This document shows, in pieces, positions 1 to 64,000 of a DNA stretch of 64,000 nucleotides (positions within the stretch are counted from its first letter, which is position 1; the number at the start of each line of letters is the position of its first letter). The notes under the pieces are model-generated. The model made no database searches and had not been told where the DNA came from. It saw nothing but the letters and a program-made list of their open reading frames with translations. The DNA comes from Actinomycetes bacterium (GTDB lineage: Bacteria > Actinomycetota > Acidimicrobiia > Acidimicrobiales > RAAP-2): assembly GCA_021791145.1 (NCBI GenBank), contig JAJYXE010000046.1, forward strand, positions 1 to 64,000, read 5' to 3'. Position numbers and translations under genes: made by a program.

Positions 1-100
1 CCGCCTGCTGTGGCGCCCCCCGGTCCGGCGCCCCCCGCTCCGCCGCCGGCCGCCGCTCCGCCGCCGGCCGCCGCTCCGCCGCCGTCGTCGCGAGGAGGAG
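1..100. repeat. Short GC-rich tandem repeat inside the ClC C-terminal tail
   Basis: Two to three copies of an 18-base unit (gccgccgctccgccgccg-like) encode an alternating Gly/Ala tail of the chloride channel. The array may continue beyond base 1. Confidence 0.6.
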
Positions 101-1838
101 CGGCCGGCTCGAGGAGTCGAAGCACCCGGCTCAGGTCGACGGTCCCGAGGAAGTACCCGTCCCCGTCCACCACCGGGGCACCCGGCACGCCGGTCGCCCG
201 CAACTGGTCCGCCGCATCGCTGAGGGGAGTGGTGTCCAGCAGGATGAGCTTGGGGGTCGTCGCAACGTCTGCGACATGAACGAGAGAGAGCAGTGGCAGA
301 CCGAACTGCAGCCTGCTGGCCTCTGAGTCCGCTCTCGTGCGGAGCTGTGAGCGGTAGATGCTGTCGTCGGCCCTGGCGACGATGAAGGTGGACAGGGCGA
401 TCGCGACGAGCGCCGGTGCGATGATCTGGACGCTTCCGGTCATCTCGGCGACCATGACCATGACCGCGAGCGGCGCGCGGGAGATGCCGCCGAAGACCGC
501 CATCATGCCGACGACCACGAACGGGCCCGGGTCGTGACCGACGCCCGGAGCGATCGGCTCGAACAGGCGCCAGACGGCGAGACCCGTGAACGCTCCGATC
601 ACCATGCCGGGACCGAAGACGCCGCCCGACCCTCCCGTGCCGATCGAGAGCGCCGTCGCAGCGATGCGGGCGAAGGGGAGCAGCAGCACGATCCAAAGAG
701 GCGTGTGCAGGAGGACGCCTCTCAGCTGGAGCGACTCCTGCACCCAGCCGTAGCCGGTGCCGAGCACTTCTGGGAGCGCGAGTGCTATGAGCCCGACGAA
801 GAGCGCGCCGAGAGCAGGACGGAGCTTCCGAGAGAACGGCAAGCGGCTGGCCAGTGTCGCGACGCCGTAGAAGCTCTTCGAGTACAGAAGCCCGATGCCG
901 CCGGCGACGATGCCGATCAGCGCGAACCAGACGAGCTGGATGGGCTGGTCGAAGTGGTACGAGGAGGTGGCGAAGAGCGGGCGGTAGCCGTAGACCGCGC
1001 CAAAGATCGCGTAGGCGATGGCGGAAGCGAAGAGCCCCGGTACCAGCGCGGGGTACTCAAAATCTTCCCGGTAGACGATGTCGGCAGCCAGGACCGCGCC
1101 GCCCAGAGGCGCACTGAAGATTGCGCCGATGCCCGAACCGATGCCCACAGAGACGGCGATGCGGCCGTCCTCGGGCGAGAGGTCGAGCACGCGGGCGAGG
1201 AGCGATCCGAAGCCAGCGCTGATCTGGGCGGTCGGTCCTTCTCTTCCTCCCGATCCGCCGGACCCGATCGTGAGCGCGGACGCGAGGATCTTGATGACCA
1301 CCGCTCGCAGACGGATGCCGCGGGGGTTGTAGTGGACCGCGTCGATGGCCGCGTCCGTGCCGTGCCCCTCGGCCTCGGGAGCCCAGGTGAACACGAGGAA
1401 GCCAGCGCCCAAAGCTCCCGCGACGACCACGAGCGGGATGGCCCATGCTCGGAGGTAGTGGATGCCCGAACCGAGGGCGTTGCCCTCCCCGGCGGGGGTC
1501 GGCACGCGGTAGTTCGCCAAGATCTGCAAGAAGAACTCCGTGGACAGCCGCAGAGCTTCGTAGAACACGACTGCGCCGAGGCCCGCCACAGTGCCGATGA
1601 CCGATGCGAGGATCAGCCATCGCACGAGGTAGGACATGCCGTTGACGTGGCCGCCGGCCCAGCTCGCGAAACGACGCCAGCCGGTCCGTCCATGGAAGAG
1701 CGCCGTCGAGACGAAGGGCGACCCCGCGTGGTGGCTGGGAGTGGCTGGTGACTCCGGCGCCTCTGGGCGCACCGATCCTGTAGGTGAGGGCACCGATCCC
1801 GCGGGTCCTCGTGGACCGGGGGTCAGATCCTCGGGCAT
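1..1838 (-). CDS. ClC-family chloride channel/transporter (C-terminus cut by window edge)
   Basis: Integral membrane anion channel or H+/Cl- exchanger. Reading down from the ATG at 1838 there is a 60-residue hydrophilic N-tail, then hydrophobic segments. The three ClC selectivity-filter regions are visible: GSGGSGGREGP (about residues 200-210), GSGIGA shortly after, and GGVFGPGM in the second half. A CBS-like segment (VPGAPVVDGDGYFLGTVDL) follows the membrane part. The last visible residues are a Gly/Ala-rich tail encoded by an 18-base repeat, and the frame is still open at base 1. The start lies 25 bases after the MarR stop on the same strand, so the two are probably co-transcribed. Confidence 0.9.
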   Translation of the reverse strand, partial: MPEDLTPGPRGPAGSVPSPTGSVRPEAPESPATPSHHAGSPFVSTALFHGRTGWRRFASWAGGHVNGMSYLVRWLILASVIGTVAGLGAVVFYEALRLSTEFFLQILANYRVPTPAGEGNALGSGIHYLRAWAIPLVVVAGALGAGFLVFTWAPEAEGHGTDAAIDAVHYNPRGIRLRAVVIKILASALTIGSGGSGGREGPTAQISAGFGSLLARVLDLSPEDGRIAVSVGIGSGIGAIFSAPLGGAVLAADIVYREDFEYPALVPGLFASAIAYAIFGAVYGYRPLFATSSYHFDQPIQLVWFALIGIVAGGIGLLYSKSFYGVATLASRLPFSRKLRPALGALFVGLIALALPEVLGTGYGWVQESLQLRGVLLHTPLWIVLLLPFARIAATALSIGTGGSGGVFGPGMVIGAFTGLAVWRLFEPIAPGVGHDPGPFVVVGMMAVFGGISRAPLAVMVMVAEMTGSVQIIAPALVAIALSTFIVARADDSIYRSQLRTRADSEASRLQFGLPLLSLVHVADVATTPKLILLDTTPLSDAADQLRATGVPGAPVVDGDGYFLGTVDLSRVLRLLEPAAPPRDDGGGAAAGGGAAAGGGAGGAGPGGATAG

Positions 1839-1863
1839 GTGCTCAGCGCGCGATGTCTGCAGG

Positions 1864-2316
1864 TCACAGATCCCATCCGGTGCTCCAGTCCTGCTCGGGC
1901 ACTTCGCCCGCGGCGTCCGCGAGGAGCTGGAGTCCTGCTACCACCGAGCGTCGGGCATCCTCGGGCACCGCCGACAGCAGGTTGGCGATCTCCTGACGCC
2001 TGCGCTCGGTGACGACGTCGACAAGCCGCCTTCCGGCCTCGGTGAGAGCGACGCGGACCTGCCGACGGTCATTGCGGTCGGTCCGGCGCCGGACCAGTCC
2101 CTTGCGTACGAGGCGGTCGCAAAGCCGTGATGCCGTCGGGGGCGTGACGGCGAGCGCGTCGGCGAGGGCGGCGATGCCCTGGGGCCCGCGCGATGCGAGC
2201 ACCACGAGCGAGCGGTACTGGGTGAGGGTGACTTCGTCGGCGCCCTCGAGATTGGCGAGCGAGCGGGCCGCGACGGCGACAAGGACGCGGCTCGCGGTCA
2301 GCACCGCGTCGACCAT
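1864..2316 (-). CDS. MarR-family transcriptional regulator
   Basis: 150-residue winged-helix repressor-type protein. The DNA-binding part is clear: a helix-turn-helix around ALADALAVTPPTASRLCDRL followed by the wing with the family signature RRTDRNDRRQVRVALTEAG (residues about 75-115). Flanking helices would form the dimer interface. The ATG at 2316 is chosen because AGGAG lies just upstream and the conserved domain begins here; the frame is open further upstream but shows nothing conserved. It precedes the chloride channel by 25 bases, so the channel is a plausible target. An AT-rich stretch with a TAATAG/CTATGG imperfect dyad at 2341-2357 is the likely promoter or operator. The ligand cannot be predicted. 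Confidence 0.88.
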   Translation of the reverse strand: MVDAVLTASRVLVAVAARSLANLEGADEVTLTQYRSLVVLASRGPQGIAALADALAVTPPTASRLCDRLVRKGLVRRRTDRNDRRQVRVALTEAGRRLVDVVTERRRQEIANLLSAVPEDARRSVVAGLQLLADAAGEVPEQDWSTGWDL

Positions 2317-2455
2317 GGGCTCCTGCTGCTCGCTTACGTGGCTAATAGTTGTCCATAGTACGGAGGTGGCCGGCCGGCCGCAACCCCGCGCCGGGTCCGT
2401 GCAACCGTCCGCCGGCAGGTCGTATGCTCCCTCAGCCGACCTGCTCGCACATCCT

Positions 2456-3649
2456 TCAGTCGACCTGCTCGAACACCGCGGCGATCCCCTGGCCGCCGCC
2501 GATGCACATCGTCTCGAGGCCCAGAGCCGCGCCACGACGGTCCATCTCACGGAGCAGCGTCGTGAGGATCCGGCAGCCGGTCGCACCGACGGGATGGCCG
2601 AGCGAGATGCCGGACCCGTGAACGTTGAGACGTTCGAGCACTTCGTCACCCATGTCGCCGTTGGCGCGCCACTCCCGTAGCACGGCGAGCACTTGGGCGG
2701 CGAACGCCTCGTTCAGCTCGATGAGGTCCATGTCGGCGAGGCGGAGCCCTGCTCGATCGAGAGCCTTGGCGGTCGCGGGGACCGGACCGATCCCCATGCG
2801 CTCGGGCTCCACGCCGGCGACCGCCCACGAACGGAGCCGGGCGAGGGGGCGCAGACCCAGGTCTGCCGCGCAGTCGGGATGGGTGACCACGCAGACGGCT
2901 GCCCCGTCGTTCTGCCCGCTCGAGTTGCCTGCGGTGACGGTCGCTTCCGGGTCCTTGCTCCAGAGGACCGGTCGCAGGGCGCTGAGCGCGTCGAGGGTCG
3001 CGTCGGCTCGGGGGTGCTCGTCGGTGTCGACGTCTCCGACCGGGACGATCTCCTCGGCGAACAGCGGGCGTGCGGCTACCGCCCGACGGTGGGACTCGAG
3101 CGCGAGCTCGTCCTGCTCGAGCCTCCCGATGCCGTACTCGCGTCGGAGGTTCTCCGCGGTCTCGAGCATGCCCCCGGGGATGAGGTGCCGGCTGCCGCCG
3201 GCCGTCACCCGTCCCCGGACGAGGCGGTCCATGAGCGCGACGTCGCCCCCGCGTACGCCCCAGCGAAGGCGCGTCGTGTAGTGCTCTGCCTGGCTCATGC
3301 TCTCGACGCCGCCGGCGAGCACGAGGTCGGCCGCGCCGGTCTGGACCTGCATCGCGCCGTAGATCACTGCCTGGAGCCCCGACCCGCAACGGCGATCGAG
3401 CTGGATCCCCGTGGCCCCGACCGGCAACCCGGCGTCGAGCGCACCGACGCGTCCGATCGCCGGTGCCTCGCCGTTGGGGTAGCACTGCCCCAGGACGACG
3501 TCGTCCACGCGGTCTGCGGGGACGCGCGAGCGTGAGAGGACCGCGTCGATCACACTCGCCGCGAGCGCGGCGGCCGTCACGTCGCGCAGCTTGCCTCCGA
3601 ACCCGCCGACGGGCGTCCGGAGAGGTTCGCAGATCAGGGCTTCACGCAT
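2456..3649 (-). CDS. Acetyl-CoA acetyltransferase (thiolase family)
   Basis: 397 residues, the usual thiolase length. Thiolases condense or cleave acyl-CoA/acetyl-CoA in fatty-acid breakdown or acetoacetyl-CoA formation. All catalytic elements are present: nucleophilic Cys in DRRCGSGLQA (about residue 88), NEAFAAQ, the catalytic His in GHPVGATG (about 350), and the second Cys in MCIGGGQG (about 382). The N-terminal EALICEPLRTPVGGFGGKL is typical of degradative acetyl-CoA C-acyltransferases. The ATG at 3649 has no Shine-Dalgarno; TAACCT lies 9 bases upstream, as for other probable leaderless genes here. The MarR gene follows 139 bases downstream with its own likely promoter, so co-regulation is uncertain. 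Confidence 0.92.
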   Translation of the reverse strand: MREALICEPLRTPVGGFGGKLRDVTAAALAASVIDAVLSRSRVPADRVDDVVLGQCYPNGEAPAIGRVGALDAGLPVGATGIQLDRRCGSGLQAVIYGAMQVQTGAADLVLAGGVESMSQAEHYTTRLRWGVRGGDVALMDRLVRGRVTAGGSRHLIPGGMLETAENLRREYGIGRLEQDELALESHRRAVAARPLFAEEIVPVGDVDTDEHPRADATLDALSALRPVLWSKDPEATVTAGNSSGQNDGAAVCVVTHPDCAADLGLRPLARLRSWAVAGVEPERMGIGPVPATAKALDRAGLRLADMDLIELNEAFAAQVLAVLREWRANGDMGDEVLERLNVHGSGISLGHPVGATGCRILTTLLREMDRRGAALGLETMCIGGGQGIAAVFEQVD

Positions 3650-3791
3650 GAAGATGTCAGGTTACGGCGAGGTGGCGCGGTCGTGGGCCACGCGAGCGCT
3701 CGCCAGTACCCGCCGGCCGGGTGCCGCGGGCGAGAGCCGGTGACAATACGAAGATTGCCGGAGACGGGCGTGAGGGTGGTAGGCAGGAAGG

Positions 3792-4244
3792 GTGAGCACT
3801 GTCACTGCAACCGCCCACCGCACCGTCGACGCCCCCGCAGGCGTCGTCTTCGGCTGTCTCAGCGACTATCGAGAGCACCACCCCCGGTTCCTCCCCCCGG
3901 CCTTCTCGGAGTACCGGGTCGAAGAGGGCGGCACAGGCGACGGGACGGTGGTCAGCTTCGCGATCACCGCCGGTGGCCGGAGCCGCCGGTACCGGATGCG
4001 CGTCGTGGTTCCCGAGCCGGGACGGGTGCTCGAAGAGCGCGACACCGCTTCGTCCCTCGTGACGCGGTTCGTCCTGGCTCCCGACGGCAGCCGGACGAAC
4101 GTCCGCATCGAGACGACGTGGAAGGGGGCCGGCGGGATCGGCGGCTTCTTCGAGCGCATGTTCGCCCCCGCCGCGCTCAAGCGGATCTACGACGACGAGC
4201 TCGCTCGTCTGGACGCCTACGCACGGGAGCAACGCTCGGCGTGA
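3792..4244 (+). CDS. SRPBCC (START-like) family protein
   Basis: 150 residues with the SRPBCC/polyketide-cyclase layout: an opening strand with the TAHRTVDAPAGVVFGCLSDYREH motif region, a central set of strands (YRMRVVVPEPGRVLEERD), and a long C-terminal helix (FFERMFAPAALKRIYDDELARLDAYA). Such proteins bind small hydrophobic ligands; the ligand is unknown. GTG at 3792 is the only suitable start before the conserved strand. The gene is divergent from the thiolase across 140 bases, so shared regulation is possible. It resembles helper SRPBCC proteins of many actinobacteria, and no enzymatic activity should be assumed. Confidence 0.82.
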   Translation: MSTVTATAHRTVDAPAGVVFGCLSDYREHHPRFLPPAFSEYRVEEGGTGDGTVVSFAITAGGRSRRYRMRVVVPEPGRVLEERDTASSLVTRFVLAPDGSRTNVRIETTWKGAGGIGGFFERMFAPAALKRIYDDELARLDAYAREQRSA

Positions 4245-4315
4245 GCGAGGGAAGAATTCACCGCGAGGTCATCTTCGTGTAGGTGGCGCTTCGCGCACCG
4301 TTCAGCTCTGTTCCC

Positions 4316-4321
4316 TAGGGT
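4316..4321 (+). promoter_or_regulatory. Likely -10 element TAGGGT of a leaderless response-regulator mRNA
   Basis: TAGGGT ends 8 bases before the ATG at 4330, and no Shine-Dalgarno is visible. This spacing would place the transcription start at or next to the start codon. Confidence 0.5.
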
Positions 4322-4329
4322 CTGCCCCG

Positions 4330-5109
4330 ATGGGTCTGCAGGCCCACGGCGCCAAGAGAGGACGGGAGCACAGGAGCGTCCGACGCGGCGCGACATCCTT
4401 GTCCGCGAGCCGCGTTCGGTTCGACGGACGCCCGGTCGTCCTCGTTGTCGATGACGAGGAGTCGTATCGCGAGGCGCTCGCGTCCGGGCTCGATCACGAA
4501 GGGTTCACCGTCCAGCTTGCCGCTGACGGCTACGAGGCACTGCGGCTCTTCCACTCCGGGCCCCCCGATCTGGTCCTGCTCGACGTCATGCTCCCGGACC
4601 AGTCGGGTGTGGAGCTGTGCCAGCGGATGCACGCGACCGCTCCGGTCCCCGTCATCATGGTGAGCGCGAAGACCGCCGAAGTGGACATCGTCGTCGGCCT
4701 CGAGGTGGGGGCGGCGGACTACGTGGTCAAGCCGTACCGGCTGCGCGAGCTCGTCGCGCGAATGCACGCGGTGCTCCGACGCGGAGAGCCTCTGGCGGCT
4801 CCCGCGGGCGGGGCACTCGCCCGGGGGAGTGTCCGGCTCGATGACGGGCGCCGCGAAGTGACCGTCGACGGGCGCCCTGTCGAGCTGTCACGCAAGGAGT
4901 TCGACCTCCTCGCGCTCCTCATGGCCCAGCCGGGTCGGGTCGTGACCAGAGAGCGGTGCACGGAGCGGCTCTGGTGGGACCAGGAGCTGGTCGACACCCG
5001 CACCCTCGACACCCATGTGAAGCGCCTTCGGCGCAAGATCGAGCCCGATCCTTCGAACCCCCGCCATCTCGTCACCGTGCGAGGGGTCGGCTTCCGCTTC
5101 GAGCCGTGA
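4330..5109 (+). CDS. OmpR/PhoB-family response regulator (orphan)
   Basis: 259 residues. An unusual N-terminal extension of about 33 residues precedes the receiver domain (VVLVVDDEESYREALASGL; phospho-acceptor Asp in LVLLDVMLPDQSG; Thr/Ser switch in IMVSAKT; Lys in YVVKPYRLREL). A winged-helix effector domain ends in THVKRLRRKIEPDPSNPRHL and VRGVGFRFEP. The receiver is most like RegX3/PhoB-type regulators. No histidine kinase is adjacent, so it is an orphan here. The true start could be internal (for instance a TTG near the LSASRVRF segment), which would remove the extension. Targets are unknown. Confidence 0.9.
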   Translation: MGLQAHGAKRGREHRSVRRGATSLSASRVRFDGRPVVLVVDDEESYREALASGLDHEGFTVQLAADGYEALRLFHSGPPDLVLLDVMLPDQSGVELCQRMHATAPVPVIMVSAKTAEVDIVVGLEVGAADYVVKPYRLRELVARMHAVLRRGEPLAAPAGGALARGSVRLDDGRREVTVDGRPVELSRKEFDLLALLMAQPGRVVTRERCTERLWWDQELVDTRTLDTHVKRLRRKIEPDPSNPRHLVTVRGVGFRFEP

Positions 5110-5277
5110 CCCCGCGGCGTCACCACGTCCCTGCCGGGCGATGGATTCGCCTCGGGCCGCACGGAACGCTTACCGTTTCGACTGCAGCACGCGAGGGGCA
5201 GCGGCACCCGTTCGACGGTTCGCAGGCCTCCGCTGCCCACGACCGAGGGAGCTTCGACTCGAAGGAGGGGATCTGCC

Positions 5278-6042
5278 ATGTGGAACAGCTTCAGGACCGA
5301 CGAGCACCTGGGCATCACCGCCGAGATCACGACGTACCCGGGGGGCAACGGCGACGAGATCCACGCGTACGTCGTCCGGCCGATGAACGAGGGCCCGGTG
5401 CCGGGGATCGTGTTGGTCCACCACATGCCGGGGTGGGACGAATTCTCCCAGGAGTTCGCCGAGCGGCTCGGGCGCCACGGGCACCTCGTGATCTGCCCTG
5501 ATCTGTACTGCCGCTTCGGGCACGGCACGCCGGACGACGTGGCAGCCAAGGTGCGGAGCGAGGGCGGCGTCCACGACGACAGCGTCGTCGCCGACTGCGA
5601 GGCCGCCGCCGCCTGGCTGCGCGCGGACTCCCAGTGCAACGGCAAGCTCGGGATCATCGGGCCGTGCTCGGGAGGCCGTCACGCGCTGCTGGCAGCGTCC
5701 CGGATCGGCGGGTTCGGCGCGGTCGTGGACCTGTGGGGCGGAGGCGTCATCATGCCCGCGGATCAGCGCACGCCCGCGCGCCCGGTGGCGCCGATCGACT
5801 ACACGGCTGATCTCGACGCCCCGCTCCTCGGGCTCTTCGGCAACGACGACCAGTCACCCACGCCCGCGCAGGTCGACGAGCACGAGGCAGAGCTGAAGAA
5901 GTACCACAAGACCTTCGAGTTCCACCGCTACGACGGCGCGGGGCACGGGTTCTTCTACTACCACACGCCCATGTACCGTCAGGAGCAGGCGATGGACGGG
6001 TGGGAGAAGGTCTTCGAATTCTTCGAAAGGCACCTCAGGTGA
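5278..6042 (+). CDS. Dienelactone hydrolase family protein
   Basis: 254-residue alpha/beta hydrolase that would hydrolyse ester or lactone bonds in the cytoplasm. Conserved elements: VLVHHMPGWDEFSQEFAERL; nucleophile elbow GPCSGGRHA (Cys, as in dienelactone hydrolase rather than Ser, about residue 128); acid in FGNDDQSPTP; and His in GAGHGFFYYH. The start has a strong Shine-Dalgarno (GAAGGAGGGG) 7-9 bases upstream. The stop codon lies inside the first unit of a 14-base tandem repeat that spans the gap to the DUF6295 gene, and the two probably form an operon. The substrate is unknown. Confidence 0.9.
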   Translation: MWNSFRTDEHLGITAEITTYPGGNGDEIHAYVVRPMNEGPVPGIVLVHHMPGWDEFSQEFAERLGRHGHLVICPDLYCRFGHGTPDDVAAKVRSEGGVHDDSVVADCEAAAAWLRADSQCNGKLGIIGPCSGGRHALLAASRIGGFGAVVDLWGGGVIMPADQRTPARPVAPIDYTADLDAPLLGLFGNDDQSPTPAQVDEHEAELKKYHKTFEFHRYDGAGHGFFYYHTPMYRQEQAMDGWEKVFEFFERHLR

Positions 6043-6100
6043 GACGAGGAAGGTGAGACGAGGAAGGTGAGACGAGGAAGGTGAGACGAGGAAGGTGAGA
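6038..6100 (+). repeat. Tandem repeat, 14-base unit GGTGAGACGAGGAA, four copies plus a partial
   Basis: Perfect units at 6038-6051, 6052-6065, 6066-6079 and 6080-6093, then a partial copy. The array starts on the dienelactone-hydrolase stop codon and ends next to the Shine-Dalgarno of the following gene. Each unit itself contains a GAGGAAGG Shine-Dalgarno-like core. Confidence 0.97.
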
Positions 6101-6108
6101 GGGATCAG

Positions 6109-6384
6109 ATGTGCACGATGATCGCCGCGAGCGCAGCCGTCAACGGAGTCGGCAAGGGGGCGACGGGATGGTTTCCCATCACCCAGGCGACGGTCGGCTA
6201 CGACCATGCCACGCACTCGGGCACACAGCACGCACTCCTGTTGGACTTCACCAATTACGAGATCGGTGTGGAGGCACGCGTCGCGCTGGAGCTCGATCTC
6301 GAGTCGGGCAGGGCCCTCATGGCCCAGCTTCGCTCGGCCATCGAGGCAGCGGAGGCGATCGGGGAAGACTCGCGGGTGCGCTGA
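6109..6384 (+). CDS. DUF6295 family protein
   Basis: 91 residues, cytoplasmic, function unknown. The sequence (CTMIAASAAVNG, GKGATGWFPITQATVGYDHA, then FTNYEIGVEARVALELDLES) matches what I recall of the DUF6295 family, small actinobacterial proteins often found beside alpha/beta hydrolases. The histidines of YDHATHSGTQHA could bind a metal, but this is only inference. GAGAGGG about 8 bases upstream of the ATG provides a ribosome-binding site. Together with the dienelactone hydrolase it would form a two-gene operon across the repeat array. Confidence 0.75.
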   Translation: MCTMIAASAAVNGVGKGATGWFPITQATVGYDHATHSGTQHALLLDFTNYEIGVEARVALELDLESGRALMAQLRSAIEAAEAIGEDSRVR

Positions 6385-6496
6385 GCGACGCTGCCGGGAG
6401 GCGCCGCCGAGGGACTGACGGAGGTCGCTGAGGGCTCGGTCCCGGGGGCGCGCCGCCGGGTCGCCTGAGGGTTCGCCTGAGGGTTGCTTCCTCGAG

Positions 6497-7567
6497 TCAG
6501 CTGGTGGTCCCCCGCCGTCGTGCGGCCCTTGGCCGGTACGTGCCGAGCGCGAAGCCAGCTGTGCGCTGACCGCCGGTGAGCGGCCGTCCGAGGGGTTCGC
6601 CGATGGGCGGATCGAAGGAGGGGCCGATGACCGGGCCGCCGAGGCGGCCGTCGACAGGGTCGACGGGGACGCGCGGCTGAGGCGCATCCTCGAGCCTGCG
6701 GTCGAACCTGACAGCCCGCCGCTCCTCGAGCCGCACCCAGTGCATGATCACCGGGACGAAGGCGAGCGACATCAAGACGTCGCCGCCCACCCACATGATG
6801 ACCCCGCCCACGTGCAGGTCGGTGACGAGTGACGGTCCCCAGGTGCGATGGAGCGCCGCTTCTGCGGGGAAGATCTCCCGGTTCTCGAGACTGAGGGTGA
6901 GACCGACGAACGTGTCGACCGGCACCGCCAGGAACAGGTAGAGGGCCTGCATCGCCGGGTGGAGGCGGTTGGTGCCCGGGTCCCTGCCGAGGATCTGGCG
7001 CCAGAAGAGGAACCCGACGACGAGGAACAGCACGTGCTCGCCGTGGTGGGCCGCGGGGCTCTCCAGCACCCATGTCATGAAGACCGTCAGGTGCGTGACG
7101 GGGACCACCAGTGCGTACGCGCCAAAGGCGATCACCGGATGCCCGATGACCTTCGCGGCGTGCGACCGGAGCACCCTCCCGAGCCGGCGGTGCCAGGTGC
7201 CGGCGGTGGCGCGCCACGCGAGCGCGATGGGGGAGGAGACGGCGAAGAGCCCGGCCGCGACCATGATGAGCAGGAGATGCTGGACCATGTGGTCCCAGAA
7301 CAGCTCGTCGTCGTACACGCCGATTGCGCTCAGGAGGGCGATCGCAGTGACGGCGACTCCGCCGATGAAGGCGGCGGTCCGCCCGGCGGGCCATCGGTGG
7401 TGAGGATGGAGGCGGTTCTGGCGAGCCACGCCCCACAGGTACAGCGTGAGCGCGCCCGCCAAGAGGGCGATCGGCACCGGATCGACTGTCGTGCTGAGGA
7501 GCTGGCGCCACGACAGCGGCGGGAGCGCTGCGGCGAAGGCGGGGGCGAGTGCGAGGGGCTCGATCAT
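6497..7567 (-). CDS. ctaG: Cytochrome c oxidase assembly protein, CtaG family
   Basis: 356 residues from the ATG at 7567, with six to seven hydrophobic membrane spans. The caa3-type CtaG family helps assemble the copper centre of cytochrome oxidase. Characteristic features are the conserved His/Asp-bearing membrane helices: FWDHMVQHLLLIMVAAGLFA, PAAHHGEHVLFLVVGFLFW and LHVGGVIMWVGGDVLMSL. The C-terminal 70 residues are hydrophilic and Arg/Pro-rich, presumably cytoplasmic. An upstream GTG would add 24 residues encoded by the neighbouring repeat and is judged not to be the start. No oxidase subunits are nearby. Confidence 0.88.
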   Translation of the reverse strand: MIEPLALAPAFAAALPPLSWRQLLSTTVDPVPIALLAGALTLYLWGVARQNRLHPHHRWPAGRTAAFIGGVAVTAIALLSAIGVYDDELFWDHMVQHLLLIMVAAGLFAVSSPIALAWRATAGTWHRRLGRVLRSHAAKVIGHPVIAFGAYALVVPVTHLTVFMTWVLESPAAHHGEHVLFLVVGFLFWRQILGRDPGTNRLHPAMQALYLFLAVPVDTFVGLTLSLENREIFPAEAALHRTWGPSLVTDLHVGGVIMWVGGDVLMSLAFVPVIMHWVRLEERRAVRFDRRLEDAPQPRVPVDPVDGRLGGPVIGPSFDPPIGEPLGRPLTGGQRTAGFALGTYRPRAARRRGTTS

Positions 7568-7597
7568 CGTTGCGGCGTCGTCCCGAAGCGCACCCGG

Positions 7598-7700
7598 CGG
7601 CACAGCACCACCTAGGCGGTCTGCACCACCCGTCGGCACAGCACCACCTAAGCGGTCCGCACCGCTTGGCGGTCCGCACCACCCGGCGGCACAGCGCCGT
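7598..7700. repeat. Imperfect tandem repeat (about 36-base unit) upstream of ctaG
   Basis: CGGCACAGCACCACCTA begins at 7598 and again at 7634 (36-base period), with a third diverged CGGCACAGCGCC near 7687 and intervening GCGGTCCGCACC copies. It occupies the divergent gap between ctaG and the cell-wall protein gene. Confidence 0.75.
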
Positions 7701-7787
7701 TCAGCTCGGGACGCTCGGTGAGCTTAGCCATCGTGGACCGGCGCTCCGCGGGCGGCTACCCTCGCACCGACCGAGGAGGGGGTGCGC

Positions 7788-9974
7788 ATGCGGCGTTGGA
7801 GGGTATTGGGGTTCCGAGCGACGCTCGCATTGGCCGTCTCGGCACCGACGGCACTCGGTGCCGCCGCTCTCGCCTCCACTGGCGCAGGAGCGACCACAAG
7901 AGCGACCGCAGCAGCGACCACGAGCATCAGCGCCTCCGTGGGCAACGACATCTCGTTCCCCCAGTGCGGCTCGCCGTTCCCGAGCGGCCAGGCCTTCGGG
8001 ATCGTCGGGATCAACGACGGGTTGCCCAACACGCTCGACCCGTGCCTCGGGCCGCCCTCTGCGACGAGCCCTGCCACAAGCTCGGCGACACCTCCGTCGG
8101 CGACACCTCCGCCCAGCTCCACTCCGAGCTACTCCAAGAGCGAGCTGTACTGGGCGGTGAGCACCTCGTCCGGATCGGGCGCCGAGCCCAAGGCGTCGGT
8201 CTACGTCAACACCGCGGACCCCGGGAACGTCGTCACAGGCACGCTCGTCGCCGACTGGCCGACCTCGGGGTCCACCCCTTACGGCACATGCACGACGACC
8301 ACGGTCACAACCAGCTCAGGTCCGAAGACCGCAGGCCAGGACTCGCCGGCTTGTGCGTGGGAGTACGGCAACGAGAAGGCGGCCCAGGACGTCTCCTGGC
8401 TGGTAGCCGCCGCGCAGGCGATCAACGCGCAGTCGCCGCCTGTCGCCGTCCCGGCGACGGCGAGCGGGTACCCGTGGTGGCTCGACGTGGAGATCGCCAA
8501 CACATGGCAGACAGGGGCCTCTGGCCAGAAGACGAACGTCGCGGTGCTCCAGGGCATCGTGGTCGGGCTCACCGCCGCCGGAGCGCCCAGCGTCGGTGTC
8601 TACTCGACCTCGTACATGTGGGGGGTGATCACCGGCGGCACCAGCGCGTCGACCCCGTCGATCGGCAGGCTGACCACGTGGATCCCCGGGGCCGCCAACG
8701 AGGCCGGCGCCCTGACAACGTGCGCAGGCCCGTCGTTCACGGCGGGGCCGGTGGGCCTCGCACAATTCCCGAGCGGGAGCTTCGACGGCGACCTCCCCTG
8801 CACACAGCCCACCGATGCCAGGATCTACGGCCAGACACCCGACGCCACCGCCGCGGCCGAGTTCACCAGGGCGTTCCACTACGCGAAGTCGGCATGCCCG
8901 GCCTCCCGCGCGGCGGTCCTCGCGACGACACGGGAGTACCAAGACGCCCTCTCGAGCCAGTTCCTGGCGCAGTACCTCACAACGGGTACGCTGCTCACCC
9001 CCACGACAAGCCTGTCCCAGGTCACGGCGACAACCCTTCGTGAAGAGGGGATCGACACGGTCTACATCGTCGGCGGCCCGCTCGCCGTCAGCGCCACAGT
9101 CCAGAGCGCGATCGAGGCCATGACAGCGTACGAGTGCGGCGGGAAGACACGCGCGACGGCGGAGGGGAAGATCGTCGTCCACCGCCTCTTCGGCCAGACG
9201 CAGTACGCGACGGCGATGTCGGTGGTCGACTTCGTCGGCAAGGCAGCGAGCGCCGCGTTCCCCGGGGCCTATAGCACGACCAATTCCACAGGCGGCACCG
9301 GGCGCTACAACGACACCGCCGGCGCCGGCTCGCCGTCACCCCCTGCGGCGAGCGAGCCGACGGCGATCCTGGCGAACGGGCAGGAGTTCCAAGACGCCCA
9401 GGCGGCCAGCGTGATCTCCTACCGCGCGAAGTTCCCGATGCTGCTCACCCCGGCGACCACGCTGTCGGCGACAGCGGTGAGCGCGATACAGCATCTCGGC
9501 ATCCAGCAGGTGATCCTCCTGGGTGGACCGCTCGCTGTGACAGATGGCGTCGAGGCGCAGCTCGTGGCCGAGACCGGCGTCTCAGTGCTGCGGGTCGCGG
9601 GGAAGGACTACACCGACACCGCCCGCGAGCTCGCCAGGTTCGAGGCTGCGGGGCCAACAGAGGGCCTCGGCTGGACATCTGCCCACCGGATCATGGTCGC
9701 GCGTGGCAACGGCTTCACCGACGGCCTCTGCGGCGGGGTGCTGGAGAACGTGCACAACGTGACAACAGGCATTGCCGGCACCGCGCGCCCGCTGCTGCTC
9801 ACCGAGACCCCGACACTCGTCGGGACGTACCTGTCCACATTCCTGGCGGTCACAGGGCACACAGGGATCGACGGCACAACGGGCAAGACGATCATCGGCC
9901 TCGTCATCCTCGGGGGACCGCTGGCGGTGACGACAGCGACGGTCACCGCCATGCAGGCGGACTTGAGCCGCTGA
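7788..9974 (+). CDS. Secreted cell-wall-binding repeat protein with glycoside-hydrolase-like N-terminus
   Basis: 728 residues. The N-terminus (RRWRVLGFR, then a hydrophobic Ala-rich stretch ending near ALASTGAGA) is a signal peptide. Next is a domain with DISFPQCGSPFPSG, FGIVGINDG and YPWWLDVEI, the layout of GH25/DUF1906-like folds. The C-terminal half holds three CW_binding_2-type repeats, each ending in a GGPLAV motif (VYIVGGPLAVS, VILLGGPLAVT, VILGGPLAVT). It is presumably anchored at the cell wall. ATG at 7788 is preferred over GTG at 7782 because AGGAGG sits 8 bases upstream. ACA threonine codons are noticeably commoner than in neighbouring genes. The enzymatic activity of the first domain is unproven. 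Confidence 0.83.
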   Translation: MRRWRVLGFRATLALAVSAPTALGAAALASTGAGATTRATAAATTSISASVGNDISFPQCGSPFPSGQAFGIVGINDGLPNTLDPCLGPPSATSPATSSATPPSATPPPSSTPSYSKSELYWAVSTSSGSGAEPKASVYVNTADPGNVVTGTLVADWPTSGSTPYGTCTTTTVTTSSGPKTAGQDSPACAWEYGNEKAAQDVSWLVAAAQAINAQSPPVAVPATASGYPWWLDVEIANTWQTGASGQKTNVAVLQGIVVGLTAAGAPSVGVYSTSYMWGVITGGTSASTPSIGRLTTWIPGAANEAGALTTCAGPSFTAGPVGLAQFPSGSFDGDLPCTQPTDARIYGQTPDATAAAEFTRAFHYAKSACPASRAAVLATTREYQDALSSQFLAQYLTTGTLLTPTTSLSQVTATTLREEGIDTVYIVGGPLAVSATVQSAIEAMTAYECGGKTRATAEGKIVVHRLFGQTQYATAMSVVDFVGKAASAAFPGAYSTTNSTGGTGRYNDTAGAGSPSPPAASEPTAILANGQEFQDAQAASVISYRAKFPMLLTPATTLSATAVSAIQHLGIQQVILLGGPLAVTDGVEAQLVAETGVSVLRVAGKDYTDTARELARFEAAGPTEGLGWTSAHRIMVARGNGFTDGLCGGVLENVHNVTTGIAGTARPLLLTETPTLVGTYLSTFLAVTGHTGIDGTTGKTIIGLVILGGPLAVTTATVTAMQADLSR

Positions 9975-9994
9975 GCGAGGGTCTCAGGCGCAGG

Positions 9995-12715
9995 TCACAG
10001 TGCGAACGGCGCCGCTGCGTCGGCGTCGATGCCGTAGCGCCGGATGGCCTCACCGACCACCGCGTGCTCCACCGCACCCTGCCCGGCGAGCGACGACAGG
10101 ACGGCGATCACGGCGTGCGGGGCGTCGACCTCGAAGTAGCGGCGAAGCGCGGCACGGGCGTCGGAGCGGCCGAAGCCGTCGGTGCCGAGCGAGGTGAACG
10201 GACGCCGGACCCAGCGCGAGACCTGGTCGGGGACCGCGCGGATGTAGTCGGTCAGCGCGACCACCGGCTCAGGTCCCGACCCGAGCACGTCGGTGACGTA
10301 CGGGGTCCGCTGCTCCGCGCCGGGATGCAGCCGGTTCCAGCGCTCGCACTGCAGCGCGTCGTTGCGCAGCGTCGTCCACGACGTCGCGGACCACGTGTCC
10401 GCTGAGACGCCCCACTCTTCTGCGAGCATGCGGCGTGCTTCGGTCGCGACCTGCCACATCGGGCCGGAGAAGCAGATCGACGCCCTCGGAGCAGGCTGCT
10501 CACCGCGTGGCGCGACTGGAGCCGGGCCGGCGTAGCGGTAGATGCCCCTCAGGATGCCCGAGCGGACGGCGTCTCCCTCGGCGCCCTCGGGCAGCGCCGG
10601 CATCGCGTAATTCTCGTTGTACAAGGTGAGGTACCAGAATTTGTCCTCGGGCGCCTCGCCCATCATCCGGCGCACCGCGTCGTCGACGACGACCGCCACC
10701 TCGTATGCGAACGCCGGGTCGTAGACGACGGCGGCGGGGTTCGTCGACGCCAAGAGCGGGGAGTGCCCGTCGTCGTGCTGGAGCCCCTCTCCGAGCAGCG
10801 TCGTCCTCCCGGCGGTGCATCCCGCCAGGATCCCGCGCCCTCGCATGTCGCCGAGCGCCCAGAGCAGGTCCCCCACCCGCTGGAAGCCGAACATCGAGTA
10901 GAAGAGGAACACGGGGAGCATCGGTCGGCCCCAGGTGGCGTACGAGGTGGCGAGCGCGCTGAACGCCGCGGTGGCGCCAGCCTCCGTGATGCCCTCCTGG
11001 AGCAGCTGGCCCGAGGCGCTCTCCGCGTACTTGAGCGGGAGGTCGGCGTCGACGGGCACGTAGCGCTGGCCCCCGGGCGCGTAGATCTTGGCCTCGGCGA
11101 TGATGGGCTCGAGCCCGAACGTGCGGGCCTCGTCCGAGACGATCGGTGCGACGAAGGGCCCGAAGTCCGGGTCCCGCACGAGGTTCCGCAGCAGGCGGGC
11201 GAAGGCCATCGTCGTCGACACCGCCTGGCTGCCCGAGCCGGCCATGAGGTCGGAGAAGACCTTCGGGTCGGGGAGCACCACCTTGGCGGGCCGGACGACC
11301 CGGCGGGGGAGTGCGCCGCCGAGCACCCTGCGCCGCGCCATCAGGTACTCGAAAGCCTCGGAGCCTTCGGGCGGGCGGTAGTAGGGGGGGGCGTCGGCAT
11401 CGAGCGCCTCGTCGGGGATCTCGTCGGCGAGGTAGAGACGGTCCCGCAGCGCCCGCAGCTGGTCCCTCGTCATCTTCTTGATCTGGTGGGTGGCGTTGCG
11501 AGCCTCGATCTGGGGACCGAGCGTCCAGCCCTTGATCGTCTTGGCGAGGATCGCCGTGGGCGCCCCCCGCTGCTCGGTGGCGAGCTTGTAGGCCGCGTAG
11601 AGCTTGCGGTAGTCGTGCCCGCCGCGTGGGAGGGTGCGCAGCTCGTCGTCGCTCAGGTGCTCGACCATCTTGCGCAGACGGGGGTCGGGGCCGAAGAAGT
11701 GCTCGCGGATGTAGGCGCCGGACTCGACGGCGTACTTCTGGAACTCGCCGTCGACCGTCGTGTTCATCTTGTCCAGCAGCACGCCGTCGACGTCGCGGGC
11801 GAGCAGCTCGTCCCATCTGGAGCCCCAGATCACCTTGATGACGTTCCATCCCGCGCCGCGGAAGAGGGCCTCGAGCTCCTGGATGATCTTCCCGTTGCCG
11901 CGTACTGGTCCGTCGAGGCGCTGGAGGTTGCAGTTGACGACGAAGATCAAGTTGTCGAGGTGCTCACGTCCGGCGACCCCCAGCGCGCCGATCGACTCCG
12001 GCTCGTCCATCTCCCCGTCGCCGACGAAGCACCAGACCTTGCTCGAGCTCGTGTCGACGAGCTGGCGCTGGTGCAGGTAGCGGTTGACGTGGGCCTGGTA
12101 GATCGCGTCGATCGGGCCGAGGCCCATGGAGACGGTGGGGAACTCCCAGAAGTCGGGGAGCGAGCGGGGATGCGGGTAGCTCGGGAGCCCGCCGCCGACC
12201 TCGTGACGGAAGTTGTCGAGGTCGTGCTCGCTCAGCCGCCCCTCCACGAACGCCCGCGCGTAGATCCCCGGGGAGGCGTGGCCCTGGACGAAGACCTGAT
12301 CGCCGGAGCCTCCGTCGTCCTTGCCCCGGAAGAAGTGGTTGAACCCGACCTCGTACAGCGAGGCCGAGCTCGCGTAGGTGGAGAGGTGGCCGCCGATGCC
12401 GTCGGTGCGCATGTTCGCCCGCACGACCATCGCGGCAGCGTTCCAGCGGATGTACGCGCGGATGCGCCGCTCGAGGTACTCGTCGCCCGGGAACCACGGC
12501 TCCTCGTCCGCCGGGATCGTGTTGACGTACGGCGTCGAGACCGTGGCGGGAAAGTCGACCTGCAGGGTCCGTGCGCGCTCGAGCAGCTTCATGAGGAGAA
12601 AACGCGCGCGCGGCCGCCCCCTCGTCCCCACCACCGCGTCGAAGGAGTCGAGCCACTCGGCGGTCTCCTGGGTGTCGATGTCGGGGACCTGGTGGGACAC
12701 GCCGTCGAAGAGCAC
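9995..12715 (-). CDS. aceE: Pyruvate dehydrogenase E1 component, homodimeric AceE type
   Basis: About 906 residues, normal for AceE. It decarboxylates pyruvate with thiamine diphosphate and passes the acetyl group to a lipoyl E2. Markers: DIDTQETAEWLDSFDAVV at the N-terminus, RANMRTDGIGGHLSTYAS, the ThDP-binding GDGEMDEPES region ending in VVNCNLQRLDGPVRGNGKI, and LLQEGITEAGATAAFSALAT in the second half. The start is uncertain: GTG at 12715 has GGAGG only one base upstream; GTG at 12700 is the alternative. The frame is open far upstream but shows no conserved sequence. E3, E2 and lipoate genes lie on the opposite strand 2.5-7 kb away. Confidence 0.95.
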   Translation of the reverse strand: MLFDGVSHQVPDIDTQETAEWLDSFDAVVGTRGRPRARFLLMKLLERARTLQVDFPATVSTPYVNTIPADEEPWFPGDEYLERRIRAYIRWNAAAMVVRANMRTDGIGGHLSTYASSASLYEVGFNHFFRGKDDGGSGDQVFVQGHASPGIYARAFVEGRLSEHDLDNFRHEVGGGLPSYPHPRSLPDFWEFPTVSMGLGPIDAIYQAHVNRYLHQRQLVDTSSSKVWCFVGDGEMDEPESIGALGVAGREHLDNLIFVVNCNLQRLDGPVRGNGKIIQELEALFRGAGWNVIKVIWGSRWDELLARDVDGVLLDKMNTTVDGEFQKYAVESGAYIREHFFGPDPRLRKMVEHLSDDELRTLPRGGHDYRKLYAAYKLATEQRGAPTAILAKTIKGWTLGPQIEARNATHQIKKMTRDQLRALRDRLYLADEIPDEALDADAPPYYRPPEGSEAFEYLMARRRVLGGALPRRVVRPAKVVLPDPKVFSDLMAGSGSQAVSTTMAFARLLRNLVRDPDFGPFVAPIVSDEARTFGLEPIIAEAKIYAPGGQRYVPVDADLPLKYAESASGQLLQEGITEAGATAAFSALATSYATWGRPMLPVFLFYSMFGFQRVGDLLWALGDMRGRGILAGCTAGRTTLLGEGLQHDDGHSPLLASTNPAAVVYDPAFAYEVAVVVDDAVRRMMGEAPEDKFWYLTLYNENYAMPALPEGAEGDAVRSGILRGIYRYAGPAPVAPRGEQPAPRASICFSGPMWQVATEARRMLAEEWGVSADTWSATSWTTLRNDALQCERWNRLHPGAEQRTPYVTDVLGSGPEPVVALTDYIRAVPDQVSRWVRRPFTSLGTDGFGRSDARAALRRYFEVDAPHAVIAVLSSLAGQGAVEHAVVGEAIRRYGIDADAAAPFAL

Positions 12716-12760
12716 ACCTCCACGGTACCGGTCGCGGGCCGTCGCACCGCGCCAGCGCCG

Positions 12761-12845
12761 AGCGCCGCCGCGCCGAGCCGAGCGCCGCCGCACCGAGCTG
12801 AGCGCCGCCGCACCGAGCCGAGCGCCGCCGCGCGGAGCCCAGCGC
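12761..12845. repeat. Tandem repeat, 20-base unit, four copies
   Basis: AGCGCCGCCG followed by variants of CACCGAGCCG repeats with an exact 20-base period at 12761, 12781, 12801 and 12821, with a decaying fifth copy. It fills much of the gap between divergent aceE and rnhA. Confidence 0.95.
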
Positions 12846-12902
12846 AGATCGCCCGGCCACCCATCGCCTGCCCGGGCGGCGCCGGCGGTGTAGACCTCCT
12901 GG

Positions 12903-13358
12903 GTGCTCACGGTGTACACGGACGGGTCCTGCCTCGGGAACCCGGGCCCCGGCGGATGGGCGTGGGTCGTGCCCGACGGAAGGTTCGAGAGCGGCGCGGA
13001 CCCGCACACGACCAACCAGAGGATGGAGATCACTGCACCGCTCCGGGCCCTCGAGGCGCTGCGCGCCGACGCGGGCGGCGGCGAGATCGTGGTGCGGAGC
13101 GACTCCATGTACGTCGTGAACTGCTTCCTCCAACGCTGGTGGGCGGGCTGGCAGCGCAGGGGCTGGCGCAATTCGCAGGGGAAGCCCGTCGCGAACCGCG
13201 ACCTGTGGGAACCGCTCCTCGCGCTCGCGCTCGACCCCGCGGTGCCCGTCCGGTTCCAATGGGTGAAGGGGCATTCCGGCGACCGGTGGAACGACGTGGT
13301 CGACGACCTCGCCAACGCCGCGGCCGCCACGGGCACGGGCCAAAGCGGCTCGTGCTGA
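12903..13358 (+). CDS. rnhA: Ribonuclease HI
   Basis: 151 residues, typical RNase HI size. It cleaves RNA in RNA-DNA hybrids. The acidic active site is visible: Asp in VYTDGSCLGNPGPGG, Glu in QRMEITAPLRAL, Asp in VVRSDSMYVVN, and the final Asp in RWNDVVDDLA. The substrate-handling WVKGHSGD loop is present. GTG at 12903 is the start; TAGACC 7 bases before it could be a -10 of a leaderless transcript. Divergent from aceE. Confidence 0.93.
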   Translation: MLTVYTDGSCLGNPGPGGWAWVVPDGRFESGADPHTTNQRMEITAPLRALEALRADAGGGEIVVRSDSMYVVNCFLQRWWAGWQRRGWRNSQGKPVANRDLWEPLLALALDPAVPVRFQWVKGHSGDRWNDVVDDLANAAAATGTGQSGSC

Positions 13359-13401
13359 CGTCGGCGCGCGGCCCGTCTGGCCTCCGCCGCCTCGACGCAC
13401 C

Positions 13402-13407
13402 TACCAT
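13402..13407 (+). promoter_or_regulatory. Likely -10 element TACCAT of a leaderless SDR gene
   Basis: TACCAT ends 7 bases before the ATG at 13415 and there is no Shine-Dalgarno. Same arrangement as before the cobalamin adenosyltransferase. Confidence 0.45.
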
Positions 13408-13414
13408 CGCCGGC

Positions 13415-14176
13415 ATGTTGCTCGAAGGTTCGTCTGCAATCGTCACCGGCGGTGCGTCGGGTCTCGGGGCCGCCACCGCGAAGGCGCTCGCTGCCGAAGG
13501 GGTGCGCGTCACCGTGTTCGACCTCAACGAGGACGGCGCAAAGGCCGTCGCAGGCGAGGTGGGCGGCGACTACGTCGCAGGGGACGTCACGGACCCCGAG
13601 CACTGCCAGCGGGCGGTCGACCAGGCGGCAGCGGGGGGAAGGCTGCGGGTCGCGGTCAACTGCGCAGGGACCGGTTGGATCGGCCGGGTGATCGATCGCC
13701 AGGGCAATCCCCACGAGCTCGCGCCGTTCGAATTCATCCAGCGCCTCAACGTGATCGGCACCTTCAACGTGATGACGAAGGCGGCGGCTGCGATCGCCAG
13801 GACCGAGCCGCTGGAGGACGCCGAGCGGGGCGTCATCGTCAACACGGCGTCGGTGGCCGCGTTCGACGGCCAGGTCGGCCAGCTCGCCTACTCGGCGTCG
13901 AAGGGTGCGGTGGTGGGCATGACCCTGCCGGCTGCCCGCGACCTCGCCGTCGTCGGCATCCGCGTCGTGACCATCGCGCCCGGGCTGTTCGACACGCCGC
14001 TGCTGGGCATGCTTCCCGAGGAGCAGCGGCGCGCCCTCGGCGAGTCCGTGCTCTTTCCCAAGCGCCTGGGCGATCCCGCGAGCTACGGTCAGCTGGTCGT
14101 CCACATCGCCCGCAACAGCTACTTGAACGGCGAGGTCATCCGGCTCGACGGCGGCATCAGGATGCCGCCCAAGTAG
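13415..14176 (+). CDS. SDR oxidoreductase, 3-hydroxyacyl-CoA dehydrogenase (HSD10) type
   Basis: 253-residue short-chain dehydrogenase. Features: NAD-binding [15 protein letters not shown] (residues about 10-24), Asp in [10 protein letters not shown] giving NAD preference, NCAGTGW, and catalytic Ser/Tyr/Lys in [20 protein letters not shown]. The acidic-adaptor segment after NCAG and the ending [12 protein letters not shown] resemble type-II 3-hydroxyacyl-CoA dehydrogenases of branched-chain and fatty-acid breakdown. The open frame extends far upstream opposite aceE, but similarity begins at the ATG at 13415. The aldo/keto reductase follows 13 bases downstream, probably in one operon. Confidence 0.92.
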
Positions 14177-14189
14177 GAGGGATCCTTCC

Positions 14190-15179
14190 GTGCGCCAGGT
14201 CGAGGCCGAGGGGGTCCGCCTGTTCCCGGTCGGGCTCGGGACCTGGCAGTTCGGCGCGGGCGAATGGGGCTACGGGACCACCTACGCAAAGGAGGTCGCG
14301 CCGCGCATCGTCGAGCGGTCGCTCGATCTCGGCGTCCAGCTCGTCGACACCGCCGAGCTCTACGCGTTCGGCCGCTCGGAGCGGATCGTCGGCGCCGCGC
14401 TCGGGAGGCGGAGGGACGAGGCGTTCCTCGCGACCAAGCTCTTCCCCGTCCTTCCCGTGGACCCGGTCGTCGGCTGGCGCGCACGCGGGAGCCTTCGGCG
14501 TCTCGGCACCGACCGCGTGGACCTCTACCAGCTCCACTGGCCCAACCCTGTGGTCCCTGCACGCCCGGTCGCAGACGCCCTGGCGAGGCTCCTCGACGCG
14601 GGGCTCACCCGGCACGTGGGGGTGAGCAACTACCCGCTCACGCGTTGGGAGGAGCTCGAGCGGCTCCTCGGCCGGCCGGTCCTCTCCAACCAGGTCCGCT
14701 ACAGCCTCGTGGACCGCGCCCCGGAGCGCGAGCTCCTTCCGTGGGCCCAGGCGAACGGGAGGATGATCATCGCCTACAGCCCGCTCGGGCAGGGGCTCCT
14801 GTCCGGCCGCTACGGTCCGGGCCGCCGACCGACCGGGCTCCGGGCGAGGACGTGCCCCTCCCGCACGGAGAACCTCCAGCGCGTCGAGCCGCTCCTCCAC
14901 GCGCTCTCGGAGGTCGCCGACGCCCATCACGCTTCCCCCGCGCAGATCGCGCTCGCCTGGCTGCTCCGACGCCCGAACGTCGTGGTGATCCCCGGGGCGT
15001 CGTCGGTGGAGCAGGCGGAGCAGAATGCCGCATCGGCGGACATCGAGCTCAGCGCGGCGGAGGACGACGCGCTGACCGCCGCTTCGGACGCGTACCAGCC
15101 CGTGCGCTCGCGCATCGGGGCGCGTGCGAGCCTGGTGGGCCGCAGGGCACGCCGCGTGCTCGGCGGCCTTCGGGCGTAA
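14190..15179 (+). CDS. Aldo/keto reductase
   Basis: 329-residue NADPH-dependent reductase with the TIM-barrel AKR fold. The catalytic tetrad is visible: Asp in QLVDTAELYAFGRSE, Tyr four residues on in the same motif, Lys in FLATKLFPV, and His in LYQLHWPNP. A cofactor-binding IPGASSVEQAEQN follows near residue 275. GTG at 14190 has GGAGGG 7 bases upstream, lying on the end of the SDR gene. The physiological substrate is unknown; the position between SDR and lpdA may be incidental. Confidence 0.92.
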   Translation: MRQVEAEGVRLFPVGLGTWQFGAGEWGYGTTYAKEVAPRIVERSLDLGVQLVDTAELYAFGRSERIVGAALGRRRDEAFLATKLFPVLPVDPVVGWRARGSLRRLGTDRVDLYQLHWPNPVVPARPVADALARLLDAGLTRHVGVSNYPLTRWEELERLLGRPVLSNQVRYSLVDRAPERELLPWAQANGRMIIAYSPLGQGLLSGRYGPGRRPTGLRARTCPSRTENLQRVEPLLHALSEVADAHHASPAQIALAWLLRRPNVVVIPGASSVEQAEQNAASADIELSAAEDDALTAASDAYQPVRSRIGARASLVGRRARRVLGGLRA

Positions 15180-15249
15180 CGCACCCTGCGGCGCCGTTAG
15201 GCTCGTAGGCGTTTTCGTCCAGGCGCGTGAAGCGCCGGAGGAGGGTCCC

Positions 15250-16656
15250 GTGGAGTACGACGTGGTGATCATCGGCGGCGGCCCAGGCGGATATGCCGCC
15301 GCCTTGTACGGTGCGTCCGGCGGGTTGCGGATCGCCGTCGTCGAATTCACAAAGGTCGGTGGGACCTGCTTGCACCGCGGCTGCGTGCCGGCGAAGGAAT
15401 TCCTCGAGTCCGCTGCGGTCTACCGCACGGTGCGAAAGGCCTCCGAGTTCGGGATCTCGGCAGGAGACCCGACCGTGGACTTCGCCGTCAACCAGCGCCG
15501 CAAGGTGGCGGTGGTCGACCAGCTCCACCGCGGGCTCGCCGGGTTGCTCAAGGGGCGCAACGTCACCGTGCTCTCCGGGACCGGCACGCTCCTGCCCGGG
15601 CGCCGAGTCCGCGTGGTGGACGGCCCGGACGCCGGCACCGAGGTCGTCGGGCGCCACGTCGTGCTCGCGACGGGATCGGTCCCGCGGACGCTCCCAGGGC
15701 TCGACGTCGACGGGCGCTACGTGCTCACCTCCGACGAGTTCCTCGAGCTCGAGCGCGTGCCCGCCTCGGTGGCCGTGGTGGGCGGCGGCGCGATCGGCTG
15801 CGAGTTCGCCTCTCTCCTGTCGGACCTCGGCGCCAAGGTGACGATCCTCGAGGCATTGGACACGATCCTCGCGGGTTGTGACGACGACATCTCCGCTGTG
15901 GTGGGCCGTTCGTTCAAGCGCCGCGGGATGGAGATCATCACCGGCGCGCAGGTGAAGGGCCACACGCCCCGGCCCGACGGGTCGAGCACGGTGGTCCACC
16001 TCGGCGACGGCAGGGACGTGGAGGCGGAGGTCGTGGTGATCTCCGTGGGCCGCCGTCCCCGGACCGAGGGCCTCTTGTCCGAAGGCACCTCAGTGCAGCT
16101 GGACGAGCGCGGGTTCGTCGTCGTGAACCATCTCATGCAAACTCACGAGCGGAACATCTGGGCCGTCGGCGACGTCTGCGCGGGGACGCCCCAGCTGGCG
16201 CACGTGGCGTTCGAGGAGGCGGTCCTCGTGATCAAGGGCATCCTGGGTGATCCGATGGTGCCGGTCGACTACGAGCGCGTGCCGTGGGCCATCTACTGCC
16301 ACCCCGAGGTCGCCTTCGCGGGCTTGACCGAGGCCCAGGCCGCCGCGCGGGGGATCCCTGTCCTTGTGAAGAAGGACCCCTTCGGCGGGAACAGCCGGGC
16401 GCGTATCATCGGCGACACCGAGGGGCTCGTGAAGGTCGTCGCCGAGCGACTGGCGGACGGGTCCGCAGGCAGGATCCTCGGCGTGCACATGGTCGGTCCG
16501 TGGGTGACCGAGCAGCTCGGCGCCGGTTACCTCGCGGTCAACTGGGAGGCGACGCCGGCAGAGGTCGCACAGTTCATCCAGCCGCATCCGTCGCTCTCCG
16601 AGACGTTCGGGGAGACGGTGCTCGCGCTGACCGGAAGGGGATTGCACGTTGGCTGA
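15250..16656 (+). CDS. lpdA: Dihydrolipoyl dehydrogenase (E3)
   Basis: 468-residue flavoprotein that re-oxidises dihydrolipoyl groups of 2-oxoacid dehydrogenase complexes with NAD+. Domains in order: FAD-binding VVIIGGGPGGYAAAL; redox disulfide GGTCLHRGCVPAKE (residues about 37-47); NAD-binding VAVVGGGAIGCEFASLL; FAD motif IWAVGDVCAGTPQLAH; and the interface His-Glu in QPHPSLSETFGE. GTG at 15250 follows GGAGGAGGG. The upstream open frame to 15124 is not conserved. It overlaps the E2 gene by 8 bases, so expression is coupled with E2 and the lipoate enzyme. Confidence 0.95.
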   Translation: MEYDVVIIGGGPGGYAAALYGASGGLRIAVVEFTKVGGTCLHRGCVPAKEFLESAAVYRTVRKASEFGISAGDPTVDFAVNQRRKVAVVDQLHRGLAGLLKGRNVTVLSGTGTLLPGRRVRVVDGPDAGTEVVGRHVVLATGSVPRTLPGLDVDGRYVLTSDEFLELERVPASVAVVGGGAIGCEFASLLSDLGAKVTILEALDTILAGCDDDISAVVGRSFKRRGMEIITGAQVKGHTPRPDGSSTVVHLGDGRDVEAEVVVISVGRRPRTEGLLSEGTSVQLDERGFVVVNHLMQTHERNIWAVGDVCAGTPQLAHVAFEEAVLVIKGILGDPMVPVDYERVPWAIYCHPEVAFAGLTEAQAAARGIPVLVKKDPFGGNSRARIIGDTEGLVKVVAERLADGSAGRILGVHMVGPWVTEQLGAGYLAVNWEATPAEVAQFIQPHPSLSETFGETVLALTGRGLHVG

Positions 16657-18295
16657 CGTCACGATGCCGCAGCTGGGTGAGACGGTCACCGAGGGGACCA
16701 TCACCCGATGGATGAAGTCCGTGGGCGACCACGTCGAACGCGACGAGCCGCTCTTCGAGGTCTCGACGGACAAGGTCGACTCGGAGGTCCCGGCCCCCGC
16801 GAGCGGTGTGCTCTCCGAGATCGTGGTCCCCGAGGGAGAGACGGTCCCCGTGGGCGCCCGTCTCGCGGTCATCTCCGACGGCGCGGGGGCCAGCGCCCCG
16901 GCGTCTGCGCCGCAAGCCGCCGCTGCGCCTGCAGCCGCCGCTGCGCCTGCAGCCGCCGCTGCGCCACAACCCGCCGCTGCGCCTGCGGAGGCGGTTTCGC
17001 CACCCGCCTCGCCGCCCGGGGCGCCTCCCACGCCCGAGCCGCTCGTGTCGTCGCAGGCAGCACCCGCGTCCTACCCGGCACAGGCAGCACCGCCGCCGCC
17101 GCCGACCGGATACGCGCCGCGACCGAGCGAGACCGGGTCCCCTGCCGGCCCTGCCCCTGGGGGCGACGGCGAAGCCACGCGCGTGGAGGGAATGCTCCTC
17201 TCCCCGGTCGTTCGCCGTCTTCTCGACGAGAACGGCATCTCTCCCTCCGAGGTCACCGGCACGGGGCTCGGTGGGCGGATCACGAGAGAGGACGTCCTCG
17301 GTTTCATCGACGCGCGCCGCGGGGCTGGGGCCGGCGTTGCCGCGCCTTCGGCGTCGGCTCCGCCAGCTGCGCCGTTCCCTCCGCCGCCAGCCCCCCAAGC
17401 GCCGCCACCGCCAGCCCCCCAAGCGCCGCCACCGCCAGCCCCCCAAGCGCCGCCACCGCCAGCCCCCCAAGCGCCGCCACCGCCAGCCCCCCAAGCGCCG
17501 CCGCCGCCAGCTCCCCCGCCGGCCGGCATGCCGGTCCCCGCGGCTCCTACGCAGAGCGCCGCCACCGCCGTCTTCCGCCCCTCGGCGGACCGGTTGGTGC
17601 CGTTCTCGAACATGCGGCGTCGGACCGCAGAGCACATGGTCCGTTCGAAGGCCACCTCGCCGCACGCCTACATCGCGTACGAAGCGGACTTCGAGAACGT
17701 CGACCGCGTGCGCAAGGTGTGGCGTGACCGCTTCAAGAGCGAGGAGGGGTTCTCGCTCACGTACCTCCCCTTCATCGCGCGAGCGACCGTCGACGCGCTC
17801 CGAGAGTTCCCCAATCTGAACGCGTCGGTCGTCGAGGACTCTCTGGTCGTGCACCAGCAGGTGAATCTCGGGATCGCGGTCGACCTCAACCACGAGGGGC
17901 TCATCGTCCCCGTCATCCACCACGCAGAGGAGATCACGCTTCGCGGGATCGCGCGGCGGGTCAGGGACCTCGCCGACCGCGCCCGCAACAGGCAGCTGAC
18001 CGCCGACGACATCGCCGGGGGCACGTTCTCCGTCACCAACGACGGGCCGTTCGGCACGTACTTCACCGTGCCGATCATCAACCAGCCGCAGGTCGCGATC
18101 CTGGCGACCGACGGCGTCCGCCGCCGCCCCGTCGTCGTCGAGCTCGCCGACGGCAGCGAGTCCATCGCCATCCACTCCGTCGGGATGATCGGGCTCAGCT
18201 GGGACCACCGTGCGGTGGACGGCGCGTACGTGTCGTCCTTCCTTCGCCGGGTCGCGCAGGCCCTCTCCACGCGCGACTGGGCTTCCGAGCTGTAG
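16649..18295 (+). CDS. sucB: Lipoyl-domain acyltransferase E2 of a 2-oxoacid dehydrogenase complex
   Basis: 548 residues. An N-terminal lipoyl domain (MPQLGETVTEGTITRW, lipoylated Lys in STDKVDSEVPAP) is followed by an Ala/Pro linker, a peripheral subunit-binding domain (LLSPVVRRLLDENGISPSEV and GTGLGGRITREDVL, about 180-220), a second linker of five APPPPAPQ repeats, and the catalytic domain ending in SWDHRAVDGAYVSSFLRR (catalytic His and Asp). TTG at 16649 gives an 8-base overlap with lpdA. The symbol follows the common actinobacterial SucB annotation; with AceE as the only E1 nearby, it may serve as the acetyltransferase for both complexes. Confidence 0.92.
   Translation: MADVTMPQLGETVTEGTITRWMKSVGDHVERDEPLFEVSTDKVDSEVPAPASGVLSEIVVPEGETVPVGARLAVISDGAGASAPASAPQAAAAPAAAAAPAAAAAPQPAAAPAEAVSPPASPPGAPPTPEPLVSSQAAPASYPAQAAPPPPPTGYAPRPSETGSPAGPAPGGDGEATRVEGMLLSPVVRRLLDENGISPSEVTGTGLGGRITREDVLGFIDARRGAGAGVAAPSASAPPAAPFPPPPAPQAPPPPAPQAPPPPAPQAPPPPAPQAPPPPAPQAPPPPAPPPAGMPVPAAPTQSAATAVFRPSADRLVPFSNMRRRTAEHMVRSKATSPHAYIAYEADFENVDRVRKVWRDRFKSEEGFSLTYLPFIARATVDALREFPNLNASVVEDSLVVHQQVNLGIAVDLNHEGLIVPVIHHAEEITLRGIARRVRDLADRARNRQLTADDIAGGTFSVTNDGPFGTYFTVPIINQPQVAILATDGVRRRPVVVELADGSESIAIHSVGMIGLSWDHRAVDGAYVSSFLRRVAQALSTRDWASEL
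17383..17515 (+). repeat. Tandem repeat, 24-base unit encoding APPPPAPQ in the E2 linker
   Basis: About five near-identical 24-base copies (gccgccaccgccagcccccc core followed by aagc) encode an eight-residue Pro/Ala repeat. The array sits in the flexible linker between the subunit-binding and catalytic domains and so can vary in copy number without a frameshift. Confidence 0.95.
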
Positions 18296-18297
18296 CC

Positions 18298-20049
18298 GTG
18301 CTACGCATTCGCCGCCTCGGGCAAGTCAGCTACGCCGAGGCGTTCGATCTCCAGCATGCGCTCGCGCAGCGAGGAGGCGACGACTACTTGCTGCTGGTGG
18401 AGCACCCCCACGTCTACACGCTCGGCGTGCGCGCCGACCCCGCACACGTCCTTCGCGATCCGGCGTCAGTCGGGGCGACGCTCTTTCGGACCGACCGGGG
18501 CGGCGACGTGACCTATCACGGGCCGGGCCAGCTCGTCGCCTACCCGATCGTGACGCTCGAGGACCATCCCGGCGCGGGCCCGCTCCACGTGCACCGCATC
18601 GAACAGCTGGTCATCGACGCGCTCGGCTTACTGGGGGTCGAGGCGTCACGGCACGAGGGCTACCCCGGGGTCTGGGTGGGCGTCGACGGCCCGTCGCCCC
18701 GCAAGGTGGCCGCCATCGGGGTACGGACCATGCGGGTGGACGGCGGGCGGCGCCGGACCCTCCACGGCGTCGCACTCAACGTGGACTGCGACCTCGAGAT
18801 GTTCGGCCACATCGTGCCGTGCGGCATCGCGGACTACGCGGTGACCTCTCTGCGCGCGGAGGGGAACGACGCGTCGATGGACGAGGTCGTCGAGGCGGTT
18901 GCCTCGCGAGCGGCAGCGGTGTGGGGGACCGACGGCGTCGATCGCCGCGACGTCGACCTGCCGCGAAGGAAACGGCATCCGGGCGGGAACGCCGACGTCG
19001 CCGAGGAGCGGCCTCTGCTGCGCCGGCTTCGGGACGCCGGCACCGACCCCGACGCCGGGATCCCGTTCCGGGCGCGCAAGCCGGAGTGGCTCCGCGCCCC
19101 GGCACGCATGGGGGAGGGGTACGTCTCCCTCGGTCGGACGATCCACGATCTGCGGCTGGTCACTGTCTGCGAGGAGGCAGGCTGCCCCAACATCTTCGAG
19201 TGCTGGGCCGACGGGACGGCCACCTTCATGGTCAACGGCTCGCGCTGCACGCGCGCTTGCGGCTTCTGCCTCGTCGACACGCGCCGTCCGCTGCCCCTCG
19301 ACCCGACCGAGCCAGACCGTGTCGCCGAAGCGGTCGCGCGGATGCGGCTGTCGCACGCAGTCATCACGTGTGTCGCTCGCGACGACCTCGACGACGGCGG
19401 TGCAGGAGCGATCGCGGCCACGGTCCGGGCGGTCCGGCGGCGCAACCCCGAAACGGGAATCGAGGTCCTGGTCTCCGACTTCAAGGGGGACGCGTCCTCT
19501 CTCGAGCTCGTCCTCGACGCGCGCCCCGACGTGCTGAACCACAACGTGGAGACCGTGGTCCGGCTCCAGCGCGCGGTGCGGCCGTCTGCTGGGTACGCGA
19601 GGAGCCTCGCGGTGCTCGCCCGAGCTGCCGACGCCGGGCTCGTAGTGAAGTCGGGGCTCATGGTCGGCCTAGGGGAGTCCGAGGAGGAGGTCGTCTCCAC
19701 GCTTGCCGACATGGCGTCCGTCGGCGTGTCGATCGCGACGATCGGGCAGTACCTGCGGCCGAGCGCGGACCACCTGCCGGTCGCCCGGTGGTGGAGCCCA
19801 GCGGAGCTCGAGGCGCTAGCCACCGCCGGACGCGAGCTCGGCCTCTTGCATGTCGAGGCCTCGCCGCTCACGCGGTCGAGCTACCACGCGAAGCAGGCCG
19901 CCGACGCCGCCTCCTCGCCAGCCGACGCCAGCGAAGACGGCGGCACGGCTCACGCCGCGACGGGGTCAGCCCCGCTGCGCGTAGTGCTGCGTCCAGGTGT
20001 TCCCGTCCCAGTACCGAAGCGTGTCGGGGGTGCCGCTCGGGTCGGGTAG
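18298..20049 (+). CDS. lipB-lipA: Fused octanoyltransferase LipB - lipoyl synthase LipA
   Basis: 583 residues carrying two complete lipoate enzymes. Residues 1-215 are LipB: RGGDVTYHGPGQLVAYPI, catalytic Lys in RKVAAIGVR (136) and Cys in VPCGIADYAVTSL (175). A short linker leads to LipA from about 237: auxiliary cluster Cys 291, 296 and 302 (CEEAGCPNIFECW), radical-SAM Cys 317, 321 and 324 (CTRACGFC), VITCVARDDLDDGGA, and the terminal RSSYHAKQ (about 525-532). Octanoyl transfer and sulfur insertion would both come from one polypeptide. GTG at 18298 starts 2 bases after the E2 stop. The last 50 residues look non-conserved, and part is antisense to the DUF2510 gene. No stop codon or frameshift separates the halves. 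Confidence 0.95.
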   Translation: MLRIRRLGQVSYAEAFDLQHALAQRGGDDYLLLVEHPHVYTLGVRADPAHVLRDPASVGATLFRTDRGGDVTYHGPGQLVAYPIVTLEDHPGAGPLHVHRIEQLVIDALGLLGVEASRHEGYPGVWVGVDGPSPRKVAAIGVRTMRVDGGRRRTLHGVALNVDCDLEMFGHIVPCGIADYAVTSLRAEGNDASMDEVVEAVASRAAAVWGTDGVDRRDVDLPRRKRHPGGNADVAEERPLLRRLRDAGTDPDAGIPFRARKPEWLRAPARMGEGYVSLGRTIHDLRLVTVCEEAGCPNIFECWADGTATFMVNGSRCTRACGFCLVDTRRPLPLDPTEPDRVAEAVARMRLSHAVITCVARDDLDDGGAGAIAATVRAVRRRNPETGIEVLVSDFKGDASSLELVLDARPDVLNHNVETVVRLQRAVRPSAGYARSLAVLARAADAGLVVKSGLMVGLGESEEEVVSTLADMASVGVSIATIGQYLRPSADHLPVARWWSPAELEALATAGRELGLLHVEASPLTRSSYHAKQAADAASSPADASEDGGTAHAATGSAPLRVVLRPGVPVPVPKRVGGAARVG

Positions 20050-20652
20050 CCATCCGGCGGGCGTGCCCACCGGGGGCAGGAGCGCCTGGTGCGCCATGGT
20101 GGCGGTCGGCGCTGCCTGCGCCGTCGCGACGCCCGTCTGAGCGGGGGCTTCGCCCGTGGCCCACGCAGCGGGAGCCGGCCACGCCGATCCGTTCGCGGCC
20201 ACCGGCGCCCCCGCGCCGGGAATCCCCGCCACGTCCGCTCCTTGCGCTGTCGTCGCTGCAGATCCGGAGGGAACCGGAGACCCGGCGGGCGCCGGTTGCG
20301 AGGCGGCGGCCAGGTGCGCTGGCGCTTGCGGGAATTGCTGCTGGGACAGCTGCTGGGCAAGCGGCACCTGCGGGGCCGCCTGGGGCTGCGGGGCTGCCTG
20401 GGGCTGCGGGGCTGCCGGCACCTGGGCAGCCGTCGCGGCGGCGAACGCACCGAAGGGGTCGGGGCGGCCAGCCGGCTGCTGCTGCAGGTCGGCATAGTAA
20501 TTCGGGGCTTCGGGCTCGGTCTTCGACGCTTCCTTCTTGCGCCTGCGGCTCATCAGGACGATGGCCACGAGCAGCACGATGATGACAGCTGCGACCACCG
20601 CCTCGATGACGACAAGATTCCGGTTGACGGCCGCCAAGATCGTGGTGTCCAT
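19966..20652 (-). CDS. Membrane-anchored DUF2510 protein
   Basis: 228 residues. One membrane helix near the N-terminus (LVVIEAVVAAVIIVLLVAIV) is followed by a basic RRRKKEASK stop-transfer. A long low-complexity Ala/Pro/Gln region comes next, then a C-terminal DUF2510 domain (AGWLPDPSG, LRYWDGNTWTQH). DUF2510 domains are actinobacterial and of unknown function, often at the cytoplasmic end of small membrane proteins. ATG at 20652 has GGGGAGGG 5-6 bases upstream. Its last 84 bases, the DUF2510 domain itself, overlap the end of the convergent lipB-lipA gene on the other strand. Confidence 0.88.
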   Translation of the reverse strand: MDTTILAAVNRNLVVIEAVVAAVIIVLLVAIVLMSRRRKKEASKTEPEAPNYYADLQQQPAGRPDPFGAFAAATAAQVPAAPQPQAAPQPQAAPQVPLAQQLSQQQFPQAPAHLAAASQPAPAGSPVPSGSAATTAQGADVAGIPGAGAPVAANGSAWPAPAAWATGEAPAQTGVATAQAAPTATMAHQALLPPVGTPAGWLPDPSGTPDTLRYWDGNTWTQHYAQRG

Positions 20653-20733
20653 GTCACCCTCCCCTCCCCCGCACACGGTAGTGCTCCTTCGCCCGGGGGG
20701 TCAACGAATTCCCACTTCAACCGGAAGGACCGG

Positions 20734-23700
20734 TCAGGCGACGAAGTACTTGGCCTTCGGGTGGTGGCAGACGATGGCGTCGGTGGTCTGCTCTGGGACC
20801 AGCTGGAAGCCGTCGCTCACCGACACGCCGACTCGGTCGCCACCGAGCAGCTCCACGACCTTGGCATTGTCCTCCAGGTCCGGGCAGGCGGGGTAGCCCC
20901 AGCTGTAGCGGCCTCCGCGGTACTGCTGGCGGAACAGACCGGTGAGCGTGGGGCCGTCCTGGTCGGCGAAGCCCAGCTCCTCTCGGATGCGGCGGTGCCA
21001 GTACTCCGCGAGCGCCTCGGTCATCTCCACCCCGAGCCCGTGGAGGAACAGGTAGTCCTGGTAGCGGTTCTCCGCGAAGAGGCGCGACGTCTCCTCGGAC
21101 ACCTTCGGGCCCATGGTGACGAGCATGAAGGTGGCGAAGTCCTCCTCGCCGGTGCTCGCCGGGCGGAAGAAGTCGGCGATGCAGAGCCACGGGGGCTTGT
21201 CCTGGCGGGGGAACGTGAAGCGCATCCATTCGGCGCTGCGCGTCTCGTCCTTGTAGATCACGAGGTCGTTGCCCTCGGACGCCGCGGCGAAGTGGCCGTA
21301 GGCGACCTGTGGCACGAGGACGTCGGCCTGCTTGGCCTTGTCGAGCTCTTGACGGAGCACTGCCTTGACCCTGGCCTTGAAGGCCGCGTCATCCTCCCCT
21401 GCGGCAGGGCGGAAGCCCCACTGGTTGCGGAAGAGCGCGGTCAGATTGAGGTATCCCGCGACCTCGTCGATGGGGATCCCGCGGGCCGTCCTCGTGCCGA
21501 CGAAGGGCGGTCGGAAGAGCTCGTTGTCCAGCTCGACTTCCGGTGAGCGCGCCGGCCGGCCGTCACGTGGCTCGGCGTCGGAGTCACGCGCGCCGGCCGG
21601 CCGGAAGCGGGACGGCACGTTGCGCTGCGAGACCTCACGCCCGAAGAGCGGGTCTTCTCGGCCGCTTCGCCGGAGCTCCGTCAGGCGGTCCATCGTGCGG
21701 AGCCCCTCGAAGGCGTCGCGCCCGTAGAAGACGCGGCCGTCGTAGACCTGGCGCAGGTCGCGCTCCACGTAGGTGCGGGTGAGCGCGGCCCCGCCGAGCA
21801 GCACCGGGAGGTCGGCGAGCCCGCGACGGTTGAGCTCCTCGAGGTTGTCGCGCATGACCAACGTGGACTTCACGAGCAATCCGCTCATTCCGAGGGCGTC
21901 GGCCCCGTGCTCTTGCACGGCTGCCACCATCTCGCCGATGCCGACCTTGATCCCGAGGTTCACCACCTCGTAGCCGTTGTTGGTGAAGATGATGTCGACG
22001 AGGTTCTTCCCGATGTCGTGGACGTCGCCCTTCACGGTCGCGAGCACGACCCTTCCCTTCCCGCCCTGGTCGGCCCGCTCCATGTGCGGCTCGAGGTAGG
22101 CGACGGCTGCCTTCATCGTCTCGGCGGACTGCAGGACGAAGGGAAGCTGCATCTCTCCGGACGCGAAGAGGTCGCCGACGGTCCTCATGCCCGCGAGGAG
22201 GAATTCGTTCACGATCTCGAGCGCTTCGTGGCCCGAGCCGAGGGCCTCGTCGAGATCGGCTTCGAGACCTTGACGGCGGCCGTCGACGATGCGCTGCTCG
22301 AGGCGGCGCTCGACCGGCCAGTCGGCGTGGCCGTCGTCAGTCACGTGCGATGCGGCGACGCCTTCGAAGAGCGCGAGCAGCTCCTGCAGCGGGTCATACC
22401 CCTCGCGGCGCCGGTCGTGGACGAGGTCGAGGCACACCTCCCGCGCGCGCTCGTCGATTCGCGACAAAGGAAGGATCTTGGCGGCGTGGACGATCGCCGC
22501 ATCCAGTCCCGCCTCGACGCACTCGTGCAGGAACACCGAGTTCAGCACCTGCCGCGCGGCCGGGTTCAGGCCGAACGAGACGTTCGAGAGGCCGATCAGC
22601 GTGTGGACGCCGGGGAGCTCGGCTTTGATCGCCATGATCCCCTCGATCGTCTCGACGCCATCGCGCCGGCTCTCCTCCATCCCCGTCGACAGGGGCAGCG
22701 CGAGCGGGTCGAAGATGAGATCGGAGGGTTCGAGCCCGTAGCGCTCCACTGCGATGTCGTGAATGGCCCGAGCGGCTCGGAGCTTCCACTCGGCGGTCCG
22801 CGCCTGTCCCTCCTCGTCGATGCAGGTGCAGACCACCGCGGCGCCGTACTCCCGTGCGAGCCGCAGGAACCGGTCGAGCCGCGTCCCGTCGCCGTCACCC
22901 TCTTCGAGGTTGACCGAGTTGAGGATCGGACGGCCTCCGAGCCACTCCAGGGCAGCCTCGGCGACCGGTGCCTCGGTCGAGTCGATCATGAGCGGCACGG
23001 TCGACTGCGTGGCGAGCCGGCTCGCCACCTCCTTCATGTCGGAGACGCCGTCGGCGCCGGTGTAGTCCACGCAGACGTCGATGACGTGCGCCCCCTCGGC
23101 GATCTGGTCTCTGGCCATCCCGACGCACGTCTCCCAGTCGCCGGCGAGCATCGCCTCACGGAAGCGCCTGGACCCGTTGGCGTTCGTCCGTTCCCCCACC
23201 ACGAGGAACGACGTCTCCTGGGAAAGGGCCACCGAGCCGTAGATCGAGGCGGCGGCGGGCTCGTGCACCGGGCGGCGCGCCGCCGGCGAGGTCCCCTCGA
23301 GCGCGCTCACGACGGCCCGAAGGTGGTCTGGCGTCGTCCCGCAGCAACCGCCGACCGCGCTCACCCCGTACTCGGACACGAAGCGGTGGAGGTGGTCGGC
23401 GAGCTCGTCGGGACTGAGGTCGTAGTGCATCTTGCCCTCGACCACCGACGGCAGTCCTGCGTTCGGGAGGACCGAGACCGGCACGCGGGAGTGCGCGCAG
23501 AGATAGCGGATCGCTTCGTGCATTTCCGCGGGTCCGGTGGCGCAGTTGAGGCCCACCGCGTCGACCTGCATCGCGTCGAGCGTGGTGAGCGCTGCAGCGA
23601 TCTCGGTCCCCGGGAGCATCCTCCCGGTGAGCTCGATAGTGACCTGGACCTGGAGGGGGACTTGCCGACCGGCCGCAACCATCGCCCGCCGGGCGCCGTT

Positions 23701-24249
23701 GATCGCAGCCTTCGCCGAGAGAAGATCGAAGACCGTCTCGACGAGGAGGAGGTCGACGCCCCCTTCGAGCAGGCCCTTGGCCTGGGCCTCGTACGCGGCC
23801 CGCAGCGCGGGGTAGGAGATCTGCCCGAGCGTCGGGAACTTGGTGCCGGGCCCCATGCTGCCGGCGACCCATCGCGGGCTCCCTGGTGAGGCGTACTCGT
23901 CAGCGACTCGACGAGCGAGCCTGGCTGCCGCGACGTTGATCTCGTGGACCTGATCGCCGATCCCGTACTCGTCGAGCACGACCGAGAAGGCGCCGAAGGT
24001 GTCGGTCTCGATCACCTCCACCCCGACGTCGAGGAACGAGCGGTGGACGCGTTCGACGGCGCTGGGGCAGCTCAGCACCAGCACCTCGTTGCAGCCTTCG
24101 AGCTTCGCCCCGCCGAACGCATCGGCGCCGAGATCTTGCAGCTGGAGGTTGGTACCGGTCGCGCCGTCGAAGATCACGACCCTCTGCGCGACGGCGCTGA
24201 GGTAATCCGAGCAGGAGGGATCGAGGCGACCGAGCGGGATCGAGGCCAT
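20734..24249 (-). CDS. metH: Cobalamin-dependent methionine synthase
   Basis: 1171 residues, full-length MetH. It transfers the methyl group of methyltetrahydrofolate to homocysteine through methylcobalamin. Modules in order: homocysteine/zinc domain (FDGATGTNLQLQDLG, Cys in GLNCATG and GGCCGTTPDHL); pterin domain (FLVVGERTNANGSRRFREA, VIDVCVDYTG); B12 domain with the cobalt-ligand motif GDVHDIGKNLV plus GMSGLLVKST; and the reactivation domain (YSWGYPACPDLEDN). The ATG at 24249 lies 44 bases from the divergent adenosyltransferase start, too short for a cobalamin riboswitch. No SAM or B12 riboswitch was seen. Confidence 0.96.
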   Translation of the reverse strand: MASIPLGRLDPSCSDYLSAVAQRVVIFDGATGTNLQLQDLGADAFGGAKLEGCNEVLVLSCPSAVERVHRSFLDVGVEVIETDTFGAFSVVLDEYGIGDQVHEINVAAARLARRVADEYASPGSPRWVAGSMGPGTKFPTLGQISYPALRAAYEAQAKGLLEGGVDLLLVETVFDLLSAKAAINGARRAMVAAGRQVPLQVQVTIELTGRMLPGTEIAAALTTLDAMQVDAVGLNCATGPAEMHEAIRYLCAHSRVPVSVLPNAGLPSVVEGKMHYDLSPDELADHLHRFVSEYGVSAVGGCCGTTPDHLRAVVSALEGTSPAARRPVHEPAAASIYGSVALSQETSFLVVGERTNANGSRRFREAMLAGDWETCVGMARDQIAEGAHVIDVCVDYTGADGVSDMKEVASRLATQSTVPLMIDSTEAPVAEAALEWLGGRPILNSVNLEEGDGDGTRLDRFLRLAREYGAAVVCTCIDEEGQARTAEWKLRAARAIHDIAVERYGLEPSDLIFDPLALPLSTGMEESRRDGVETIEGIMAIKAELPGVHTLIGLSNVSFGLNPAARQVLNSVFLHECVEAGLDAAIVHAAKILPLSRIDERAREVCLDLVHDRRREGYDPLQELLALFEGVAASHVTDDGHADWPVERRLEQRIVDGRRQGLEADLDEALGSGHEALEIVNEFLLAGMRTVGDLFASGEMQLPFVLQSAETMKAAVAYLEPHMERADQGGKGRVVLATVKGDVHDIGKNLVDIIFTNNGYEVVNLGIKVGIGEMVAAVQEHGADALGMSGLLVKSTLVMRDNLEELNRRGLADLPVLLGGAALTRTYVERDLRQVYDGRVFYGRDAFEGLRTMDRLTELRRSGREDPLFGREVSQRNVPSRFRPAGARDSDAEPRDGRPARSPEVELDNELFRPPFVGTRTARGIPIDEVAGYLNLTALFRNQWGFRPAAGEDDAAFKARVKAVLRQELDKAKQADVLVPQVAYGHFAAASEGNDLVIYKDETRSAEWMRFTFPRQDKPPWLCIADFFRPASTGEEDFATFMLVTMGPKVSEETSRLFAENRYQDYLFLHGLGVEMTEALAEYWHRRIREELGFADQDGPTLTGLFRQQYRGGRYSWGYPACPDLEDNAKVVELLGGDRVGVSVSDGFQLVPEQTTDAIVCHHPKAKYFVA

Positions 24250-24279
24250 CTCGCAGAAAGGCTATTCGCTCGTGCCAGC

Positions 24280-24285
24280 TACCAT
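24280..24285 (+). promoter_or_regulatory. Likely -10 element TACCAT before the cobalamin adenosyltransferase
   Basis: TACCAT ends 8 bases before GTG at 24294 with no Shine-Dalgarno. The whole divergent gap to metH is 44 bases, so both genes are probably transcribed with almost no leader. Confidence 0.45.
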
Positions 24286-24293
24286 CCGCATTC

Positions 24294-24920
24294 GTGCGCA
24301 TCTATACGCGCAAGGGCGACGACGGCACGACGGGGCTCCTCTACGGGGGGCGGGTGGGGAAGGCGAGCCCCAGGATCGAGCTGAACGGCGCGGTCGACGA
24401 GGCGCAGGCCGCGCTCGGCGCGGCCCGCGCGGAGTCCGCCCCCGGGTCGGAGCTAGACGAGCTCCTGATCACGCTCGAAAGGGAGCTCTACGTGCTGATG
24501 GCGGAGGTCGCGACCGCGCCGGCGAACCGCGCCAAGCTGGTCCCAGGAGAGAGCCTGGTCACCGAGGCAATGGTGGCGCGGCTCGAGGAATGGATCGACC
24601 AGCTGACCGAGCGGTTCCCCATGCCGAGGGAATTCGTCGTTCCGGGGGCCAACCGGGCGTCGGCTGCTCTCGACGTCGCCCGCACGGTCGTGCGCCGGGC
24701 AGAACGGGTGCTCGCCTCGACGGCGCCCCTGCAGGAAGGAACGGCCGGGCTCCGGGGCGCAGGTGCCGAGCCGTCGCGGGTCGGGCCCTACCTCAACCGA
24801 TTGTCGGACTTGCTCTGGACGATGGCACGCTGGCAGGAAGGGGAGGTCCACTTGGCCGCTCGCGAGCAGCCCGGTCGTCGCTCTCGGCAGGGAGCCCGGG
24901 GCGAGGGATCGCCTGCGTGA
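24294..24920 (+). CDS. Corrinoid adenosyltransferase, PduO type
   Basis: 208 residues. It transfers adenosyl from ATP to cob(I)alamin, making the cofactor needed by methylmalonyl-CoA mutase. The PduO hallmarks are present: TRKGDDGTTGLLYGGRVGK at the N-terminus, the ELNGAVDEAQAALG helix, FVVPGANRASAALDVARTVVRRAER in the middle, and YLNRLSDLLWTMAR near the end. The last 20 residues are a variable Arg-rich tail. It is divergent from metH, and pepA follows after a tandem-repeat array that begins on this gene's stop codon. Start GTG is chosen because the ATP-binding motif begins immediately after it. Confidence 0.94.
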   Translation: MRIYTRKGDDGTTGLLYGGRVGKASPRIELNGAVDEAQAALGAARAESAPGSELDELLITLERELYVLMAEVATAPANRAKLVPGESLVTEAMVARLEEWIDQLTERFPMPREFVVPGANRASAALDVARTVVRRAERVLASTAPLQEGTAGLRGAGAEPSRVGPYLNRLSDLLWTMARWQEGEVHLAAREQPGRRSRQGARGEGSPA

Positions 24921-24996
24921 AGACCGCCCGTGCGAAGACTGCCTGCGTGAAGAGCGCCCGGGTGTAGCCCGGGTGAAGACCGCCTGCGTGAAGGAG
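24911..24996 (+). repeat. Tandem repeat, 15-base unit, about six copies
   Basis: GCCTGCGTGAAGACC and variants at 24911, 24926, 24941, 24956, a shortened copy at 24971, and 24982. The first unit covers the adenosyltransferase stop codon; the last (ending GTGAAGGAG) supplies the Shine-Dalgarno of pepA. Confidence 0.93.
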
Positions 24997-25004
24997 GAGT
25001 GCTG

Positions 25005-26576
25005 ATGATGGAGCTCGAGGTCGCCGAGACGGTGCCCGAAGGTGCTGTGGCCATCGGTGTCCCGGTCATCGCCGGTGCGACAGGCGGCGGTGGGGGCGAT
25101 CCTGCGCCGCTCGAGTGGCTCGTCGGTGTCGGCGAGGTTGCCGGGTCGAAGGCCGACGTGGTCCGGCTGCTGCTCCCAGATGCGCCTGACGAAGCTTGGC
25201 TGCGTCGCGAAGGCTTCGCCGCCGCCAAAGGGTCAGCGCTCTCCCTGCGCGGAGCCTCCGGGCCGCCCGCCGTCGTGCTGCTCGGGCTCGGTGAGCGGGC
25301 GGGCGTCGGGCGTGAGCAGTGGCGACTCGCGGCCGCAGCGCTCGTCCGCGCGGCGGGGAAGGGGAGGGGCTCGGCGGCGATCGTCCTTCCTGGCGATCCT
25401 CCAGGGGGAGACGCGGCGTCCGTGGGTGCCGCGATCGCAGAAGGTGCTGTGCTCGCGAGCTACAGCTTCGACTCGTACAGGACGGCGCCCCACGCTGAGC
25501 GCGTCGACCACCTCGTCCTCGTCGGCCCCGGCGACTACGCCCGAGGGCTTCGGCAGGGGGCCGCAGCCGCGGCCGCGGCGGTGTTCGCGCGTGATCTGAT
25601 CAACACCCCTCCGAGCGACATGACGCCACGCGAACTGGCAGTGCGCGTGCAGGAGCACTTGTCCGCGCTCGCCGGGACGACGGTGGAGGTCTGGGACGAA
25701 GACAGGATCGCCGCCGAGCGCCTCGGCGGGCTCCTCGCGGTCGCGCGAGGTTCAGGAGAGCCGCCTCGGCTCGTGCGAGCGAGCTACACGCCGGCAGGCG
25801 GGGATGGCGGCGATGGGAGCGACGTCCCTCACGTCGTGCTCGTGGGCAAGGGGATCACCTTCGACTCGGGGGGTCTCTCGCTCAAGCCGGCCGAGGGGAT
25901 GATGACGATGAAGACGGACATGAGTGGGGCAGCCATCGTGCTCGCAGTCGTCTCAGCGTGCGCGAGCTTGGAGGTGCCGGTGAAGGTGACCGCGATCGCG
26001 CCGATGACCGAGAACATGCCCGGCGGGCGTGCGCAGAAGCCAGGTGACGTGTTGACCGCGCGCAACGGCGCCACGGTGGAGGTGCTGAACACCGACGCCG
26101 AGGGGCGCCTCGTCCTCGCCGACGGGCTGTCGCTCGCCGCCGAGCTCTCGCCGGACGTGATCATCGACGTGGCGACCCTCACCGGGGCACAGGTGGTGGC
26201 GCTCGGCAAGGGGATCGCCGCGCTGCTCGGGAACGACCCTGCGCTCATGGAGTCCCTCCAGGCGGCCGGCGAGCGCGCTGGCGAGCGGTTGTGGCCGCTG
26301 CCGCTGCCGGACGACTACCGTGAGCACATCGACTCGGAGGTCGCCGACATGAAGAACATCGGCAGACCACGCGAAGCGGGGACGATCGCAGCGGCGATGC
26401 TCCTCGCGCGCTTCGTCGACAGCACCCCGTGGGCGCACCTGGACATCGCCGGGCCGGCGCGCTCGGAGGAGAGCGCCGGGTACCTCTCGAAGGGAGCGAC
26501 CGCGTTCGGGGTCCGCGCGCTCTTGGACTTCCTCGTGCACTATCAGGACTTCCAGGGCGCGCGCACCACGCCGTAG
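25005..26576 (+). CDS. pepA: Leucyl aminopeptidase (M17 family)
   Basis: 523-residue metalloaminopeptidase that removes N-terminal residues from peptides; usually a cytoplasmic hexamer. The C-terminal catalytic domain carries metal ligands and catalytic Lys in VGKGITFDSGGLSLKP, MKTDMSGAA, and NTDAEGRLVLADGL with its Arg. The N-terminal macro-like domain (1-180) is diverged. ATG at 25005 is chosen over GTG at 24999 because AAGGAGGAG lies 5-6 bases upstream. That ribosome site is formed by the last unit of the preceding repeat array. Confidence 0.95.
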   Translation: MMELEVAETVPEGAVAIGVPVIAGATGGGGGDPAPLEWLVGVGEVAGSKADVVRLLLPDAPDEAWLRREGFAAAKGSALSLRGASGPPAVVLLGLGERAGVGREQWRLAAAALVRAAGKGRGSAAIVLPGDPPGGDAASVGAAIAEGAVLASYSFDSYRTAPHAERVDHLVLVGPGDYARGLRQGAAAAAAAVFARDLINTPPSDMTPRELAVRVQEHLSALAGTTVEVWDEDRIAAERLGGLLAVARGSGEPPRLVRASYTPAGGDGGDGSDVPHVVLVGKGITFDSGGLSLKPAEGMMTMKTDMSGAAIVLAVVSACASLEVPVKVTAIAPMTENMPGGRAQKPGDVLTARNGATVEVLNTDAEGRLVLADGLSLAAELSPDVIIDVATLTGAQVVALGKGIAALLGNDPALMESLQAAGERAGERLWPLPLPDDYREHIDSEVADMKNIGRPREAGTIAAAMLLARFVDSTPWAHLDIAGPARSEESAGYLSKGATAFGVRALLDFLVHYQDFQGARTTP

Positions 26577-26867
26577 CGCCGGCGCTCAGAGCACCGCTCT
26601 GGGCACCGATGGGGCGCCTGTGTTGCGAGGCGGCCGCGAGCGCGACGAGCGATCCGGGCGACCGCAGCTCCAGGGGTTCCCTCGGACTGATCGGGTGGAA
26701 GACTGATCGGGTGGAACGCCGGTGCAAGACGGCGTGCTCGACGTCTTGGGTGTGCGGAAGGAAGGTCCGATGAGGTCTTCCGTCTGCGTGCCGGTGGTGC
26801 CCCGTCGTGGTTTCGCGCAAGGCTAGTGTGGCGGACGACGAGTAGCTCAGGGTCTGCCACGCATCCT
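26577..26867. other. Intergenic region between pepA and tRNA-Thr
   Basis: No convincing gene. A direct repeat CTGATCGGGTGGAA occurs twice at about 26687-26715. An AGTAGCTCAGG stretch near 26851 resembles a tRNA D-arm but has no partner arms. Confidence 0.5.
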
Positions 26868-26945
26868 GCGCCCGTAGCTCAGAACGGTTAGAGCACCGGA
26901 CTTGTAATCCGGAGGTCGCCGGTTCAAGTCCGGCCGGGCGTTCCA
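26868..26945 (+). tRNA. tRNA-Thr (anticodon UGU)
   Basis: Cloverleaf read by eye: acceptor GCGCCCG pairs with CGGGCGT, with one G-U at the first pair. The D-arm has TAGCTCAG, the anticodon stem CCGGA/TCCGG encloses CTTGTAA (anticodon TGT), and the T-arm is GCCGGTTCAAGTCCGGC. Discriminator T is followed by an encoded CCA at 26943-26945. An insertion element starts two bases after CCA and its target duplication covers the discriminator and CCA. Confidence 0.96.
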
Positions 26946-26947
26946 AA
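26942..26947. repeat. Left target-site duplication TCCAAA
   Basis: TCCAAA at 26942-26947 is repeated at 30003-30008, flanking the insertion element. It includes the tRNA-Thr discriminator base and CCA end. Confidence 0.85.
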
Positions 26948-26997
26948 GAGGTCTTCACGTTTTACGTGGGGACCACTTCACGTTTGGGCCCGACGTC
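26948..26997. repeat. Left terminal inverted repeat with a 23-base internal duplication
   Basis: GAGGTCTTCACGTTT (26948-26962) is followed by a 23-base segment ending in a second CTTCACGTTT (26976-26985) and then GGGCCCGACGTC. Removing the 23-base segment makes the left end match the right end nearly base for base over 27 positions. Confidence 0.8.
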
Positions 26998-27118
26998 ATC
27001 GTGCTGGACGGCTGTGACACGCCCGTAGGGGTCGATGGATCTCACGGACGCGAGACAGGTCGTCCGTCGGGCGCGCTGATGCGCCCGGTGAGCACGTTCC
27101 CGCGGAAAGGCGCGGCGA

Positions 27119-28624
27119 CTACGGGGACGAGCCGCTCGACGCGCCTGCCAGCTGGGCCAAGGTGGTGCGCCTGCGCCGGCGGGTGCGCGGTGGCCGTCCC
27201 GAAGCCGCCCGACGCCGGTCGTCTTCTTGGTGCGCCACGAAGGCGTCAGCGACCGCGAGGTTGCGCACGACGAGGGCGCAGGCGACAAACAGGCTCATCG
27301 GCACGAGGCCCATCACCCGGCACCAGCCCCGGGCGACGTCGATCGTCGCGGGGTCCTTGATCCGGGCGTTCGAGCGCTCGGCGGCCGAGCGCCTCGCATA
27401 GGAGCGTCGCCAAGGCTTGGACAGGTAGTCGTGGCGCTGGGCGGTCTTCGCGTTGACCGATGGTGCGACGGTGATGGTGACCTGGGTGCAGCACGACGGG
27501 GCGTCCTCGGGTGGAAAGAGGATCTCGGGGCGCTCCAAGGACGCGGTCATCGAGGCCTCCCGCCGCGGGCAGCGGAGCTTCCCCGCCAGAGCCGGGCACA
27601 TCACCCGGTGGTAGCCGTCTGCGTCGTCTCCGCTGATGCGCCCGAGCTTGTAGCGGCTGAGCTCGGCCACCTTGTGGTCGTGTGCCGACACCTCTTGTTC
27701 GCTCGCGCCACGTGCAAGCGGCGACAGGTCGAAGAGCGCCTTGGGCGTGGCGGGGCAGTAGAGGTTCCCGTCGAAGCAGATCGCACCCTCGTGGGTTCCC
27801 TGCATGCCGCGGTCGTGGGGGTGCAGGTCCATCACGAGGCTCGCACCGGCTGCGCGAAGCGCGAGCGCGAAGTGCTCGGGGACCCGGTGCGCGTACCCCG
27901 AGTCGGCCACCACGTCACCGAGGGGGATGCCTGCTCGTGGCATCGCCACCATGACGCCGACCATTTCGGGCACCGGGTCGTGGTCGCAGCCGACGAGGTT
28001 CATCCGGCGCACGAGCTCTGCGACGCTTCCTTCGCCCTCGTCGTGCACCATGGTCGAAAGCGACAGGTAGTAGCCGAAGAACAGCTCGTCCTTCTCGCCC
28101 GGCCCCCCGCCCTTTCTATGCCCCCAGGCAGCCTCCTTGTCGGCGTAGGTGCCTGTGGGCTTCTTGTGGCGGGTGGAGAAGGACTCGACGTCGGTCCAGT
28201 CGACCGCCAAAGAGCGCGACGCGTCTTTCATCGTGCCGGGCACCGAGGCCTCGACGAGCGCGTCGAGGACACCTTGGAGCGCCTCGGTCGCGGCGCCGTC
28301 GGGCGTCTCCTTTGCGAGCGCGCTGACGAGGAGGTGAAAGGTGCGTTCCACCTGACGATACGTGAGCGTGTGCGGGCGGCCGTGCCAGTCGACCACCACC
28401 CCGAGGCGCAGACGATCGGCCTCTTCCAAAGAGCAGAGCGCCGTGTGCACGCGCGTCAAGTGTGCGGGCCGTCCGTCGCAAAGGGCCACGAGCATCCCGA
28501 GGAGCAGCGTGCGGACGCAGAGCTGGCGGGGACGGACCCCCAAAGAAAGGAGCTCTTCGATGCGGGGGGCGATCCCCGAGGCGTCGACGACGGCTTCTGC
28601 GCGCCCGAGGTCGGCGCTCACCAC
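27119..28624 (-). CDS. DDE-type transposase of the insertion element
   Basis: 501 residues from GTG at 28624. Candidate catalytic acids are Asp145 in VDWTDVESFS, Asp241 in VVADSGYAHR, and Glu416 in RSAAERSNARIKD, the usual RNase H-fold order and spacing with an inserted segment containing Cys-rich patches (RCPRREAS, SCCTQV). The C-terminus is very basic. The start overlaps the recombinase-like stop (GTGGTGA), so the pair is translationally coupled. The open frame continues upstream to 29200 but that part is antisense-like and not conserved. Family assignment beyond DDE transposase is not certain. Confidence 0.8.
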   Translation of the reverse strand: MVSADLGRAEAVVDASGIAPRIEELLSLGVRPRQLCVRTLLLGMLVALCDGRPAHLTRVHTALCSLEEADRLRLGVVVDWHGRPHTLTYRQVERTFHLLVSALAKETPDGAATEALQGVLDALVEASVPGTMKDASRSLAVDWTDVESFSTRHKKPTGTYADKEAAWGHRKGGGPGEKDELFFGYYLSLSTMVHDEGEGSVAELVRRMNLVGCDHDPVPEMVGVMVAMPRAGIPLGDVVADSGYAHRVPEHFALALRAAGASLVMDLHPHDRGMQGTHEGAICFDGNLYCPATPKALFDLSPLARGASEQEVSAHDHKVAELSRYKLGRISGDDADGYHRVMCPALAGKLRCPRREASMTASLERPEILFPPEDAPSCCTQVTITVAPSVNAKTAQRHDYLSKPWRRSYARRSAAERSNARIKDPATIDVARGWCRVMGLVPMSLFVACALVVRNLAVADAFVAHQEDDRRRAASGRPPRTRRRRRTTLAQLAGASSGSSP

Positions 28625-29511
28625 CTGGCTCCGAGAAGCGCCACCGCGTCGTGTTCGTCTGGGGAGACGAGATGGGCCACGAGGTCCCCAAGACGCTGGG
28701 AGCAGGTGATGCCGGCCGCGTCCATGAACGCTTTGAGCCCGATCGTCTCGGCCACGGCCACGAGCCAGGTGGCCCGCAGGCGAGCGATCTCGAGCCGTGG
28801 CAGATCCCGCCCGCCAGAAAGCGACGCGGTGAGCGGGGTGGTCACGTTGCGTCGGCTGACAGATGTGCCGCCGATCAAAAGGCTGCCGCCGGCGAAGCGG
28901 GCGGCCGAGTGGAGCCGGTCGTGATAGTTCGACAGCACCGGCACGGCCCGGGGTCTGCGGCCTGCTCGCACCAAGACCACCACCCCGCCCGAGCGCCAGA
29001 CGACGTCGGCGCCGGTCACGGCCTTGAGGTCGCAGCCCACGAGCCCCGCCCCCGCACCAAGGCAGACGAGCGCCGAGGTGCGCATGCGCCGGGCCTCGGT
29101 CGGCTGGGCGTCCGCCAGGGAGAGGTAACCGGCGATCTCGGCTTTCGAGTAGGGCGCCTTGGCGCGCTCGCGGCCGAGCCACAGCGGCGGCGGGGCGCAC
29201 TCGAGCGCCCGGGCCATCGCCCGCAGGTTGGACCGCACCGTGCGGCGCGTCGGCGCCGACAGCTTGGACACCGAAGGCGCACAGCAGCGCTCGACCACAG
29301 AAGGACGGAGCGCCACGGTGGCAGTGAGCTCGAGGCCGATCGACTCGCAGAACGCCCCGAGCCGGGAGGCGGCGAACAGGTAGGCCTTGGCCCGGTTCGG
29401 AGTCGGCGGCCCGGCAGCTGCGGTCAGCCCCTTGGCGAAGTCGGCCGCAGCCAAAGACACCGTGTGCGAGCTGAAGCCCTCGATCAGTGCCGCCACCTCC
29501 GTCGATAGCAC
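28618..29511 (-). CDS. Tyrosine-recombinase-like protein lacking catalytic residues
   Basis: About 297 residues from GTG at 29511 (GTG at 29496 is an alternative). The layout is that of a phage-type integrase: an N-terminal helical part (TPNRAKAYLFAASRLGAFCE), then a C-terminal region in which RRMRTSALVCLGAGAGLVGCDLKAVTGADV occupies the place of the first catalytic box. That box normally reads GLR; here it reads GLV. The later LEIARLRATWLVAVAE segment resembles the HxLR box without the His, and no obvious nucleophilic Tyr follows. It is therefore probably an inactive, regulatory or accessory partner of the transposase. The family link is by fold pattern only. Confidence 0.6.
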   Translation of the reverse strand: MLSTEVAALIEGFSSHTVSLAAADFAKGLTAAAGPPTPNRAKAYLFAASRLGAFCESIGLELTATVALRPSVVERCCAPSVSKLSAPTRRTVRSNLRAMARALECAPPPLWLGRERAKAPYSKAEIAGYLSLADAQPTEARRMRTSALVCLGAGAGLVGCDLKAVTGADVVWRSGGVVVLVRAGRRPRAVPVLSNYHDRLHSAARFAGGSLLIGGTSVSRRNVTTPLTASLSGGRDLPRLEIARLRATWLVAVAETIGLKAFMDAAGITCSQRLGDLVAHLVSPDEHDAVALLGARW

Positions 29512-29536
29512 ACCGTATATATACTGTGTGCTATCG
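29503..29536. promoter_or_regulatory. Perfect 11-base palindrome with AT-rich centre between divergent element genes
   Basis: CGATAGCACAC (29503-29513), 12-base centre CGTATATATACT, then GTGTGCTATCG (29526-29536). TATATA/TATACT in the centre can act as -10 in both directions. The GTG start of the recombinase-like gene lies inside the left arm. It probably serves as bidirectional promoter and operator for an element-encoded regulator. Confidence 0.7.
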
Positions 29537-29548
29537 GACCGGTGGGGG

Positions 29549-29911
29549 ATGCTCGTGGGAAGGTGGAGCGTGGCGGTCAGCCCGAGGCAGCGAAAAGAGC
29601 AGGCTCGCATCGCCACGGCCCTCGGGGAGATGGGCTTCGTCCTCCCCGGCAGCCTCACCGAGCGGTACTTTTCGTGCACTCATGCCGGCTGCCACTGTCA
29701 CGCCGACCCCCCGGTCCTCCACGGCCCCTACCTCCAGTGGAGCCGAAAGGTCGCAGGAAGGACCACGAGCCGCACGCTCAGCCCCGAACAGGCCGCCGAG
29801 TACCAAGAGTGGTTCGACAACGAGCGGCGCCTGCGCGCACTCGTGCACGAGCTCGAGGAACTCAGCCTGTCGGTCATAGACGCCGATCCCCGTACTCCCC
29901 GGCGGCGCTGA
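29549..29911 (+). CDS. DUF6788 family protein
   Basis: 120 residues from ATG at 29549, preceded by GGTGGGGG. The sequence LGEMGFVLPGSLTERYFSCTHAGCHCHADPPVLHGPYLQWSRKV followed by LSPEQAAEYQEWFDNERRLRALVHELEELS matches my recollection of DUF6788, a small protein family found with transposase/integrase pairs in actinobacteria. The CxxxGCxC cluster with a nearby His may bind a metal. Its role in transposition is unknown; DNA or RNA recognition of element ends is one possibility. Divergent from the recombinase-like gene across the palindrome. Confidence 0.72.
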   Translation: MLVGRWSVAVSPRQRKEQARIATALGEMGFVLPGSLTERYFSCTHAGCHCHADPPVLHGPYLQWSRKVAGRTTSRTLSPEQAAEYQEWFDNERRLRALVHELEELSLSVIDADPRTPRRR

Positions 29912-29974
29912 TCCTCCGGGTGTGGGGAACGGCGGATTATCCCGTGGGTGAGCTTCCGATCAGGCCGCAGAAGG

Positions 29975-30002
29975 CCACGTCAGGCCCAAACGTGAAGACC
30001 TC
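29975..30002. repeat. Right terminal inverted repeat of the insertion element
   Basis: Read inward on the minus strand it begins GAGGTCTTCACGTTTGGGCC and continues TGACGTGG. It matches the left end once the 23-base duplication there is removed. Confidence 0.85.
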
Positions 30003-30425
30003 TCCAAAGAATCCAGCTCAGGAGCACCGTCCGGGCCTCGTGAGCCCCGGACACGGAAGTTGGGTAAAAGAACTGTTCACACAGCTGCCATTCACCGCCG
30101 GTGGTCCACCCCCGTCCTCGAAGCCCTGCTCGGTGAAGTGCAGGGTCAGGGCGTTCTCCGTGACGGCTGCGGATGACCGCTTCGTCGAAGCCGTCGGGGG
30201 TATCGGGGCGTAGACGACGTTGAGGTGCCCCTTGTGGGAGCACGACGAGACGGACCTGGTGTTGTCGTCGACGTCGGCGGAGGACTGGCGTGCGACGTGC
30301 ACCCCTGCGAGCTCTCCGCGGTCCCGTCGGCGGCTCGAGACGATGTGCATCGGGCAGTGGCCAGGGCATCGGAGCCGTCTTCGAGCGTGCGCTGACCTGG
30401 CAGCACCCCGAGCCGCCAGGGTCGA
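30003..30425. other. Non-coding or decayed region after the insertion element
   Basis: The right target duplication TCCAAA (30003-30008) is followed by a GTCCGGG...CCCGGAC hairpin at 30029-30052 that was probably the tRNA-Thr terminator before the insertion. A minus-strand open frame (about 30018-30350) contains SHKGHLNVVYAPIPP and ENALTLHFTEQGF, which could be a gene remnant, but I recognise no family and codon use is not convincing. Confidence 0.45.
30029..30052 (+). terminator. Hairpin displaced from the tRNA-Thr gene
   Basis: GTCCGGG (30029-30035) pairs with CCCGGAC (30046-30052) around a 10-base loop. No T-tract follows. Without the element this hairpin would lie about 26 bases after the tRNA CCA end. 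Confidence 0.5.
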
Positions 30426-30458
30426 GCATCAACGCATCACAACGATTGATGCTATGAT
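30426..30458 (+). promoter_or_regulatory. vapBC promoter with inverted-repeat operator
   Basis: GCATCAA (30426-30432) and TTGATGC (30446-30452) form a perfect 7-base inverted repeat with 13-base spacer. Directly after it TATGAT (30453-30458) is a good -10, six bases before the GTG start, so the mRNA is likely leaderless and autorepressed by the VapBC complex. Confidence 0.65.
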
Positions 30459-30464
30459 GCTTCC

Positions 30465-30719
30465 GTGCGGACGACGGTCACCCTCGACCCGGACACCGCG
30501 CAACTCGTGCGCCGACGGATGGACGAGCGCGGCGTCTCGTTCAAGCAGGCGCTCAACGACGCCCTGCGCGAGGCCCTCGGTTCGCGGGCCGGGCGCTCCC
30601 CGTTCCGCACGCCCGTCTACGACCTCGGGTCGCCTGCAGTCAACCTCGACCGTGCGCTCCAGCTCGCAGCGGAGATCGAAGACGAGGAGCTCGTGCGAAA
30701 GCAGCGGGCGGGCAACTGA
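30465..30719 (+). CDS. vapB: Antitoxin of a type II toxin-antitoxin pair (VapB-like)
   Basis: 84 residues. The N-terminus RTTVTLDPDTAQLVRRRMDERGVSFKQALNDALREAL has the pattern of a ribbon-helix-helix DNA-binding antitoxin. The C-terminal half (SPFRTPVYDLGSP, LDRALQLAAEIEDEELVRKQ) is the toxin-binding tail. It starts with GTG at 30465 just after a TATGAT -10 and ends 7 bases before the PIN toxin. The upstream inverted repeat is the probable operator. Family naming follows the partner. Confidence 0.88.
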   Translation: MRTTVTLDPDTAQLVRRRMDERGVSFKQALNDALREALGSRAGRSPFRTPVYDLGSPAVNLDRALQLAAEIEDEELVRKQRAGN

Positions 30720-30726
30720 GCGGCGC

Positions 30727-31158
30727 GTGGACCTCGTCGACGCCAACGTGCTCCTCTGTGCGGTCAACCGGTCCGACCCGAGGCATGAGCGCGCCCGCGA
30801 CTGGCTCGATGACCAGCTGTCGGGCGGAACCGCCGTCGGCTTCGCGTGGATCGTCCTCCTGGCGTTCCTGCGGCTGTCCACCAGGGTGGGCCTCTTCCCG
30901 CGACCGCTCGCCACGGCCGACGCCCTCGACATCGTCCGTGCGTGGCTCGCGCAGCCACCGGCCGTCGTGGTCCATGAGACCTCGGACCATCTCGAGGTGC
31001 TCGCAGACCTACTAGGCCCGATCGGCGCCGGCGGCAACCTGGTCACCGACGCCCACCTCGCCGCGCTCGCCGTCGAGCACCGTGCCGGGGTCGTCACCTT
31101 CGACTCGGACTTCGCACGCTTCCCGGGCGTCCGCTGGTCCCCGCCCGGTTCGGTCTGA
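30727..31158 (+). CDS. vapC: PIN-domain ribonuclease toxin (VapC family)
   Basis: 143 residues. PIN-domain acidic residues are visible: Asp in VDLVDANVLLCAV near the N-terminus, a mid-domain acid in the helices after WIVLLAFLRL, Asp in NLVTDAHLAALAVEH, and Asp in VVTFDSDFARFPG. VapC toxins cleave specific RNAs, often tRNA or rRNA, when the antitoxin is lost. GTG at 30727 lies 7 bases after the antitoxin stop. It lies close to tRNA-Thr and the insertion element, in keeping with an accessory patch. Confidence 0.9.
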   Translation: MDLVDANVLLCAVNRSDPRHERARDWLDDQLSGGTAVGFAWIVLLAFLRLSTRVGLFPRPLATADALDIVRAWLAQPPAVVVHETSDHLEVLADLLGPIGAGGNLVTDAHLAALAVEHRAGVVTFDSDFARFPGVRWSPPGSV

Positions 31159-31455
31159 CGGCTCAACCCATCGCCGCGTCGGGTCGCTGGCGGCGCTCGG
31201 CGGCTCCCCAGGCAACCGGCCCGAGACGTGACGCTGCACCTCATGGCTGCCGATCTCGTGAGCGGGGGCCTGCCTCGTGCCTGGCCGCGTTGAGCCGCAC
31301 TTCTCCCGGTCACGCTCGCCAGATGGGTGGCGATCGCCGACTGACACCGACCGCACCGGGGCTCCGGTGCCGGCCAGGTCTCCTCGATGATGAGCAATGG
31401 GAAAGCGATGGGAAGAGGTCAGCGTGGGTGGCACGTCATCTGCGTGCGTGCCACG
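31159..31455. other. Intergenic region between vapC and arsR
   Basis: 297 bases with convergent genes on both sides. I see no gene, RNA or strong terminator in it. Confidence 0.5.
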
Positions 31456-31812
31456 TCAGCAGCAGTCGGGGTCCAAGGCCCGCACGAGTGCGCCGAGCGC
31501 AACGCGGTCTGCGGCGTAGTAGGTGCTCGCGCCTTGGCGGGTCGCTACGAGCAGCCCCGCCCGACTGAGCTGTCCAAGATGATGGCTGACCGTGGCGTCG
31601 GTGAGGTGCAGCTCGCGGGCAAGATCGACGTTGCGGACACCGCCGGAGCCCGACGCGAGCACGAAGGAGAGCAGCTTGATCCGAACGGGGTCGGCGAGGG
31701 CCTTGAGCCTGAGGGCGACCTCGAGCGCATCGGCGTCGCTCACCACCCCCGCAGCGACTGGCGGGCAGCACAGCGCGCCGGACAGCTCGATGGCCGGCAG
31801 CGACTTCGGCAT
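31456..31812 (-). CDS. arsR: ArsR-family arsenic-type metalloregulator
   Basis: 118-residue winged-helix repressor. The DNA-reading helix is in VDLARELHLTDATVSHHLGQLSRAGLL. Cys pairs occur at the N-terminus (ELSGALCCPPV) and the extreme C-terminus (DPDCC), a distribution like actinobacterial As(III) sensors that place Cys pairs outside the canonical helix; metal binding by these is inference. It is divergent from arsM and both promoters overlap one palindrome (GACATATGTC), so autorepression and arsM repression relieved by arsenite are expected. The GATACT -10 is 6 bases before its ATG, indicating a leaderless mRNA. Confidence 0.9.
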   Translation of the reverse strand: MPKSLPAIELSGALCCPPVAAGVVSDADALEVALRLKALADPVRIKLLSFVLASGSGGVRNVDLARELHLTDATVSHHLGQLSRAGLLVATRQGASTYYAADRVALGALVRALDPDCC

Positions 31813-31818
31813 GCGTCC

Positions 31819-31862
31819 AGTATCGCACTGCCCTTGACATATGTCGAGGAACTAGCTACTGT
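31819..31862. promoter_or_regulatory. Divergent arsR/arsM promoters sharing one operator
   Basis: Plus strand: TTGACA (31834-31839), 17-base spacer, TACTGT (31857-31862). Minus strand: TCGACA (31847-31842), 17-base spacer, GATACT (31824-31819). The perfect palindrome GACATATGTC (31836-31845) overlaps both -35 boxes, so one ArsR dimer could block both promoters. Confidence 0.8.
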
Positions 31863-31912
31863 GCACCTAGACATTCATCTCGGCATCTCGGCATCTCGGT
31901 AAGGAGATCACC

Positions 31913-32005
31913 ATGTCGCGCGTGCAGCCGGCCTCCGGACCGATGAGGAGACCGGTGAGGAGAAGGACACCAACTGCCATGCCCGCCAGGACAGGTTCTA
32001 GGTGA
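31913..32005 (+). CDS. Possible leader peptide upstream of arsM
   Basis: 30-codon frame starting ATG at 31913 with a good Shine-Dalgarno (AAGGAG, 7 bases upstream). It encodes a short basic peptide (MSRVQPASGPMRRPVRRR...). Its TGA overlaps the GTG start of arsM (GTGA), so ribosomes finishing it could restart on arsM. I know no homologue. It may instead be a decayed N-terminus or a chance frame; the strong ribosome site and exact overlap argue for translation. Confidence 0.4.
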   Translation: MSRVQPASGPMRRPVRRRTPTAMPARTGSR

Positions 32006-32913
32006 CCGGCCCCGGTCGGGAACGCTGGGAGCACGACGTCGTGCCAGCCGACAACGACACCTTCGCCACCTCATCTCCACCCGCAGACGAGCACGAAGAC
32101 GCCTGCTGTGCCGCCGCCGAGACCACCAGCGCGGCTCGCTCCGCTGACATCCGGGAGGCAGTCCGGCGCCGGTACGCCGCTGCCGCCCTCGAGGCGGACG
32201 GGGCGTCGACCGGAACGACGTCGTGCTGCGGGACGCGTGCATTCGATGCCTGCGGACCGGCTGGAGAAGCCGTCTTCGGAGCGGCACTGTACGAGGGGGC
32301 CGGAGAAGACGTCATACCGGATGCCGTTGCAGCTTCCCTTGGCTGTGGCGTGCCAACGGCAGTTGCCGAGCTCCACCCCGGCGAGATCGTTCTCGACCTT
32401 GGGTCTGGAGCCGGTGCCGACGTGCTGATCGCTGCTCGACGCGTGCAACCCGGCGGCAGGGCCATCGGGCTCGACATGACCTCGGAGATGCTCGAGCTCG
32501 CCCGCCGCAACGCAGCGGCCGCCGGGGTCGACAACGTCGAATTCGTCGAGGGCTATCTCGAGGAGATACCGCTGCCCGATGCCAGCGTCGACGTGGTGAT
32601 CTCCAACTGTGTCATCAACCTTGCTGCCGACAAGCAGCTGGTTTTGCGTGAAGCCGCGCGCGTGCTCCGGCCGAGCGGCCGTCTCGCCGTCTCTGACGTG
32701 GTCGCCGATGCGGGCATGGACGCCGAGACGCGTGCCGACGTGGCGGAGTGGACCGGTTGCATTGCGGGAGCGCTCACCGAGGCCGAGTACCTGGACGCCT
32801 TGTCCGGCGCAGGCTTCGACCGCATCGAGATCGCCGAGACCCACCGCGTGCACGCACATGCCGCCGCGGCCATCATCCGAGCGCGGCGCACCATGACGCG
32901 CGGCAACGGCTAG
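32002..32913 (+). CDS. arsM: Arsenite S-adenosylmethionine methyltransferase
   Basis: 303 residues. ArsM methylates arsenite to volatile or exported forms, giving arsenic resistance. The SAM-binding core is VLDLGSGAGADVLIAARRV followed by GLDMTSEMLELARRNA. The As(III)-binding Cys set is present: Cys75/76 in GTTSCCG, Cys203 in ISNCVINL, Cys253 in TGCIAGAL; a further pair (Cys35/36) lies in the N-terminal tail. The conserved RYAAAA helix precedes the first pair. Transcribed from the operator shared with arsR, and translationally coupled to a small upstream frame. Confidence 0.93.
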   Translation: MTGPGRERWEHDVVPADNDTFATSSPPADEHEDACCAAAETTSAARSADIREAVRRRYAAAALEADGASTGTTSCCGTRAFDACGPAGEAVFGAALYEGAGEDVIPDAVAASLGCGVPTAVAELHPGEIVLDLGSGAGADVLIAARRVQPGGRAIGLDMTSEMLELARRNAAAAGVDNVEFVEGYLEEIPLPDASVDVVISNCVINLAADKQLVLREAARVLRPSGRLAVSDVVADAGMDAETRADVAEWTGCIAGALTEAEYLDALSGAGFDRIEIAETHRVHAHAAAAIIRARRTMTRGNG

Positions 32914-32972
32914 CTCGAGCGGGCGACCGCGGCAAGCACCTCGCCGAAAGGGCGGTGCCCCTGCCCACGAGC

Positions 32973-33209
32973 TCAGCTCCGTTGGGCACGGCGGCCCGCT
33001 CGTCGCGCCCGGCCACGCCACGAGCTCGTGACGAGCGCGGCGATCGCGAGCAGCGGAAGCACGACGATGTCGGCGGGCCGGTCGTTTCGGAGCGCAAACG
33101 CCACTCCGACGAGCACGAGCATCGCGACGAAGAGCTCGGGGGTGTCACCGACCAAGAAGTCCCACCAGAAGCGCCCAAAGGCCTTGAGAACGCGCCCAAG
33201 TGCCGTCAT
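32973..33209 (-). CDS. Small integral membrane protein
   Basis: 78 residues with two hydrophobic helices (ELFVAMLVLVGVAFAL and IVVLPLLAIAALV) and a basic C-terminus (RGRARRAGRRAQRS). An amphipathic N-terminal segment has FGRFWWDFLVGDTPE. I do not recognise a named family. It lies 55 bases downstream of the COG4280 gene on the same strand, across a two-copy 21-base repeat, so it is probably the last gene of the metal-uptake operon. ATG at 33209 or the preceding GTG at 33212 may be used. Confidence 0.7.
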   Translation of the reverse strand: MTALGRVLKAFGRFWWDFLVGDTPELFVAMLVLVGVAFALRNDRPADIVVLPLLAIAALVTSSWRGRARRAGRRAQRS

Positions 33210-33213
33210 CACG

Positions 33214-33255
33214 GCGTGGCCTGCTCTGCGCTCTGCGTGGCCTGCTCTGCGCTCT
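33214..33255. repeat. Two perfect copies of a 21-base unit
   Basis: GCGTGGCCTGCTCTGCGCTCT at 33214-33234 and 33235-33255, filling the gap between the COG4280 gene and the small membrane protein. Confidence 0.97.
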
Positions 33256-33264
33256 GCGTGTGCA

Positions 33265-34014
33265 TCAGCTCGCCGGCGGTGGCGGCATCGGGGCCTGGGT
33301 CCTCAAGAGGGCGACTGCCCCAGCCGTGACCAGCGCGAACACGCCGATCAGCACCGGGATGGCGAGGTCGTTGCCTGGCCAGTGCGCACCGGCGCCTTCT
33401 CCGACCCAGAAGAGGCCGAAGCTCGTGAGCATGATGCCGACGAGCGTCTTGATCGTGTTCTCAGGGACTTCGGAGAGCTGCCTGGCGACGAGGAAGCCGA
33501 TCGTCACAACCACCGCTACTGCGCCACCAGCGGCAGCGGCGGCGTTCCCGAGCTCGTGCTGGCTGGCGCCGAGGCTGATCACGATGAGCACGACCTCCAT
33601 GCCCTCCAAGAACACGCCCTTGAAGGCCACCGCGAAGCCGACCCCGTCACGCTGTGGCCCCTTGGACCGGCGAGCCCCGAGGGAGGCCGTCGTCTCCGTG
33701 TAGATGGTGACTTCGTCGTGCTTCGCCTTGTGGCCACTCGCGCGCAGAATCGCCTTGCGCAGCCACGAGAGCCCCAGCACGAGCAGCAGAGCGCCGACGA
33801 GCACTCGAAGGGCGTTGATCGGGACATAGTGGATGAGTGGCACGCCGACGGCAACGACGAGCACTCCCAGGACGCCAAGGGCTGCGGCAGACCCTTCGAG
33901 AGCCGAGCGCCACCCGCGCGTAGTCCCTGCCGCGAGCACGATCGTGAGCGCCTCGACGGCCTCGACGCAGCTCGCGCCGAAGACCGCGAGCATCAAGATG
34001 ACGGTCGCGCTCAC
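33265..34014 (-). CDS. COG4280-like membrane protein with FTR1-like acidic motifs
   Basis: 249 residues and about seven hydrophobic helices. Two helices carry paired acidic residues: ASCVEAVEALTIVLAAG near the N-terminus and AFKGVFLEGMEVVLIVIS mid-protein. These resemble the ExxE metal-binding helices of FTR1 iron permeases and UPF0016/GDT1 cation transporters; the match to COG4280 is from memory. GTG at 34014 overlaps the ATPase TGA (GTGA), so it is coupled to the iron ABC transporter and a metal-transport role is a fair inference. An alternative ATG at 34077 would overlap the ATPase by 67 bases. Confidence 0.72.
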   Translation of the reverse strand: MSATVILMLAVFGASCVEAVEALTIVLAAGTTRGWRSALEGSAAALGVLGVLVVAVGVPLIHYVPINALRVLVGALLLVLGLSWLRKAILRASGHKAKHDEVTIYTETTASLGARRSKGPQRDGVGFAVAFKGVFLEGMEVVLIVISLGASQHELGNAAAAAGGAVAVVVTIGFLVARQLSEVPENTIKTLVGIMLTSFGLFWVGEGAGAHWPGNDLAIPVLIGVFALVTAGAVALLRTQAPMPPPPAS

Positions 34015-35330
34015 CGGACGCGTCGAGCCCGGGGCCGGTTGGCGGTGCGTGGTTCCATGGTGTCTCTCCGGGTCCATCCCGCCGGCGCGTCGCCTTCGTC
34101 GCCCGCCGCCGAACCATGTTCAGAGAGCGCCGCTGGACCGGCCTGGCTCTTGGGCCCATCGCACACGACAGCCGCGTCACCGACGCTGCTTTGATCCGCC
34201 GAGGCGGTCGGGACACCCGGCGGGTCGCTCGGCGAGTTGTCCGACGCGCCGAACAATAGACAGCCGGCCGCTTCCAGCTCGAGGCCGACCACGGTGCCCC
34301 GCGGCACTCGTCGCTCGCTCACGACTCCCGAGACCCGATGGCTCGCGGGCAGGTCCACGACCAGCTCGTAGTGGCGGCCCCGGAAGGCGGTGTCGGCGAC
34401 GTGGCCGACGAAATGTGCGGAACCTCCGTCAGGGTCGCAGAGGCGGACTGCGGTGGGTCGGATCGCAACCGATCCAAGCTCCCTCGTGTCGCCTGTGGCG
34501 AGGCGCACCTCGATCGGCCGGACGCTGCGGAAGGCGGTCGGGACGACTTGGACGTGGCCGGGGACGAAGCCGTCGCCCGTGACGCGGACGTCGAGCTCGC
34601 AAGAAAGCCCGGTGAAGCGGGCGATGAAGAGGCTCCCCGGTGAACTGTAGATCTCTTCAGGCGTCCCCAGCTGGACGAGCACGCCGTCCTGGAGCACCCC
34701 AACGCGATCCGCGAGGGCGAAGGCTTCGAGCTGGTCGTGCGTGATGTAGATCGTCGTCGCGCCGGCCTCTCGCACGAGCGAGGAGATCTCAACGCGCATC
34801 CGCTCGCGTAGGTCCGCGTCGAGGTTCGAGAGCGGCTCGTCGCACAGGAGAAGTCCCGTGTCTGCTACCAACGCGCGGGCAAGCGCCACGCGCTGCTGCT
34901 CTCCGCCCGACAGCTGGGTCGGGAACCGGTCTCCGAGGTGCCCCAGCCCTACCCGCTCGAGGATGTCCATGGCCCGGCTCCGGGCGGCGTGACGAGACAG
35001 CCGGCGGCGCCGAAGAGCGAACGCGACGTTGTCGCGAGCGGTCAGGTGGGGCCACAGCGCGTAGTCCTGGAAGACCATGGCCAGGTCGCGACGCTCTGGC
35101 GGAAGGTGGGTCTTGTCGTCCGCGACGACCGTCGTGCCGATCACGATGCGTCCAGAAGAGAGACGCTCGATCCCTGCGAGCGAGCGCAGCAGCGTGGTCT
35201 TCCCGGAGCCCGAGGGGCCGAGAAGGACCATGAACGTCCCCGGCCCCACCGTGAAGCTGGGTCCGCGCAGCGCGTGATTGCCGTCGGGGTACACCTTCGA
35301 CGCCTCTTCGACGACGAGCTGCTCAGCCAC
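34011..35330 (-). CDS. ABC transporter ATP-binding protein, ferric-iron/thiamine type (FbpC-like)
   Basis: 439 residues. It energises uptake through the adjacent permease. Walker A GPSGSGKTTLL, Q-loop VFQDYALWPH, signature LSGGEQQRVALARALV, Walker B LLLCDEPLSNLD and H-loop YITHDQ are all present. A C-terminal TOBE-like part (VAIRPTAVRL, YELVVDLPASHRVSG) follows, then about 60 variable residues. GTG at 35330 overlaps the permease stop by 8 bases. The next gene (COG4280) overlaps its TGA. The long upstream open frame to 35951 is antisense to nothing conserved and is not part of the protein. Confidence 0.93.
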   Translation of the reverse strand: MAEQLVVEEASKVYPDGNHALRGPSFTVGPGTFMVLLGPSGSGKTTLLRSLAGIERLSSGRIVIGTTVVADDKTHLPPERRDLAMVFQDYALWPHLTARDNVAFALRRRRLSRHAARSRAMDILERVGLGHLGDRFPTQLSGGEQQRVALARALVADTGLLLCDEPLSNLDADLRERMRVEISSLVREAGATTIYITHDQLEAFALADRVGVLQDGVLVQLGTPEEIYSSPGSLFIARFTGLSCELDVRVTGDGFVPGHVQVVPTAFRSVRPIEVRLATGDTRELGSVAIRPTAVRLCDPDGGSAHFVGHVADTAFRGRHYELVVDLPASHRVSGVVSERRVPRGTVVGLELEAAGCLLFGASDNSPSDPPGVPTASADQSSVGDAAVVCDGPKSQAGPAALSEHGSAAGDEGDAPAGWTRRDTMEPRTANRPRARRVR

Positions 35331-37167
35331 GGATCGTTGATCCGATCCTTCGCCAACCCTTGGGGGCGAGCAGCCGGTAGGCGAGGAGCACGACGCACAC
35401 GAGGCACAGCGCGATGGCGACGCCGATGACCGCCTGTGCGAGCCCGAGGCCGAAGTGGTAGCCCGCGATGTTGAGGTTGATCGCGACCGACAGAGGCGGC
35501 GACCCGGGAGCGTAGAGCAACTGGGACATCGGCAGCTCGAGGAAGATCCCGGAGAACGTGAAGAGCCACGCCATGACGACAGGGCGCGACACGGCAGGCA
35601 ACACGCCGCTGAGCCATGCGCGCACCGGCCCCGCACCGTGCGCACGGGCGGCATCGTGGAGCGAGGACTGCACCTGGGAGACCGGGCCGACGAGCACGCG
35701 CGCGTTCGTCGGAAGGCTCGACGCGATGTAGCCGATGACCAGCAGCCAGACCGTCTGGTAGATGTCGACCCCGATACGAGAGAGGAAGGGAAGGTTGTAC
35801 GCGAAGATGTACCCAGCCGCGAAGACGACTCCCGGGAGCGCCACGGTCGCAAGGAGGAGGAAGTCGAGCATGGCGGTCGAGCGCGTCCGGCGACGCGAGA
35901 GGAGCCGGGCCACCATGAACCCAGCGACGACCGTGATCGACGCGGTGACAACGCCGTAGACGAGGGAGCGGTAGATGGGCCCTGACACGCCGGGGATGTG
36001 GAGGACTCCCGAGTAGTTCGCGAAGGTGATCCTGCTCGACGCCCCGAAGTCGGCGAGCAGCGAACCGGTCACCGTGCCGACCGCCGGTGCGCCGAGCGCC
36101 AACCCGAAGAAGAGCGCGACGCACCCGGTCGCGAGGATCGTTCCCTTGGTGGAGAGCTGGCGCCTCACCGCTTGGCGCGTGCGCGCCGAGAGCACCGCGT
36201 AGGACCTCCCGCGCAGTGCCCTCGCCTGGAGCGTGAGCGGCAGCGCGACGGACGCGACGAGGACAAGTCCGATCGCGGCCGCCGCTGGGAAGCTCGGCGG
36301 AAAGTTCCCGATTGCTGCGTAGAGCTGGTACGTGGCGAGGGAGAAGTGCGAGTTGTAGGCGAGCGTGTACGCGACGCCGAAGTCGCTGATCGACTCCGCG
36401 AACCCGATCGCGAGGGCTGACCAGATCGCCGGAGCGAGGATCGGGAGGACGAGCCGGAGTGCCGCAGGTCTCGACGCGCCATGGACGCGCGCCGCATCCT
36501 CGAACTCCTGGCCGAGGCCGGCGAGCGACGCAGTGATGGTGAGGTAGGTGAAAGGCACGGCACGCAACCCGAGCAGGAGCACGACGCCGAACGGACCCAT
36601 GATCGCATGTGTGACGAAGGCGGAGCCCAGACCGAACCGTGTGAGCACGCCGTCCCTCACGACGAGCCGCTCCCAGCCGATCCCGGGGAGCCACGAAGGA
36701 AGCAGGAGCACGAGCCACATGCCGAGGGAGACAAACCGCCGTCCCGGCAGGCTCGTGCGCCCCGCCAGCCAGGCGATCGGGAGCCCGATCACGAGCCCCA
36801 GCAGCGCCGCAGAAGCGCTGACCCACAGTGAGTTCACGATCGAGACAGCCGAGCTCCCGGTGAAGATCGTCTTCAGGTAGCCCAGCGTGAACCATTGGGG
36901 GCCTTGGTCGAAGAGCCTCGGCGAGACCGACAGCGCGAGGAAGCAGACGCAGGGCACGAGGATGAACAGGGCGACGAGACCCCACATCCCGAAGCGGAGC
37001 GCGCGCCCTGCCGTTGCGAACCGGCTCGCCGTGATCCTTCCCGCGGGCGGGAGGCGAGCCGGGACGCCGCGCTCGGCCCCTTGGGATCCCGCTGGCGGAA
37101 GGACGTCGAGCGCCAAGAGCCCTGAGTCCCGATCGGCGAGGGTCACGGGGCTACCCCGGACGTCCAC
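35323..37167 (-). CDS. ABC transporter permease, two fused membrane modules (FbpB-like)
   Basis: 614 residues, about twelve membrane helices. Two binding-protein-dependent transport modules in tandem each carry a cytoplasmic EAA loop: EFEDAARVHGASRPAALRLVLPIL (about residues 235-258) and SLHDAARAHGAGPVRAWLSGVLP (about 525-547). This double-module form is typical of FbpB-type iron(III) permeases. The N-terminal 60 residues are hydrophilic. It overlaps the ATPase gene by 8 bases and lies 28 bases after the binding-protein gene. Confidence 0.92.
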   Translation of the reverse strand: MDVRGSPVTLADRDSGLLALDVLPPAGSQGAERGVPARLPPAGRITASRFATAGRALRFGMWGLVALFILVPCVCFLALSVSPRLFDQGPQWFTLGYLKTIFTGSSAVSIVNSLWVSASAALLGLVIGLPIAWLAGRTSLPGRRFVSLGMWLVLLLPSWLPGIGWERLVVRDGVLTRFGLGSAFVTHAIMGPFGVVLLLGLRAVPFTYLTITASLAGLGQEFEDAARVHGASRPAALRLVLPILAPAIWSALAIGFAESISDFGVAYTLAYNSHFSLATYQLYAAIGNFPPSFPAAAAIGLVLVASVALPLTLQARALRGRSYAVLSARTRQAVRRQLSTKGTILATGCVALFFGLALGAPAVGTVTGSLLADFGASSRITFANYSGVLHIPGVSGPIYRSLVYGVVTASITVVAGFMVARLLSRRRTRSTAMLDFLLLATVALPGVVFAAGYIFAYNLPFLSRIGVDIYQTVWLLVIGYIASSLPTNARVLVGPVSQVQSSLHDAARAHGAGPVRAWLSGVLPAVSRPVVMAWLFTFSGIFLELPMSQLLYAPGSPPLSVAINLNIAGYHFGLGLAQAVIGVAIALCLVCVVLLAYRLLAPKGWRRIGSTIRG

Positions 37168-37195
37168 GCCGGCAGCGAGATGCCGGGGGGAAGGC

Positions 37196-38269
37196 TCACT
37201 TGGTGATCGTGTTCACGAACCAGCTGTTGATCGATGCCTCTCGCGGTCCCCAGACGTAAGGGTTGGTGTGTTGGACCTTGACCGAGGCGAGGCTCGGAAG
37301 CTCCGGGCGCGGCTTGATGCCCTGGACCACCGGGTAGTAGAGCGAGTCCCCAGTCGGTGTCCCTGTCTTCATGACCGCCTGGCCGAGCTTGGAGAGGACG
37401 AAGCTGGCGAACCGCTTGGCTTCGGCGATCTCGGTCTTTGTCGACTTCGCGTCGATCCCGATGTTCGAGGGCAGCATCGTGACGGGGCTCAGGTACTTGA
37501 CCTTGAGTGTGGGTGCTGTGTGCTCGGCACCTATCGCCGCAGAGCTCTGCACCAGGGCGAGCTTGATCTGCCCGCTCGCGAGGGCAGCAAGAGTCGGACC
37601 GTTGGTTGTGTGGATGACCAGGCCGTTGGCCTTCAGCTTCTGGAAGAACTGCTTTCCCTTGTTGATGCTGCCGAGGTAGTTCATGATCCCCGCGATGAAC
37701 GGGTAGGTGGGTCCCGACTGGGTGGGTGTGTTCATCCCCACGTCGTTCTTCCACTTGGGCGACAGGAGTGTGCTCCACGACGTCGGAGGGCTTTTCAGCA
37801 CCTTGGATGTGTAGGCGACCGCGGCCATGAGCGTGATGCCGGTCGGAACGAAGCTCTTGTCCTTCGGGATGACCCGCTTGCCGAGCGCGTTCCACTTCAC
37901 CTTGGGCTCGAAGTGCTTCACGAGCAGGTGCTCGTCGTCGAGCTCGGCGAACGCTGTCTGACCGTCTACCCACAAGAGGCCCCAGTGCGGGTTGTTCTTC
38001 GACGCCTGGATCTGCGCCAACAGCGGCCCCGTCGAGTTTGTGTCGAGCTTGGTCGGGATCCCCGTCGCTGCCTGGAAGGCGTGCACCATCGCCTGGTCGT
38101 ACCCCTGGGCCGAGTACACGATGAGCGGCACCTTCTTCTTCGCCTTCTTGGCGGCGAGCGCCGGGGTCGTACCGGCAGCCGCCCCGACGACGAGGGCCGC
38201 GCAGACAAAGCCGGCACCAAGTGCACGTCGGTGACGAGCCCCGCGCCCGTTCGGGTTCGCTTCCGGCAT
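37196..38269 (-). CDS. ABC transporter substrate-binding protein, iron(III) type (FbpA-like)
   Basis: 357 residues from ATG at 38269, which has GGGAG about 8 bases upstream. The N-terminus (RHRRALGAGFVCAALVVGAAAGTTPALA) is a signal peptide with a likely AxA cleavage site; no lipobox Cys is seen. The mature part begins VPLIVYSAQGYDQAMVHAFQAATGIPTKL, the standard opening of FbpA-like extracellular proteins, and later NDVGMNTPTQSGPTYPFIA and SSAAIGAEH fit the two-lobed fold. First gene of an operon: binding protein, permease, ATPase, COG4280, small membrane protein. The substrate may be Fe3+ but related proteins bind thiamine, putrescine or phosphonates. Confidence 0.9.
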   Translation of the reverse strand: MPEANPNGRGARHRRALGAGFVCAALVVGAAAGTTPALAAKKAKKKVPLIVYSAQGYDQAMVHAFQAATGIPTKLDTNSTGPLLAQIQASKNNPHWGLLWVDGQTAFAELDDEHLLVKHFEPKVKWNALGKRVIPKDKSFVPTGITLMAAVAYTSKVLKSPPTSWSTLLSPKWKNDVGMNTPTQSGPTYPFIAGIMNYLGSINKGKQFFQKLKANGLVIHTTNGPTLAALASGQIKLALVQSSAAIGAEHTAPTLKVKYLSPVTMLPSNIGIDAKSTKTEIAEAKRFASFVLSKLGQAVMKTGTPTGDSLYYPVVQGIKPRPELPSLASVKVQHTNPYVWGPREASINSWFVNTITK

Positions 38270-38767
38270 GTGTGTGCTCCCTTCGGACGGTCTCGACATT
38301 CGAACGGTCTCGACCATGTGCGGTCGACCACTACTCGGTGGCCGCTGCGAACCGTACGCGTCGCTGGTTAACCGCCCGCGACGCGACGCTGAACTGCAGC
38401 TGTACTGTCGATGAACTTCTCGCGCGGCCCGTCGGCAGACGAGAGCCGGTGTCGGCAGGCGCGCCGAGCGCCCGCGATGCAGCCCAGGGTCTTGCAAGAG
38501 TTCACCGCGTATTCATCGGTGCGTTGCGCTTGCTTCGCGCCCCGTTCATCTGTGTGCCGTAGTGTGCGCGGCGCTGAAACGGTGCGCCTTTGTCGTCGAG
38601 CCGTGCAGAGCAGCCGACCTGGTCCACGGGAGTGCGAAGACGCCAGAGCGAGGAGGCGGGGTCAGGGGAGCCCCCCCCCGCTGCCTGACCCCACCTCCCA
38701 TCTCTGGCCCGAGACGGCTCCGCGATCTCTGGTTGCGCGAAGCGGAGTGGAAGGGCGGCGCAGGTTC
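38270..38767. other. Intergenic region between the iron-transport operon and the GGDEF gene
   Basis: About 500 bases with divergent genes. It must hold both promoters. The only clear structure is a long hairpin at 38653-38697. I see no convincing gene. Confidence 0.5.
38653..38697. other. Strong GC hairpin with poly-C loop
   Basis: GAGGCGGGGTCAGG (38653-38666) pairs with CCTGACCCCACCTC (38684-38697), 14 positions with one C-A mismatch. AGC/GCT pairing and a run of nine C lie in the loop. It is 70 bases upstream of the likely GGDEF start, with no T-tract. Confidence 0.7.
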
Positions 38768-40576
38768 GTGAGTTGGTCGAGCGTCGCATGGGCGACGGTG
38801 CATTCGCTGGGCATCCTGATCGCGGGCCACGTTCCAACGAGGCGGTCCGCCGTCACGCGCCACCGAGACGCCGACGGCTCGGCGCTGTCGGGCGACCCCA
38901 CAACGTGTGCATTGGCCCGGCTGCTCGTGGCCCGGTGGCAAGATGCTCGCTGGATGCAGGAGATCGAGGACGTTGAGCGGGCCGAGGCCGTCGTACGAGC
39001 CTTCCGGCTCGTCCATGACATCCAAGCTGCTCTCCCTGGCGCGACGGAGGCGCTCGACGCACTCGCGACCCGCGCTCGAGACGAGGGCTGGGACGACGTG
39101 GAGCGGATCTGCTTGTTCGGTGCGGCCGTCAGGTCGTGGATCGCGGGAGACGGCCGCGCGTCTGAGCCGGTGGCCAGCCTGATCGAGCGCTCGACCGAGG
39201 CGGGTGATCACGTCATGCTCGCTCTCGGGCTCGCCCTTCGCTCGGACGCAGGCTTCTTCAGCAGAGATCTCCCCGGTGCGACGGGCGACGACGAGGACCT
39301 CGCGAGAGCGATCGTCCTGCTCGAGAACGAGGAAGGACGGTCCTACGAGCGGATCAGCGCGCACACGGCATGTGCCATCGCCCTGGCGAGCCGGTGGCTG
39401 TTCGAGCTGTCGCACGAGCAGTACGAGGCTGCGATCGCCATCGGGGGCTCGGAGCCGAGCGCAGAGCTCGACTTCCTGCTTGCGCCCATCCACTTCAACC
39501 TGGCCGAGGAGCAAGTCAGCTGGGCGAGCAAGCTCTTCGAGCTGGGCGACGATGCCGGGGTGAGACAGCGATGGGCGTCCTGGAGCCAGGTCGTCGCCGC
39601 GACCCGCCGCTATCCGATGAGCGACAGCTGGCGCGTCGAGCTCGAGGCGCTCGGCCTCGTCCTTCGAGGGCTCGCTGGTGATGCCGTGATCGACGAGGCG
39701 GAGCACCTCCTTGCGGGGCTCGACGGCTCACGCGGCGGCGACGGACGCGCCAGCTCCCTGTTGCGCCTCGCCGTCGCCGTGGAGCTCTCCGCCGAGAGAC
39801 GGGAGGACACTGGCAGTGATGCCGCCGTGGCCGTGTTGGAAGCCGCCGAGGAGGCGGTCGATGCCGCGGTGGCCGCGCTCTCACCGACGGTCCACCCCTT
39901 CAAGTACGACCTGGCTCTCTTCTTGGCCGCCAAGCTGGAGGCTCGAGCGGGCGCAGGCGCGGGACTCCGCTACGCAGGGCGGGTGACGTCAGAGCAGTGG
40001 GCGAAGCGCGATGCCGCACTCACGGCGATGAGAGCCCAGATCGCCTCGGTCCGGCTGGCATCGGAGCGTGAGCTCTTGATCCGTCGTGCTCGCCTCGACG
40101 ACCTGACCGGGATCGCCAACCGTTGGTCGTTGGAGGAGTTCGTCTCGGACCTGATCAGACACGGCGTTGAACGCTGTGCCCTCGTGCTCTTCGACGTGGA
40201 CTCGTTCAAGGAGGTGAACGATCTGTACGGCCACCTCGCCGGGGACCGGCTGCTCGTACGGATCGCCGAGGTGCTGAGCGGCGGCATCCGCTCGACCGAC
40301 CTTGCAGTTCGCCTCGGCGGCGATGAGTTCGCCGTGATCCTCGCTGGTGCGGGCGCGGCCGCAGCGCACGACCGGGCAGAGGTGCTCGTACAGGCTCTTG
40401 CGGAGGAGCCGCTGGACGAGATCGCTGCCGGGCTCTGCGTGAGCGTGAGCGCAGGCGTGGCCGTCGGCGAGCCGTCCACGATTATGGAGATGTGGGCCGC
40501 GGCCGACGCTGCCCTGTACGCGGCGAAAGCTGCCGGCGGACGAGCGGTGCACCTGGGGCACACGGGATCAGCCTGA
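38768..40576 (+). CDS. Diguanylate cyclase with long helical N-terminal region (GGDEF)
   Basis: About 602 residues. The C-terminal GGDEF domain (about 430-600) makes cyclic di-GMP: LDDLTGIANRWSLEEFV, VLFDVDSFKEVNDLYGHLAGDRLL, active motif RLGGDEFAVILAG, and an RxxD inhibitory site (RSTD) five residues before GGDEF, so product inhibition is expected. The first 420 residues are Ala/Leu/Glu-rich helices resembling TPR-like repeats (AHTACAIALASRWLFELSHEQYEAAIAI) and may sense a partner. No membrane helix is evident. The start is uncertain: GTG at 38768 follows GGAAGGGCGG; ATG at 38954 is an alternative. Confidence 0.88.
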   Translation: MSWSSVAWATVHSLGILIAGHVPTRRSAVTRHRDADGSALSGDPTTCALARLLVARWQDARWMQEIEDVERAEAVVRAFRLVHDIQAALPGATEALDALATRARDEGWDDVERICLFGAAVRSWIAGDGRASEPVASLIERSTEAGDHVMLALGLALRSDAGFFSRDLPGATGDDEDLARAIVLLENEEGRSYERISAHTACAIALASRWLFELSHEQYEAAIAIGGSEPSAELDFLLAPIHFNLAEEQVSWASKLFELGDDAGVRQRWASWSQVVAATRRYPMSDSWRVELEALGLVLRGLAGDAVIDEAEHLLAGLDGSRGGDGRASSLLRLAVAVELSAERREDTGSDAAVAVLEAAEEAVDAAVAALSPTVHPFKYDLALFLAAKLEARAGAGAGLRYAGRVTSEQWAKRDAALTAMRAQIASVRLASERELLIRRARLDDLTGIANRWSLEEFVSDLIRHGVERCALVLFDVDSFKEVNDLYGHLAGDRLLVRIAEVLSGGIRSTDLAVRLGGDEFAVILAGAGAAAAHDRAEVLVQALAEEPLDEIAAGLCVSVSAGVAVGEPSTIMEMWAAADAALYAAKAAGGRAVHLGHTGSA

Positions 40577-40694
40577 CCGAACCAGCGCAGGGCCGGTGCC
40601 CGCCATGTGCTGCCACCCCCGAGCACTCCGAGGGTCAGGATCGTCGTGCCGTCCAGGGGTCGCCCGCTCGACGTCGGCGACGTCGGGAGGTCGG

Positions 40695-41180
40695 TCACGA
40701 CCTGGCAGCCAACGTGGCGGCGAGACGCTCCAAGAAGTCGTGGACGGTCGACTCCGCGACCCGATGGAGGAGGAGGCGGTCGGCCAGCAGACCGATGCCT
40801 TCGAGCGGCGGTCGGTAAGAGGCCTCGATCCCGAGGCGGCAGCGGCTCCCTCCCAGGGGGGTGATGACGAGCGTCCCGTCGAGGACCGGGAAGACCGACT
40901 GGAGGACAGCGGCGTCCCAGCGGATCGGGATCGTGGCGCTCCCGTCCCTTGTCCAGCACGGCCCAAGGCGGACGTTGGTGGGGATCCCGAGGATGTGCTC
41001 GCCGAACGTACGGCCGATGGTCATGAGGATCGCCTCGCCCGCCGCGGTCGACTCGCCGGCAATCGGCAGCAAGCAACGCTCGTTGTCGCAGATCTGGCGT
41101 TCGACCTCGTGGCTCCAGCCGTCGACCTCGACGGAGTCGCTGAGGAAGACAACCTGGCGAGGAGGCGCTGCCCTTACCAC
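40695..41180 (-). CDS. SRPBCC-like hypothetical protein
   Basis: 161 residues. The pattern FLSDSVEVDGWSHEVERQICDNERCLLPI, then WTRDGSATIPIRWDAAVLQSVFPVLDGTLVITPLGGSRCRLGIEASYRPPLEGIG, and a final helix LLLHRVAESTVHDFLERLAATL matches SRPBCC/START-like ligand-binding folds. No catalytic residues can be named. Its GTG start overlaps the HAD hydrolase stop by 7 bases, so the two are co-translated. Convergent with the GGDEF gene. Confidence 0.65.
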   Translation of the reverse strand: MVRAAPPRQVVFLSDSVEVDGWSHEVERQICDNERCLLPIAGESTAAGEAILMTIGRTFGEHILGIPTNVRLGPCWTRDGSATIPIRWDAAVLQSVFPVLDGTLVITPLGGSRCRLGIEASYRPPLEGIGLLADRLLLHRVAESTVHDFLERLAATLAARS

Positions 41181-41950
41181 AGGTGCAAGCGTGCGGGCTC
41201 GCCCTGCGGCGGTCTAGGGCCAAAGGTCACCGACCGTGTCAGCGACGCACTCGCTCCTTTAAGGAAGTCATCGACGAATTCGCTGAGCGTTCGGCAATGG
41301 GGATGGAGTCCAGGGCAGTCCATCGACGTCAGGTGAACGGGTCTGAGCCCCGCGGCGGCGGCGCCGTTGACGTCGAAGTGGACCGAGTCCCCGACGTACA
41401 GGCAGCGCTCGGGGGGGACGTCGAGCACGTCCATCGCAAAGGCGAAGATCGCCGGATCCGGCTTCTCCACCCCCACCACGCAGGAGTCCACGACGACCGC
41501 GACTTCCGGGACGTCTCGTCCGGCTGCCCGCCCCCCGACGGCGCAGATCCCGAACGAGGACAGCTCCGCCTCCATGGTCCCCGACGCGTTCGAGACGATC
41601 GCCAGGGGCACGCCGGTCGCGGCGAGGCGTCGGAGCTGGTCGGCGACGCCGGCGATGGGCACCCATGCGCTGCAGAACGCGTCACCGAGCGCTGCCGCCG
41701 CCGCTGTGCGGTCCGCTTCCGCGACGCCGAAGTACCGGGCGATCGCGCGGTCGGCCTCGAGGAAGTCGCCAGTCGAGACAGCGTCGATCGTGGCCATACC
41801 TACGTAGTGGGCACGTGCGCACTCTTCGTCGCTCGGGCAGACCCCGAAGGGCGCCAAGTGCTTGCGAACGGTTCGGGGATCGGGCAGGAGAAGCACTCCG
41901 CCGGCATCGAGGACGATCCCATCGACCGTGCAACGCGCCTCTCTCCCCAT
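41174..41950 (-). CDS. HAD-superfamily hydrolase
   Basis: 258 residues from ATG at 41950. HAD motifs: nucleophile Asp in GIVLDAGGVLLLPD (motif I with a DxGGV variant), Ser/Thr motif II in LAIVSNASGTME, Lys in VGVEKPDPAIFAFAM, and acidic motif IV in CLYVGDSVHFDVNGAAAAGL. Members are phosphatases or dehalogenases; the substrate is not predictable. An ATG 33 bases upstream is possible, but TAGCGT lies 7 bases before 41950, pointing to a leaderless start there. It overlaps the SRPBCC-like gene. Confidence 0.85.
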   Translation of the reverse strand: MGREARCTVDGIVLDAGGVLLLPDPRTVRKHLAPFGVCPSDEECARAHYVGMATIDAVSTGDFLEADRAIARYFGVAEADRTAAAAALGDAFCSAWVPIAGVADQLRRLAATGVPLAIVSNASGTMEAELSSFGICAVGGRAAGRDVPEVAVVVDSCVVGVEKPDPAIFAFAMDVLDVPPERCLYVGDSVHFDVNGAAAAGLRPVHLTSMDCPGLHPHCRTLSEFVDDFLKGASASLTRSVTFGPRPPQGEPARLHLW

Positions 41951-41957
41951 TCGAGCG

Positions 41958-41963
41958 ACGCTA
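41958..41963 (-). promoter_or_regulatory. Likely -10 element TAGCGT of the leaderless HAD gene
   Basis: TAGCGT on the minus strand ends 7 bases before the ATG at 41950; no Shine-Dalgarno is present. Confidence 0.4.
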
Positions 41964-42032
41964 GCCCGTGGGTGCGATGCCACTGCCGGCAGGCGGCATC
42001 GTCACAGTCTCAGCCGTCACCGCCGTCGTGGG

Positions 42033-42130
42033 GGCAGCTCCAGGAAGGCAGCTCCAGGAAGGCGGCTCCAGGAAGGCGGCTCCAGGAAGGCGGCTCCAGG
42101 AAGGCGGCTCCAGGAAGGCGGCTCCAGGAT
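42033..42130 (+). repeat. Tandem repeat, 14-base unit GGCGGCTCCAGGAA, seven copies
   Basis: Exact 14-base period from 42033 to 42130. The first two copies read GGCAGCTCCAGGAA and the last ends in GGAT. It lies directly upstream of the beta-propeller gene, whose ribosome site AGGAAGG resembles the repeat core. Confidence 0.98.
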
Positions 42131-42146
42131 GGTATAGGAAGGTGGC

Positions 42147-43049
42147 GTGCTCCTTCTCGGTACGACAGATCATCTGGAGGATCTCGACCGGCAGCTGACG
42201 ATCGCAGGGGACGTGTCGGTCGAGGCGATCGCGCTGGCCACCGGAGGCGTTGCGCCGGGCGCCTACGTGCTGGTCGACGGTGACCGGATCGTGAAGGTGG
42301 AGGAGTACGGCGTCGCGCCGGTTGCGTCGATCGGGCTCGGGCGGGGCCAGAGCTTGGCCGCAGCGGACGGCGGACTGCTCGTCGGTCTGGACGGTGCGCG
42401 GCTCGCCGAGCTGATGCTCTCCGAGAGGACGGTCGCGCCGGTCCGCTCGTTCGACTCCGTCCCGGGGCGCGCGGGCTGGGGGAACCCGGCGGGCGAGACG
42501 CCGGAGCTTCGGTCGATTGCCGTGACCGATGGGGGCACGTGGCTGGTGAACGTGCATGTCGGCGGGGTCTGGCGCTCGGTGGACGCTGGCGAGACGTGGA
42601 CCGGGGTCGTCCCCCCTGAAGACGACGTCCACGAGGTCGCTGCCGCCACAGGCTTGGTGGTCGCCGCGGCGGCTCGAGGGTTCGGGTGGAGCCACGACGA
42701 CGGGGCCACCTGGCAGTGGACCACCGACGGGCTCCATGCGCACTACTGCCGGGCAGCGGCGGTGGCCGGCGGCTCGGCCTACGTGACGGCCTCTACCGGC
42801 CCGTCCAGCCGTGACGGGCGTCTCTACCGCTGCGCGGTCGGGGGGAGCCTCGAGCCCTGCCGGGGGGGGCTGCCCGAGTCGTTTCCGTACAACCTCGACA
42901 CCGGCTGCCTCGCCGCCCGTCAGGGCGAAGTGGCGGTCGGCACGCGCGACGGCCAGGTCTGGCGCTCCGGCGACGGTGGTCGGACCTTCGAGATGGTGAC
43001 CGAGAGGGTCGGCCGCGTGCGTGTCCTCCGGTTCGGCTCACCACGCTGA
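42147..43049 (+). CDS. BNR/WD40-type beta-propeller repeat protein
   Basis: 300 residues without signal peptide or membrane helix. Repeated Asp-box-like motifs (VWRSVDAGETWTGV, GWSHDDGATWQW, VWRSGDGGRTFEMV) with intervening strands indicate a glycosidase/BNR-type propeller. Similar actinobacterial proteins of about 300 residues are annotated only as exo-alpha-sialidase-like or propeller proteins; no sialidase active site is visible here and no enzyme activity is claimed. GTG at 42147 follows AGGAAGG. A 14-base repeat array forms the upstream region. Confidence 0.82.
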   Translation: MLLLGTTDHLEDLDRQLTIAGDVSVEAIALATGGVAPGAYVLVDGDRIVKVEEYGVAPVASIGLGRGQSLAAADGGLLVGLDGARLAELMLSERTVAPVRSFDSVPGRAGWGNPAGETPELRSIAVTDGGTWLVNVHVGGVWRSVDAGETWTGVVPPEDDVHEVAAATGLVVAAAARGFGWSHDDGATWQWTTDGLHAHYCRAAAVAGGSAYVTASTGPSSRDGRLYRCAVGGSLEPCRGGLPESFPYNLDTGCLAARQGEVAVGTRDGQVWRSGDGGRTFEMVTERVGRVRVLRFGSPR

Positions 43050-43076
43050 GCGAGCTGTCTCGGAACCACAGGGTCC

Positions 43077-43104
43077 TTGTCGCAAGGTGCGGGGGGCGTA
43101 CGAT
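43077..43104 (+). promoter_or_regulatory. Promoter of the cyclic-nucleotide-binding gene
   Basis: TTGTCG (43077-43082), 16-base spacer, TACGAT (43099-43104), 8 bases before the ATG at 43113, giving a leaderless mRNA. Confidence 0.55.
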
Positions 43105-43112
43105 CTCCTCCC

Positions 43113-43535
43113 ATGCCCACTGCATCCGAAGTCCTCGCGAAGGTGCCTCTGTTCTCGATGCTCTCCAAGCGGGAGCTGGAAAAGCTTGCCAAGGAGGTCC
43201 ACGATCGCACGTTCCCTGCGGGGACCGTCCTCACCGAGGAGGACGAGTTCGGCACGATCTTCACCGTGATCGCCGAAGGGGAGGCGACGGTCTCGGTGCG
43301 TGGGAAGCCCGTGCGCAAGCTCAAGGAAGGCGACTTCTTCGGCGAGATGGGGCTCATCGATCGCTCCCCGCGCTCTGCCACGGTCAGGGCGGACTCCGAG
43401 CTGCGCTGCTTGATGCTGACCCAGCCGGTGTTCCGGCCGTTCGCCATCACGCACCCCGAGACGATGTGGGCTCTCCTCGAGCTGATGGTGAGGCGGGTGC
43501 GCGAGGCCGAGTCGAGGGATCCTGACGCCCTCTGA
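43113..43535 (+). CDS. Cyclic-nucleotide-binding domain protein
   Basis: 140 residues, essentially one CNB domain: LAKVPLFSMLSKRELEKLAKEV, FPAGTVLTEEDEFGTIFTVIAEGEATVSV, and the phosphate-binding cassette GDFFGEMGLIDRSPRSATVRA with the conserved Glu and Arg, so cAMP or cGMP binding is likely. The C-terminal helix replaces an output domain; there is no DNA-binding domain as in CRP. It may act as a stand-alone sensor subunit. ATG at 43113 follows a TACGAT -10 by 8 bases. Confidence 0.9.
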   Translation: MPTASEVLAKVPLFSMLSKRELEKLAKEVHDRTFPAGTVLTEEDEFGTIFTVIAEGEATVSVRGKPVRKLKEGDFFGEMGLIDRSPRSATVRADSELRCLMLTQPVFRPFAITHPETMWALLELMVRRVREAESRDPDAL

Positions 43536-43556
43536 CCATCAAGAGCCCCGTGGACC

Positions 43557-44159
43557 TCAGATCGGCGCGACTGTCTCGTAGTCTGTGCGATCGAGCGGGC
43601 GGCCGCTCAGTGTGCCCTTTCCGGTCGGCACCTTTGCTCTCCTGCCGTCGATGCGGACCGAGACCGACTTGATGCCCGGCAGGATGGTCAGCGTATAGAC
43701 GAGCTGAGCCATCGCCAGCGCCTGGTCCTCACCGGTGAGGCTGGTGAAGCCACGGGCCATGTTCACCGTGACCTGCTCTGTCTGGATGCGCAGCAGCGTG
43801 AGAGGCGCCGCGGTCGAGATCGGGCTCTGCAGCCCGTCGGACGCCTCCGCCGAGGTCGGCCCCTGCCCGAGGACGCGCAGCACGCCCGCGGGAGAGACCG
43901 GCGCAGGGACCTCCCTGCTGACCGCGACCAGGCGCTGGGGTCCGTCCAAGTAGATCGTCACGTACTGGCTGGGTACGGCCGGGGACGTCGTCGGCGTCGG
44001 GGGACGGAGCAGCCCGTAGGGCACGTGCTTGGGGTTGACGATGGTGGGCGAGGCGTCGACGCCCAGTCCGCAAGCCGCGAGGAGCAGCGCGCAGATCGCC
44101 GTGCACAAGACGGCGGCCCCGGCGCGGGCAGGCCGACCGCGCGCCGCGGACCTGTTCAT
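43557..44159 (-). CDS. lpqB: GerMN-domain lipoprotein, short LpqB-like
   Basis: 200 residues. A lipoprotein signal peptide (ARAGAAVLCTAICALLLAACG) has the lipobox LAAC. The rest is one GerMN/sporulation-type domain (VTIYLDGPQRLVAVSREVP, GVLRVLGQGPTSAEASDGLQSPI, TVNMARGFTSLTGEDQALAMAQLVYTLTILPGIKSV). LpqB proteins linked to mtrAB in other actinobacteria are near 600 residues with a C-terminal propeller; here only the GerMN part exists and the stop is clean. ATG overlaps the mtrB TGA (ATGA). It presumably modulates MtrB outside the membrane. Confidence 0.88.
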   Translation of the reverse strand: MNRSAARGRPARAGAAVLCTAICALLLAACGLGVDASPTIVNPKHVPYGLLRPPTPTTSPAVPSQYVTIYLDGPQRLVAVSREVPAPVSPAGVLRVLGQGPTSAEASDGLQSPISTAAPLTLLRIQTEQVTVNMARGFTSLTGEDQALAMAQLVYTLTILPGIKSVSVRIDGRRAKVPTGKGTLSGRPLDRTDYETVAPI

Positions 44160-45532
44160 CGCGGCTCCACCGGGAGCACGACGCTGAAGCGCGCGCCGCC
44201 GGCCGCGCTGTCGCCGACCCGCACGCTCCCTCCATGTGCCCGAACGTGCTCTGCCACGAGGGCGAGCCCGAGACCCGATCCGCCGGTGTCGCCGCGCCTT
44301 CCCGAGGCCGCGCCGCGGTAGAACCTCTCGAAGACGCGCTCGCGCTCTGTGGGACGGATCCCCGGGCCGGCATCGTCGACCGAGATCGTGGCCCAGCCGC
44401 CGCCCGTGTGGACGTCCACGCCGACCGCGCCGCCCCCATGTGTCTCGGCGTTGTCGAGAAGGTTCAACAGGACCTGCTGGAGGCGGCGCTTGTCGCCGCG
44501 CACGATGGTGTCCCGGGCGTCGGGAGACAAGCTGACCGGGATGCTGGGGTCGTACCCGTCGACGGTCAGCTCGACGAGCTCGACGATGGGGACGTCGGTG
44601 AAGTGGAGCACCGCCGCGCCGGCGTCGATGCTCGCCATCTCGAGGAGCTCCTGGACCATCGTCGAGAACCGGTCCACCTCGACGTGGAGCGTGTCGATGG
44701 CTTCGGCGCCCCCTCGAGGGAGCAGGGACCTGTACGAGTTGAGCAGCTCCACCGAGGCGCCGATCGTGGTGAGCGGAGACCGGAGCTCGTGGGTCACGTC
44801 CGATGCGAAGCGGGCGTCGCGCTCGATGCGCTGCTGGAGGGCGGTCACCATCTCGTTGAAAGACACGACGAGGGGCCGGAGGTCGGGGTCGTCGGGGAGC
44901 CGGCGGTCCAGGGTGCCTCCTGCGATCTCGGTCGCCACGCTGACGATGTCTCCGAGCGGCCTCACGAGCCGCCGGCTCACCAGCCACCCTGCCAGGACGC
45001 CGCCGATCGTCGTCGCGATGGCCACGGTGGTGAGGACCGTGGCGACGACCCGCAGCGTCGATGCGAGCGACCCGAGCGGGTGTTCCTCGAAGTACGAGAC
45101 GCCGATCGCGGGGATCGGCACGCCGACGGCGAGCGTCGGCGTGCCGTCGAGGACGACGCGCTGATCTGCCACGTTTCCGCGCACGACGGTGCGCATCAGG
45201 TCTTTGGGAATGGTCGTGCCGCTGACGGCGGCGGAGCTCGCATACCACTGCCCGCCGTGGTAGATGAACGAGTGGACGCCGTTTGCGGTCGTGACGCTCG
45301 AGAGCACGCTGCCGATCTTCGTGGAAGGGGCGCCGAGCTCGACCTTCACCAGCCGAGCGTTGGCGAAGGTCTGGTGCAGGATGCTGATCGTGCGCTGCGA
45401 GATCAGCTCCTTGCGGACGAAGTAGAAGGTGCTGAGCGCCAGCACTGCGGAGACGAGGGCCGCGCCGATCGCGAACGTGACGATCACCCGCGCCTGGAGG
45501 CCGAAGTGCCGCCGGCGGCTGCCCGCGCTCAC
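44156..45532 (-). CDS. mtrB: Sensor histidine kinase MtrB
   Basis: 458 residues. A first membrane helix near residues 15-35 (VIVTFAIGAALVSAVLALST), an extracytoplasmic sensor of about 140 residues, a second helix (VVATVLTTVAIATTIGGVLAGWLV), HAMP (SRRLVRPLGDIVSVATEIAGG), HisKA with phospho-His in FASDVTHELRSPLTTI, then the ATPase N-box QQVLLNLLDNAETHGGG and G-boxes DDAGPGI and GGSGLGLALV. GTG at 45532 overlaps the mtrA stop by 4 bases. With MtrA it would control cell-wall and division genes. Confidence 0.92.
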   Translation of the reverse strand: MSAGSRRRHFGLQARVIVTFAIGAALVSAVLALSTFYFVRKELISQRTISILHQTFANARLVKVELGAPSTKIGSVLSSVTTANGVHSFIYHGGQWYASSAAVSGTTIPKDLMRTVVRGNVADQRVVLDGTPTLAVGVPIPAIGVSYFEEHPLGSLASTLRVVATVLTTVAIATTIGGVLAGWLVSRRLVRPLGDIVSVATEIAGGTLDRRLPDDPDLRPLVVSFNEMVTALQQRIERDARFASDVTHELRSPLTTIGASVELLNSYRSLLPRGGAEAIDTLHVEVDRFSTMVQELLEMASIDAGAAVLHFTDVPIVELVELTVDGYDPSIPVSLSPDARDTIVRGDKRRLQQVLLNLLDNAETHGGGAVGVDVHTGGGWATISVDDAGPGIRPTERERVFERFYRGAASGRRGDTGGSGLGLALVAEHVRAHGGSVRVGDSAAGGARFSVVLPVEPR

Positions 45533-46212
45533 GGGACGAGCTTGTAGCCCAATCCCCGAACGGTGACGATGAGCTCGGGATTGGAGGGGTCCCGCTCGAT
45601 CTTCGTACGCAGTCCGCTGATGTGGTAGTCCACGAGCCGGTCGTCGCCGAAGAAGTCGTAGCCCCAGACCCGTTCGAGGAGCTGGCCCCTCGAGACCACC
45701 CATCCGGGCGTGTCCGCAAGCTCGCAGAGCACGCGGAACTGGGTCAGCGTGAGCGGCACCTCCTCCCCGTCCCGGCGCACGACACCAGCCTCCCGGTGCA
45801 GTTCGACGTCGCGGAACCGCTGCACCGAGGGATCAGGTGCTGCCGCGGAGGTGCTGCGGCGAAGCAGGGCGCGTATGCGTGCCGACAGCTCCTTTGCGAC
45901 CACGGGCTTGACGACGTAGTCGTCCGCGCCGGCTTCGAGCCCGGCGACGACGTCATGGGTGTCCCCGCTCGCCGTCACCATTGCGATGGGGACGTTGGTC
46001 GCCCGCCTGATCGCGCGCGTGACCTCGAAGCCGTCCATGTCCGGGAGGCGGAGGTCGACGAGCACCATGTCCGGCTCACCTTCCTCGAGGCGCCCAAGGC
46101 CCTCCTCGCCACTTCGTGCTTCGACGACCGTGTACCCCTCCTGCTGCAGGGACAGGGAGAGGACCCCGCGCATGTGGTCGTCGTCCTCGATGAACAGGAT
46201 GCGGCGTCCCAA
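45529..46212 (-). CDS. mtrA: Response regulator MtrA
   Basis: 227-residue OmpR-family regulator. The receiver domain (ILFIEDDDHMRGVLSLSLQQEGY, phospho-Asp in MVLVDLRLPDMDG, Lys in DDYVVKPVVAKEL) is followed by a winged helix ending YHISGLRTKIERDPSNPELIVTVRGLGYKLVP. Position directly before mtrB and lpqB supports the assignment. A TGTAAC direct repeat with 11-base period lies 90 bases upstream, a candidate MtrA site for autoregulation and for control of the divergent collagen-like gene. Confidence 0.92.
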   Translation of the reverse strand: MGRRILFIEDDDHMRGVLSLSLQQEGYTVVEARSGEEGLGRLEEGEPDMVLVDLRLPDMDGFEVTRAIRRATNVPIAMVTASGDTHDVVAGLEAGADDYVVKPVVAKELSARIRALLRRSTSAAAPDPSVQRFRDVELHREAGVVRRDGEEVPLTLTQFRVLCELADTPGWVVSRGQLLERVWGYDFFGDDRLVDYHISGLRTKIERDPSNPELIVTVRGLGYKLVP

Positions 46213-46301
46213 GTCTCGCCCTCCCTCCTTGTCACGCGTGCGTCTTCGAGTCTCGCCGAACTCACCTCGGTCGGTACGACACCTTCCCTAGATGCACCGG
46301 T

Positions 46302-46318
46302 TGTAACGTCACTGTAAC
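46302..46318. promoter_or_regulatory. Candidate MtrA-type direct-repeat box
   Basis: TGTAAC at 46302-46307 and 46313-46318, an 11-base period (one helical turn) typical of OmpR-family binding sites. It lies between divergent mtrA and the collagen-like gene. Confidence 0.55.
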
Positions 46319-46390
46319 ACGCACCCCGTCAGTTCCTCGATCCCGGCTGAGACCCTTGTCGTCGAAGCGTCGAGACGGAGGAGCGCACGC

Positions 46391-47242
46391 ATGGCATGGG
46401 CGCAGGGAAGACTGCCGGAGCGAGCCGGGGACGAACCGACGGGGCTGATGGTCGTGCCCCCTGACGCGACCGAGCCGGCACCCGATCGAGCGGGGTCGCG
46501 CACCAACTGGGGGAAGGGGGCGCTCGCTGCGCTGATCGTTGCCGCGCTCGCGCTCGGCGCGGGCGGCATGGCGCTCGGGGTGGTCGCGCTGGCTCGCTCC
46601 CCCGCGTCGGCGTCCGGTCCGGTGGGGCCTGCAGGACCCCAAGGTGCCCAGGGGCTCCAAGGCCCGCAGGGGGTCCAAGGTCTGGTGGGCCCGCAAGGGC
46701 CCGCCGGGCCCGTGGGCCCGAGGGGCGTAACCGGCCCGCAAGGCCCCGCAGGACCCCAGGGTGCACGAGGGCCGGCCGGGAAGCCCGGGGTGCCGGGGAC
46801 GGTCGCGAAGAGCACGATCGTGACCGCCTCGGTGCTGAAGTCGGCGGCCGACCCCGTCGCGGGGACGACGCTCAGCGCGTTGACGTCGTGTCCCGCCGGA
46901 GACGTCCTGCTCGGCGGCGGCGCCCGCGTGTCGGAGACCGTGCCCGAGAAGTCGGCGTCCGAGGCGGGCGCAACGCGCACGACAGCCGCAACCCCGACGA
47001 GCGCGTCCGCGACGAGCAAGTCCAGCTCGACGGCTGGAGGTGGCACCTCGCAAGACACGGCGACCCAGAGCGGCGCGCCCTCGACAACGCCGCCTCGCTC
47101 GACTGCACGGTCCGGCGGCGTCGCGTTGGAGTCGTCGTACCCGACGGCGAGCGGATGGCGCACGGTCGCTGTTGTCACCGGGACGCTCACCGGCGGCCAG
47201 GTCATGGCCCTGGAGCCCTATGTCCTGTGCGGCAAGAAGTGA
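46391..47242 (+). CDS. Membrane-anchored collagen-like (Gly-X-Y) protein
   Basis: 283 residues. A short cytoplasmic N-terminus, one membrane helix ([22 protein letters not shown]), then about 20 Gly-X-Y triplets ([20 protein letters not shown]... to GKPGVPG), which should form a collagen-type triple helix outside the cell. The C-terminal domain of about 150 residues contains a Ser/Thr-rich segment and two Cys ([16 protein letters not shown] and YVLCGKK) that could form a disulfide. Start has GGAGGAG 7-8 bases upstream. Divergent from mtrA, with a putative MtrA site between them. Confidence 0.87.
46607..46800 (+). repeat. Collagen triplet-coding repeat
   Basis: Degenerate 9-base and 18-base repeats encode the Gly-X-Y run of the collagen-like protein. 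Confidence 0.85.
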
Positions 47243-47377
47243 GCGGCGGCAGGCGCCGCTCGATCCGCTGAGATCCCCTCGGATCTGGGCGGTGCACCCG
47301 CCCGCGAGAGCCAGCCCCATCTCGCTCGGGCGCGCTAGCGTCCTCGCAAGCGGCAAGCCCGAGGCGATGGAGGCGAG

Positions 47378-48418
47378 GTGCCCAGAGACGCCGTGACGCT
47401 GCGCGAGGTGGCGAAGGCAGCCGGGGTGCACCCGGGTACCGCCTCCCGGGCGCTCAACGAGTCGACGCGCTCGCTCGTCCGCGCAGAGACGGTCGAGCGG
47501 GTGAGCGTGGCAGCCCGCGCGCTCGGCTATAAGCCGAACATGCTGGCCCGCAGCTTCAAGACCCGGCGCACCAACTCTGTGGGGGTCGTCATCCCCGACA
47601 TCAACAACCCGCTCTTCCCTCCGATGGTACGCGGCGTGGAGGGCCGCCTGTTCGAAGACGGCTACGTCGCCTTGCTGGCCAACACGGAGAACGACCCGGA
47701 CCGCCAGCACCGGATCTTCGAGGGCATGGTCGACCGGCGCGTCGACGGCATGATCCTCGCCACCGCGCACCGGCACGATGTGGCCGTCGCCGAGCTCGCG
47801 GAGGCCGGGATGCCGGTCGTGCTGTTGAACCGCGTGGTGGAGGGCGGCGGCTTCTCCTCGGTCTCGGTCGACGACGCGCAAGGCATCCGGAAGGTGGTCG
47901 AGCACCTGCGCAGCCTGGGCCACGTGCGGATCGCCCATATCGCTGGGCCGCAGTCCATGTCGACGGGGCACGCGCGCCACCAGAGCTTCCTCTCCTCCAT
48001 GGAGGAGACGGGTGCTGCTGCAGACCCCCGGCTCGTCATGTTCGCGCAGGCGTTCTCGATCTCCGAAGGCGAACGGTGCGCGACCCGGCTCCTCGCGGGC
48101 TCGGAGCGACCGAGCGCGATCGTCGCGGCGAACGACATGCTCGCGCTCGGCTGCTACTCAGCGACCGAGCGCGCCGGCCTGGTGTGCCCGGCCGACATCT
48201 CGATCGTAGGGTTCAACGACATGCCGTTCATCGACCGGCTCAATCCTCCGCTCACCACGGTGCGGATCCCGCACCACGAGCTCGGCGTGCATGCCGCCGA
48301 GCTGCTCCTCGCGCAACTTCACGATCCGGACGCGCCGATCGCGATCGTCGAGATCGTCCCTGAGCTGATCACGCGCGGCTCGACGGCTCCCGCGCGCGTG
48401 CCCACGGCGGCGCCGTAG
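47378..48418 (+). CDS. LacI-family transcriptional regulator
   Basis: 346 residues. The N-terminal LacI helix-turn-helix (TLREVAKAAGVHPGTASRALNES) and hinge (ARALGYKPNMLARSFKT) are followed by a periplasmic-binding-type sensor (VGVVIPDINNPLFPPMVRGVEG, GHVRIAHIAGPQS, AIVAANDMLALGCYSATERAG, ISIVGFNDMPFIDRLNPPLTTVRIP). GTG at 47378 follows GGAGG. A GCAACCGGTTGC palindrome with the central CG typical of LacI sites lies in the promoter of the next gene, which is its probable target. The inducer is unknown, perhaps a hydroxy-acid or sugar. Confidence 0.93.
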   Translation: MPRDAVTLREVAKAAGVHPGTASRALNESTRSLVRAETVERVSVAARALGYKPNMLARSFKTRRTNSVGVVIPDINNPLFPPMVRGVEGRLFEDGYVALLANTENDPDRQHRIFEGMVDRRVDGMILATAHRHDVAVAELAEAGMPVVLLNRVVEGGGFSSVSVDDAQGIRKVVEHLRSLGHVRIAHIAGPQSMSTGHARHQSFLSSMEETGAAADPRLVMFAQAFSISEGERCATRLLAGSERPSAIVAANDMLALGCYSATERAGLVCPADISIVGFNDMPFIDRLNPPLTTVRIPHHELGVHAAELLLAQLHDPDAPIAIVEIVPELITRGSTAPARVPTAAP

Positions 48419-48457
48419 GCAGCACGAGCCGGCGGGCCGGCTCGACGTTGCGAATCC

Positions 48458-48507
48458 TTGACAAGTGGGGCTCGGCTCCACAGACTCGCGGCCGTGCAAC
48501 CGGTTGC
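48458..48507 (+). promoter_or_regulatory. Promoter with LacI-type operator GCAACCGGTTGC
   Basis: TTGACA (48458-48463), 17-base spacer, CAGACT (48481-48486), then the perfect 12-base palindrome GCAACCGGTTGC (48496-48507) just after the predicted transcription start. This is a classic repressor-blocks-initiation layout. Confidence 0.75.
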
Positions 48508-48523
48508 CAACACAACCGGGGGG

Positions 48524-49468
48524 ATGACCTTCGGCTGGATCGGCACCGGCCGCATGGGCAGCGCGATGGCGCGTCGCCTCCTCGAGGCGGGGATGGATCT
48601 CGCTGTCTACAACCGCACGCCGGAGAAGGCCGAGATGCTCGTCATGCTTGGTGCCGCGCTGGTCGACGCGGCGGTGGATCTCGCAGGACGCGACGTGGTC
48701 TTCATCACGGTTGCGTCGTCCGACGACCTGCTCGAGGTGATGTGTGGGACGGGAGGTCTGCTCACGGGACCTTCGGCGCCGTCGATTGTGGTCGACTGCA
48801 CGACCGTCTCGAGCGAGGCGAGTGCGAGAGCCCGTGAGCTCGCTGCGGCGCGTGACACGGCCTTCCTCGCGGCGCCGGTGAGCGGCAACCCTGAGGTCGC
48901 TTCGGCCGGGAAGCTCACGATGGCCGTCTCCGGGCCGAAGCGGGCATTCGACGCCGCGTACCCATTCCTTGCGACGGTCGCAGGCGAGGTCACCTACGTC
49001 GGTGAGGGCGACGTCGCGCGGCTCGTCAAGCTGTGCCACAACCTGCTCCTCGGCGTGGTGTTCCAGTCACTCGTCGAAGTGACGGTGCTCGCAGAAAAGG
49101 GCGGAGTTCGTCGCCAAGACCTGCTGGCCTTTCTGAACAGCTCGGTGATGGGGTCGCCGTTCATTGGCTACAAGTCCCGAGCTCTCGTGGACCTGGACTT
49201 CTCGCCGACCTTCACGACCCGCCTGCTCCACAAGGATTTCGCTCTCGGGCTGGATGCGGCCGCAATGCTCGACACCCCGATGCCTTTGGCGGCGCTCGTG
49301 CACCAGCTCCTGCAGGTGGGGATCGGCGAGGGGATCGGCGACAAGGACTTCGCGGCTCTCCTGCAGATCTGCGCAAGAGGTGCGCGTCTCGAGCTCGAGC
49401 GCGAAGAGACGGGTGCAGGGGAGGAGGCCGGCGGGCTGCCCCCGTCGAGGACCACCGAGCACGCGTGA
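48524..49468 (+). CDS. 3-Hydroxyisobutyrate dehydrogenase family oxidoreductase
   Basis: 314 residues. Rossmann motif FGWIGTGRMGSAMARRLLEAG at the N-terminus, substrate motif FLAAPVSGNPEVASAGKLTMAVSG, and the catalytic-Lys helix GDVARLVKLCHNLLLGVVFQSLVE identify the beta-hydroxyacid dehydrogenase family (3-hydroxyisobutyrate, tartronate semialdehyde and similar substrates). ATG at 48524 follows a G-rich ribosome site after the operator. It is the likely regulated target of the adjacent LacI protein. The C-terminal 25 residues are variable. Exact substrate unknown. Confidence 0.9.
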   Translation: MTFGWIGTGRMGSAMARRLLEAGMDLAVYNRTPEKAEMLVMLGAALVDAAVDLAGRDVVFITVASSDDLLEVMCGTGGLLTGPSAPSIVVDCTTVSSEASARARELAAARDTAFLAAPVSGNPEVASAGKLTMAVSGPKRAFDAAYPFLATVAGEVTYVGEGDVARLVKLCHNLLLGVVFQSLVEVTVLAEKGGVRRQDLLAFLNSSVMGSPFIGYKSRALVDLDFSPTFTTRLLHKDFALGLDAAAMLDTPMPLAALVHQLLQVGIGEGIGDKDFAALLQICARGARLELEREETGAGEEAGGLPPSRTTEHA

Positions 49469-49574
49469 GGACCGACCAGGGGAAGGTGGAGCCGAAGCGC
49501 ACCGCTGCCGTGCAGAGCTCGTGACGCGCCTCGCAGACGCGAGCCGGCACCGGCGAGGGACTTCGGGAATGGGC

Positions 49575-50669
49575 TCAGCGCTCGCCGGAGGCGAAGAACG
49601 TGGCCTGGAGGCGCGGCACTGCGGCCACCACGAGGGCTCCGTCGTGCAGCAGCGTCTCGAACGGCCCCACGAGCCCCGGGTCGAACAGCGACCCCGAGCC
49701 GTCCCGGAGCTGCTTGCACGCCTCTTCGGGCGATAGCGGCGCGCGATAAGGACGGAGCGCGGTGAGCGCCTCGAAGACGTCCACGATCGCGAGGATCCGG
49801 CCGTAAAAGGGGATGGAATCTCCGGCGAGCCCTTCGGGGTAGCCGGACCCGTCCCACCGCTCGTGGTGGGTCGCCACCGCGTCTGCCAGCGTCTGCTGCT
49901 CGATGTCGGCCTCACGGATGAGGTCCGCGCCGAGCCTCGGGTGCTGGCGTATGACCTCCCATTCGCTCGGAGTGAGCGTACCGGGCTTCTGCAGGACCGG
50001 CTCGGGCACCGCAATCTTGCCGACGTCATGCAAGAGTCCTGCCCAGTACAGCGTGCGTCGCTCCTCCTCGTCGAGCCCGAGGGCGGCGCCGAGGCGGGAC
50101 GCGTTGACGGCCACGCGCCGAGAGTGCCCGGCCGTGGTGGGGTCCCGGAGCTCGATCGCCTCGCTGATCAGGTGCAGCGTTCGCTGGTGGGTCGTCCTGA
50201 TCTGCGTGGCCATCTCGCCGCTTTGGGAGGCGGCCTCCTGGAGAAGGAAGGTGCGAGCGCCAGCCAGCCAAGCCAGGCCTGCCGAGAGCACGGCGGTCAG
50301 CGCCCAGCTCGAGAGGGAAGGGTGGCTCCCGACGCGCCAGATCGGCGAGGAGGCGACCGCGACGACTGCGCTCGCGACGAGCCCTGCCCGCGCGCCCAGG
50401 AGCAGACCGGCACCCACCGCCGGGATGATCATGAGCTCGATGAGCGCGGGAACGGCTCCCCCGAAGAGCGTGATCACGGTCCAGGTCGCCACCAACAGGG
50501 CGACGCTTCCCGTCACGGCTGCCACGTGCCGGCCCGACCTGTCCTTGCGCCCCGTCCGCCTCGCAGCGAGCCATACGTCCCTCCACGTCCAGCCGATCCG
50601 GGGCTCGATGCGCGCGGGGGGAAGATCGAGCTCGATGACGCTTGCGCGTGTGAGGTCCCCATCCCGCAC
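49575..50669 (-). CDS. Membrane HD-GYP phosphodiesterase-type protein
   Basis: 364 residues. The N-terminus is cytoplasmic, then about four membrane helices (VAAVTGSVALLVATWTVITL to ALTAVLSAGLAWLAGA), a short coiled linker, and an HD-GYP domain with RDPTTAGHSRRVA, the metal-binding LLHDVGKIAVPE, and HHERWDGSGYPEGL, followed by RILAIVDVFEALTA. HD-GYP proteins usually hydrolyse cyclic di-GMP, so it may oppose the GGDEF cyclase 9 kb away. The C-terminal part is slightly diverged. GTG at 50669 is the assumed start. Confidence 0.9.
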   Translation of the reverse strand: MRDGDLTRASVIELDLPPARIEPRIGWTWRDVWLAARRTGRKDRSGRHVAAVTGSVALLVATWTVITLFGGAVPALIELMIIPAVGAGLLLGARAGLVASAVVAVASSPIWRVGSHPSLSSWALTAVLSAGLAWLAGARTFLLQEAASQSGEMATQIRTTHQRTLHLISEAIELRDPTTAGHSRRVAVNASRLGAALGLDEEERRTLYWAGLLHDVGKIAVPEPVLQKPGTLTPSEWEVIRQHPRLGADLIREADIEQQTLADAVATHHERWDGSGYPEGLAGDSIPFYGRILAIVDVFEALTALRPYRAPLSPEEACKQLRDGSGSLFDPGLVGPFETLLHDGALVVAAVPRLQATFFASGER

Positions 50670-50730
50670 TCAAGCGAGGATCGCTCGTAAAGCGAAAGAG
50701 TTGTAGAGGCGAAGGTCCCTTCCGGTCAGC

Positions 50731-50946
50731 TCATGGAGGTGTGGAGACGGACAGGCCGTCCAGGAGGTGTGCCGCCCGGTTGCGGTGGATGCCGAGGAGT
50801 GTCGCGACCGCTCGCCAGGTCCATCCCTGCGCGCGAAGCTCGCTCACGGCGTCCCTGCGGAGCCGCACGACCTCTGAGCGGCTGGTCTCCAGCGCTCTGA
50901 GCACGTCATGCGCCGCCTTCGCTCGGGCCGCGGCATCCTCGATCAT
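50731..50946 (-). CDS. Small helix-turn-helix protein
   Basis: 71 residues from ATG at 50946. A first helix (AAARAKAAHDVLRALETSRSEVVRLRRDAVSELRAQG) is followed by WTWRAVATLLGIHRNRAAHLLDG, a sigma-factor region-4-like helix-turn-helix. Similar small proteins are common in actinobacteria and unnamed. It lies 61 bases upstream of the HD-GYP gene on the same strand, so may be co-transcribed. An open frame continues 16 codons upstream. Function unknown. Confidence 0.7.
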   Translation of the reverse strand: MIEDAAARAKAAHDVLRALETSRSEVVRLRRDAVSELRAQGWTWRAVATLLGIHRNRAAHLLDGLSVSTPP

Positions 50947-51184
50947 TGCGATCGAGGAGAGCTCGACCCACCCCTGCGCTGCGCGGTGGCGCATACGCCC
51001 GCCAGCCTTGTGACATCCGAGATGAAGTGGTAGGGACCAAGGTCTCCATTCCGTGGTCAGCGTCGAGGCTCAGCGGACGAGCCCTGCCGCACACAATCGA
51101 TTGCGGTGACCGTTCCGAACGGCTCGGGAGCAGGCTGAGACGGCTGGCGTTGCGGGCGTCGGCTGCGGGCGTCGGTCGTCCCGG

Positions 51185-51850
51185 TCAGCCGCCGGCGGGA
51201 TCCGGCGGGCGGTCGGACCGCTCTCGGAGTGCTCCCCAGTGCCCGTAGTGGAGCCGCATCGTGCCGGCAGGTGGGTGCAGGCGGAGCGATCCAGAGGGCG
51301 GGTCGGCGCCGTCGGGGTAGCCGAGCGCGACGGCGCCGAAGAGCCGCCAGCCGGCCGGGGCCCCGATGGCGCGGAGCACCTCGCCCTCCGCTCTGAAGTT
51401 GCCGAGGAAGCACGCGCCGAGCCCGGCCGACGTGGCCCCGAGGAGGAGCGTCATCACGCCGAACGCCGCGTCGGCGAACCAGTACGGCACGGGCCAGCGG
51501 GCGTCGGAGGTCCCGAGCCCGAGGTCCTGAGAGGAGCGCAGCTTGTCCGGCTCCGCGTAGCGCGCCACGTAGGCCGCGGGGGAGGCGAGGGAGAGCACCA
51601 CGACCGGTGCGCGCGACAGCCCGGGCCAGCGGCGGGAGCCGGCGCGCCAGTGCGCAGTGGTCGCGGCAGACCAGTAGCGCGAGGTCTCGGCGCTCCCTTC
51701 GAGCACGACCCACGCCGTGCCGCGCGTGTTGCCTGCGCTGGGCGCTCGCAGCGCGCCCGCAAGCAGTTGGTCGAGCGCGCCGGGGGGAAGGGGTCGCGTC
51801 GAGAAGCTGCGGACCATCCGTCGAGCCCGCGCGGCGTCGCCTACGTCCAT
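51185..51850 (-). CDS. Nitroreductase family protein
   Basis: 221 residues. An FMN-dependent nitroreductase fold: ARRMVRSFSTRPLPPGALDQLLAGALRAPSAGNTRGTAWVVL carries the FMN-phosphate Arg/Ser set, and YWFADAAFGVMTLLLGATSAGLGACFLGNF and LFGAVALGYPDGADPP are the later family motifs. It reduces nitro or quinone-like compounds or acts in F420-like chemistry; substrate unknown. ATG at 51850 follows CAGACT by 6 bases. Divergent from the rhodanese-ThiF gene across 69 bases. Confidence 0.88.
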   Translation of the reverse strand: MDVGDAARARRMVRSFSTRPLPPGALDQLLAGALRAPSAGNTRGTAWVVLEGSAETSRYWSAATTAHWRAGSRRWPGLSRAPVVVLSLASPAAYVARYAEPDKLRSSQDLGLGTSDARWPVPYWFADAAFGVMTLLLGATSAGLGACFLGNFRAEGEVLRAIGAPAGWRLFGAVALGYPDGADPPSGSLRLHPPAGTMRLHYGHWGALRERSDRPPDPAGG

Positions 51851-51905
51851 GTGCCCAGTCTGGCGGGTTGGACGGGTGGTGTCTCCCAATTGTTGACCCC
51901 CCTGG

Positions 51906-51911
51906 TAGGGT
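51906..51911 (+). promoter_or_regulatory. Likely -10 element TAGGGT before the rhodanese-ThiF gene
   Basis: TAGGGT ends 8 bases before ATG at 51920, no Shine-Dalgarno; leaderless mRNA is likely. Confidence 0.45.
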
Positions 51912-51919
51912 ATTGCCGC

Positions 51920-53077
51920 ATGACGACGCCTCGCGAGCTTCTGGCACAGGCAAAGGCCGCGATCGTCGAGGTCGAGCCCGAAGAGGCCGCCCGCCGGCTC
52001 GGGGCCGCCGTCTTCCTCGACGTCCGTGAGCCCGACGAGTACGAGCAGGGGGCGATCCCCGGGGCGGTCCACCTCCCGCGTGGGAACCTCGAGTTCAGCG
52101 TCGAGGGGAGGATCCCCGACAAGGAGCGCCAGCTCGTCGTCTACTGCGCGGGCGGCACCAGGTCGGCGTTCGCTGCCAAGACGCTCGTGGACCTCGGCTA
52201 CCGCGACGTCGTCTCGCTGGTGGGCGGCTTCAACCGCTGGAAGGACGAGGGCCGTGACTGGGGCATTCCCCGGACCCTTACGAGTGACCAGCGGAACCGC
52301 TACCATCGCCACCTCCTGCTTCCCGAGGTGGGGGAGCAGGGCCAGCAGACGCTCCTCGACTCCAAGGTGCTCCTGCTCGGCGCGGGCGGGCTCGGGTCAC
52401 CGGCCGGCTTGTACCTGGCTGCGGCGGGCGTCGGGACGATCGGCATCGTCGACATGGACGTGGTCGACGAGTCGAACCTCCAGCGCCAGATCCTGCACAA
52501 CCTCGACCGCATCGGGGAGCGCAAGGTCGACTCGGCCAAGAAGACGCTCACGGCGCTCAACCCCGACGTCACGGTCGAGACCTTCGACGTGCGTCTCGGC
52601 GCCGACAACGTGCTCGACATCTTCGACGGGTACGACCTGGTGGTCGACGGCACCGACAATTTCCCGACCCGCTACCTCGTGAACGACGCCTCGCTCTTGA
52701 AGCGGATCCCCGTCGTGCACGGCTCGATCTTCCGATTCGAGGGCCAGGTCACGGTGTTCGACCCCTACAACGGACCGTGCTACCGCTGCCTCATCCCCGA
52801 GCCGCCCCCTGCAGAGCTCGCCCCCTCGTGCGCGGAGGCCGGCGTGCTCGGGGTTCTCCCCGGCATCGTGGGGAGCATCCAGGCGGTGGAAGCCATCAAG
52901 ATGCTGCTCAGCCTGGGTGACCCGCTCGTCGGGCGCTTGCTCGCCTACGACGCGCTCGAAGAGACGTTTCGGACGTTCAAGCTGCGACGCGATCCCGAGT
53001 GCCCGGCCTGTGGGGAGCACGTGGGCGAGATCGTCATCGCCGACTACGACGAGCTCTGCATGCCGCACGCCCGCTGA
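51920..53077 (+). CDS. moeB: Rhodanese-ThiF/MoeB fusion, sulfur-carrier adenylyltransferase
   Basis: 385 residues. An N-terminal rhodanese domain (VFLDVREPDEYEQGAIPGAVHLP, active Cys76 in VVYCAGGTRSAFAAKTL) precedes a ThiF/MoeB adenylating domain (RYHRHLLLPEVGEQGQQTLL, GAGGLGSPAGLYLAAAGVGTIGIVDMD, catalytic-Cys loop LAPSCAEAGVLGVLPG, zinc pairs CYRC and CPAC). Such enzymes adenylate and thiocarboxylate MoaD/ThiS-like carriers. In the better-known MoeZ type the rhodanese is C-terminal, so the order is reversed here. No carrier protein gene is adjacent. It may also supply sulfur to the downstream ComA operon. Confidence 0.9.
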   Translation: MTTPRELLAQAKAAIVEVEPEEAARRLGAAVFLDVREPDEYEQGAIPGAVHLPRGNLEFSVEGRIPDKERQLVVYCAGGTRSAFAAKTLVDLGYRDVVSLVGGFNRWKDEGRDWGIPRTLTSDQRNRYHRHLLLPEVGEQGQQTLLDSKVLLLGAGGLGSPAGLYLAAAGVGTIGIVDMDVVDESNLQRQILHNLDRIGERKVDSAKKTLTALNPDVTVETFDVRLGADNVLDIFDGYDLVVDGTDNFPTRYLVNDASLLKRIPVVHGSIFRFEGQVTVFDPYNGPCYRCLIPEPPPAELAPSCAEAGVLGVLPGIVGSIQAVEAIKMLLSLGDPLVGRLLAYDALEETFRTFKLRRDPECPACGEHVGEIVIADYDELCMPHAR

Positions 53078-53100
53078 CGGGCGGCGAGCGGCCGGGGGCT

Positions 53101-53143
53101 CCCGGATCAGGCCCGGATCAGCCCGGAGCAGGCTCGGAGCAGG
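53101..53143 (+). repeat. Imperfect tandem repeat, 11-base unit, four copies
   Basis: CCCGGATCAGG, CCCGGATCAG, CCCGGAGCAGG and CTCGGAGCAGG in succession, between moeB and the histidine phosphatase gene. Confidence 0.8.
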
Positions 53144-53256
53144 TGCTTGGAGCCGCGTGGCGGCCCGCTTCGTCCCTGGTCTTCGGGCCTCTTCTTCAGG
53201 CTCTCCACACCGAATTTCAACGCGATCCCAAGGTTCGCCTGAGACGATTCTTGGTG

Positions 53257-53874
53257 ATGACCCGGTCCCTCAGTGCGCCCGGCGCGCCGGAGACGCCCGG
53301 TCGCCGTCGTCTCTGGCTGGTCCGCCATGGTGAGACGGCCTGGAACGCGTCCGGGCTCGTCCAAGGCCAGCGCGACCCGGGACTGACCTCCAAGGGACGT
53401 GCACAGGCGGGACGCTGTGCCCGGTCGCTCGTCGCCGGGCGCGAGGTCGAAGCGCTGTACTCGAGCGACCTCCGGCGCGCGCTCGAGACGGCAGCGCCTC
53501 TTGCTGAGGCGCTGGAGCTCCCCGTCCGGGTCGAGCCGGGCCTGCGAGAGCGTGCGCTCGGCGACGCGGAGGGCCTCCCGAGCGCGCTGCTCGGCCCGTC
53601 GAGCTCGGGTGTCGAGCTCGGACGCGTGGTCGACGCCGACGCGGCGCCGGAGGGCGGCGAGACGGTACGACAGCTCTACGAACGCGTAGCGCTGTGTGCG
53701 ACGCGCCTCGTGGCGTCTCACCGAAAGGACGTCGTGCTCGTCTGCCACGGCGGGGTCGTGCGCGTCCTGCTCGCCTGGATCGACGGCGTGACGCCCGAGG
53801 AGATGACCTGGCCCGAGATCGACAACGGGGTGCCGATCGTGCGGAGCCTTCCCTCCGCACTGATCGGGGCCTGA
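53257..53874 (+). CDS. Histidine phosphatase family protein
   Basis: 205 residues. Phosphoglycerate-mutase-like fold: LWLVRHGETAWNASGLVQGQRDPGLTSKGRAQA (phospho-His in RHGE), LYSSDLRRALETAAPLAEAL, catalytic acid region LRERALGDAEGLP, and second His in VVLVCHGGVVRVLLAW. It removes phosphate from small molecules. It is the first gene of a tight operon with comA 13 bases downstream, so a role as phosphosulfolactate phosphatase, replacing the unrelated ComB, is an attractive inference. ATG at 53257 or adjacent GTG at 53254. Confidence 0.88.
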   Translation: MTRSLSAPGAPETPGRRRLWLVRHGETAWNASGLVQGQRDPGLTSKGRAQAGRCARSLVAGREVEALYSSDLRRALETAAPLAEALELPVRVEPGLRERALGDAEGLPSALLGPSSSGVELGRVVDADAAPEGGETVRQLYERVALCATRLVASHRKDVVLVCHGGVVRVLLAWIDGVTPEEMTWPEIDNGVPIVRSLPSALIGA

Positions 53875-53887
53875 CCGAGGAGGGAAC

Positions 53888-54685
53888 ATGAACCCGACCA
53901 CGCTCACGCTTCCACGACGCAGCGCAAAGCCGCGCGAGGTCGGACTGACGATGGTCGTGGACGGGGGTGTGCCCGTCGGTGCGTTGCGGGACATCACCGC
54001 CAGCGCGGGCGAGTACCTCGACTTCGTGAAGTTCGGCTGGGGGACCGCAGTCGTGACCCGGGAGCTCGGCGAGAAGATCGAGCTGCTCGAAGCCAACGAC
54101 GTCGACTTCTACTTCGGAGGGACGCTGTTCGAGAAGTACGTCCTCCAGCGCCGGTTCGACGACTTCCGGAAGCTGTGCCATGAGTGGGGTTGCACGTTCG
54201 TGGAGGTGTCCAACGGGACGATCGAGCTGTCCAACCTCGAAAAGACCGGGTACGTCCGCAAGCTGGCGGACGAGTTCACCGTGATCTCCGAGGTGGGGTT
54301 CAAGGACGCCGACCGTTCGGACCGGCTCAGCCCCCGCCGCTGGATCGAGTTCGTCGAAGACGACCTCGCAGCAGGGGCCCAGCTCGTCACCCTCGAGGCG
54401 CGCGAGAGCGGGAGCTCGGGGATCTGCCACGCGGACGGCCAGCTGCGTGTGGGGCTCATCGAGGAGGTCGTGTGCGAGCTCCCGGTCGGCCGCCTGCTGT
54501 TCGAAGCCCCGACCACGGCCCTGCAGGCACACATGGTGCGCCGCGTCGGCCCGGACGTGAACCTCGGGAACGTCGCGCCCAACGGGCTCCTTGCGCTCGA
54601 GACGCTCAGGCTCGGGCTCCGTGCGGACACCCTGACCGAATTCGAGGGGCCGGGCGAGGGGCCGGGCGAGGGGCTGGAACGGTGA
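53888..54685 (+). CDS. comA: Phosphosulfolactate synthase (ComA family)
   Basis: 265 residues. ComA adds sulfite to phosphoenolpyruvate, giving phosphosulfolactate, the first committed step of coenzyme M and some other sulfonates. Family motifs line up along the whole length: GLTMVVDGGVP, GEYLDFVKFGWGTAVV, FYFGGTLFEKYVLQRRFDDF, FVEVSNGTIELS, VISEVGFKD, VTLEARESGSSGI, LLFEAPTTALQ, VNLGNVAPNGLLALETLRLGLRADT. GGAGGGAAC lies just upstream of the ATG. The C-terminal tail repeats GEGPGEG from a 12-base repeat. GTGA overlap joins it to the VOC gene. No other known coenzyme M genes are seen here. Confidence 0.9.
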   Translation: MNPTTLTLPRRSAKPREVGLTMVVDGGVPVGALRDITASAGEYLDFVKFGWGTAVVTRELGEKIELLEANDVDFYFGGTLFEKYVLQRRFDDFRKLCHEWGCTFVEVSNGTIELSNLEKTGYVRKLADEFTVISEVGFKDADRSDRLSPRRWIEFVEDDLAAGAQLVTLEARESGSSGICHADGQLRVGLIEEVVCELPVGRLLFEAPTTALQAHMVRRVGPDVNLGNVAPNGLLALETLRLGLRADTLTEFEGPGEGPGEGLER

Positions 54686-55080
54686 AGGACCACGTGTTCC
54701 ATCTCGCGATCCCGGTCCTCGACCTGGAGCTCGCACAGCGGTTCTACGTGACAGGCCTCGGCTGCAAGCTCGCCCGGACGTACCCGGACCGCATCACGCT
54801 CGACTTCTTCGGCGACCAGGTGGTCTGCCACCTGACGGAGCCTGAGCCCAGAGGCGGTCCCCTCTCGTTGTACCCGCGCCACTTCGGGATCACCTTTCGA
54901 AAGCGCAAAGATTTCGACCTCCTCTACCGCCTGGCACAGCTTCGCAAGATCCTCTTCTTTCGCGACGTCTCCACCCGCTTCGAGGGCACCGCCGAGGAGC
55001 ACCACACCTTCGTGCTGCAGGACCCCTTCGAGAACCTGATCGAGTTCAAGCACTACCGAGATCCGAGGATGTCCTACTGA
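54682..55080 (+). CDS. VOC (glyoxalase/dioxygenase fold) family protein
   Basis: 132 residues, a single VOC domain. Likely metal ligands are His in VFHLAIPVLDLELAQRFY, His in YPRHFGITF, and Glu in NLIEFKHY at the end. The segments DFFGDQVVCHLTEP and EEHHTFVLQDPFENLIEFKHY match a widely distributed small VOC type also found in cyanobacteria; its reaction is unknown to me. GTG at 54682 overlaps the comA stop by 4 bases, so it is co-translated with comA and may act on a ComA-derived metabolite. Confidence 0.85.
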   Translation: MKDHVFHLAIPVLDLELAQRFYVTGLGCKLARTYPDRITLDFFGDQVVCHLTEPEPRGGPLSLYPRHFGITFRKRKDFDLLYRLAQLRKILFFRDVSTRFEGTAEEHHTFVLQDPFENLIEFKHYRDPRMSY

Positions 55081-55081
55081 G

Positions 55082-56629
55082 GTGACCTTCGCGGTCCGGT
55101 CACTCGAACGCACGCCGATCGCCCAGCGCGCGGGATTGCCAGACCTCATCTGGCTCCGCTCGCTTACGTCGTCGCGCCAGGTCTACCTCGAGCGGGCCGA
55201 CGGGGGGCAGCGCGTCACCTATGGCGAGCTCTGCCGGGTGGCCGCGCGCTGGAGCGCGCTCCTCTTTGACCTCGACGTCCGCCCCGGGGCGACGGTGGGG
55301 GTGGCGGTCGCCGAGCCGGTCGAGTTCGCCGCGGTCTTCCTGGGCGTGCTCGCGTCCGGGCGCACCGCGGCGCCTCTCGACCCCTCCGCCACCGACGCCG
55401 AGCTCACCAGCGCGTGCGCACGAAGCTCCCCTCGAGTTGTGGTCGCAGATCGTCGGGCACCCGAGGGGGTGCGGGCCGAGTGGCTCACGCTTCCTCCCGG
55501 TGCTTGCTTCCTCTCGGGCACACCGTGCGCCGCGCTGCGAACGCCGAGCCAGCATGCCGGTGGCGTCGTCCTCTCGACGTCCGGGACGACGGGCACGGCC
55601 AAGGTGATCCGGCTCGGCGAGGCACAGCTGCTCCACACCGCCCGAGCGGTCGCCGGGCACCTCGAGCTCTCGTCGCAAGACCGCGGTTTCAACCCGCTGC
55701 CGCTCTTCCACATCAACGCGGAGGTCGTCGGGCTGCTCGCGACGCTCGTCTCCGGCGCGACCCTCGTGCTCGACGACCGATTCCATCGCCGAGGGTTCTG
55801 GGAGACCATGGCCCGCCGGCGCGTGACGTGGATCAATGCCGTGCCGGCGATCCTCGCGAGGCTCGCCGCCCTCGAGGGCACAGAGGACGTCCCCGAGGCA
55901 GTCCGGTTCGCCAGATCGGCGTCGGCGCCACTGCCCGTGCCGGTGCTCGAGCGCTTCGAGAAGACGACGGGGATCCCCATTGTCGAGACCTACGGGATGA
56001 CCGAGGCTGCCAGTCAGATCACCGCCAACCCGCTGCACGGACCCCGGAAGTCCGGCTCGGCCGGGGTCGCCGTCGGCACCGAGGTCCGCGTGGTCGCCGG
56101 CGAGCGCGAGGTGCTCGGTCCCAACGAGGTCGGCCGCGTCGTGATCCGCGGGCCGAGCGTGATCGCCGCGTACGCCTCGCCGGGCTACGAGGACCGCGTC
56201 GACCGCGACGGATGGCTCGAGACGGGCGACCTCGGCTACCTGGACCCCGACGGCTACCTCTTCCTCGTCGGCCGGGCGGACGACGTGATCAACCGGGGGG
56301 GCGAGAAGATCTACCCCAAGGAGCTCGAGGACGTGGTGCTCTCGGAGCCGGACGTGACCTCCGCCGCGGTCGTGGGGTGGGACCACCAGGTCCTCGGCCG
56401 GGTCCCGGTCGCCTACCTGGTCGTCGAGGGAGTCCGCGGGCCGCAGGACGAAGCTCGGGCGGTGCGCGTCGTCACCCGTGTCCACGCCCGGTGCGCGGAG
56501 GTGCTCTCACGTGCAAAGCGACCTGTTGCCTACCACGTCGTCGAACGGATGCCGCAGGGCGCGACGGGCAAGGTGCGCAGGAGCGCGCTGAGCGGTGTGC
56601 CTGCTGTCTATTCCCTGCTCGTGCGGTGA
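55082..56629 (+). CDS. AMP-dependent acyl-CoA synthetase/ligase
   Basis: 515 residues of the ANL superfamily. ATP loop LSTSGTTGTAKVI (about 161-173), acyl pocket around FNPLPLFHINAEVVGLLATL, adenine motif VETYGMTEAASQ, hinge DGWLETGDLGYLDPDGYLFLVGR, and catalytic Lys in MPQGATGKVRRSAL. It activates a carboxylic acid as acyl-AMP and then usually as CoA thioester. The small-acid branch containing oxalate-CoA ligase-like enzymes looks closest by eye. GTG begins one base after the VOC stop and the acyltransferase gene overlaps its end, so it belongs to the comA operon. The substrate could be a sulfonated acid. Confidence 0.9.
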   Translation: MTFAVRSLERTPIAQRAGLPDLIWLRSLTSSRQVYLERADGGQRVTYGELCRVAARWSALLFDLDVRPGATVGVAVAEPVEFAAVFLGVLASGRTAAPLDPSATDAELTSACARSSPRVVVADRRAPEGVRAEWLTLPPGACFLSGTPCAALRTPSQHAGGVVLSTSGTTGTAKVIRLGEAQLLHTARAVAGHLELSSQDRGFNPLPLFHINAEVVGLLATLVSGATLVLDDRFHRRGFWETMARRRVTWINAVPAILARLAALEGTEDVPEAVRFARSASAPLPVPVLERFEKTTGIPIVETYGMTEAASQITANPLHGPRKSGSAGVAVGTEVRVVAGEREVLGPNEVGRVVIRGPSVIAAYASPGYEDRVDRDGWLETGDLGYLDPDGYLFLVGRADDVINRGGEKIYPKELEDVVLSEPDVTSAAVVGWDHQVLGRVPVAYLVVEGVRGPQDEARAVRVVTRVHARCAEVLSRAKRPVAYHVVERMPQGATGKVRRSALSGVPAVYSLLVR

Positions 56630-57849
56630 CGACGCGGCGCGCGAAGCCGCGGCTCGACCATGTCGACGCGATGCGCCCGGTCAAGCAGGCCGGGGTGGTG
56701 TCGACGCACACGCTCATCTTCTTCGCGCCGGGGGCGGCCATCTCGGTGGGAGGAGCGCTGATGCTGCTGCACGTCACGCGCGAGGCGTTCCTCTTCATCT
56801 CGGCGTGCATGCTCACCTACGGCTACTCGGACCTGCAGACCATCGGCTACCGGTACTTCTACCGCCGGCGGTTCGTCTCCGTCGCCGTTCCCTACATGTG
56901 CTGGACGTTGGTCTACTTCGCCGTCTCCCTTCCCGGGTCGGGGCTCGGGCTGTCGAGCGGGCTCCAACACCTGGGATTCCTGCTCGGGACCGGCTACTAC
57001 CAGCTCTACTACCTCGTGGTCATCATGCAGTTCTACTTGCTGTACCCGGCGCTGTTCTGGCTCGTGCGCCGGTTCGCCGGCCATCCCCGCGCCGTCGTGG
57101 CCGTCGCGCTCGGCGTCCAGGTCCTCATGACGAGCCTCATGCACTGGGGGGTCCTTCCGCCGCACATGCGCGGCTACTGGGCCACGAGGGAGATCACGTC
57201 CTATCTCTTCTACCTCGTCGCGGGCATGGTCGTCGCGATGAACCTCGACGCGGTGCACCGCTGGCTCCTTCGCAACGGGTGGCGGGTCCTAGGGGCCACC
57301 GTGGTCGCGGCGGTCATCGCCGAGGCGTGGTACGTTGCGGCGCACGACCACCTCGCCTCGTGGCTCGGTTCGGGCACGGATCCGCTCCAGCCGATCGTGA
57401 TCCCGTTCAACATCGGTGCGATCGCCTGCGTCTATCTCTTCGGCGTGTGGCTCGTCCAACCCGGGCGTTCCCGCCGGATCCGGGCGATGGCCATGTCGGG
57501 ATCGGACAACTCCTACACGGTCTACCTTGCGCAGATGCTCTTCGTGTACGCGCTGGCCGATCTCGGGTGGCGCTCGCTCGACCGCGTCGCGCCGTGGCCG
57601 CTCGTCGCGGTGGCGGGCGTCGCGATCATCTTCCTGTCGTGCGTGCTGATGGGGAGCCTCCTCGCGCGGACTCCCTTCTCGGTGGCGCTCACGGGTCGAC
57701 GGCGCGAGAGATGGTCGACGTGGCTGCCACGAGAGTGGCGCAGGATCGACCAGGAGGAGCGACGCGACTCGACCGCGCCGATCGATCCGGATGCTGATCC
57801 TTTGAGGTCGTGGGCCGATGCCTCGCCCGCGGGGGCACGCAGCGTGTGA
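56626..57849 (+). CDS. Acyltransferase 3 family membrane protein
   Basis: 407 residues with about ten membrane helices (for example FLFISACMLTYGY, VAVPYMCWTLVYFAVSLP, YLVVIMQFYLLYPALFWLV, AGVAIIFLSCVLMGSLL). The family transfers acyl groups from cytoplasmic CoA thioesters to cell-surface molecules. The usual catalytic His near the N-terminus may be in AGVVSTHTLIFFAPG, followed by RRRFVSVAVPY. The C-terminal 60 residues are hydrophilic. GTG overlaps the ligase TGA by 4 bases; last gene of the comA operon, consistent with transfer of the ligase product. Confidence 0.85.
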   Translation: MTTRRAKPRLDHVDAMRPVKQAGVVSTHTLIFFAPGAAISVGGALMLLHVTREAFLFISACMLTYGYSDLQTIGYRYFYRRRFVSVAVPYMCWTLVYFAVSLPGSGLGLSSGLQHLGFLLGTGYYQLYYLVVIMQFYLLYPALFWLVRRFAGHPRAVVAVALGVQVLMTSLMHWGVLPPHMRGYWATREITSYLFYLVAGMVVAMNLDAVHRWLLRNGWRVLGATVVAAVIAEAWYVAAHDHLASWLGSGTDPLQPIVIPFNIGAIACVYLFGVWLVQPGRSRRIRAMAMSGSDNSYTVYLAQMLFVYALADLGWRSLDRVAPWPLVAVAGVAIIFLSCVLMGSLLARTPFSVALTGRRRERWSTWLPREWRRIDQEERRDSTAPIDPDADPLRSWADASPAGARSV

Positions 57850-57893
57850 GCCCTGGGCGCCTCGCAGTGTGTGAGCCCGGGCGCCTCGCCGCC
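57843..57893 (+). repeat. Two imperfect copies of a 23-base unit at the acyltransferase 3' end
   Basis: GTGTGAGCCCTGGGCGCCTC and GTGTGAGCCCGGGCGCCTC overlap the stop codon and fill the gap to the mutase promoter. Confidence 0.8.
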
Positions 57894-57899
57894 TAGCCT
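57894..57899 (+). promoter_or_regulatory. Likely -10 element TAGCCT of the leaderless mutase gene
   Basis: TAGCCT ends 7 bases before GTG at 57907 without a Shine-Dalgarno. Confidence 0.45.
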
Positions 57900-57906
57900 T
57901 GTCCAC

Positions 57907-59496
57907 GTGCCGAGCGACGAGACCCTCCGCAAGACCGACTCGGGCATCGAGATCCGCCCCGTCTACGGCCCCGGGGACCTCGAGGGATGGGACCCCGAGG
58001 TCCAGCTCGGCGCTCCGGGTCGCTACCCCTTCACCCGCGGCGTCCATCCCGAGATGTACCGGCGCCGGCTGTGGACGATGCGCCAGTACGCCGGTTTCGG
58101 GACCGCGGAGGCGACCAACCAGCGGTTCAAGTTCCTCCTCCGCCACGGGCAGACGGGGCTCTCGTGCGCCTTCGACCTCCCGACCCAGATGGGCTACGAC
58201 TCGGACCACCCGCGCGCCGAGGGAGAGGTCGGCAAGGTGGGCGTCGCCATCGACTCGCTCGCCGACATGCGCCTGCTCCTCGACGGGCTGCCGCTCGACA
58301 CCGTGACGACGTCGATGACGATCAACGCTACGGCTGCCATCCTGCTGCTCCTCTACGAACTGGTCGCAGAGGAGCAGGGAGTGCGCGGCGACCAGCTGGG
58401 TGGCACCGTCCAGAACGACATCTTGAAGGAGTACGTCGCACGCGGGACGTACATCTACCCACCCCGCCCCTCGATGCGGCTGATCGTCGACACGTTCTCG
58501 TACTGCCGGGAGCATTTGCCGAACTGGAACACCATCTCGATCTCGGGCTACCACATCCGCGAAGCGGGCTCGACGGCGGTCCAGGAGGTCGCGTTCACCC
58601 TCGCGGACGGGATCGCGTACGTCGAGGCGGCGAGAGAAGCTGGGCTCGAGGTGGACGAGCTCGCGCCGAGATTGTCATTCTTCTTCAACGCGCACAACAA
58701 CCTCTTCGAAGAGGTCGCCAAGTTCCGCGCCGCCCGCCGCATGTGGGCGCGGATCATGACCGAGCGGTTCGGTGCGCGCGAAGACCGCTCGAAGCTGCTG
58801 CGGTTCCACGCGCAGACCGGCGGGTCGACGCTCACGGCGCAGCAGCCGGACAACAACATCGTCCGCGTCACGGTGCAGGCGCTCGCCGCCGTGCTCGGGG
58901 GCACCCAGAGCCTCCACACCAACGGCTTCGACGAAGCGCTCGGCCTCCCGACGGAGCGGGCGGCGAAGCTCGCGTTGCGCACCCAGCAGGTCATCGGCCA
59001 CGAGTCGGGCGTCGCGGACACGGTCGACCCGCTCGGCGGCTCCTACTACGTCGAGTGCCTCACCGACGAGGTGGAGCGCAAGGCGCTCGACTACCTCTGG
59101 CGCATCGACGAAATGGGCGGCGCGGTTGCCGCGATCGAAGCCGGGTTCCTCCAGGCGGAGATCGAAGCGGCGGCGTACGAGTACGCGAAGGCGGTGGACG
59201 ACGGCGAGAAGGTCGTGGTCGGGGTCAACCGGTTCGTCGACGCGGATGCCGAGGCGCCGGAGGTCTTCCCGGTGGACCCCGAGCTCCAACGCGCACAGGT
59301 GGCGCGCGTCGCCCGGGTCCGTGCCGAGCGCGACGCGGCCGCCGTGGAGGCCGCCCTCGAGGACGTCCGCGCCGCGGCGCGCGGCACGCAGAACCTGCTC
59401 GTCCCGATGAAAGAGGCGCTCAGGCGGATGGCGACCCTCGGAGAGGTCTCAGACGCCCTTCGCGCCGAGTGGGGCGTGTACCAGCCAGGCGGCTGA
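57907..59496 (+). CDS. Methylmalonyl-CoA mutase family large subunit (no B12 domain)
   Basis: 529 residues, the catalytic barrel only: [113 protein letters not shown], and [15 protein letters not shown]. It stops before the B12-binding DxHxxG domain, which must come from a separate small subunit not present in this window. The substrate-site Arg (PSMR) of methylmalonyl-CoA mutase is kept, but the Tyr in the GPYxxMY region is His (GVHPEMY). It could therefore be a methylmalonyl-CoA mutase or an isobutyryl/other acyl-CoA mutase. Confidence 0.9.
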
Positions 59497-59501
59497 ACCT
59501 G

Positions 59502-59591
59502 CCCGGCCTCGAAGGTGCCGGCCTCGAATCCGCCGGCCTCGAATCCGCCGGCCTCGAATCCGCCGGCCTCGAAGGTGCCGGCCTCGAAGGT
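59502..59591. repeat. Tandem repeat, 15-base unit GCCGGCCTCGAAGGT/TCC, six copies
   Basis: Units at 59502, 59517, 59532, 59547, 59562 and 59577; the middle three end AATCC, the outer ones AAGGT. The array fills the whole gap between the convergent mutase and M20 genes, ending one base before the M20 stop codon. Confidence 0.98.
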
Positions 59592-59592
59592 G

Positions 59593-60780
59593 TCAGCTCA
59601 AGAGCTGCCGGCGCCGCTCGCGCTCGCGCTGCAGGTGCTCGCGCAGGGAGGGCTGGACCGCCGCGTCGATCGCCGTCCAGGCCATGGCGAGCGCGCCGTC
59701 GTGGACGGCGGCGTCCGCGGAGGGAGAGATGCACGCGGCAGCGAACGCGTGCTGGTGGTTGACCGCTCCCTTCGCGTCGATGGCGATCAGCGGATGGATC
59801 GCAGGGACGGCGAGGGACACGTTGGCCATGTCGGTCGACAGCGTCGGGAGCGGGGCACCTTCGTCGTCGAGGGTGAAGCGGCGCCCGAGGGCCTCGGCGT
59901 TGGCGCGGTAGGCGGCGAGGAGCCCGGGGTCGCTCTCCATGTGCGAGTAGACGGGCGAGAGCTCCTCGAAGGCCGCGCTCGCGCCGGTCGCGAGCGCGCC
60001 CGCTTCGAAGCACGCGCGCACCCGGGGGTCGAGCCGCTCCAGGTCCGCGAGCGTCGTCGCCCTGCACATGAAGCGGCCCCGCACCCTCTCGGGGATGATG
60101 TTCGCCGCGACGCCACCTTCGAGGACCACGCCGTGCGCTTGATCACCCGGACGGAACTGCTGGCGGAGGAGGCCGATGCCCACCTCAGCGACGGTCATCG
60201 CGTCGAGCGCGTTGACCCCCTCCCAGGGAGCTGCCGACGCGTGCGCCTCGCGCCCGGCGAAGGTCACGTCGAAGTGCGACACGGCGAGACACTGTCCCGC
60301 GAGGCGCTCGGAGCTCCACGGGTGCACCATCATCGCCGCATGCACCCCGTCGAAGCCTCCCCGCTCGAGCATGACGACCTTGCCGCCGCCGCCCTCCTCT
60401 GCGGGCGTTCCCAGCACGAGCACGCTGAGCCCGACATCGTCGGCCACCTCCGCCAGCGCGAGTCCCGCGCCGACGGCCGCGGCGGCGATCACGTTGTGAC
60501 CGCACGCGTGGCCGACGACGGGCAGCGCGTCGTACTCGGCGCAGACCGCGACCACGAGCGGGCCGCTGCCTGCTCGCGCCGAGAAGGCCGTCGGCATCCC
60601 GTACGCGCCGGGCGTGACCTCGAAGCCGTCGAGCATGCCCTCCACGGCGGCCGCGGACCGGTGCTCCTCGAACGCCGTCTCCGGGTGCGCGTGCAGATCG
60701 TGGCTGAGCGCGCGCAGCTCGTGCATGCGGCGCTCGACGACCGATGCCGCGCGCGCCTTGGGGTCTCGTGTGCCGGGCAC
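59593..60780 (-). CDS. M20 family amidohydrolase/metallopeptidase
   Basis: 395 residues. Metal-binding motifs: ALSHDLHAHPETAFEEHRS, GHACGHNVIAAAAVGAG, LGTPAEEGGGGKVVMLERGGFDG, and VHPWSS, followed by the dimerisation domain (HFDVTFAGREAHASAAPWEGVNALDA). This pattern is closest to AbgB/amidohydrolase-type M20 enzymes that cleave N-acyl amino acids or p-aminobenzoyl-glutamate. GTG at 60780 lies 7 bases after the carboxylase stop, so it is in the carboxylase operon. The substrate is unknown. Confidence 0.92.
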   Translation of the reverse strand: MPGTRDPKARAASVVERRMHELRALSHDLHAHPETAFEEHRSAAAVEGMLDGFEVTPGAYGMPTAFSARAGSGPLVVAVCAEYDALPVVGHACGHNVIAAAAVGAGLALAEVADDVGLSVLVLGTPAEEGGGGKVVMLERGGFDGVHAAMMVHPWSSERLAGQCLAVSHFDVTFAGREAHASAAPWEGVNALDAMTVAEVGIGLLRQQFRPGDQAHGVVLEGGVAANIIPERVRGRFMCRATTLADLERLDPRVRACFEAGALATGASAAFEELSPVYSHMESDPGLLAAYRANAEALGRRFTLDDEGAPLPTLSTDMANVSLAVPAIHPLIAIDAKGAVNHQHAFAAACISPSADAAVHDGALAMAWTAIDAAVQPSLREHLQRERERRRQLLS

Positions 60781-60787
60781 GGCCGCG

Positions 60788-62665
60788 CTACTCGATGATC
60801 GCGACGACGTCGCCGCCGCCGACGGAGTCGCCAGCCGCCACCCGGACCTCCTTCACCACGCCGTCCCGGTCGGCGTTGATCGCGTTCTCCATCTTCATGG
60901 CCTCCAAGATGCAGACCGTCTGCCCGGCTTGCACGTTGTCGCCGGGCGCGACCAGCACCGACACGATCGTCCCTTGCATCGGGACGGTGACCGCGCCGGA
61001 CCCGGCCGCGGCGCTCGTCGCGTGCGATGCGTGCGGCCGCGGCCGGCCGGGTGCCCTTCGGGGCGCAAGGCCGCGTGTCGGCGTGCCGCCCGGCTCGTCG
61101 GCGCCGAGCGGCAGCCAGAGCTTCAGGCGGTAGCGGCGCCCGTCGACTTCGGCGGTGATCTCCCTCGCGCCGAGCTCCGACGTCCCCGTGCCGGCCGCGC
61201 CCCCCGTGCCGGCCGCGCCCCCCGTGCCGGCCGCGCCCCCCGTGCCGGACCCGGCGACCGTGCCGGACCCGGCGACCGTGCCGGACCCGGCGACGGTGCC
61301 GGACCCGGCGGCGGTGAGGTCGGAGAGGTCCAGCCGCTCCTCGACCCACTTGGTGGAGTGGCGCGCCTCGGCGAAGTCGGGATGCTCGAGGATGGCGATG
61401 TCGGCGGGGATGGTCGTCGCGATCCCGGTGATGCGCGTCTCACCCAGCGCGCGCAGCATGCGGCGGCGGGCCGCGTCGCGGTCCTCGGCCCAGACGATGA
61501 GCTTGGCGACCAGGTTGTCGTAGTACTGGCTGACCGTGTCCCCGGCTCCGTACCCGGCGTCGAGGCGCACCCCCGGGCCGCCGGGGGCGTCGAAGGCGGT
61601 GATGGTCCCCGGCGAGGGGGAGAACCGGCCGGCGGTGGGGTCTTCGGCGTTGATCCGCACCTCGATCGCGTGCCCCCGCCGCTCGATGTCCGCCTGCTCG
61701 AAGGGCAGCCGCTCGCCCGCCGCGATGCGGAGCTGCCAGGCGACGAGGTCGAGGCCGGTCACGAGCTCGGTGACGGGGTGCTCCACCTGGAGGCGGGTGT
61801 TCATCTCGAGGAAGTAGATCTCCCCGTCCTCGTAGAGGAACTCGACCGTGCCGGCGTTCACGTAGCCGCAGGCCTCGGAGACCTTCACCGCCGCCGCGCC
61901 CATCGCTTGGCGGACCTCGTCGGGGAAGCCGGGGGCCGGTGACTCCTCGATGAGCTTCTGGTGCCTGCGCTGCGCGGAGCAGTCACGTTCGCCGAGCCAC
62001 AGGACGTTGCCGTGGGTGTCCGCGAGCACCTGCATCTCCACGTGCCTGGGCCAGGCCAGGTACCGCTCGAGGTAGACCTCCGCCCTGCCGAAGTAGGCCT
62101 GGGCCTCGCGCTGGGCGGAGGCGACCGCCTCCTCCGCCTCCTCGGCGCTCCGGACGACCCTCATCCCCCGGCCGCCGCCGCCGAACGCCGCCTTGATCGC
62201 CACCGGCCAGCCGTGAGCGCCGGCGAAGTCGACCACCTCGCCGGGTCCCAAGATCGGCTCGGAGCGTCCGGGCACCCCCGGCACGCCGGCCCGGTCTGCG
62301 GCGAGGCGGGAGCTGATCTTGTCCCCCATCACCTCCATGGCCTCGGGCGGGGGGCCGACGAAGGCGACCCCGAGGGAGGTGACCGCTCGTGCGAAGTCGG
62401 CGTTCTCGGAGAAGAAGCCGTACCCGGGATGGACCGCGTCGGCACCGCTTCGCCGGAGGGCTTCGAGGATCGCCTCGGTGTTGAGGTAGCTCTCGGCGGC
62501 GGTCTGCCCCCCGAGGGCGTAGGCCTCGTCGGCCATCCGCACGTGCATGGCCTCGCGGTCGAGGTCCGAGTACACGGCGACGGTCGCGATCCCCATCTCC
62601 CTGCAGGTGCGCATGACCCGGACGGCGATCTCCCCGCGGTTTGCAACGAGGACCTTTTGGAGCAC
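60788..62665 (-). CDS. Acyl-CoA carboxylase alpha subunit (biotin carboxylase + biotin carrier)
   Basis: 625 residues. Biotin carboxylase: [41 protein letters not shown]-grasp [33 protein letters not shown], and [17 protein letters not shown] low-complexity linker follows (TVAGSG and GTGGAA repeats, about 452-493), then a BT-like segment and the carrier domain with the biotinylated Lys in [18 protein letters not shown]. It would carboxylate acetyl- or propionyl-CoA with a separate carboxyltransferase subunit that is not in this window. GTG at 62665; divergent from biotin ligase. Confidence 0.93.
61188..61313. repeat. Tandem repeat, 18-base unit in two subtypes, seven copies, inside the carboxylase gene
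   Basis: Three copies of GTGCCGGCCGCGCCCCCC (61188, 61206, 61224) and four of GTGCCGGACCCGGCGACC-like (61242, 61260, 61278, 61296). In frame, they encode GTGGAA and TVAGSG repeats of the linker between the catalytic and carrier domains. Confidence 0.97.
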
Positions 62666-62687
62666 GGGTCAACACTTGCACGCCACG

Positions 62688-62693
62688 TAGGGT
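62688..62693 (+). promoter_or_regulatory. Likely -10 element TAGGGT of the leaderless birA gene
   Basis: TAGGGT ends 7 bases before ATG at 62701 with no Shine-Dalgarno. The divergent carboxylase start is only 35 bases from the birA start. Confidence 0.5.
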
Positions 62694-62700
62694 GGCCGCC

Positions 62701-63471
62701 ATGACGGCGGTCACCTGGGACGTCCGCAGGTTCACCACGCTCGAGTCCACGAACGACTGGCTCCTCAGGCGTGCCCGAGAAGGGGCCCCGGCCGGGCTGG
62801 TCGCGCTGGCCGACCACCAGCGGGCGGGGAGGGGGCGCATGGGCCGGCGCTGGGAGGCCCCTCCTGGGCGGTGCCTCCTCGTCTCGGTGCTCCTGCGCCC
62901 GGTGGCGCCTCCCGGCGCGCTGTTCGCCTGCACGGCCGCCGTCGCGCTGGCGGCGGCGGACGCGTGCGCCGCCGTGGCGGGCGTCGAGCCGACGGTCAAG
63001 TGGCCCAACGACCTCCTCATCGGCGAGCGCAAGGTGGCGGGCGTCCTCGCCGAGTCCGACGCCTCGGCCCAAGGCGGTCGTCCCGGCAGCGTCGCGGTGG
63101 TCGTCGGCATCGGGGTGAACCTCGACTGGGAAGGCCCCCCGGGTGCCGACGCCACGTCCCTCGCCGCCTACGCCTCCGGCCCGGTGGGGCGCGAGCCGCT
63201 CCTGGAGGTCATGCTCGACGAGCTCTCAGGCCGAGCGGCGATGCTGGACACCGACGAGGCGCGGCGTGCGATCGTCGCCGAGCTGCGCGCCCGGTGCGCG
63301 ACGCTGGGCAGGCAGGTGGCAGTGGAGATGGCCGGCGGCCGACGGCTGCTCGGCACCGCGAGCGCGCTCGGCGACGACGGCCGCCTGGTCGTGGCGACCG
63401 CCGAGGGAGACGTCGCGGTGTCTGCGGGCGACGTGGTCCACCTCCGGCCCGCAGCCGGGGAGCCCGAGTAG
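62701..63471 (+). CDS. birA: Biotin--[acetyl-CoA-carboxylase] ligase
   Basis: 256 residues, catalytic part only, with no N-terminal helix-turn-helix, so it is not expected to repress transcription. It attaches biotin to the carrier Lys of the divergent carboxylase. Motifs: TTLESTNDWLLRRA, the biotinyl-AMP loop ADHQRAGRGRMGRRWEAPPG, catalytic Lys in VKWPNDLLIGERKVAGVLAE, VVVGIGVNLDW, and a C-terminal SH3-like domain (RRLLGTASALGDDGRLVV). Confidence 0.93.
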   Translation: MTAVTWDVRRFTTLESTNDWLLRRAREGAPAGLVALADHQRAGRGRMGRRWEAPPGRCLLVSVLLRPVAPPGALFACTAAVALAAADACAAVAGVEPTVKWPNDLLIGERKVAGVLAESDASAQGGRPGSVAVVVGIGVNLDWEGPPGADATSLAAYASGPVGREPLLEVMLDELSGRAAMLDTDEARRAIVAELRARCATLGRQVAVEMAGGRRLLGTASALGDDGRLVVATAEGDVAVSAGDVVHLRPAAGEPE

Positions 63472-63474
63472 GCT
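63469..63474 (+). promoter_or_regulatory. Likely -10 element TAGGCT before the sugar dehydratase gene
   Basis: TAGGCT overlaps the birA stop codon and ends 9 bases before ATG at 63484; no Shine-Dalgarno. Confidence 0.35.
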
Positions 63475-63483
63475 TCTGCCTCC

Positions 63484-64000
63484 ATGCGCGTTCTCGTGAC
63501 CGGCGGTGCCGGGTTCATCGGGTCCAATTTCGTCCGCTACTGGGCCGAGGAGCACCCCGGAGACCTTGTCGTCGTGTACGACGCGCTCACCTACGCAGGG
63601 ACACCGTCGAACCTCGAAGGGCTCGACGTGCAGCTCGTCCAGGGGGACGTCTGCGACCTGGAGCTCGCGGCAGCGACCCTCGAGCGCGGCGACATCGACA
63701 CCGTCGTCCACTTCGCGGCGGAGTCGCACAATTCCCTGGCGGTCCTCGACCCGGCCCGGTTCTTCCGCACGAACGTGCTCGGGACCCAGACGATGCTCGA
63801 GGCCGCGCGCCGCCACGGGGTCTCGAGGTTCCACCACGTCTCCACGTGCGAGGTCTACGGCGATCTCGCGCTCGACTCCGAGGAGCGTTTCAGCGAGGAG
63901 AGCCCCTACCGGCCCCGGACGCCCTACAACGCCTCGAAGGCCGGTGCCGACCACGCAGTGCGCGCGTACGCGGAGACCTACGGCCTGCCGGTGACGATCA
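63484..64000 (+). CDS. rfbB: dTDP-glucose 4,6-dehydratase family protein (3' end outside window)
   Basis: The first 172 residues are present. Extended SDR features: VLVTGGAGFIGSNFVRYWAEEHP, VVYDALTYAGTPSNLEGLDVQLVQGDVCD, VVHFAAESHNSLAVLDPARFFRTNVLGTQTMLEAA, STCEVYGDLALDSEERFSEESPYRPRTPYNASKAGADH (catalytic Tyr and Lys in YNASK). In standard RmlB the segment reads STDEVYGD, with the Asp acting as acid; here it is Cys, and the usual SHVDRS is SHNSLA. The fold family is clear; 4,6-dehydration of dTDP-glucose is likely but not certain. Starts 12 bases after birA. Confidence 0.82.
   Translation, partial: MRVLVTGGAGFIGSNFVRYWAEEHPGDLVVVYDALTYAGTPSNLEGLDVQLVQGDVCDLELAAATLERGDIDTVVHFAAESHNSLAVLDPARFFRTNVLGTQTMLEAARRHGVSRFHHVSTCEVYGDLALDSEERFSEESPYRPRTPYNASKAGADHAVRAYAETYGLPVTI

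Follow-up and report, generated by a model that had tools for sequence, protein, structure and literature searches.

A conserved operon around phosphosulfolactate synthase points to a possible use of sulfolactate outside the cytoplasm

Introduction

Enzymes of the ComA family join sulfite to phosphoenolpyruvate (PEP) to give phosphosulfolactate. In methanogens ComA is the first enzyme of the coenzyme M pathway (ComABCDE), whose ComA reaction and phosphatase step are common to the operon described here; where that pathway goes on to oxidation and decarboxylation, the operon instead carries an AMP-forming acyl-CoA ligase (ACS) and an AT3 membrane acyltransferase. In Bacillus subtilis, yitCD likewise combines a ComA of the wider bacterial family with an adjoining phosphatase. 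Passages of an earlier study (PMC517825) infer that yitCD makes phosphosulfolactate, and describe sulfolactate as a component of B. subtilis spores, at 5% of dry weight.

The operon lies in a stretch of 64,000 nucleotides that was analysed as a whole (hereafter, the window). Unlike the B. subtilis-type operon, it encodes a histidine phosphatase (HisP) and a VOC-fold protein beside ACS and AT3, with nothing that matches ComB, whereas the close relatives of B. subtilis among our loci (L057, L058, L062, L071 and L074) have ComB but no VOC, ACS or AT3 gene near ComA. Its AT3 has the R-X10-H motif in common with the AT3/SGNH systems (OafB and OatA, and the stand-alone ExoH and OpgC), and an SGNH protein accompanies many relatives; what sets the operon apart from those systems is an acid-making and acid-activating module within it. 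Finally, ACS and the oxalate-CoA ligases of known structure (5ie0, 6qjz and 8aff) have motifs around the acid pocket in common.

Results

Operon layout and gene identities

The original prediction described a five-gene operon with gaps of 13, −4, 1 and −4 bases, and both coordinates and gaps were reproduced from the sequence and its open reading frames (Table 1). All five proteins scored above the curated Pfam cut-offs in a profile search, and the rhodanese-ThiF gene placed upstream of them was confirmed by its three profile matches.

Table 1. Genes of the operon and its immediate neighbours in the window
Feature	Coordinates	Strand	Start codon	Profile matches and position
Rhodanese-ThiF (MoeB/MoeZ-like)	51911..53077 (start approximate)	+		NF006444 571 bits; PF00899; PF00581
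HisP, histidine phosphatase (branch 1)	53257..53874	+	ATG	PF00300 His_Phos_1 161 bits
ComA, phosphosulfolactate synthase (predicted)	53888..54685	+	ATG	PF02679 271 bits (curated cut-off 25.2)
VOC-fold protein, putative metal site	54682..55080	+	GTG	Pfam Glyoxalase (VOC) 37 bits
ACS, AMP-forming acyl-CoA ligase	55082..56629	+	GTG	PF00501 AMP-binding 185 bits; PF13193 AMP-binding_C 40 bits
AT3 membrane acyltransferase	56626..57849	+	GTG	PF01757 Acyl_transf_3 106 bits (cut-off 31)
Methylmalonyl-CoA mutase large subunit	57871..59496	+		PF01642 750 bits; 21 bases 3′ of AT3

ComA and the phosphatase step

Against solved structures, ComA matched 1u83 (E = 9.9e-81), which we take to be the B. subtilis ComA protein, and 1qwg (E = 2e-42). 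Residue K139, the equivalent of the catalytic lysine K137 of M. jannaschii, and the motifs DFVKFGWGT, GGTLFE, EVG.K, RESG, FEAP, VNL.N and LETLR.GLR are common to all three. Loss of the sulfite- and PEP-binding residues had been named as evidence that would count against the original prediction; in the alignment, the core that the two solved structures have in common is retained. The window protein is predicted, from its family, to be a phosphosulfolactate synthase acting on sulfite and PEP. Its score for the NCBIfam archaeal equivalog TIGR03849 (223 bits) falls under the cut-off of 280, so it is not classed as the archaeal equivalog.

HisP matched PF00300 only in the Pfam search, with no match to the ComB family PF04029. 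Among the best 80 of 146 ComA relatives, a HisP gene lies near ComA at 40 of the 50 actinobacterial loci and a ComB gene at none of these 50. The best genome-wide match to HisP was the ComA-linked copy, in varying orientation, in all 20 actinobacterial genomes G001–G020, and in 0 of the 10 remaining genomes searched, Pseudonocardiales included. Away from ComA, PF04029 exceeded its cut-off in 8 of the 30 genomes, four of them within G001–G020 and one from Pseudonocardiales. From its linkage, HisP is a candidate 2-phosphosulfolactate phosphatase that would replace ComB.

Conservation and co-occurrence of the gene set

Conservation beyond the source genome was borne out by the neighbourhoods of ComA relatives, many of which keep the ComA-VOC-ACS-AT3 set. 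Among the best 80 of 146 relatives, which were the ones kept, the four genes occur together, in differing gene orders, at 39/50 actinobacterial loci and at 3/5 Alicyclobacillaceae loci, counts in which near relatives are not independent events and two pairs of loci (L019/L040 and L025/L026) each come from a single genome. With three further Alicyclobacillaceae loci (L115–L117) included, the set shows five different arrangements. On a ComA tree omitting L083, L084, L086, L101, L102 and any domain shorter than 200 aa, the ACS-linked label takes nine changes, at least four of them forced by well supported branches; flanks of only ~1.5 kb were available for L083–L100, so that tree rows marked 'none' may miss genes. 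The 25 other ComA loci among the best 80 of 146, mostly from Bacilli, have VOC in 12 cases and ACS or AT3 nearby in none, which suggests that sulfolactate has further uses.

The association was also seen at the level of whole genomes, some of which are MAGs and may be incomplete. In a sample of 296 genomes from a single class, ACS at E ≤ 1e-90 (at most five candidates scored in each genome) was present in 7 of the 8 genomes with a close ComA and in 0/288 others, and VOC gave the same counts; both the ACS limit and the line drawn between close and distant ComA were chosen after viewing the lists. ACS E-values in this sample jump between 8e-92 and 4e-67; the search itself, run to a limit of 1e-60, gave 20 genomes, 7 of them with a close ComA. 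One genome (G240), whose best-scoring ComA has 44% identity, was counted as close because a ComA piece at a contig end, with 59% identity, adjoins VOC.

In 41 Alicyclobacillaceae genomes, divided on sight into close and distant ComA (1e-79 versus 4e-47), VOC was found in 22/22 genomes with a close ComA versus 1/19 without, the single exception adjoining a ComA remnant. The corresponding figures for ACS were 21/22 versus 10/19. Where ACS occurs in this family without a close ComA, AT3 stands alongside in all nine loci examined and the conserved ACS motif is the same in all eight aligned sequences, so the acid handled by the ACS-AT3 module need not be sulfolactate.

Taken together, synteny, orthology and co-occurrence show that the linkage of ComA, VOC, ACS, AT3 and HisP is more than chance. 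The conserved set supports the earlier proposal that a predicted sulfolactate-making step works together with a CoA ligase and an acyltransferase of the membrane.

The VOC protein

VOC is the most faithful partner of ComA, being nearly confined to genomes with a close ComA in both genome samples. It belongs to the same family as PDB entry 3rri from Alicyclobacillus acidocaldarius, with 63–65% identity over nearly the full length. The residues conserved in the alignment (H7, R32, R37, H50, R66, H67, R99, E105, H107, E121 and K123) form a cationic set rich in histidine. Among its nearest characterised folds are the fosfomycin resistance enzymes, which bind a small phosphonate, tied with antibiotic-binding proteins for which we know of no enzyme activity. 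We propose that VOC is an isomerase or epimerase, metal-dependent, or that it carries out some other step on sulfolactate or phosphosulfolactate; this is the least certain step of the pathway.

The ACS ligase

The best genome-wide match to ACS was the ComA-linked copy in 26 of the 30 genomes. Its top three solved relatives are the oxalate-CoA ligases 5ie0 (E = 1e-63), 6qjz and 8aff, by a thin margin: the third scores 197 bits and the fourth match, a succinylbenzoate-CoA ligase, 195 bits. In NCBIfam it scores best against FadD7 and ligases for long-chain fatty acids, all far under cut-off. In the pocket, ACS reads FHIN versus FHVH in the oxalate-CoA ligases, and likeness to these enzymes does not imply oxalate activity.

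H210 and N212 are identical in all 64 aligned ACS rows (47 ComA-linked, eight without a close ComA and nine unlinked, with L033 and L086 representing one gene). The pocket was considered as a marker of sulfolactate use and rejected, since the motif is the same in all three groups and does not discriminate. The reaction class follows from the family, and by its genomic company ACS is proposed to be a sulfolactate-CoA ligase.

AT3 and its SGNH partner

Passages of a previous report (PMC9833829) place the R-X10-H motif in the first helix of AT3 acyltransferases. R17 and H28 of the window AT3 constitute this motif and are invariant across 25 aligned sequences. The predicted structure is helical (mean pLDDT 80.8), and its best Foldseek match among PDB folds had an E-value of 0.97, i.e., no solved relative was found there. 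Donors listed in passages of another report (PMC9558356) are acetyl, succinyl, isovaleryl and similar groups, of which succinyl is anionic and isovaleryl, used by CarE, is longer; the same passages mention stand-alone AT3 proteins.

No SGNH gene was found in the 64-kb window. Among the best 80 of 146 ComA relatives, SGNH lies near ComA at 24/50 actinobacterial loci and within 7 kb of ComA at 0/5 Alicyclobacillaceae loci. Near ACS, it was seen at 12 of the 18 Alicyclobacillaceae loci examined, and it lies beside ACS at L081 and L082. By analogy with described AT3 systems, we propose that AT3 would pass an acyl group through the membrane and onto an acceptor at the cell surface.

Neighbouring genes and the search for ComE

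The methylmalonyl-CoA mutase gene starts so close to the end of AT3 that a shared transcript with the operon is possible. It was considered as a pathway member and set aside: a mutase lies close to the cluster at only 8/80 loci (best 80 of 146), all near relatives, and it is probably an unrelated neighbour. A part in the pathway for the rhodanese-ThiF gene found no support, since such a gene is near ComA at 7/80 loci (best 80 of 146), all close relatives; on the same distribution, its candidacy as sulfite source was likewise unsupported.

ComE (sulfopyruvate decarboxylase beta, TIGR03846), the one later enzyme of the coenzyme M pathway that the search covered, was found over cut-off in 0/30 genomes of relatives. 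Weak ComE matches occur in 30/30 genomes, the best coming from Evansella clarkii (144 bits against a cut-off of 221.5), a genome without ACS-AT3 near ComA.

Discussion

These observations can be joined into one route. ComA would add sulfite to PEP; HisP, taking the place of ComB, would remove phosphate from phosphosulfolactate to leave sulfolactate; and VOC, probably an isomerase or epimerase that depends on a metal, would work on sulfolactate or phosphosulfolactate. ACS would then activate the acid with ATP and CoA, and AT3 would bring the acyl group through the membrane. Where an SGNH protein is encoded, as in many relatives, this protein would hand the group on to a glycan of the surface or some other acceptor, by analogy with AT3/SGNH systems. 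The envelope would end up with a sulfolactate ester, joined via its carboxyl, with the sulfonate still charged at low pH.

As a whole, the original interpretation is partly supported. On sequence evidence, we see about an even chance that the operon's product is sulfolactate joined via the carboxyl to something outside the cytoplasm, an end product that we infer from the gene set. More tentatively, it is possible that this is a new envelope modification in which a dedicated ComA/phosphatase/VOC/ligase/AT3-SGNH pathway, its VOC member a new metal-dependent enzyme, places sulfolactate esters on a surface polymer, with Gram-positive acidophiles thereby gaining fixed negative charge at pH 1–4. No description of such a system came up in the titles and abstract openings searched, a scope that left subscription papers mostly outside.

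Two functions might simply share one operon, with ComA, phosphatase and VOC producing free sulfolactate as a solute and ACS-AT3(-SGNH) acylating the surface with another small acid. The Alicyclobacillaceae genomes that have ACS and no close ComA, the ComA-VOC pairs of Bacilli without ACS-AT3 and the sulfolactate of B. subtilis spores would all fit, but the same linkage turns up repeatedly across lineages with the genes in varied order, and they co-occur in the class sample; we regard this arrangement as unlikely.

Sulfolactate might alternatively be the acceptor, ACS activating another, perhaps fatty, acid and AT3 esterifying the sulfolactate hydroxyl with it, to form an acyl-sulfolactate lipid or surfactant. 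Acylation of hydroxyls is the reaction of AT3 proteins, CarE takes a longer, isovaleryl donor (passages of PMC9558356), and the NCBIfam matches of ACS to fatty acid ligases, far below cut-off as they are, lean the same way. We consider this doubtful, however: oxalate-CoA ligases top the solved relatives of ACS, the SGNH partners suggest a surface polymer and cytoplasmic sulfolactate would have to get outside to accept from AT3. An MFS gene adjoins the module at several Alicyclobacillaceae loci and could provide such export.

With the mutase as next gene, methylmalonyl or a similar dicarboxylic acid could be the group moved by AT3, and some osmoregulated periplasmic glucans are known to carry methylmalonyl substituents (passages of PMC9558356); the restricted distribution of the mutase argues against this, and it would leave ComA and VOC unexplained, making it very improbable. 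Coenzyme M synthesis, with the first steps here and later genes elsewhere in the genome, has in its favour the role of ComA in methanogens, but ACS and AT3 play no part in that pathway and the ComE search in 30 genomes of relatives led us to reject coenzyme M as a likely end product; we hold this reading to be extremely unlikely.

Should attachment of sulfolactate outside the cytoplasm prove true, it would give a product to bacterial ComA genes outside the coenzyme M and spore solute pathways, extend the range of acyl groups that AT3 enzymes move to include a sulfonate and assign a role to the VOC family of solved structure 3RRI. It would also suggest a surface adaptation to acid, as a sulfonate, unlike carboxyl groups, would confer permanent negative charge at pH 1–4, and it would mean an organosulfonate input into acidic environments, bogs and permafrost soils among them.

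Conservation of the ComA gene set

The five genes predicted to form an operon around phosphosulfolactate synthase (ComA) were found at the positions and with the gaps expected (13, −4, 1 and −4 bases, from ORFs and sequence), and Pfam matches over cut-offs name their families. The rhodanese-ThiF gene expected upstream is also present. The nearest relatives of its ComA place the window in an acidimicrobial actinobacterium.

Genes of the ComA operon in the window
Gene	Family	Position	Strand	Basis
HisP	histidine phosphatase	53257-53874	+	ORF; Pfam over cut-off
ComA	phosphosulfolactate synthase	53888-54685	+	ORF; Pfam over cut-off
VOC	VOC-fold protein	54682-55080	+	ORF; Pfam over cut-off
ACS	AMP-forming acyl-CoA ligase	55082-56629	+	ORF; Pfam over cut-off
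AT3	membrane acyltransferase	56626-57849	+	ORF; Pfam over cut-off

A ComA search with one genome per species gave 146 relatives, of which the best 80 were used (50 actinobacterial loci, 5 from Alicyclobacillaceae and 25 others, i.e., 24 Bacillota and one Bacteroidota); window genes were located by tblastn and then iterated HMMs, and those no more than 7 kb from ComA were counted. Among these best 80 of 146, the gene set is conserved beyond the window's genome: ComA, VOC, ACS and AT3 are all present in 39 of 50 actinobacterial and 3 of 5 Alicyclobacillaceae loci. Individually, VOC was found in 45 actinobacterial loci, ACS in 43, AT3 in 41, HisP in 40 and a gene of the SGNH type (AT3 partner protein) in 24, while ComB, the known 2-phosphosulfolactate phosphatase family (PF04029), was found in 0/50. 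All five Alicyclobacillaceae loci have VOC, and three have ACS and AT3. The 25 other loci comprise 12 with VOC, 19 with ComB and none with ACS or AT3 in the same 7 kb range.

Eleven actinobacterial loci lack the full four: contigs end inside ACS in L005, L018 and L037; L026 and L040 are second ComA copies in genomes with the full set elsewhere; only VOC is missing in L033; and L011, L023, L027, L034 and L046 lack ACS, four of these five lacking AT3 too. ComA-VOC-ACS-AT3 is the most frequent order, with ACS-AT3-ComA-VOC (Pseudonocardiales), AT3-ACS-ComA-VOC (Alicyclobacillus) and ComA-VOC-AT3-ACS as alternatives and a divergent arrangement in L116 and L117, both outside the 80 loci. Mapping ACS linkage onto a 99-row ComA tree takes 9 changes, of which well supported (starred) branches force no fewer than 4; 0/500 shuffles gave so small a number, although near-copies favour such clustering.

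Six acidimicrobial loci have a PLP-dependent decarboxylase gene close to ComA: L023 (9920-11311; Pyridoxal_deC in Pfam), L026, L027, L033, L034 and L046. Five of them have HisP and five lack ACS and AT3; this may point to another sulfonate branch, with an amine as its product.

Linked copies of ACS and HisP

The ComA-linked ACS is the top genome-wide match in 26 of 30 genomes (E 1e-149 vs 5e-43 for the next in G008; 2e-124 vs 5e-77 in Trebonia kvetii, G010). As for the exceptions, a good ACS, followed by SGNH, sits on a contig other than ComA's in Alicyclobacillus cellulosilyticus and in Ferroacidibacillus (divergent from AT3 in the latter), and Evansella and Bacillus spizizenii have more distant ligases only. 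Judged by sequence similarity, the ComA-linked copies are the true counterparts of the window genes.

For HisP, the top match is ComA-linked in all 20 actinobacterial genomes (G001-G020) and in 0/10 of the remaining ones, three Pseudonocardiales included. Its placement in the 50 actinobacterial loci varies (co-directional upstream 17, opposite downstream 13, opposite upstream 10, not found 10); since it keeps beside ComA despite changing orientation, HisP likely functions together with ComA. This linkage and the lack of ComB near actinobacterial ComA make HisP the best candidate for the phosphosulfolactate phosphatase.

Co-occurrence and the ACS-AT3 module

In 296 genomes from the class of the close relative G002, ComA is found at E ≤ 1e-30 in 18, eight of which are of the close type. 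ACS (E ≤ 1e-90) and VOC each occur in 7/8 close-ComA genomes and 0/288 others, ACS being missing in G225 and VOC in G018. Close ComA is present in 22 of 41 Alicyclobacillaceae genomes, with VOC in 22/22 of these vs 1/19 others and ACS in 21/22 vs 10/19. The lone VOC genome without close ComA (L121) retains a short ComA remnant (8115-8177) directly upstream of the VOC match, along with AT3, ACS and a frame that by eye resembles SGNH. Fisher tests (class sample, 2e-13 for both ACS and VOC; Alicyclobacillaceae, 9e-11 for VOC and 0.0025 for ACS) are all too optimistic given kinship and cut-offs set on sight. From these counts, VOC is a dedicated partner of ComA, and ACS-AT3 is a module that joins it often, not always.

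Around ACS, 18 Alicyclobacillaceae loci contain AT3 in 17 cases and one or two SGNH-type genes in 12. ACS-AT3 also turns up in genomes lacking close ComA, at eight Alicyclobacillaceae loci (L103-L110), five with SGNH; an MFS-transporter-like gene, recognized by eye, adjoins the module in six of the eight, and one such neighbour in L048 is MFS by Pfam. The L029 SGNH protein scored 27.8 bits against Lipase_GDSL_2, below the cut-off of 32.9.

According to two accounts of surface acylation systems, AT3 plus SGNH is a known layout and stand-alone AT3 proteins also exist (PMC9833829, PMC9558356). Iterated HMMs found no SGNH in the window. A mutase (methylmalonyl-CoA mutase) gene follows the window's AT3 by 21 bases; five loci (L001, L002, L003, L008, L010) have an SGNH gene and an additional AT3 between AT3 and mutase, so this pair may have been lost from the window or kept elsewhere. 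A secreted-looking alpha/beta-hydrolase-like gene, seen by eye and with no Pfam match, lies near the cluster in actinobacterial L015 (4019-5137), L016, L055, L060 and L064; SGNH was not found in the fetched stretches of these loci, and this gene might replace it.

At 57871-62665 in the window, the mutase large subunit (+) and a biotin carboxylase that includes a biotin carrier domain (−) are close neighbours, an arrangement that would fit a route of propionate or acyl-CoA carboxylation. Grouped at 9995-20049 are pyruvate dehydrogenase E1, a dihydrolipoyl dehydrogenase-like protein and a 2-oxoacid dehydrogenase acyltransferase, together with a 583-aa frame fusing a lipoyl ligase domain (LplA-B_cat) to a lipoyl synthase-like radical SAM domain.

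Habitat and proposed pathway

Several carriers are acidophiles or derive from acidic sites, among them Alicyclobacillus, Ferroacidibacillus and genomes whose record titles name palsa, bog or fen. In Corynebacterium glutamicum, the ComA homologue cg2797 is reported as 3.2-fold up at pH 6 (PMC2627906), and an Alicyclobacillus genome study counts comA under intermediary carbon metabolism (PMC10562698). ComA-VOC without ACS-AT3 occurs in Bacilli bearing alkaliphile names (L059, L080), and thus ComA as such is not tied to acid.

What we observed are families, motifs, linkage and co-occurrence; ComA chemistry, AMP-forming ligase chemistry and AT3 acyl transfer from CoA to outside acceptors are established for the families. 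In the proposed pathway, HisP would remove the phosphate of phosphosulfolactate, on which VOC would also act, ACS would activate sulfolactate, and AT3 would pass the acyl group to an acceptor in the envelope. We give this pathway as a whole an even chance; its main rival is that two modules share one operon without a common substrate. No description of such a gene system was found in the literature searched. The system is real and conserved, its parts known and their combination new, and the end product proposed here is a good guess that can be tested.
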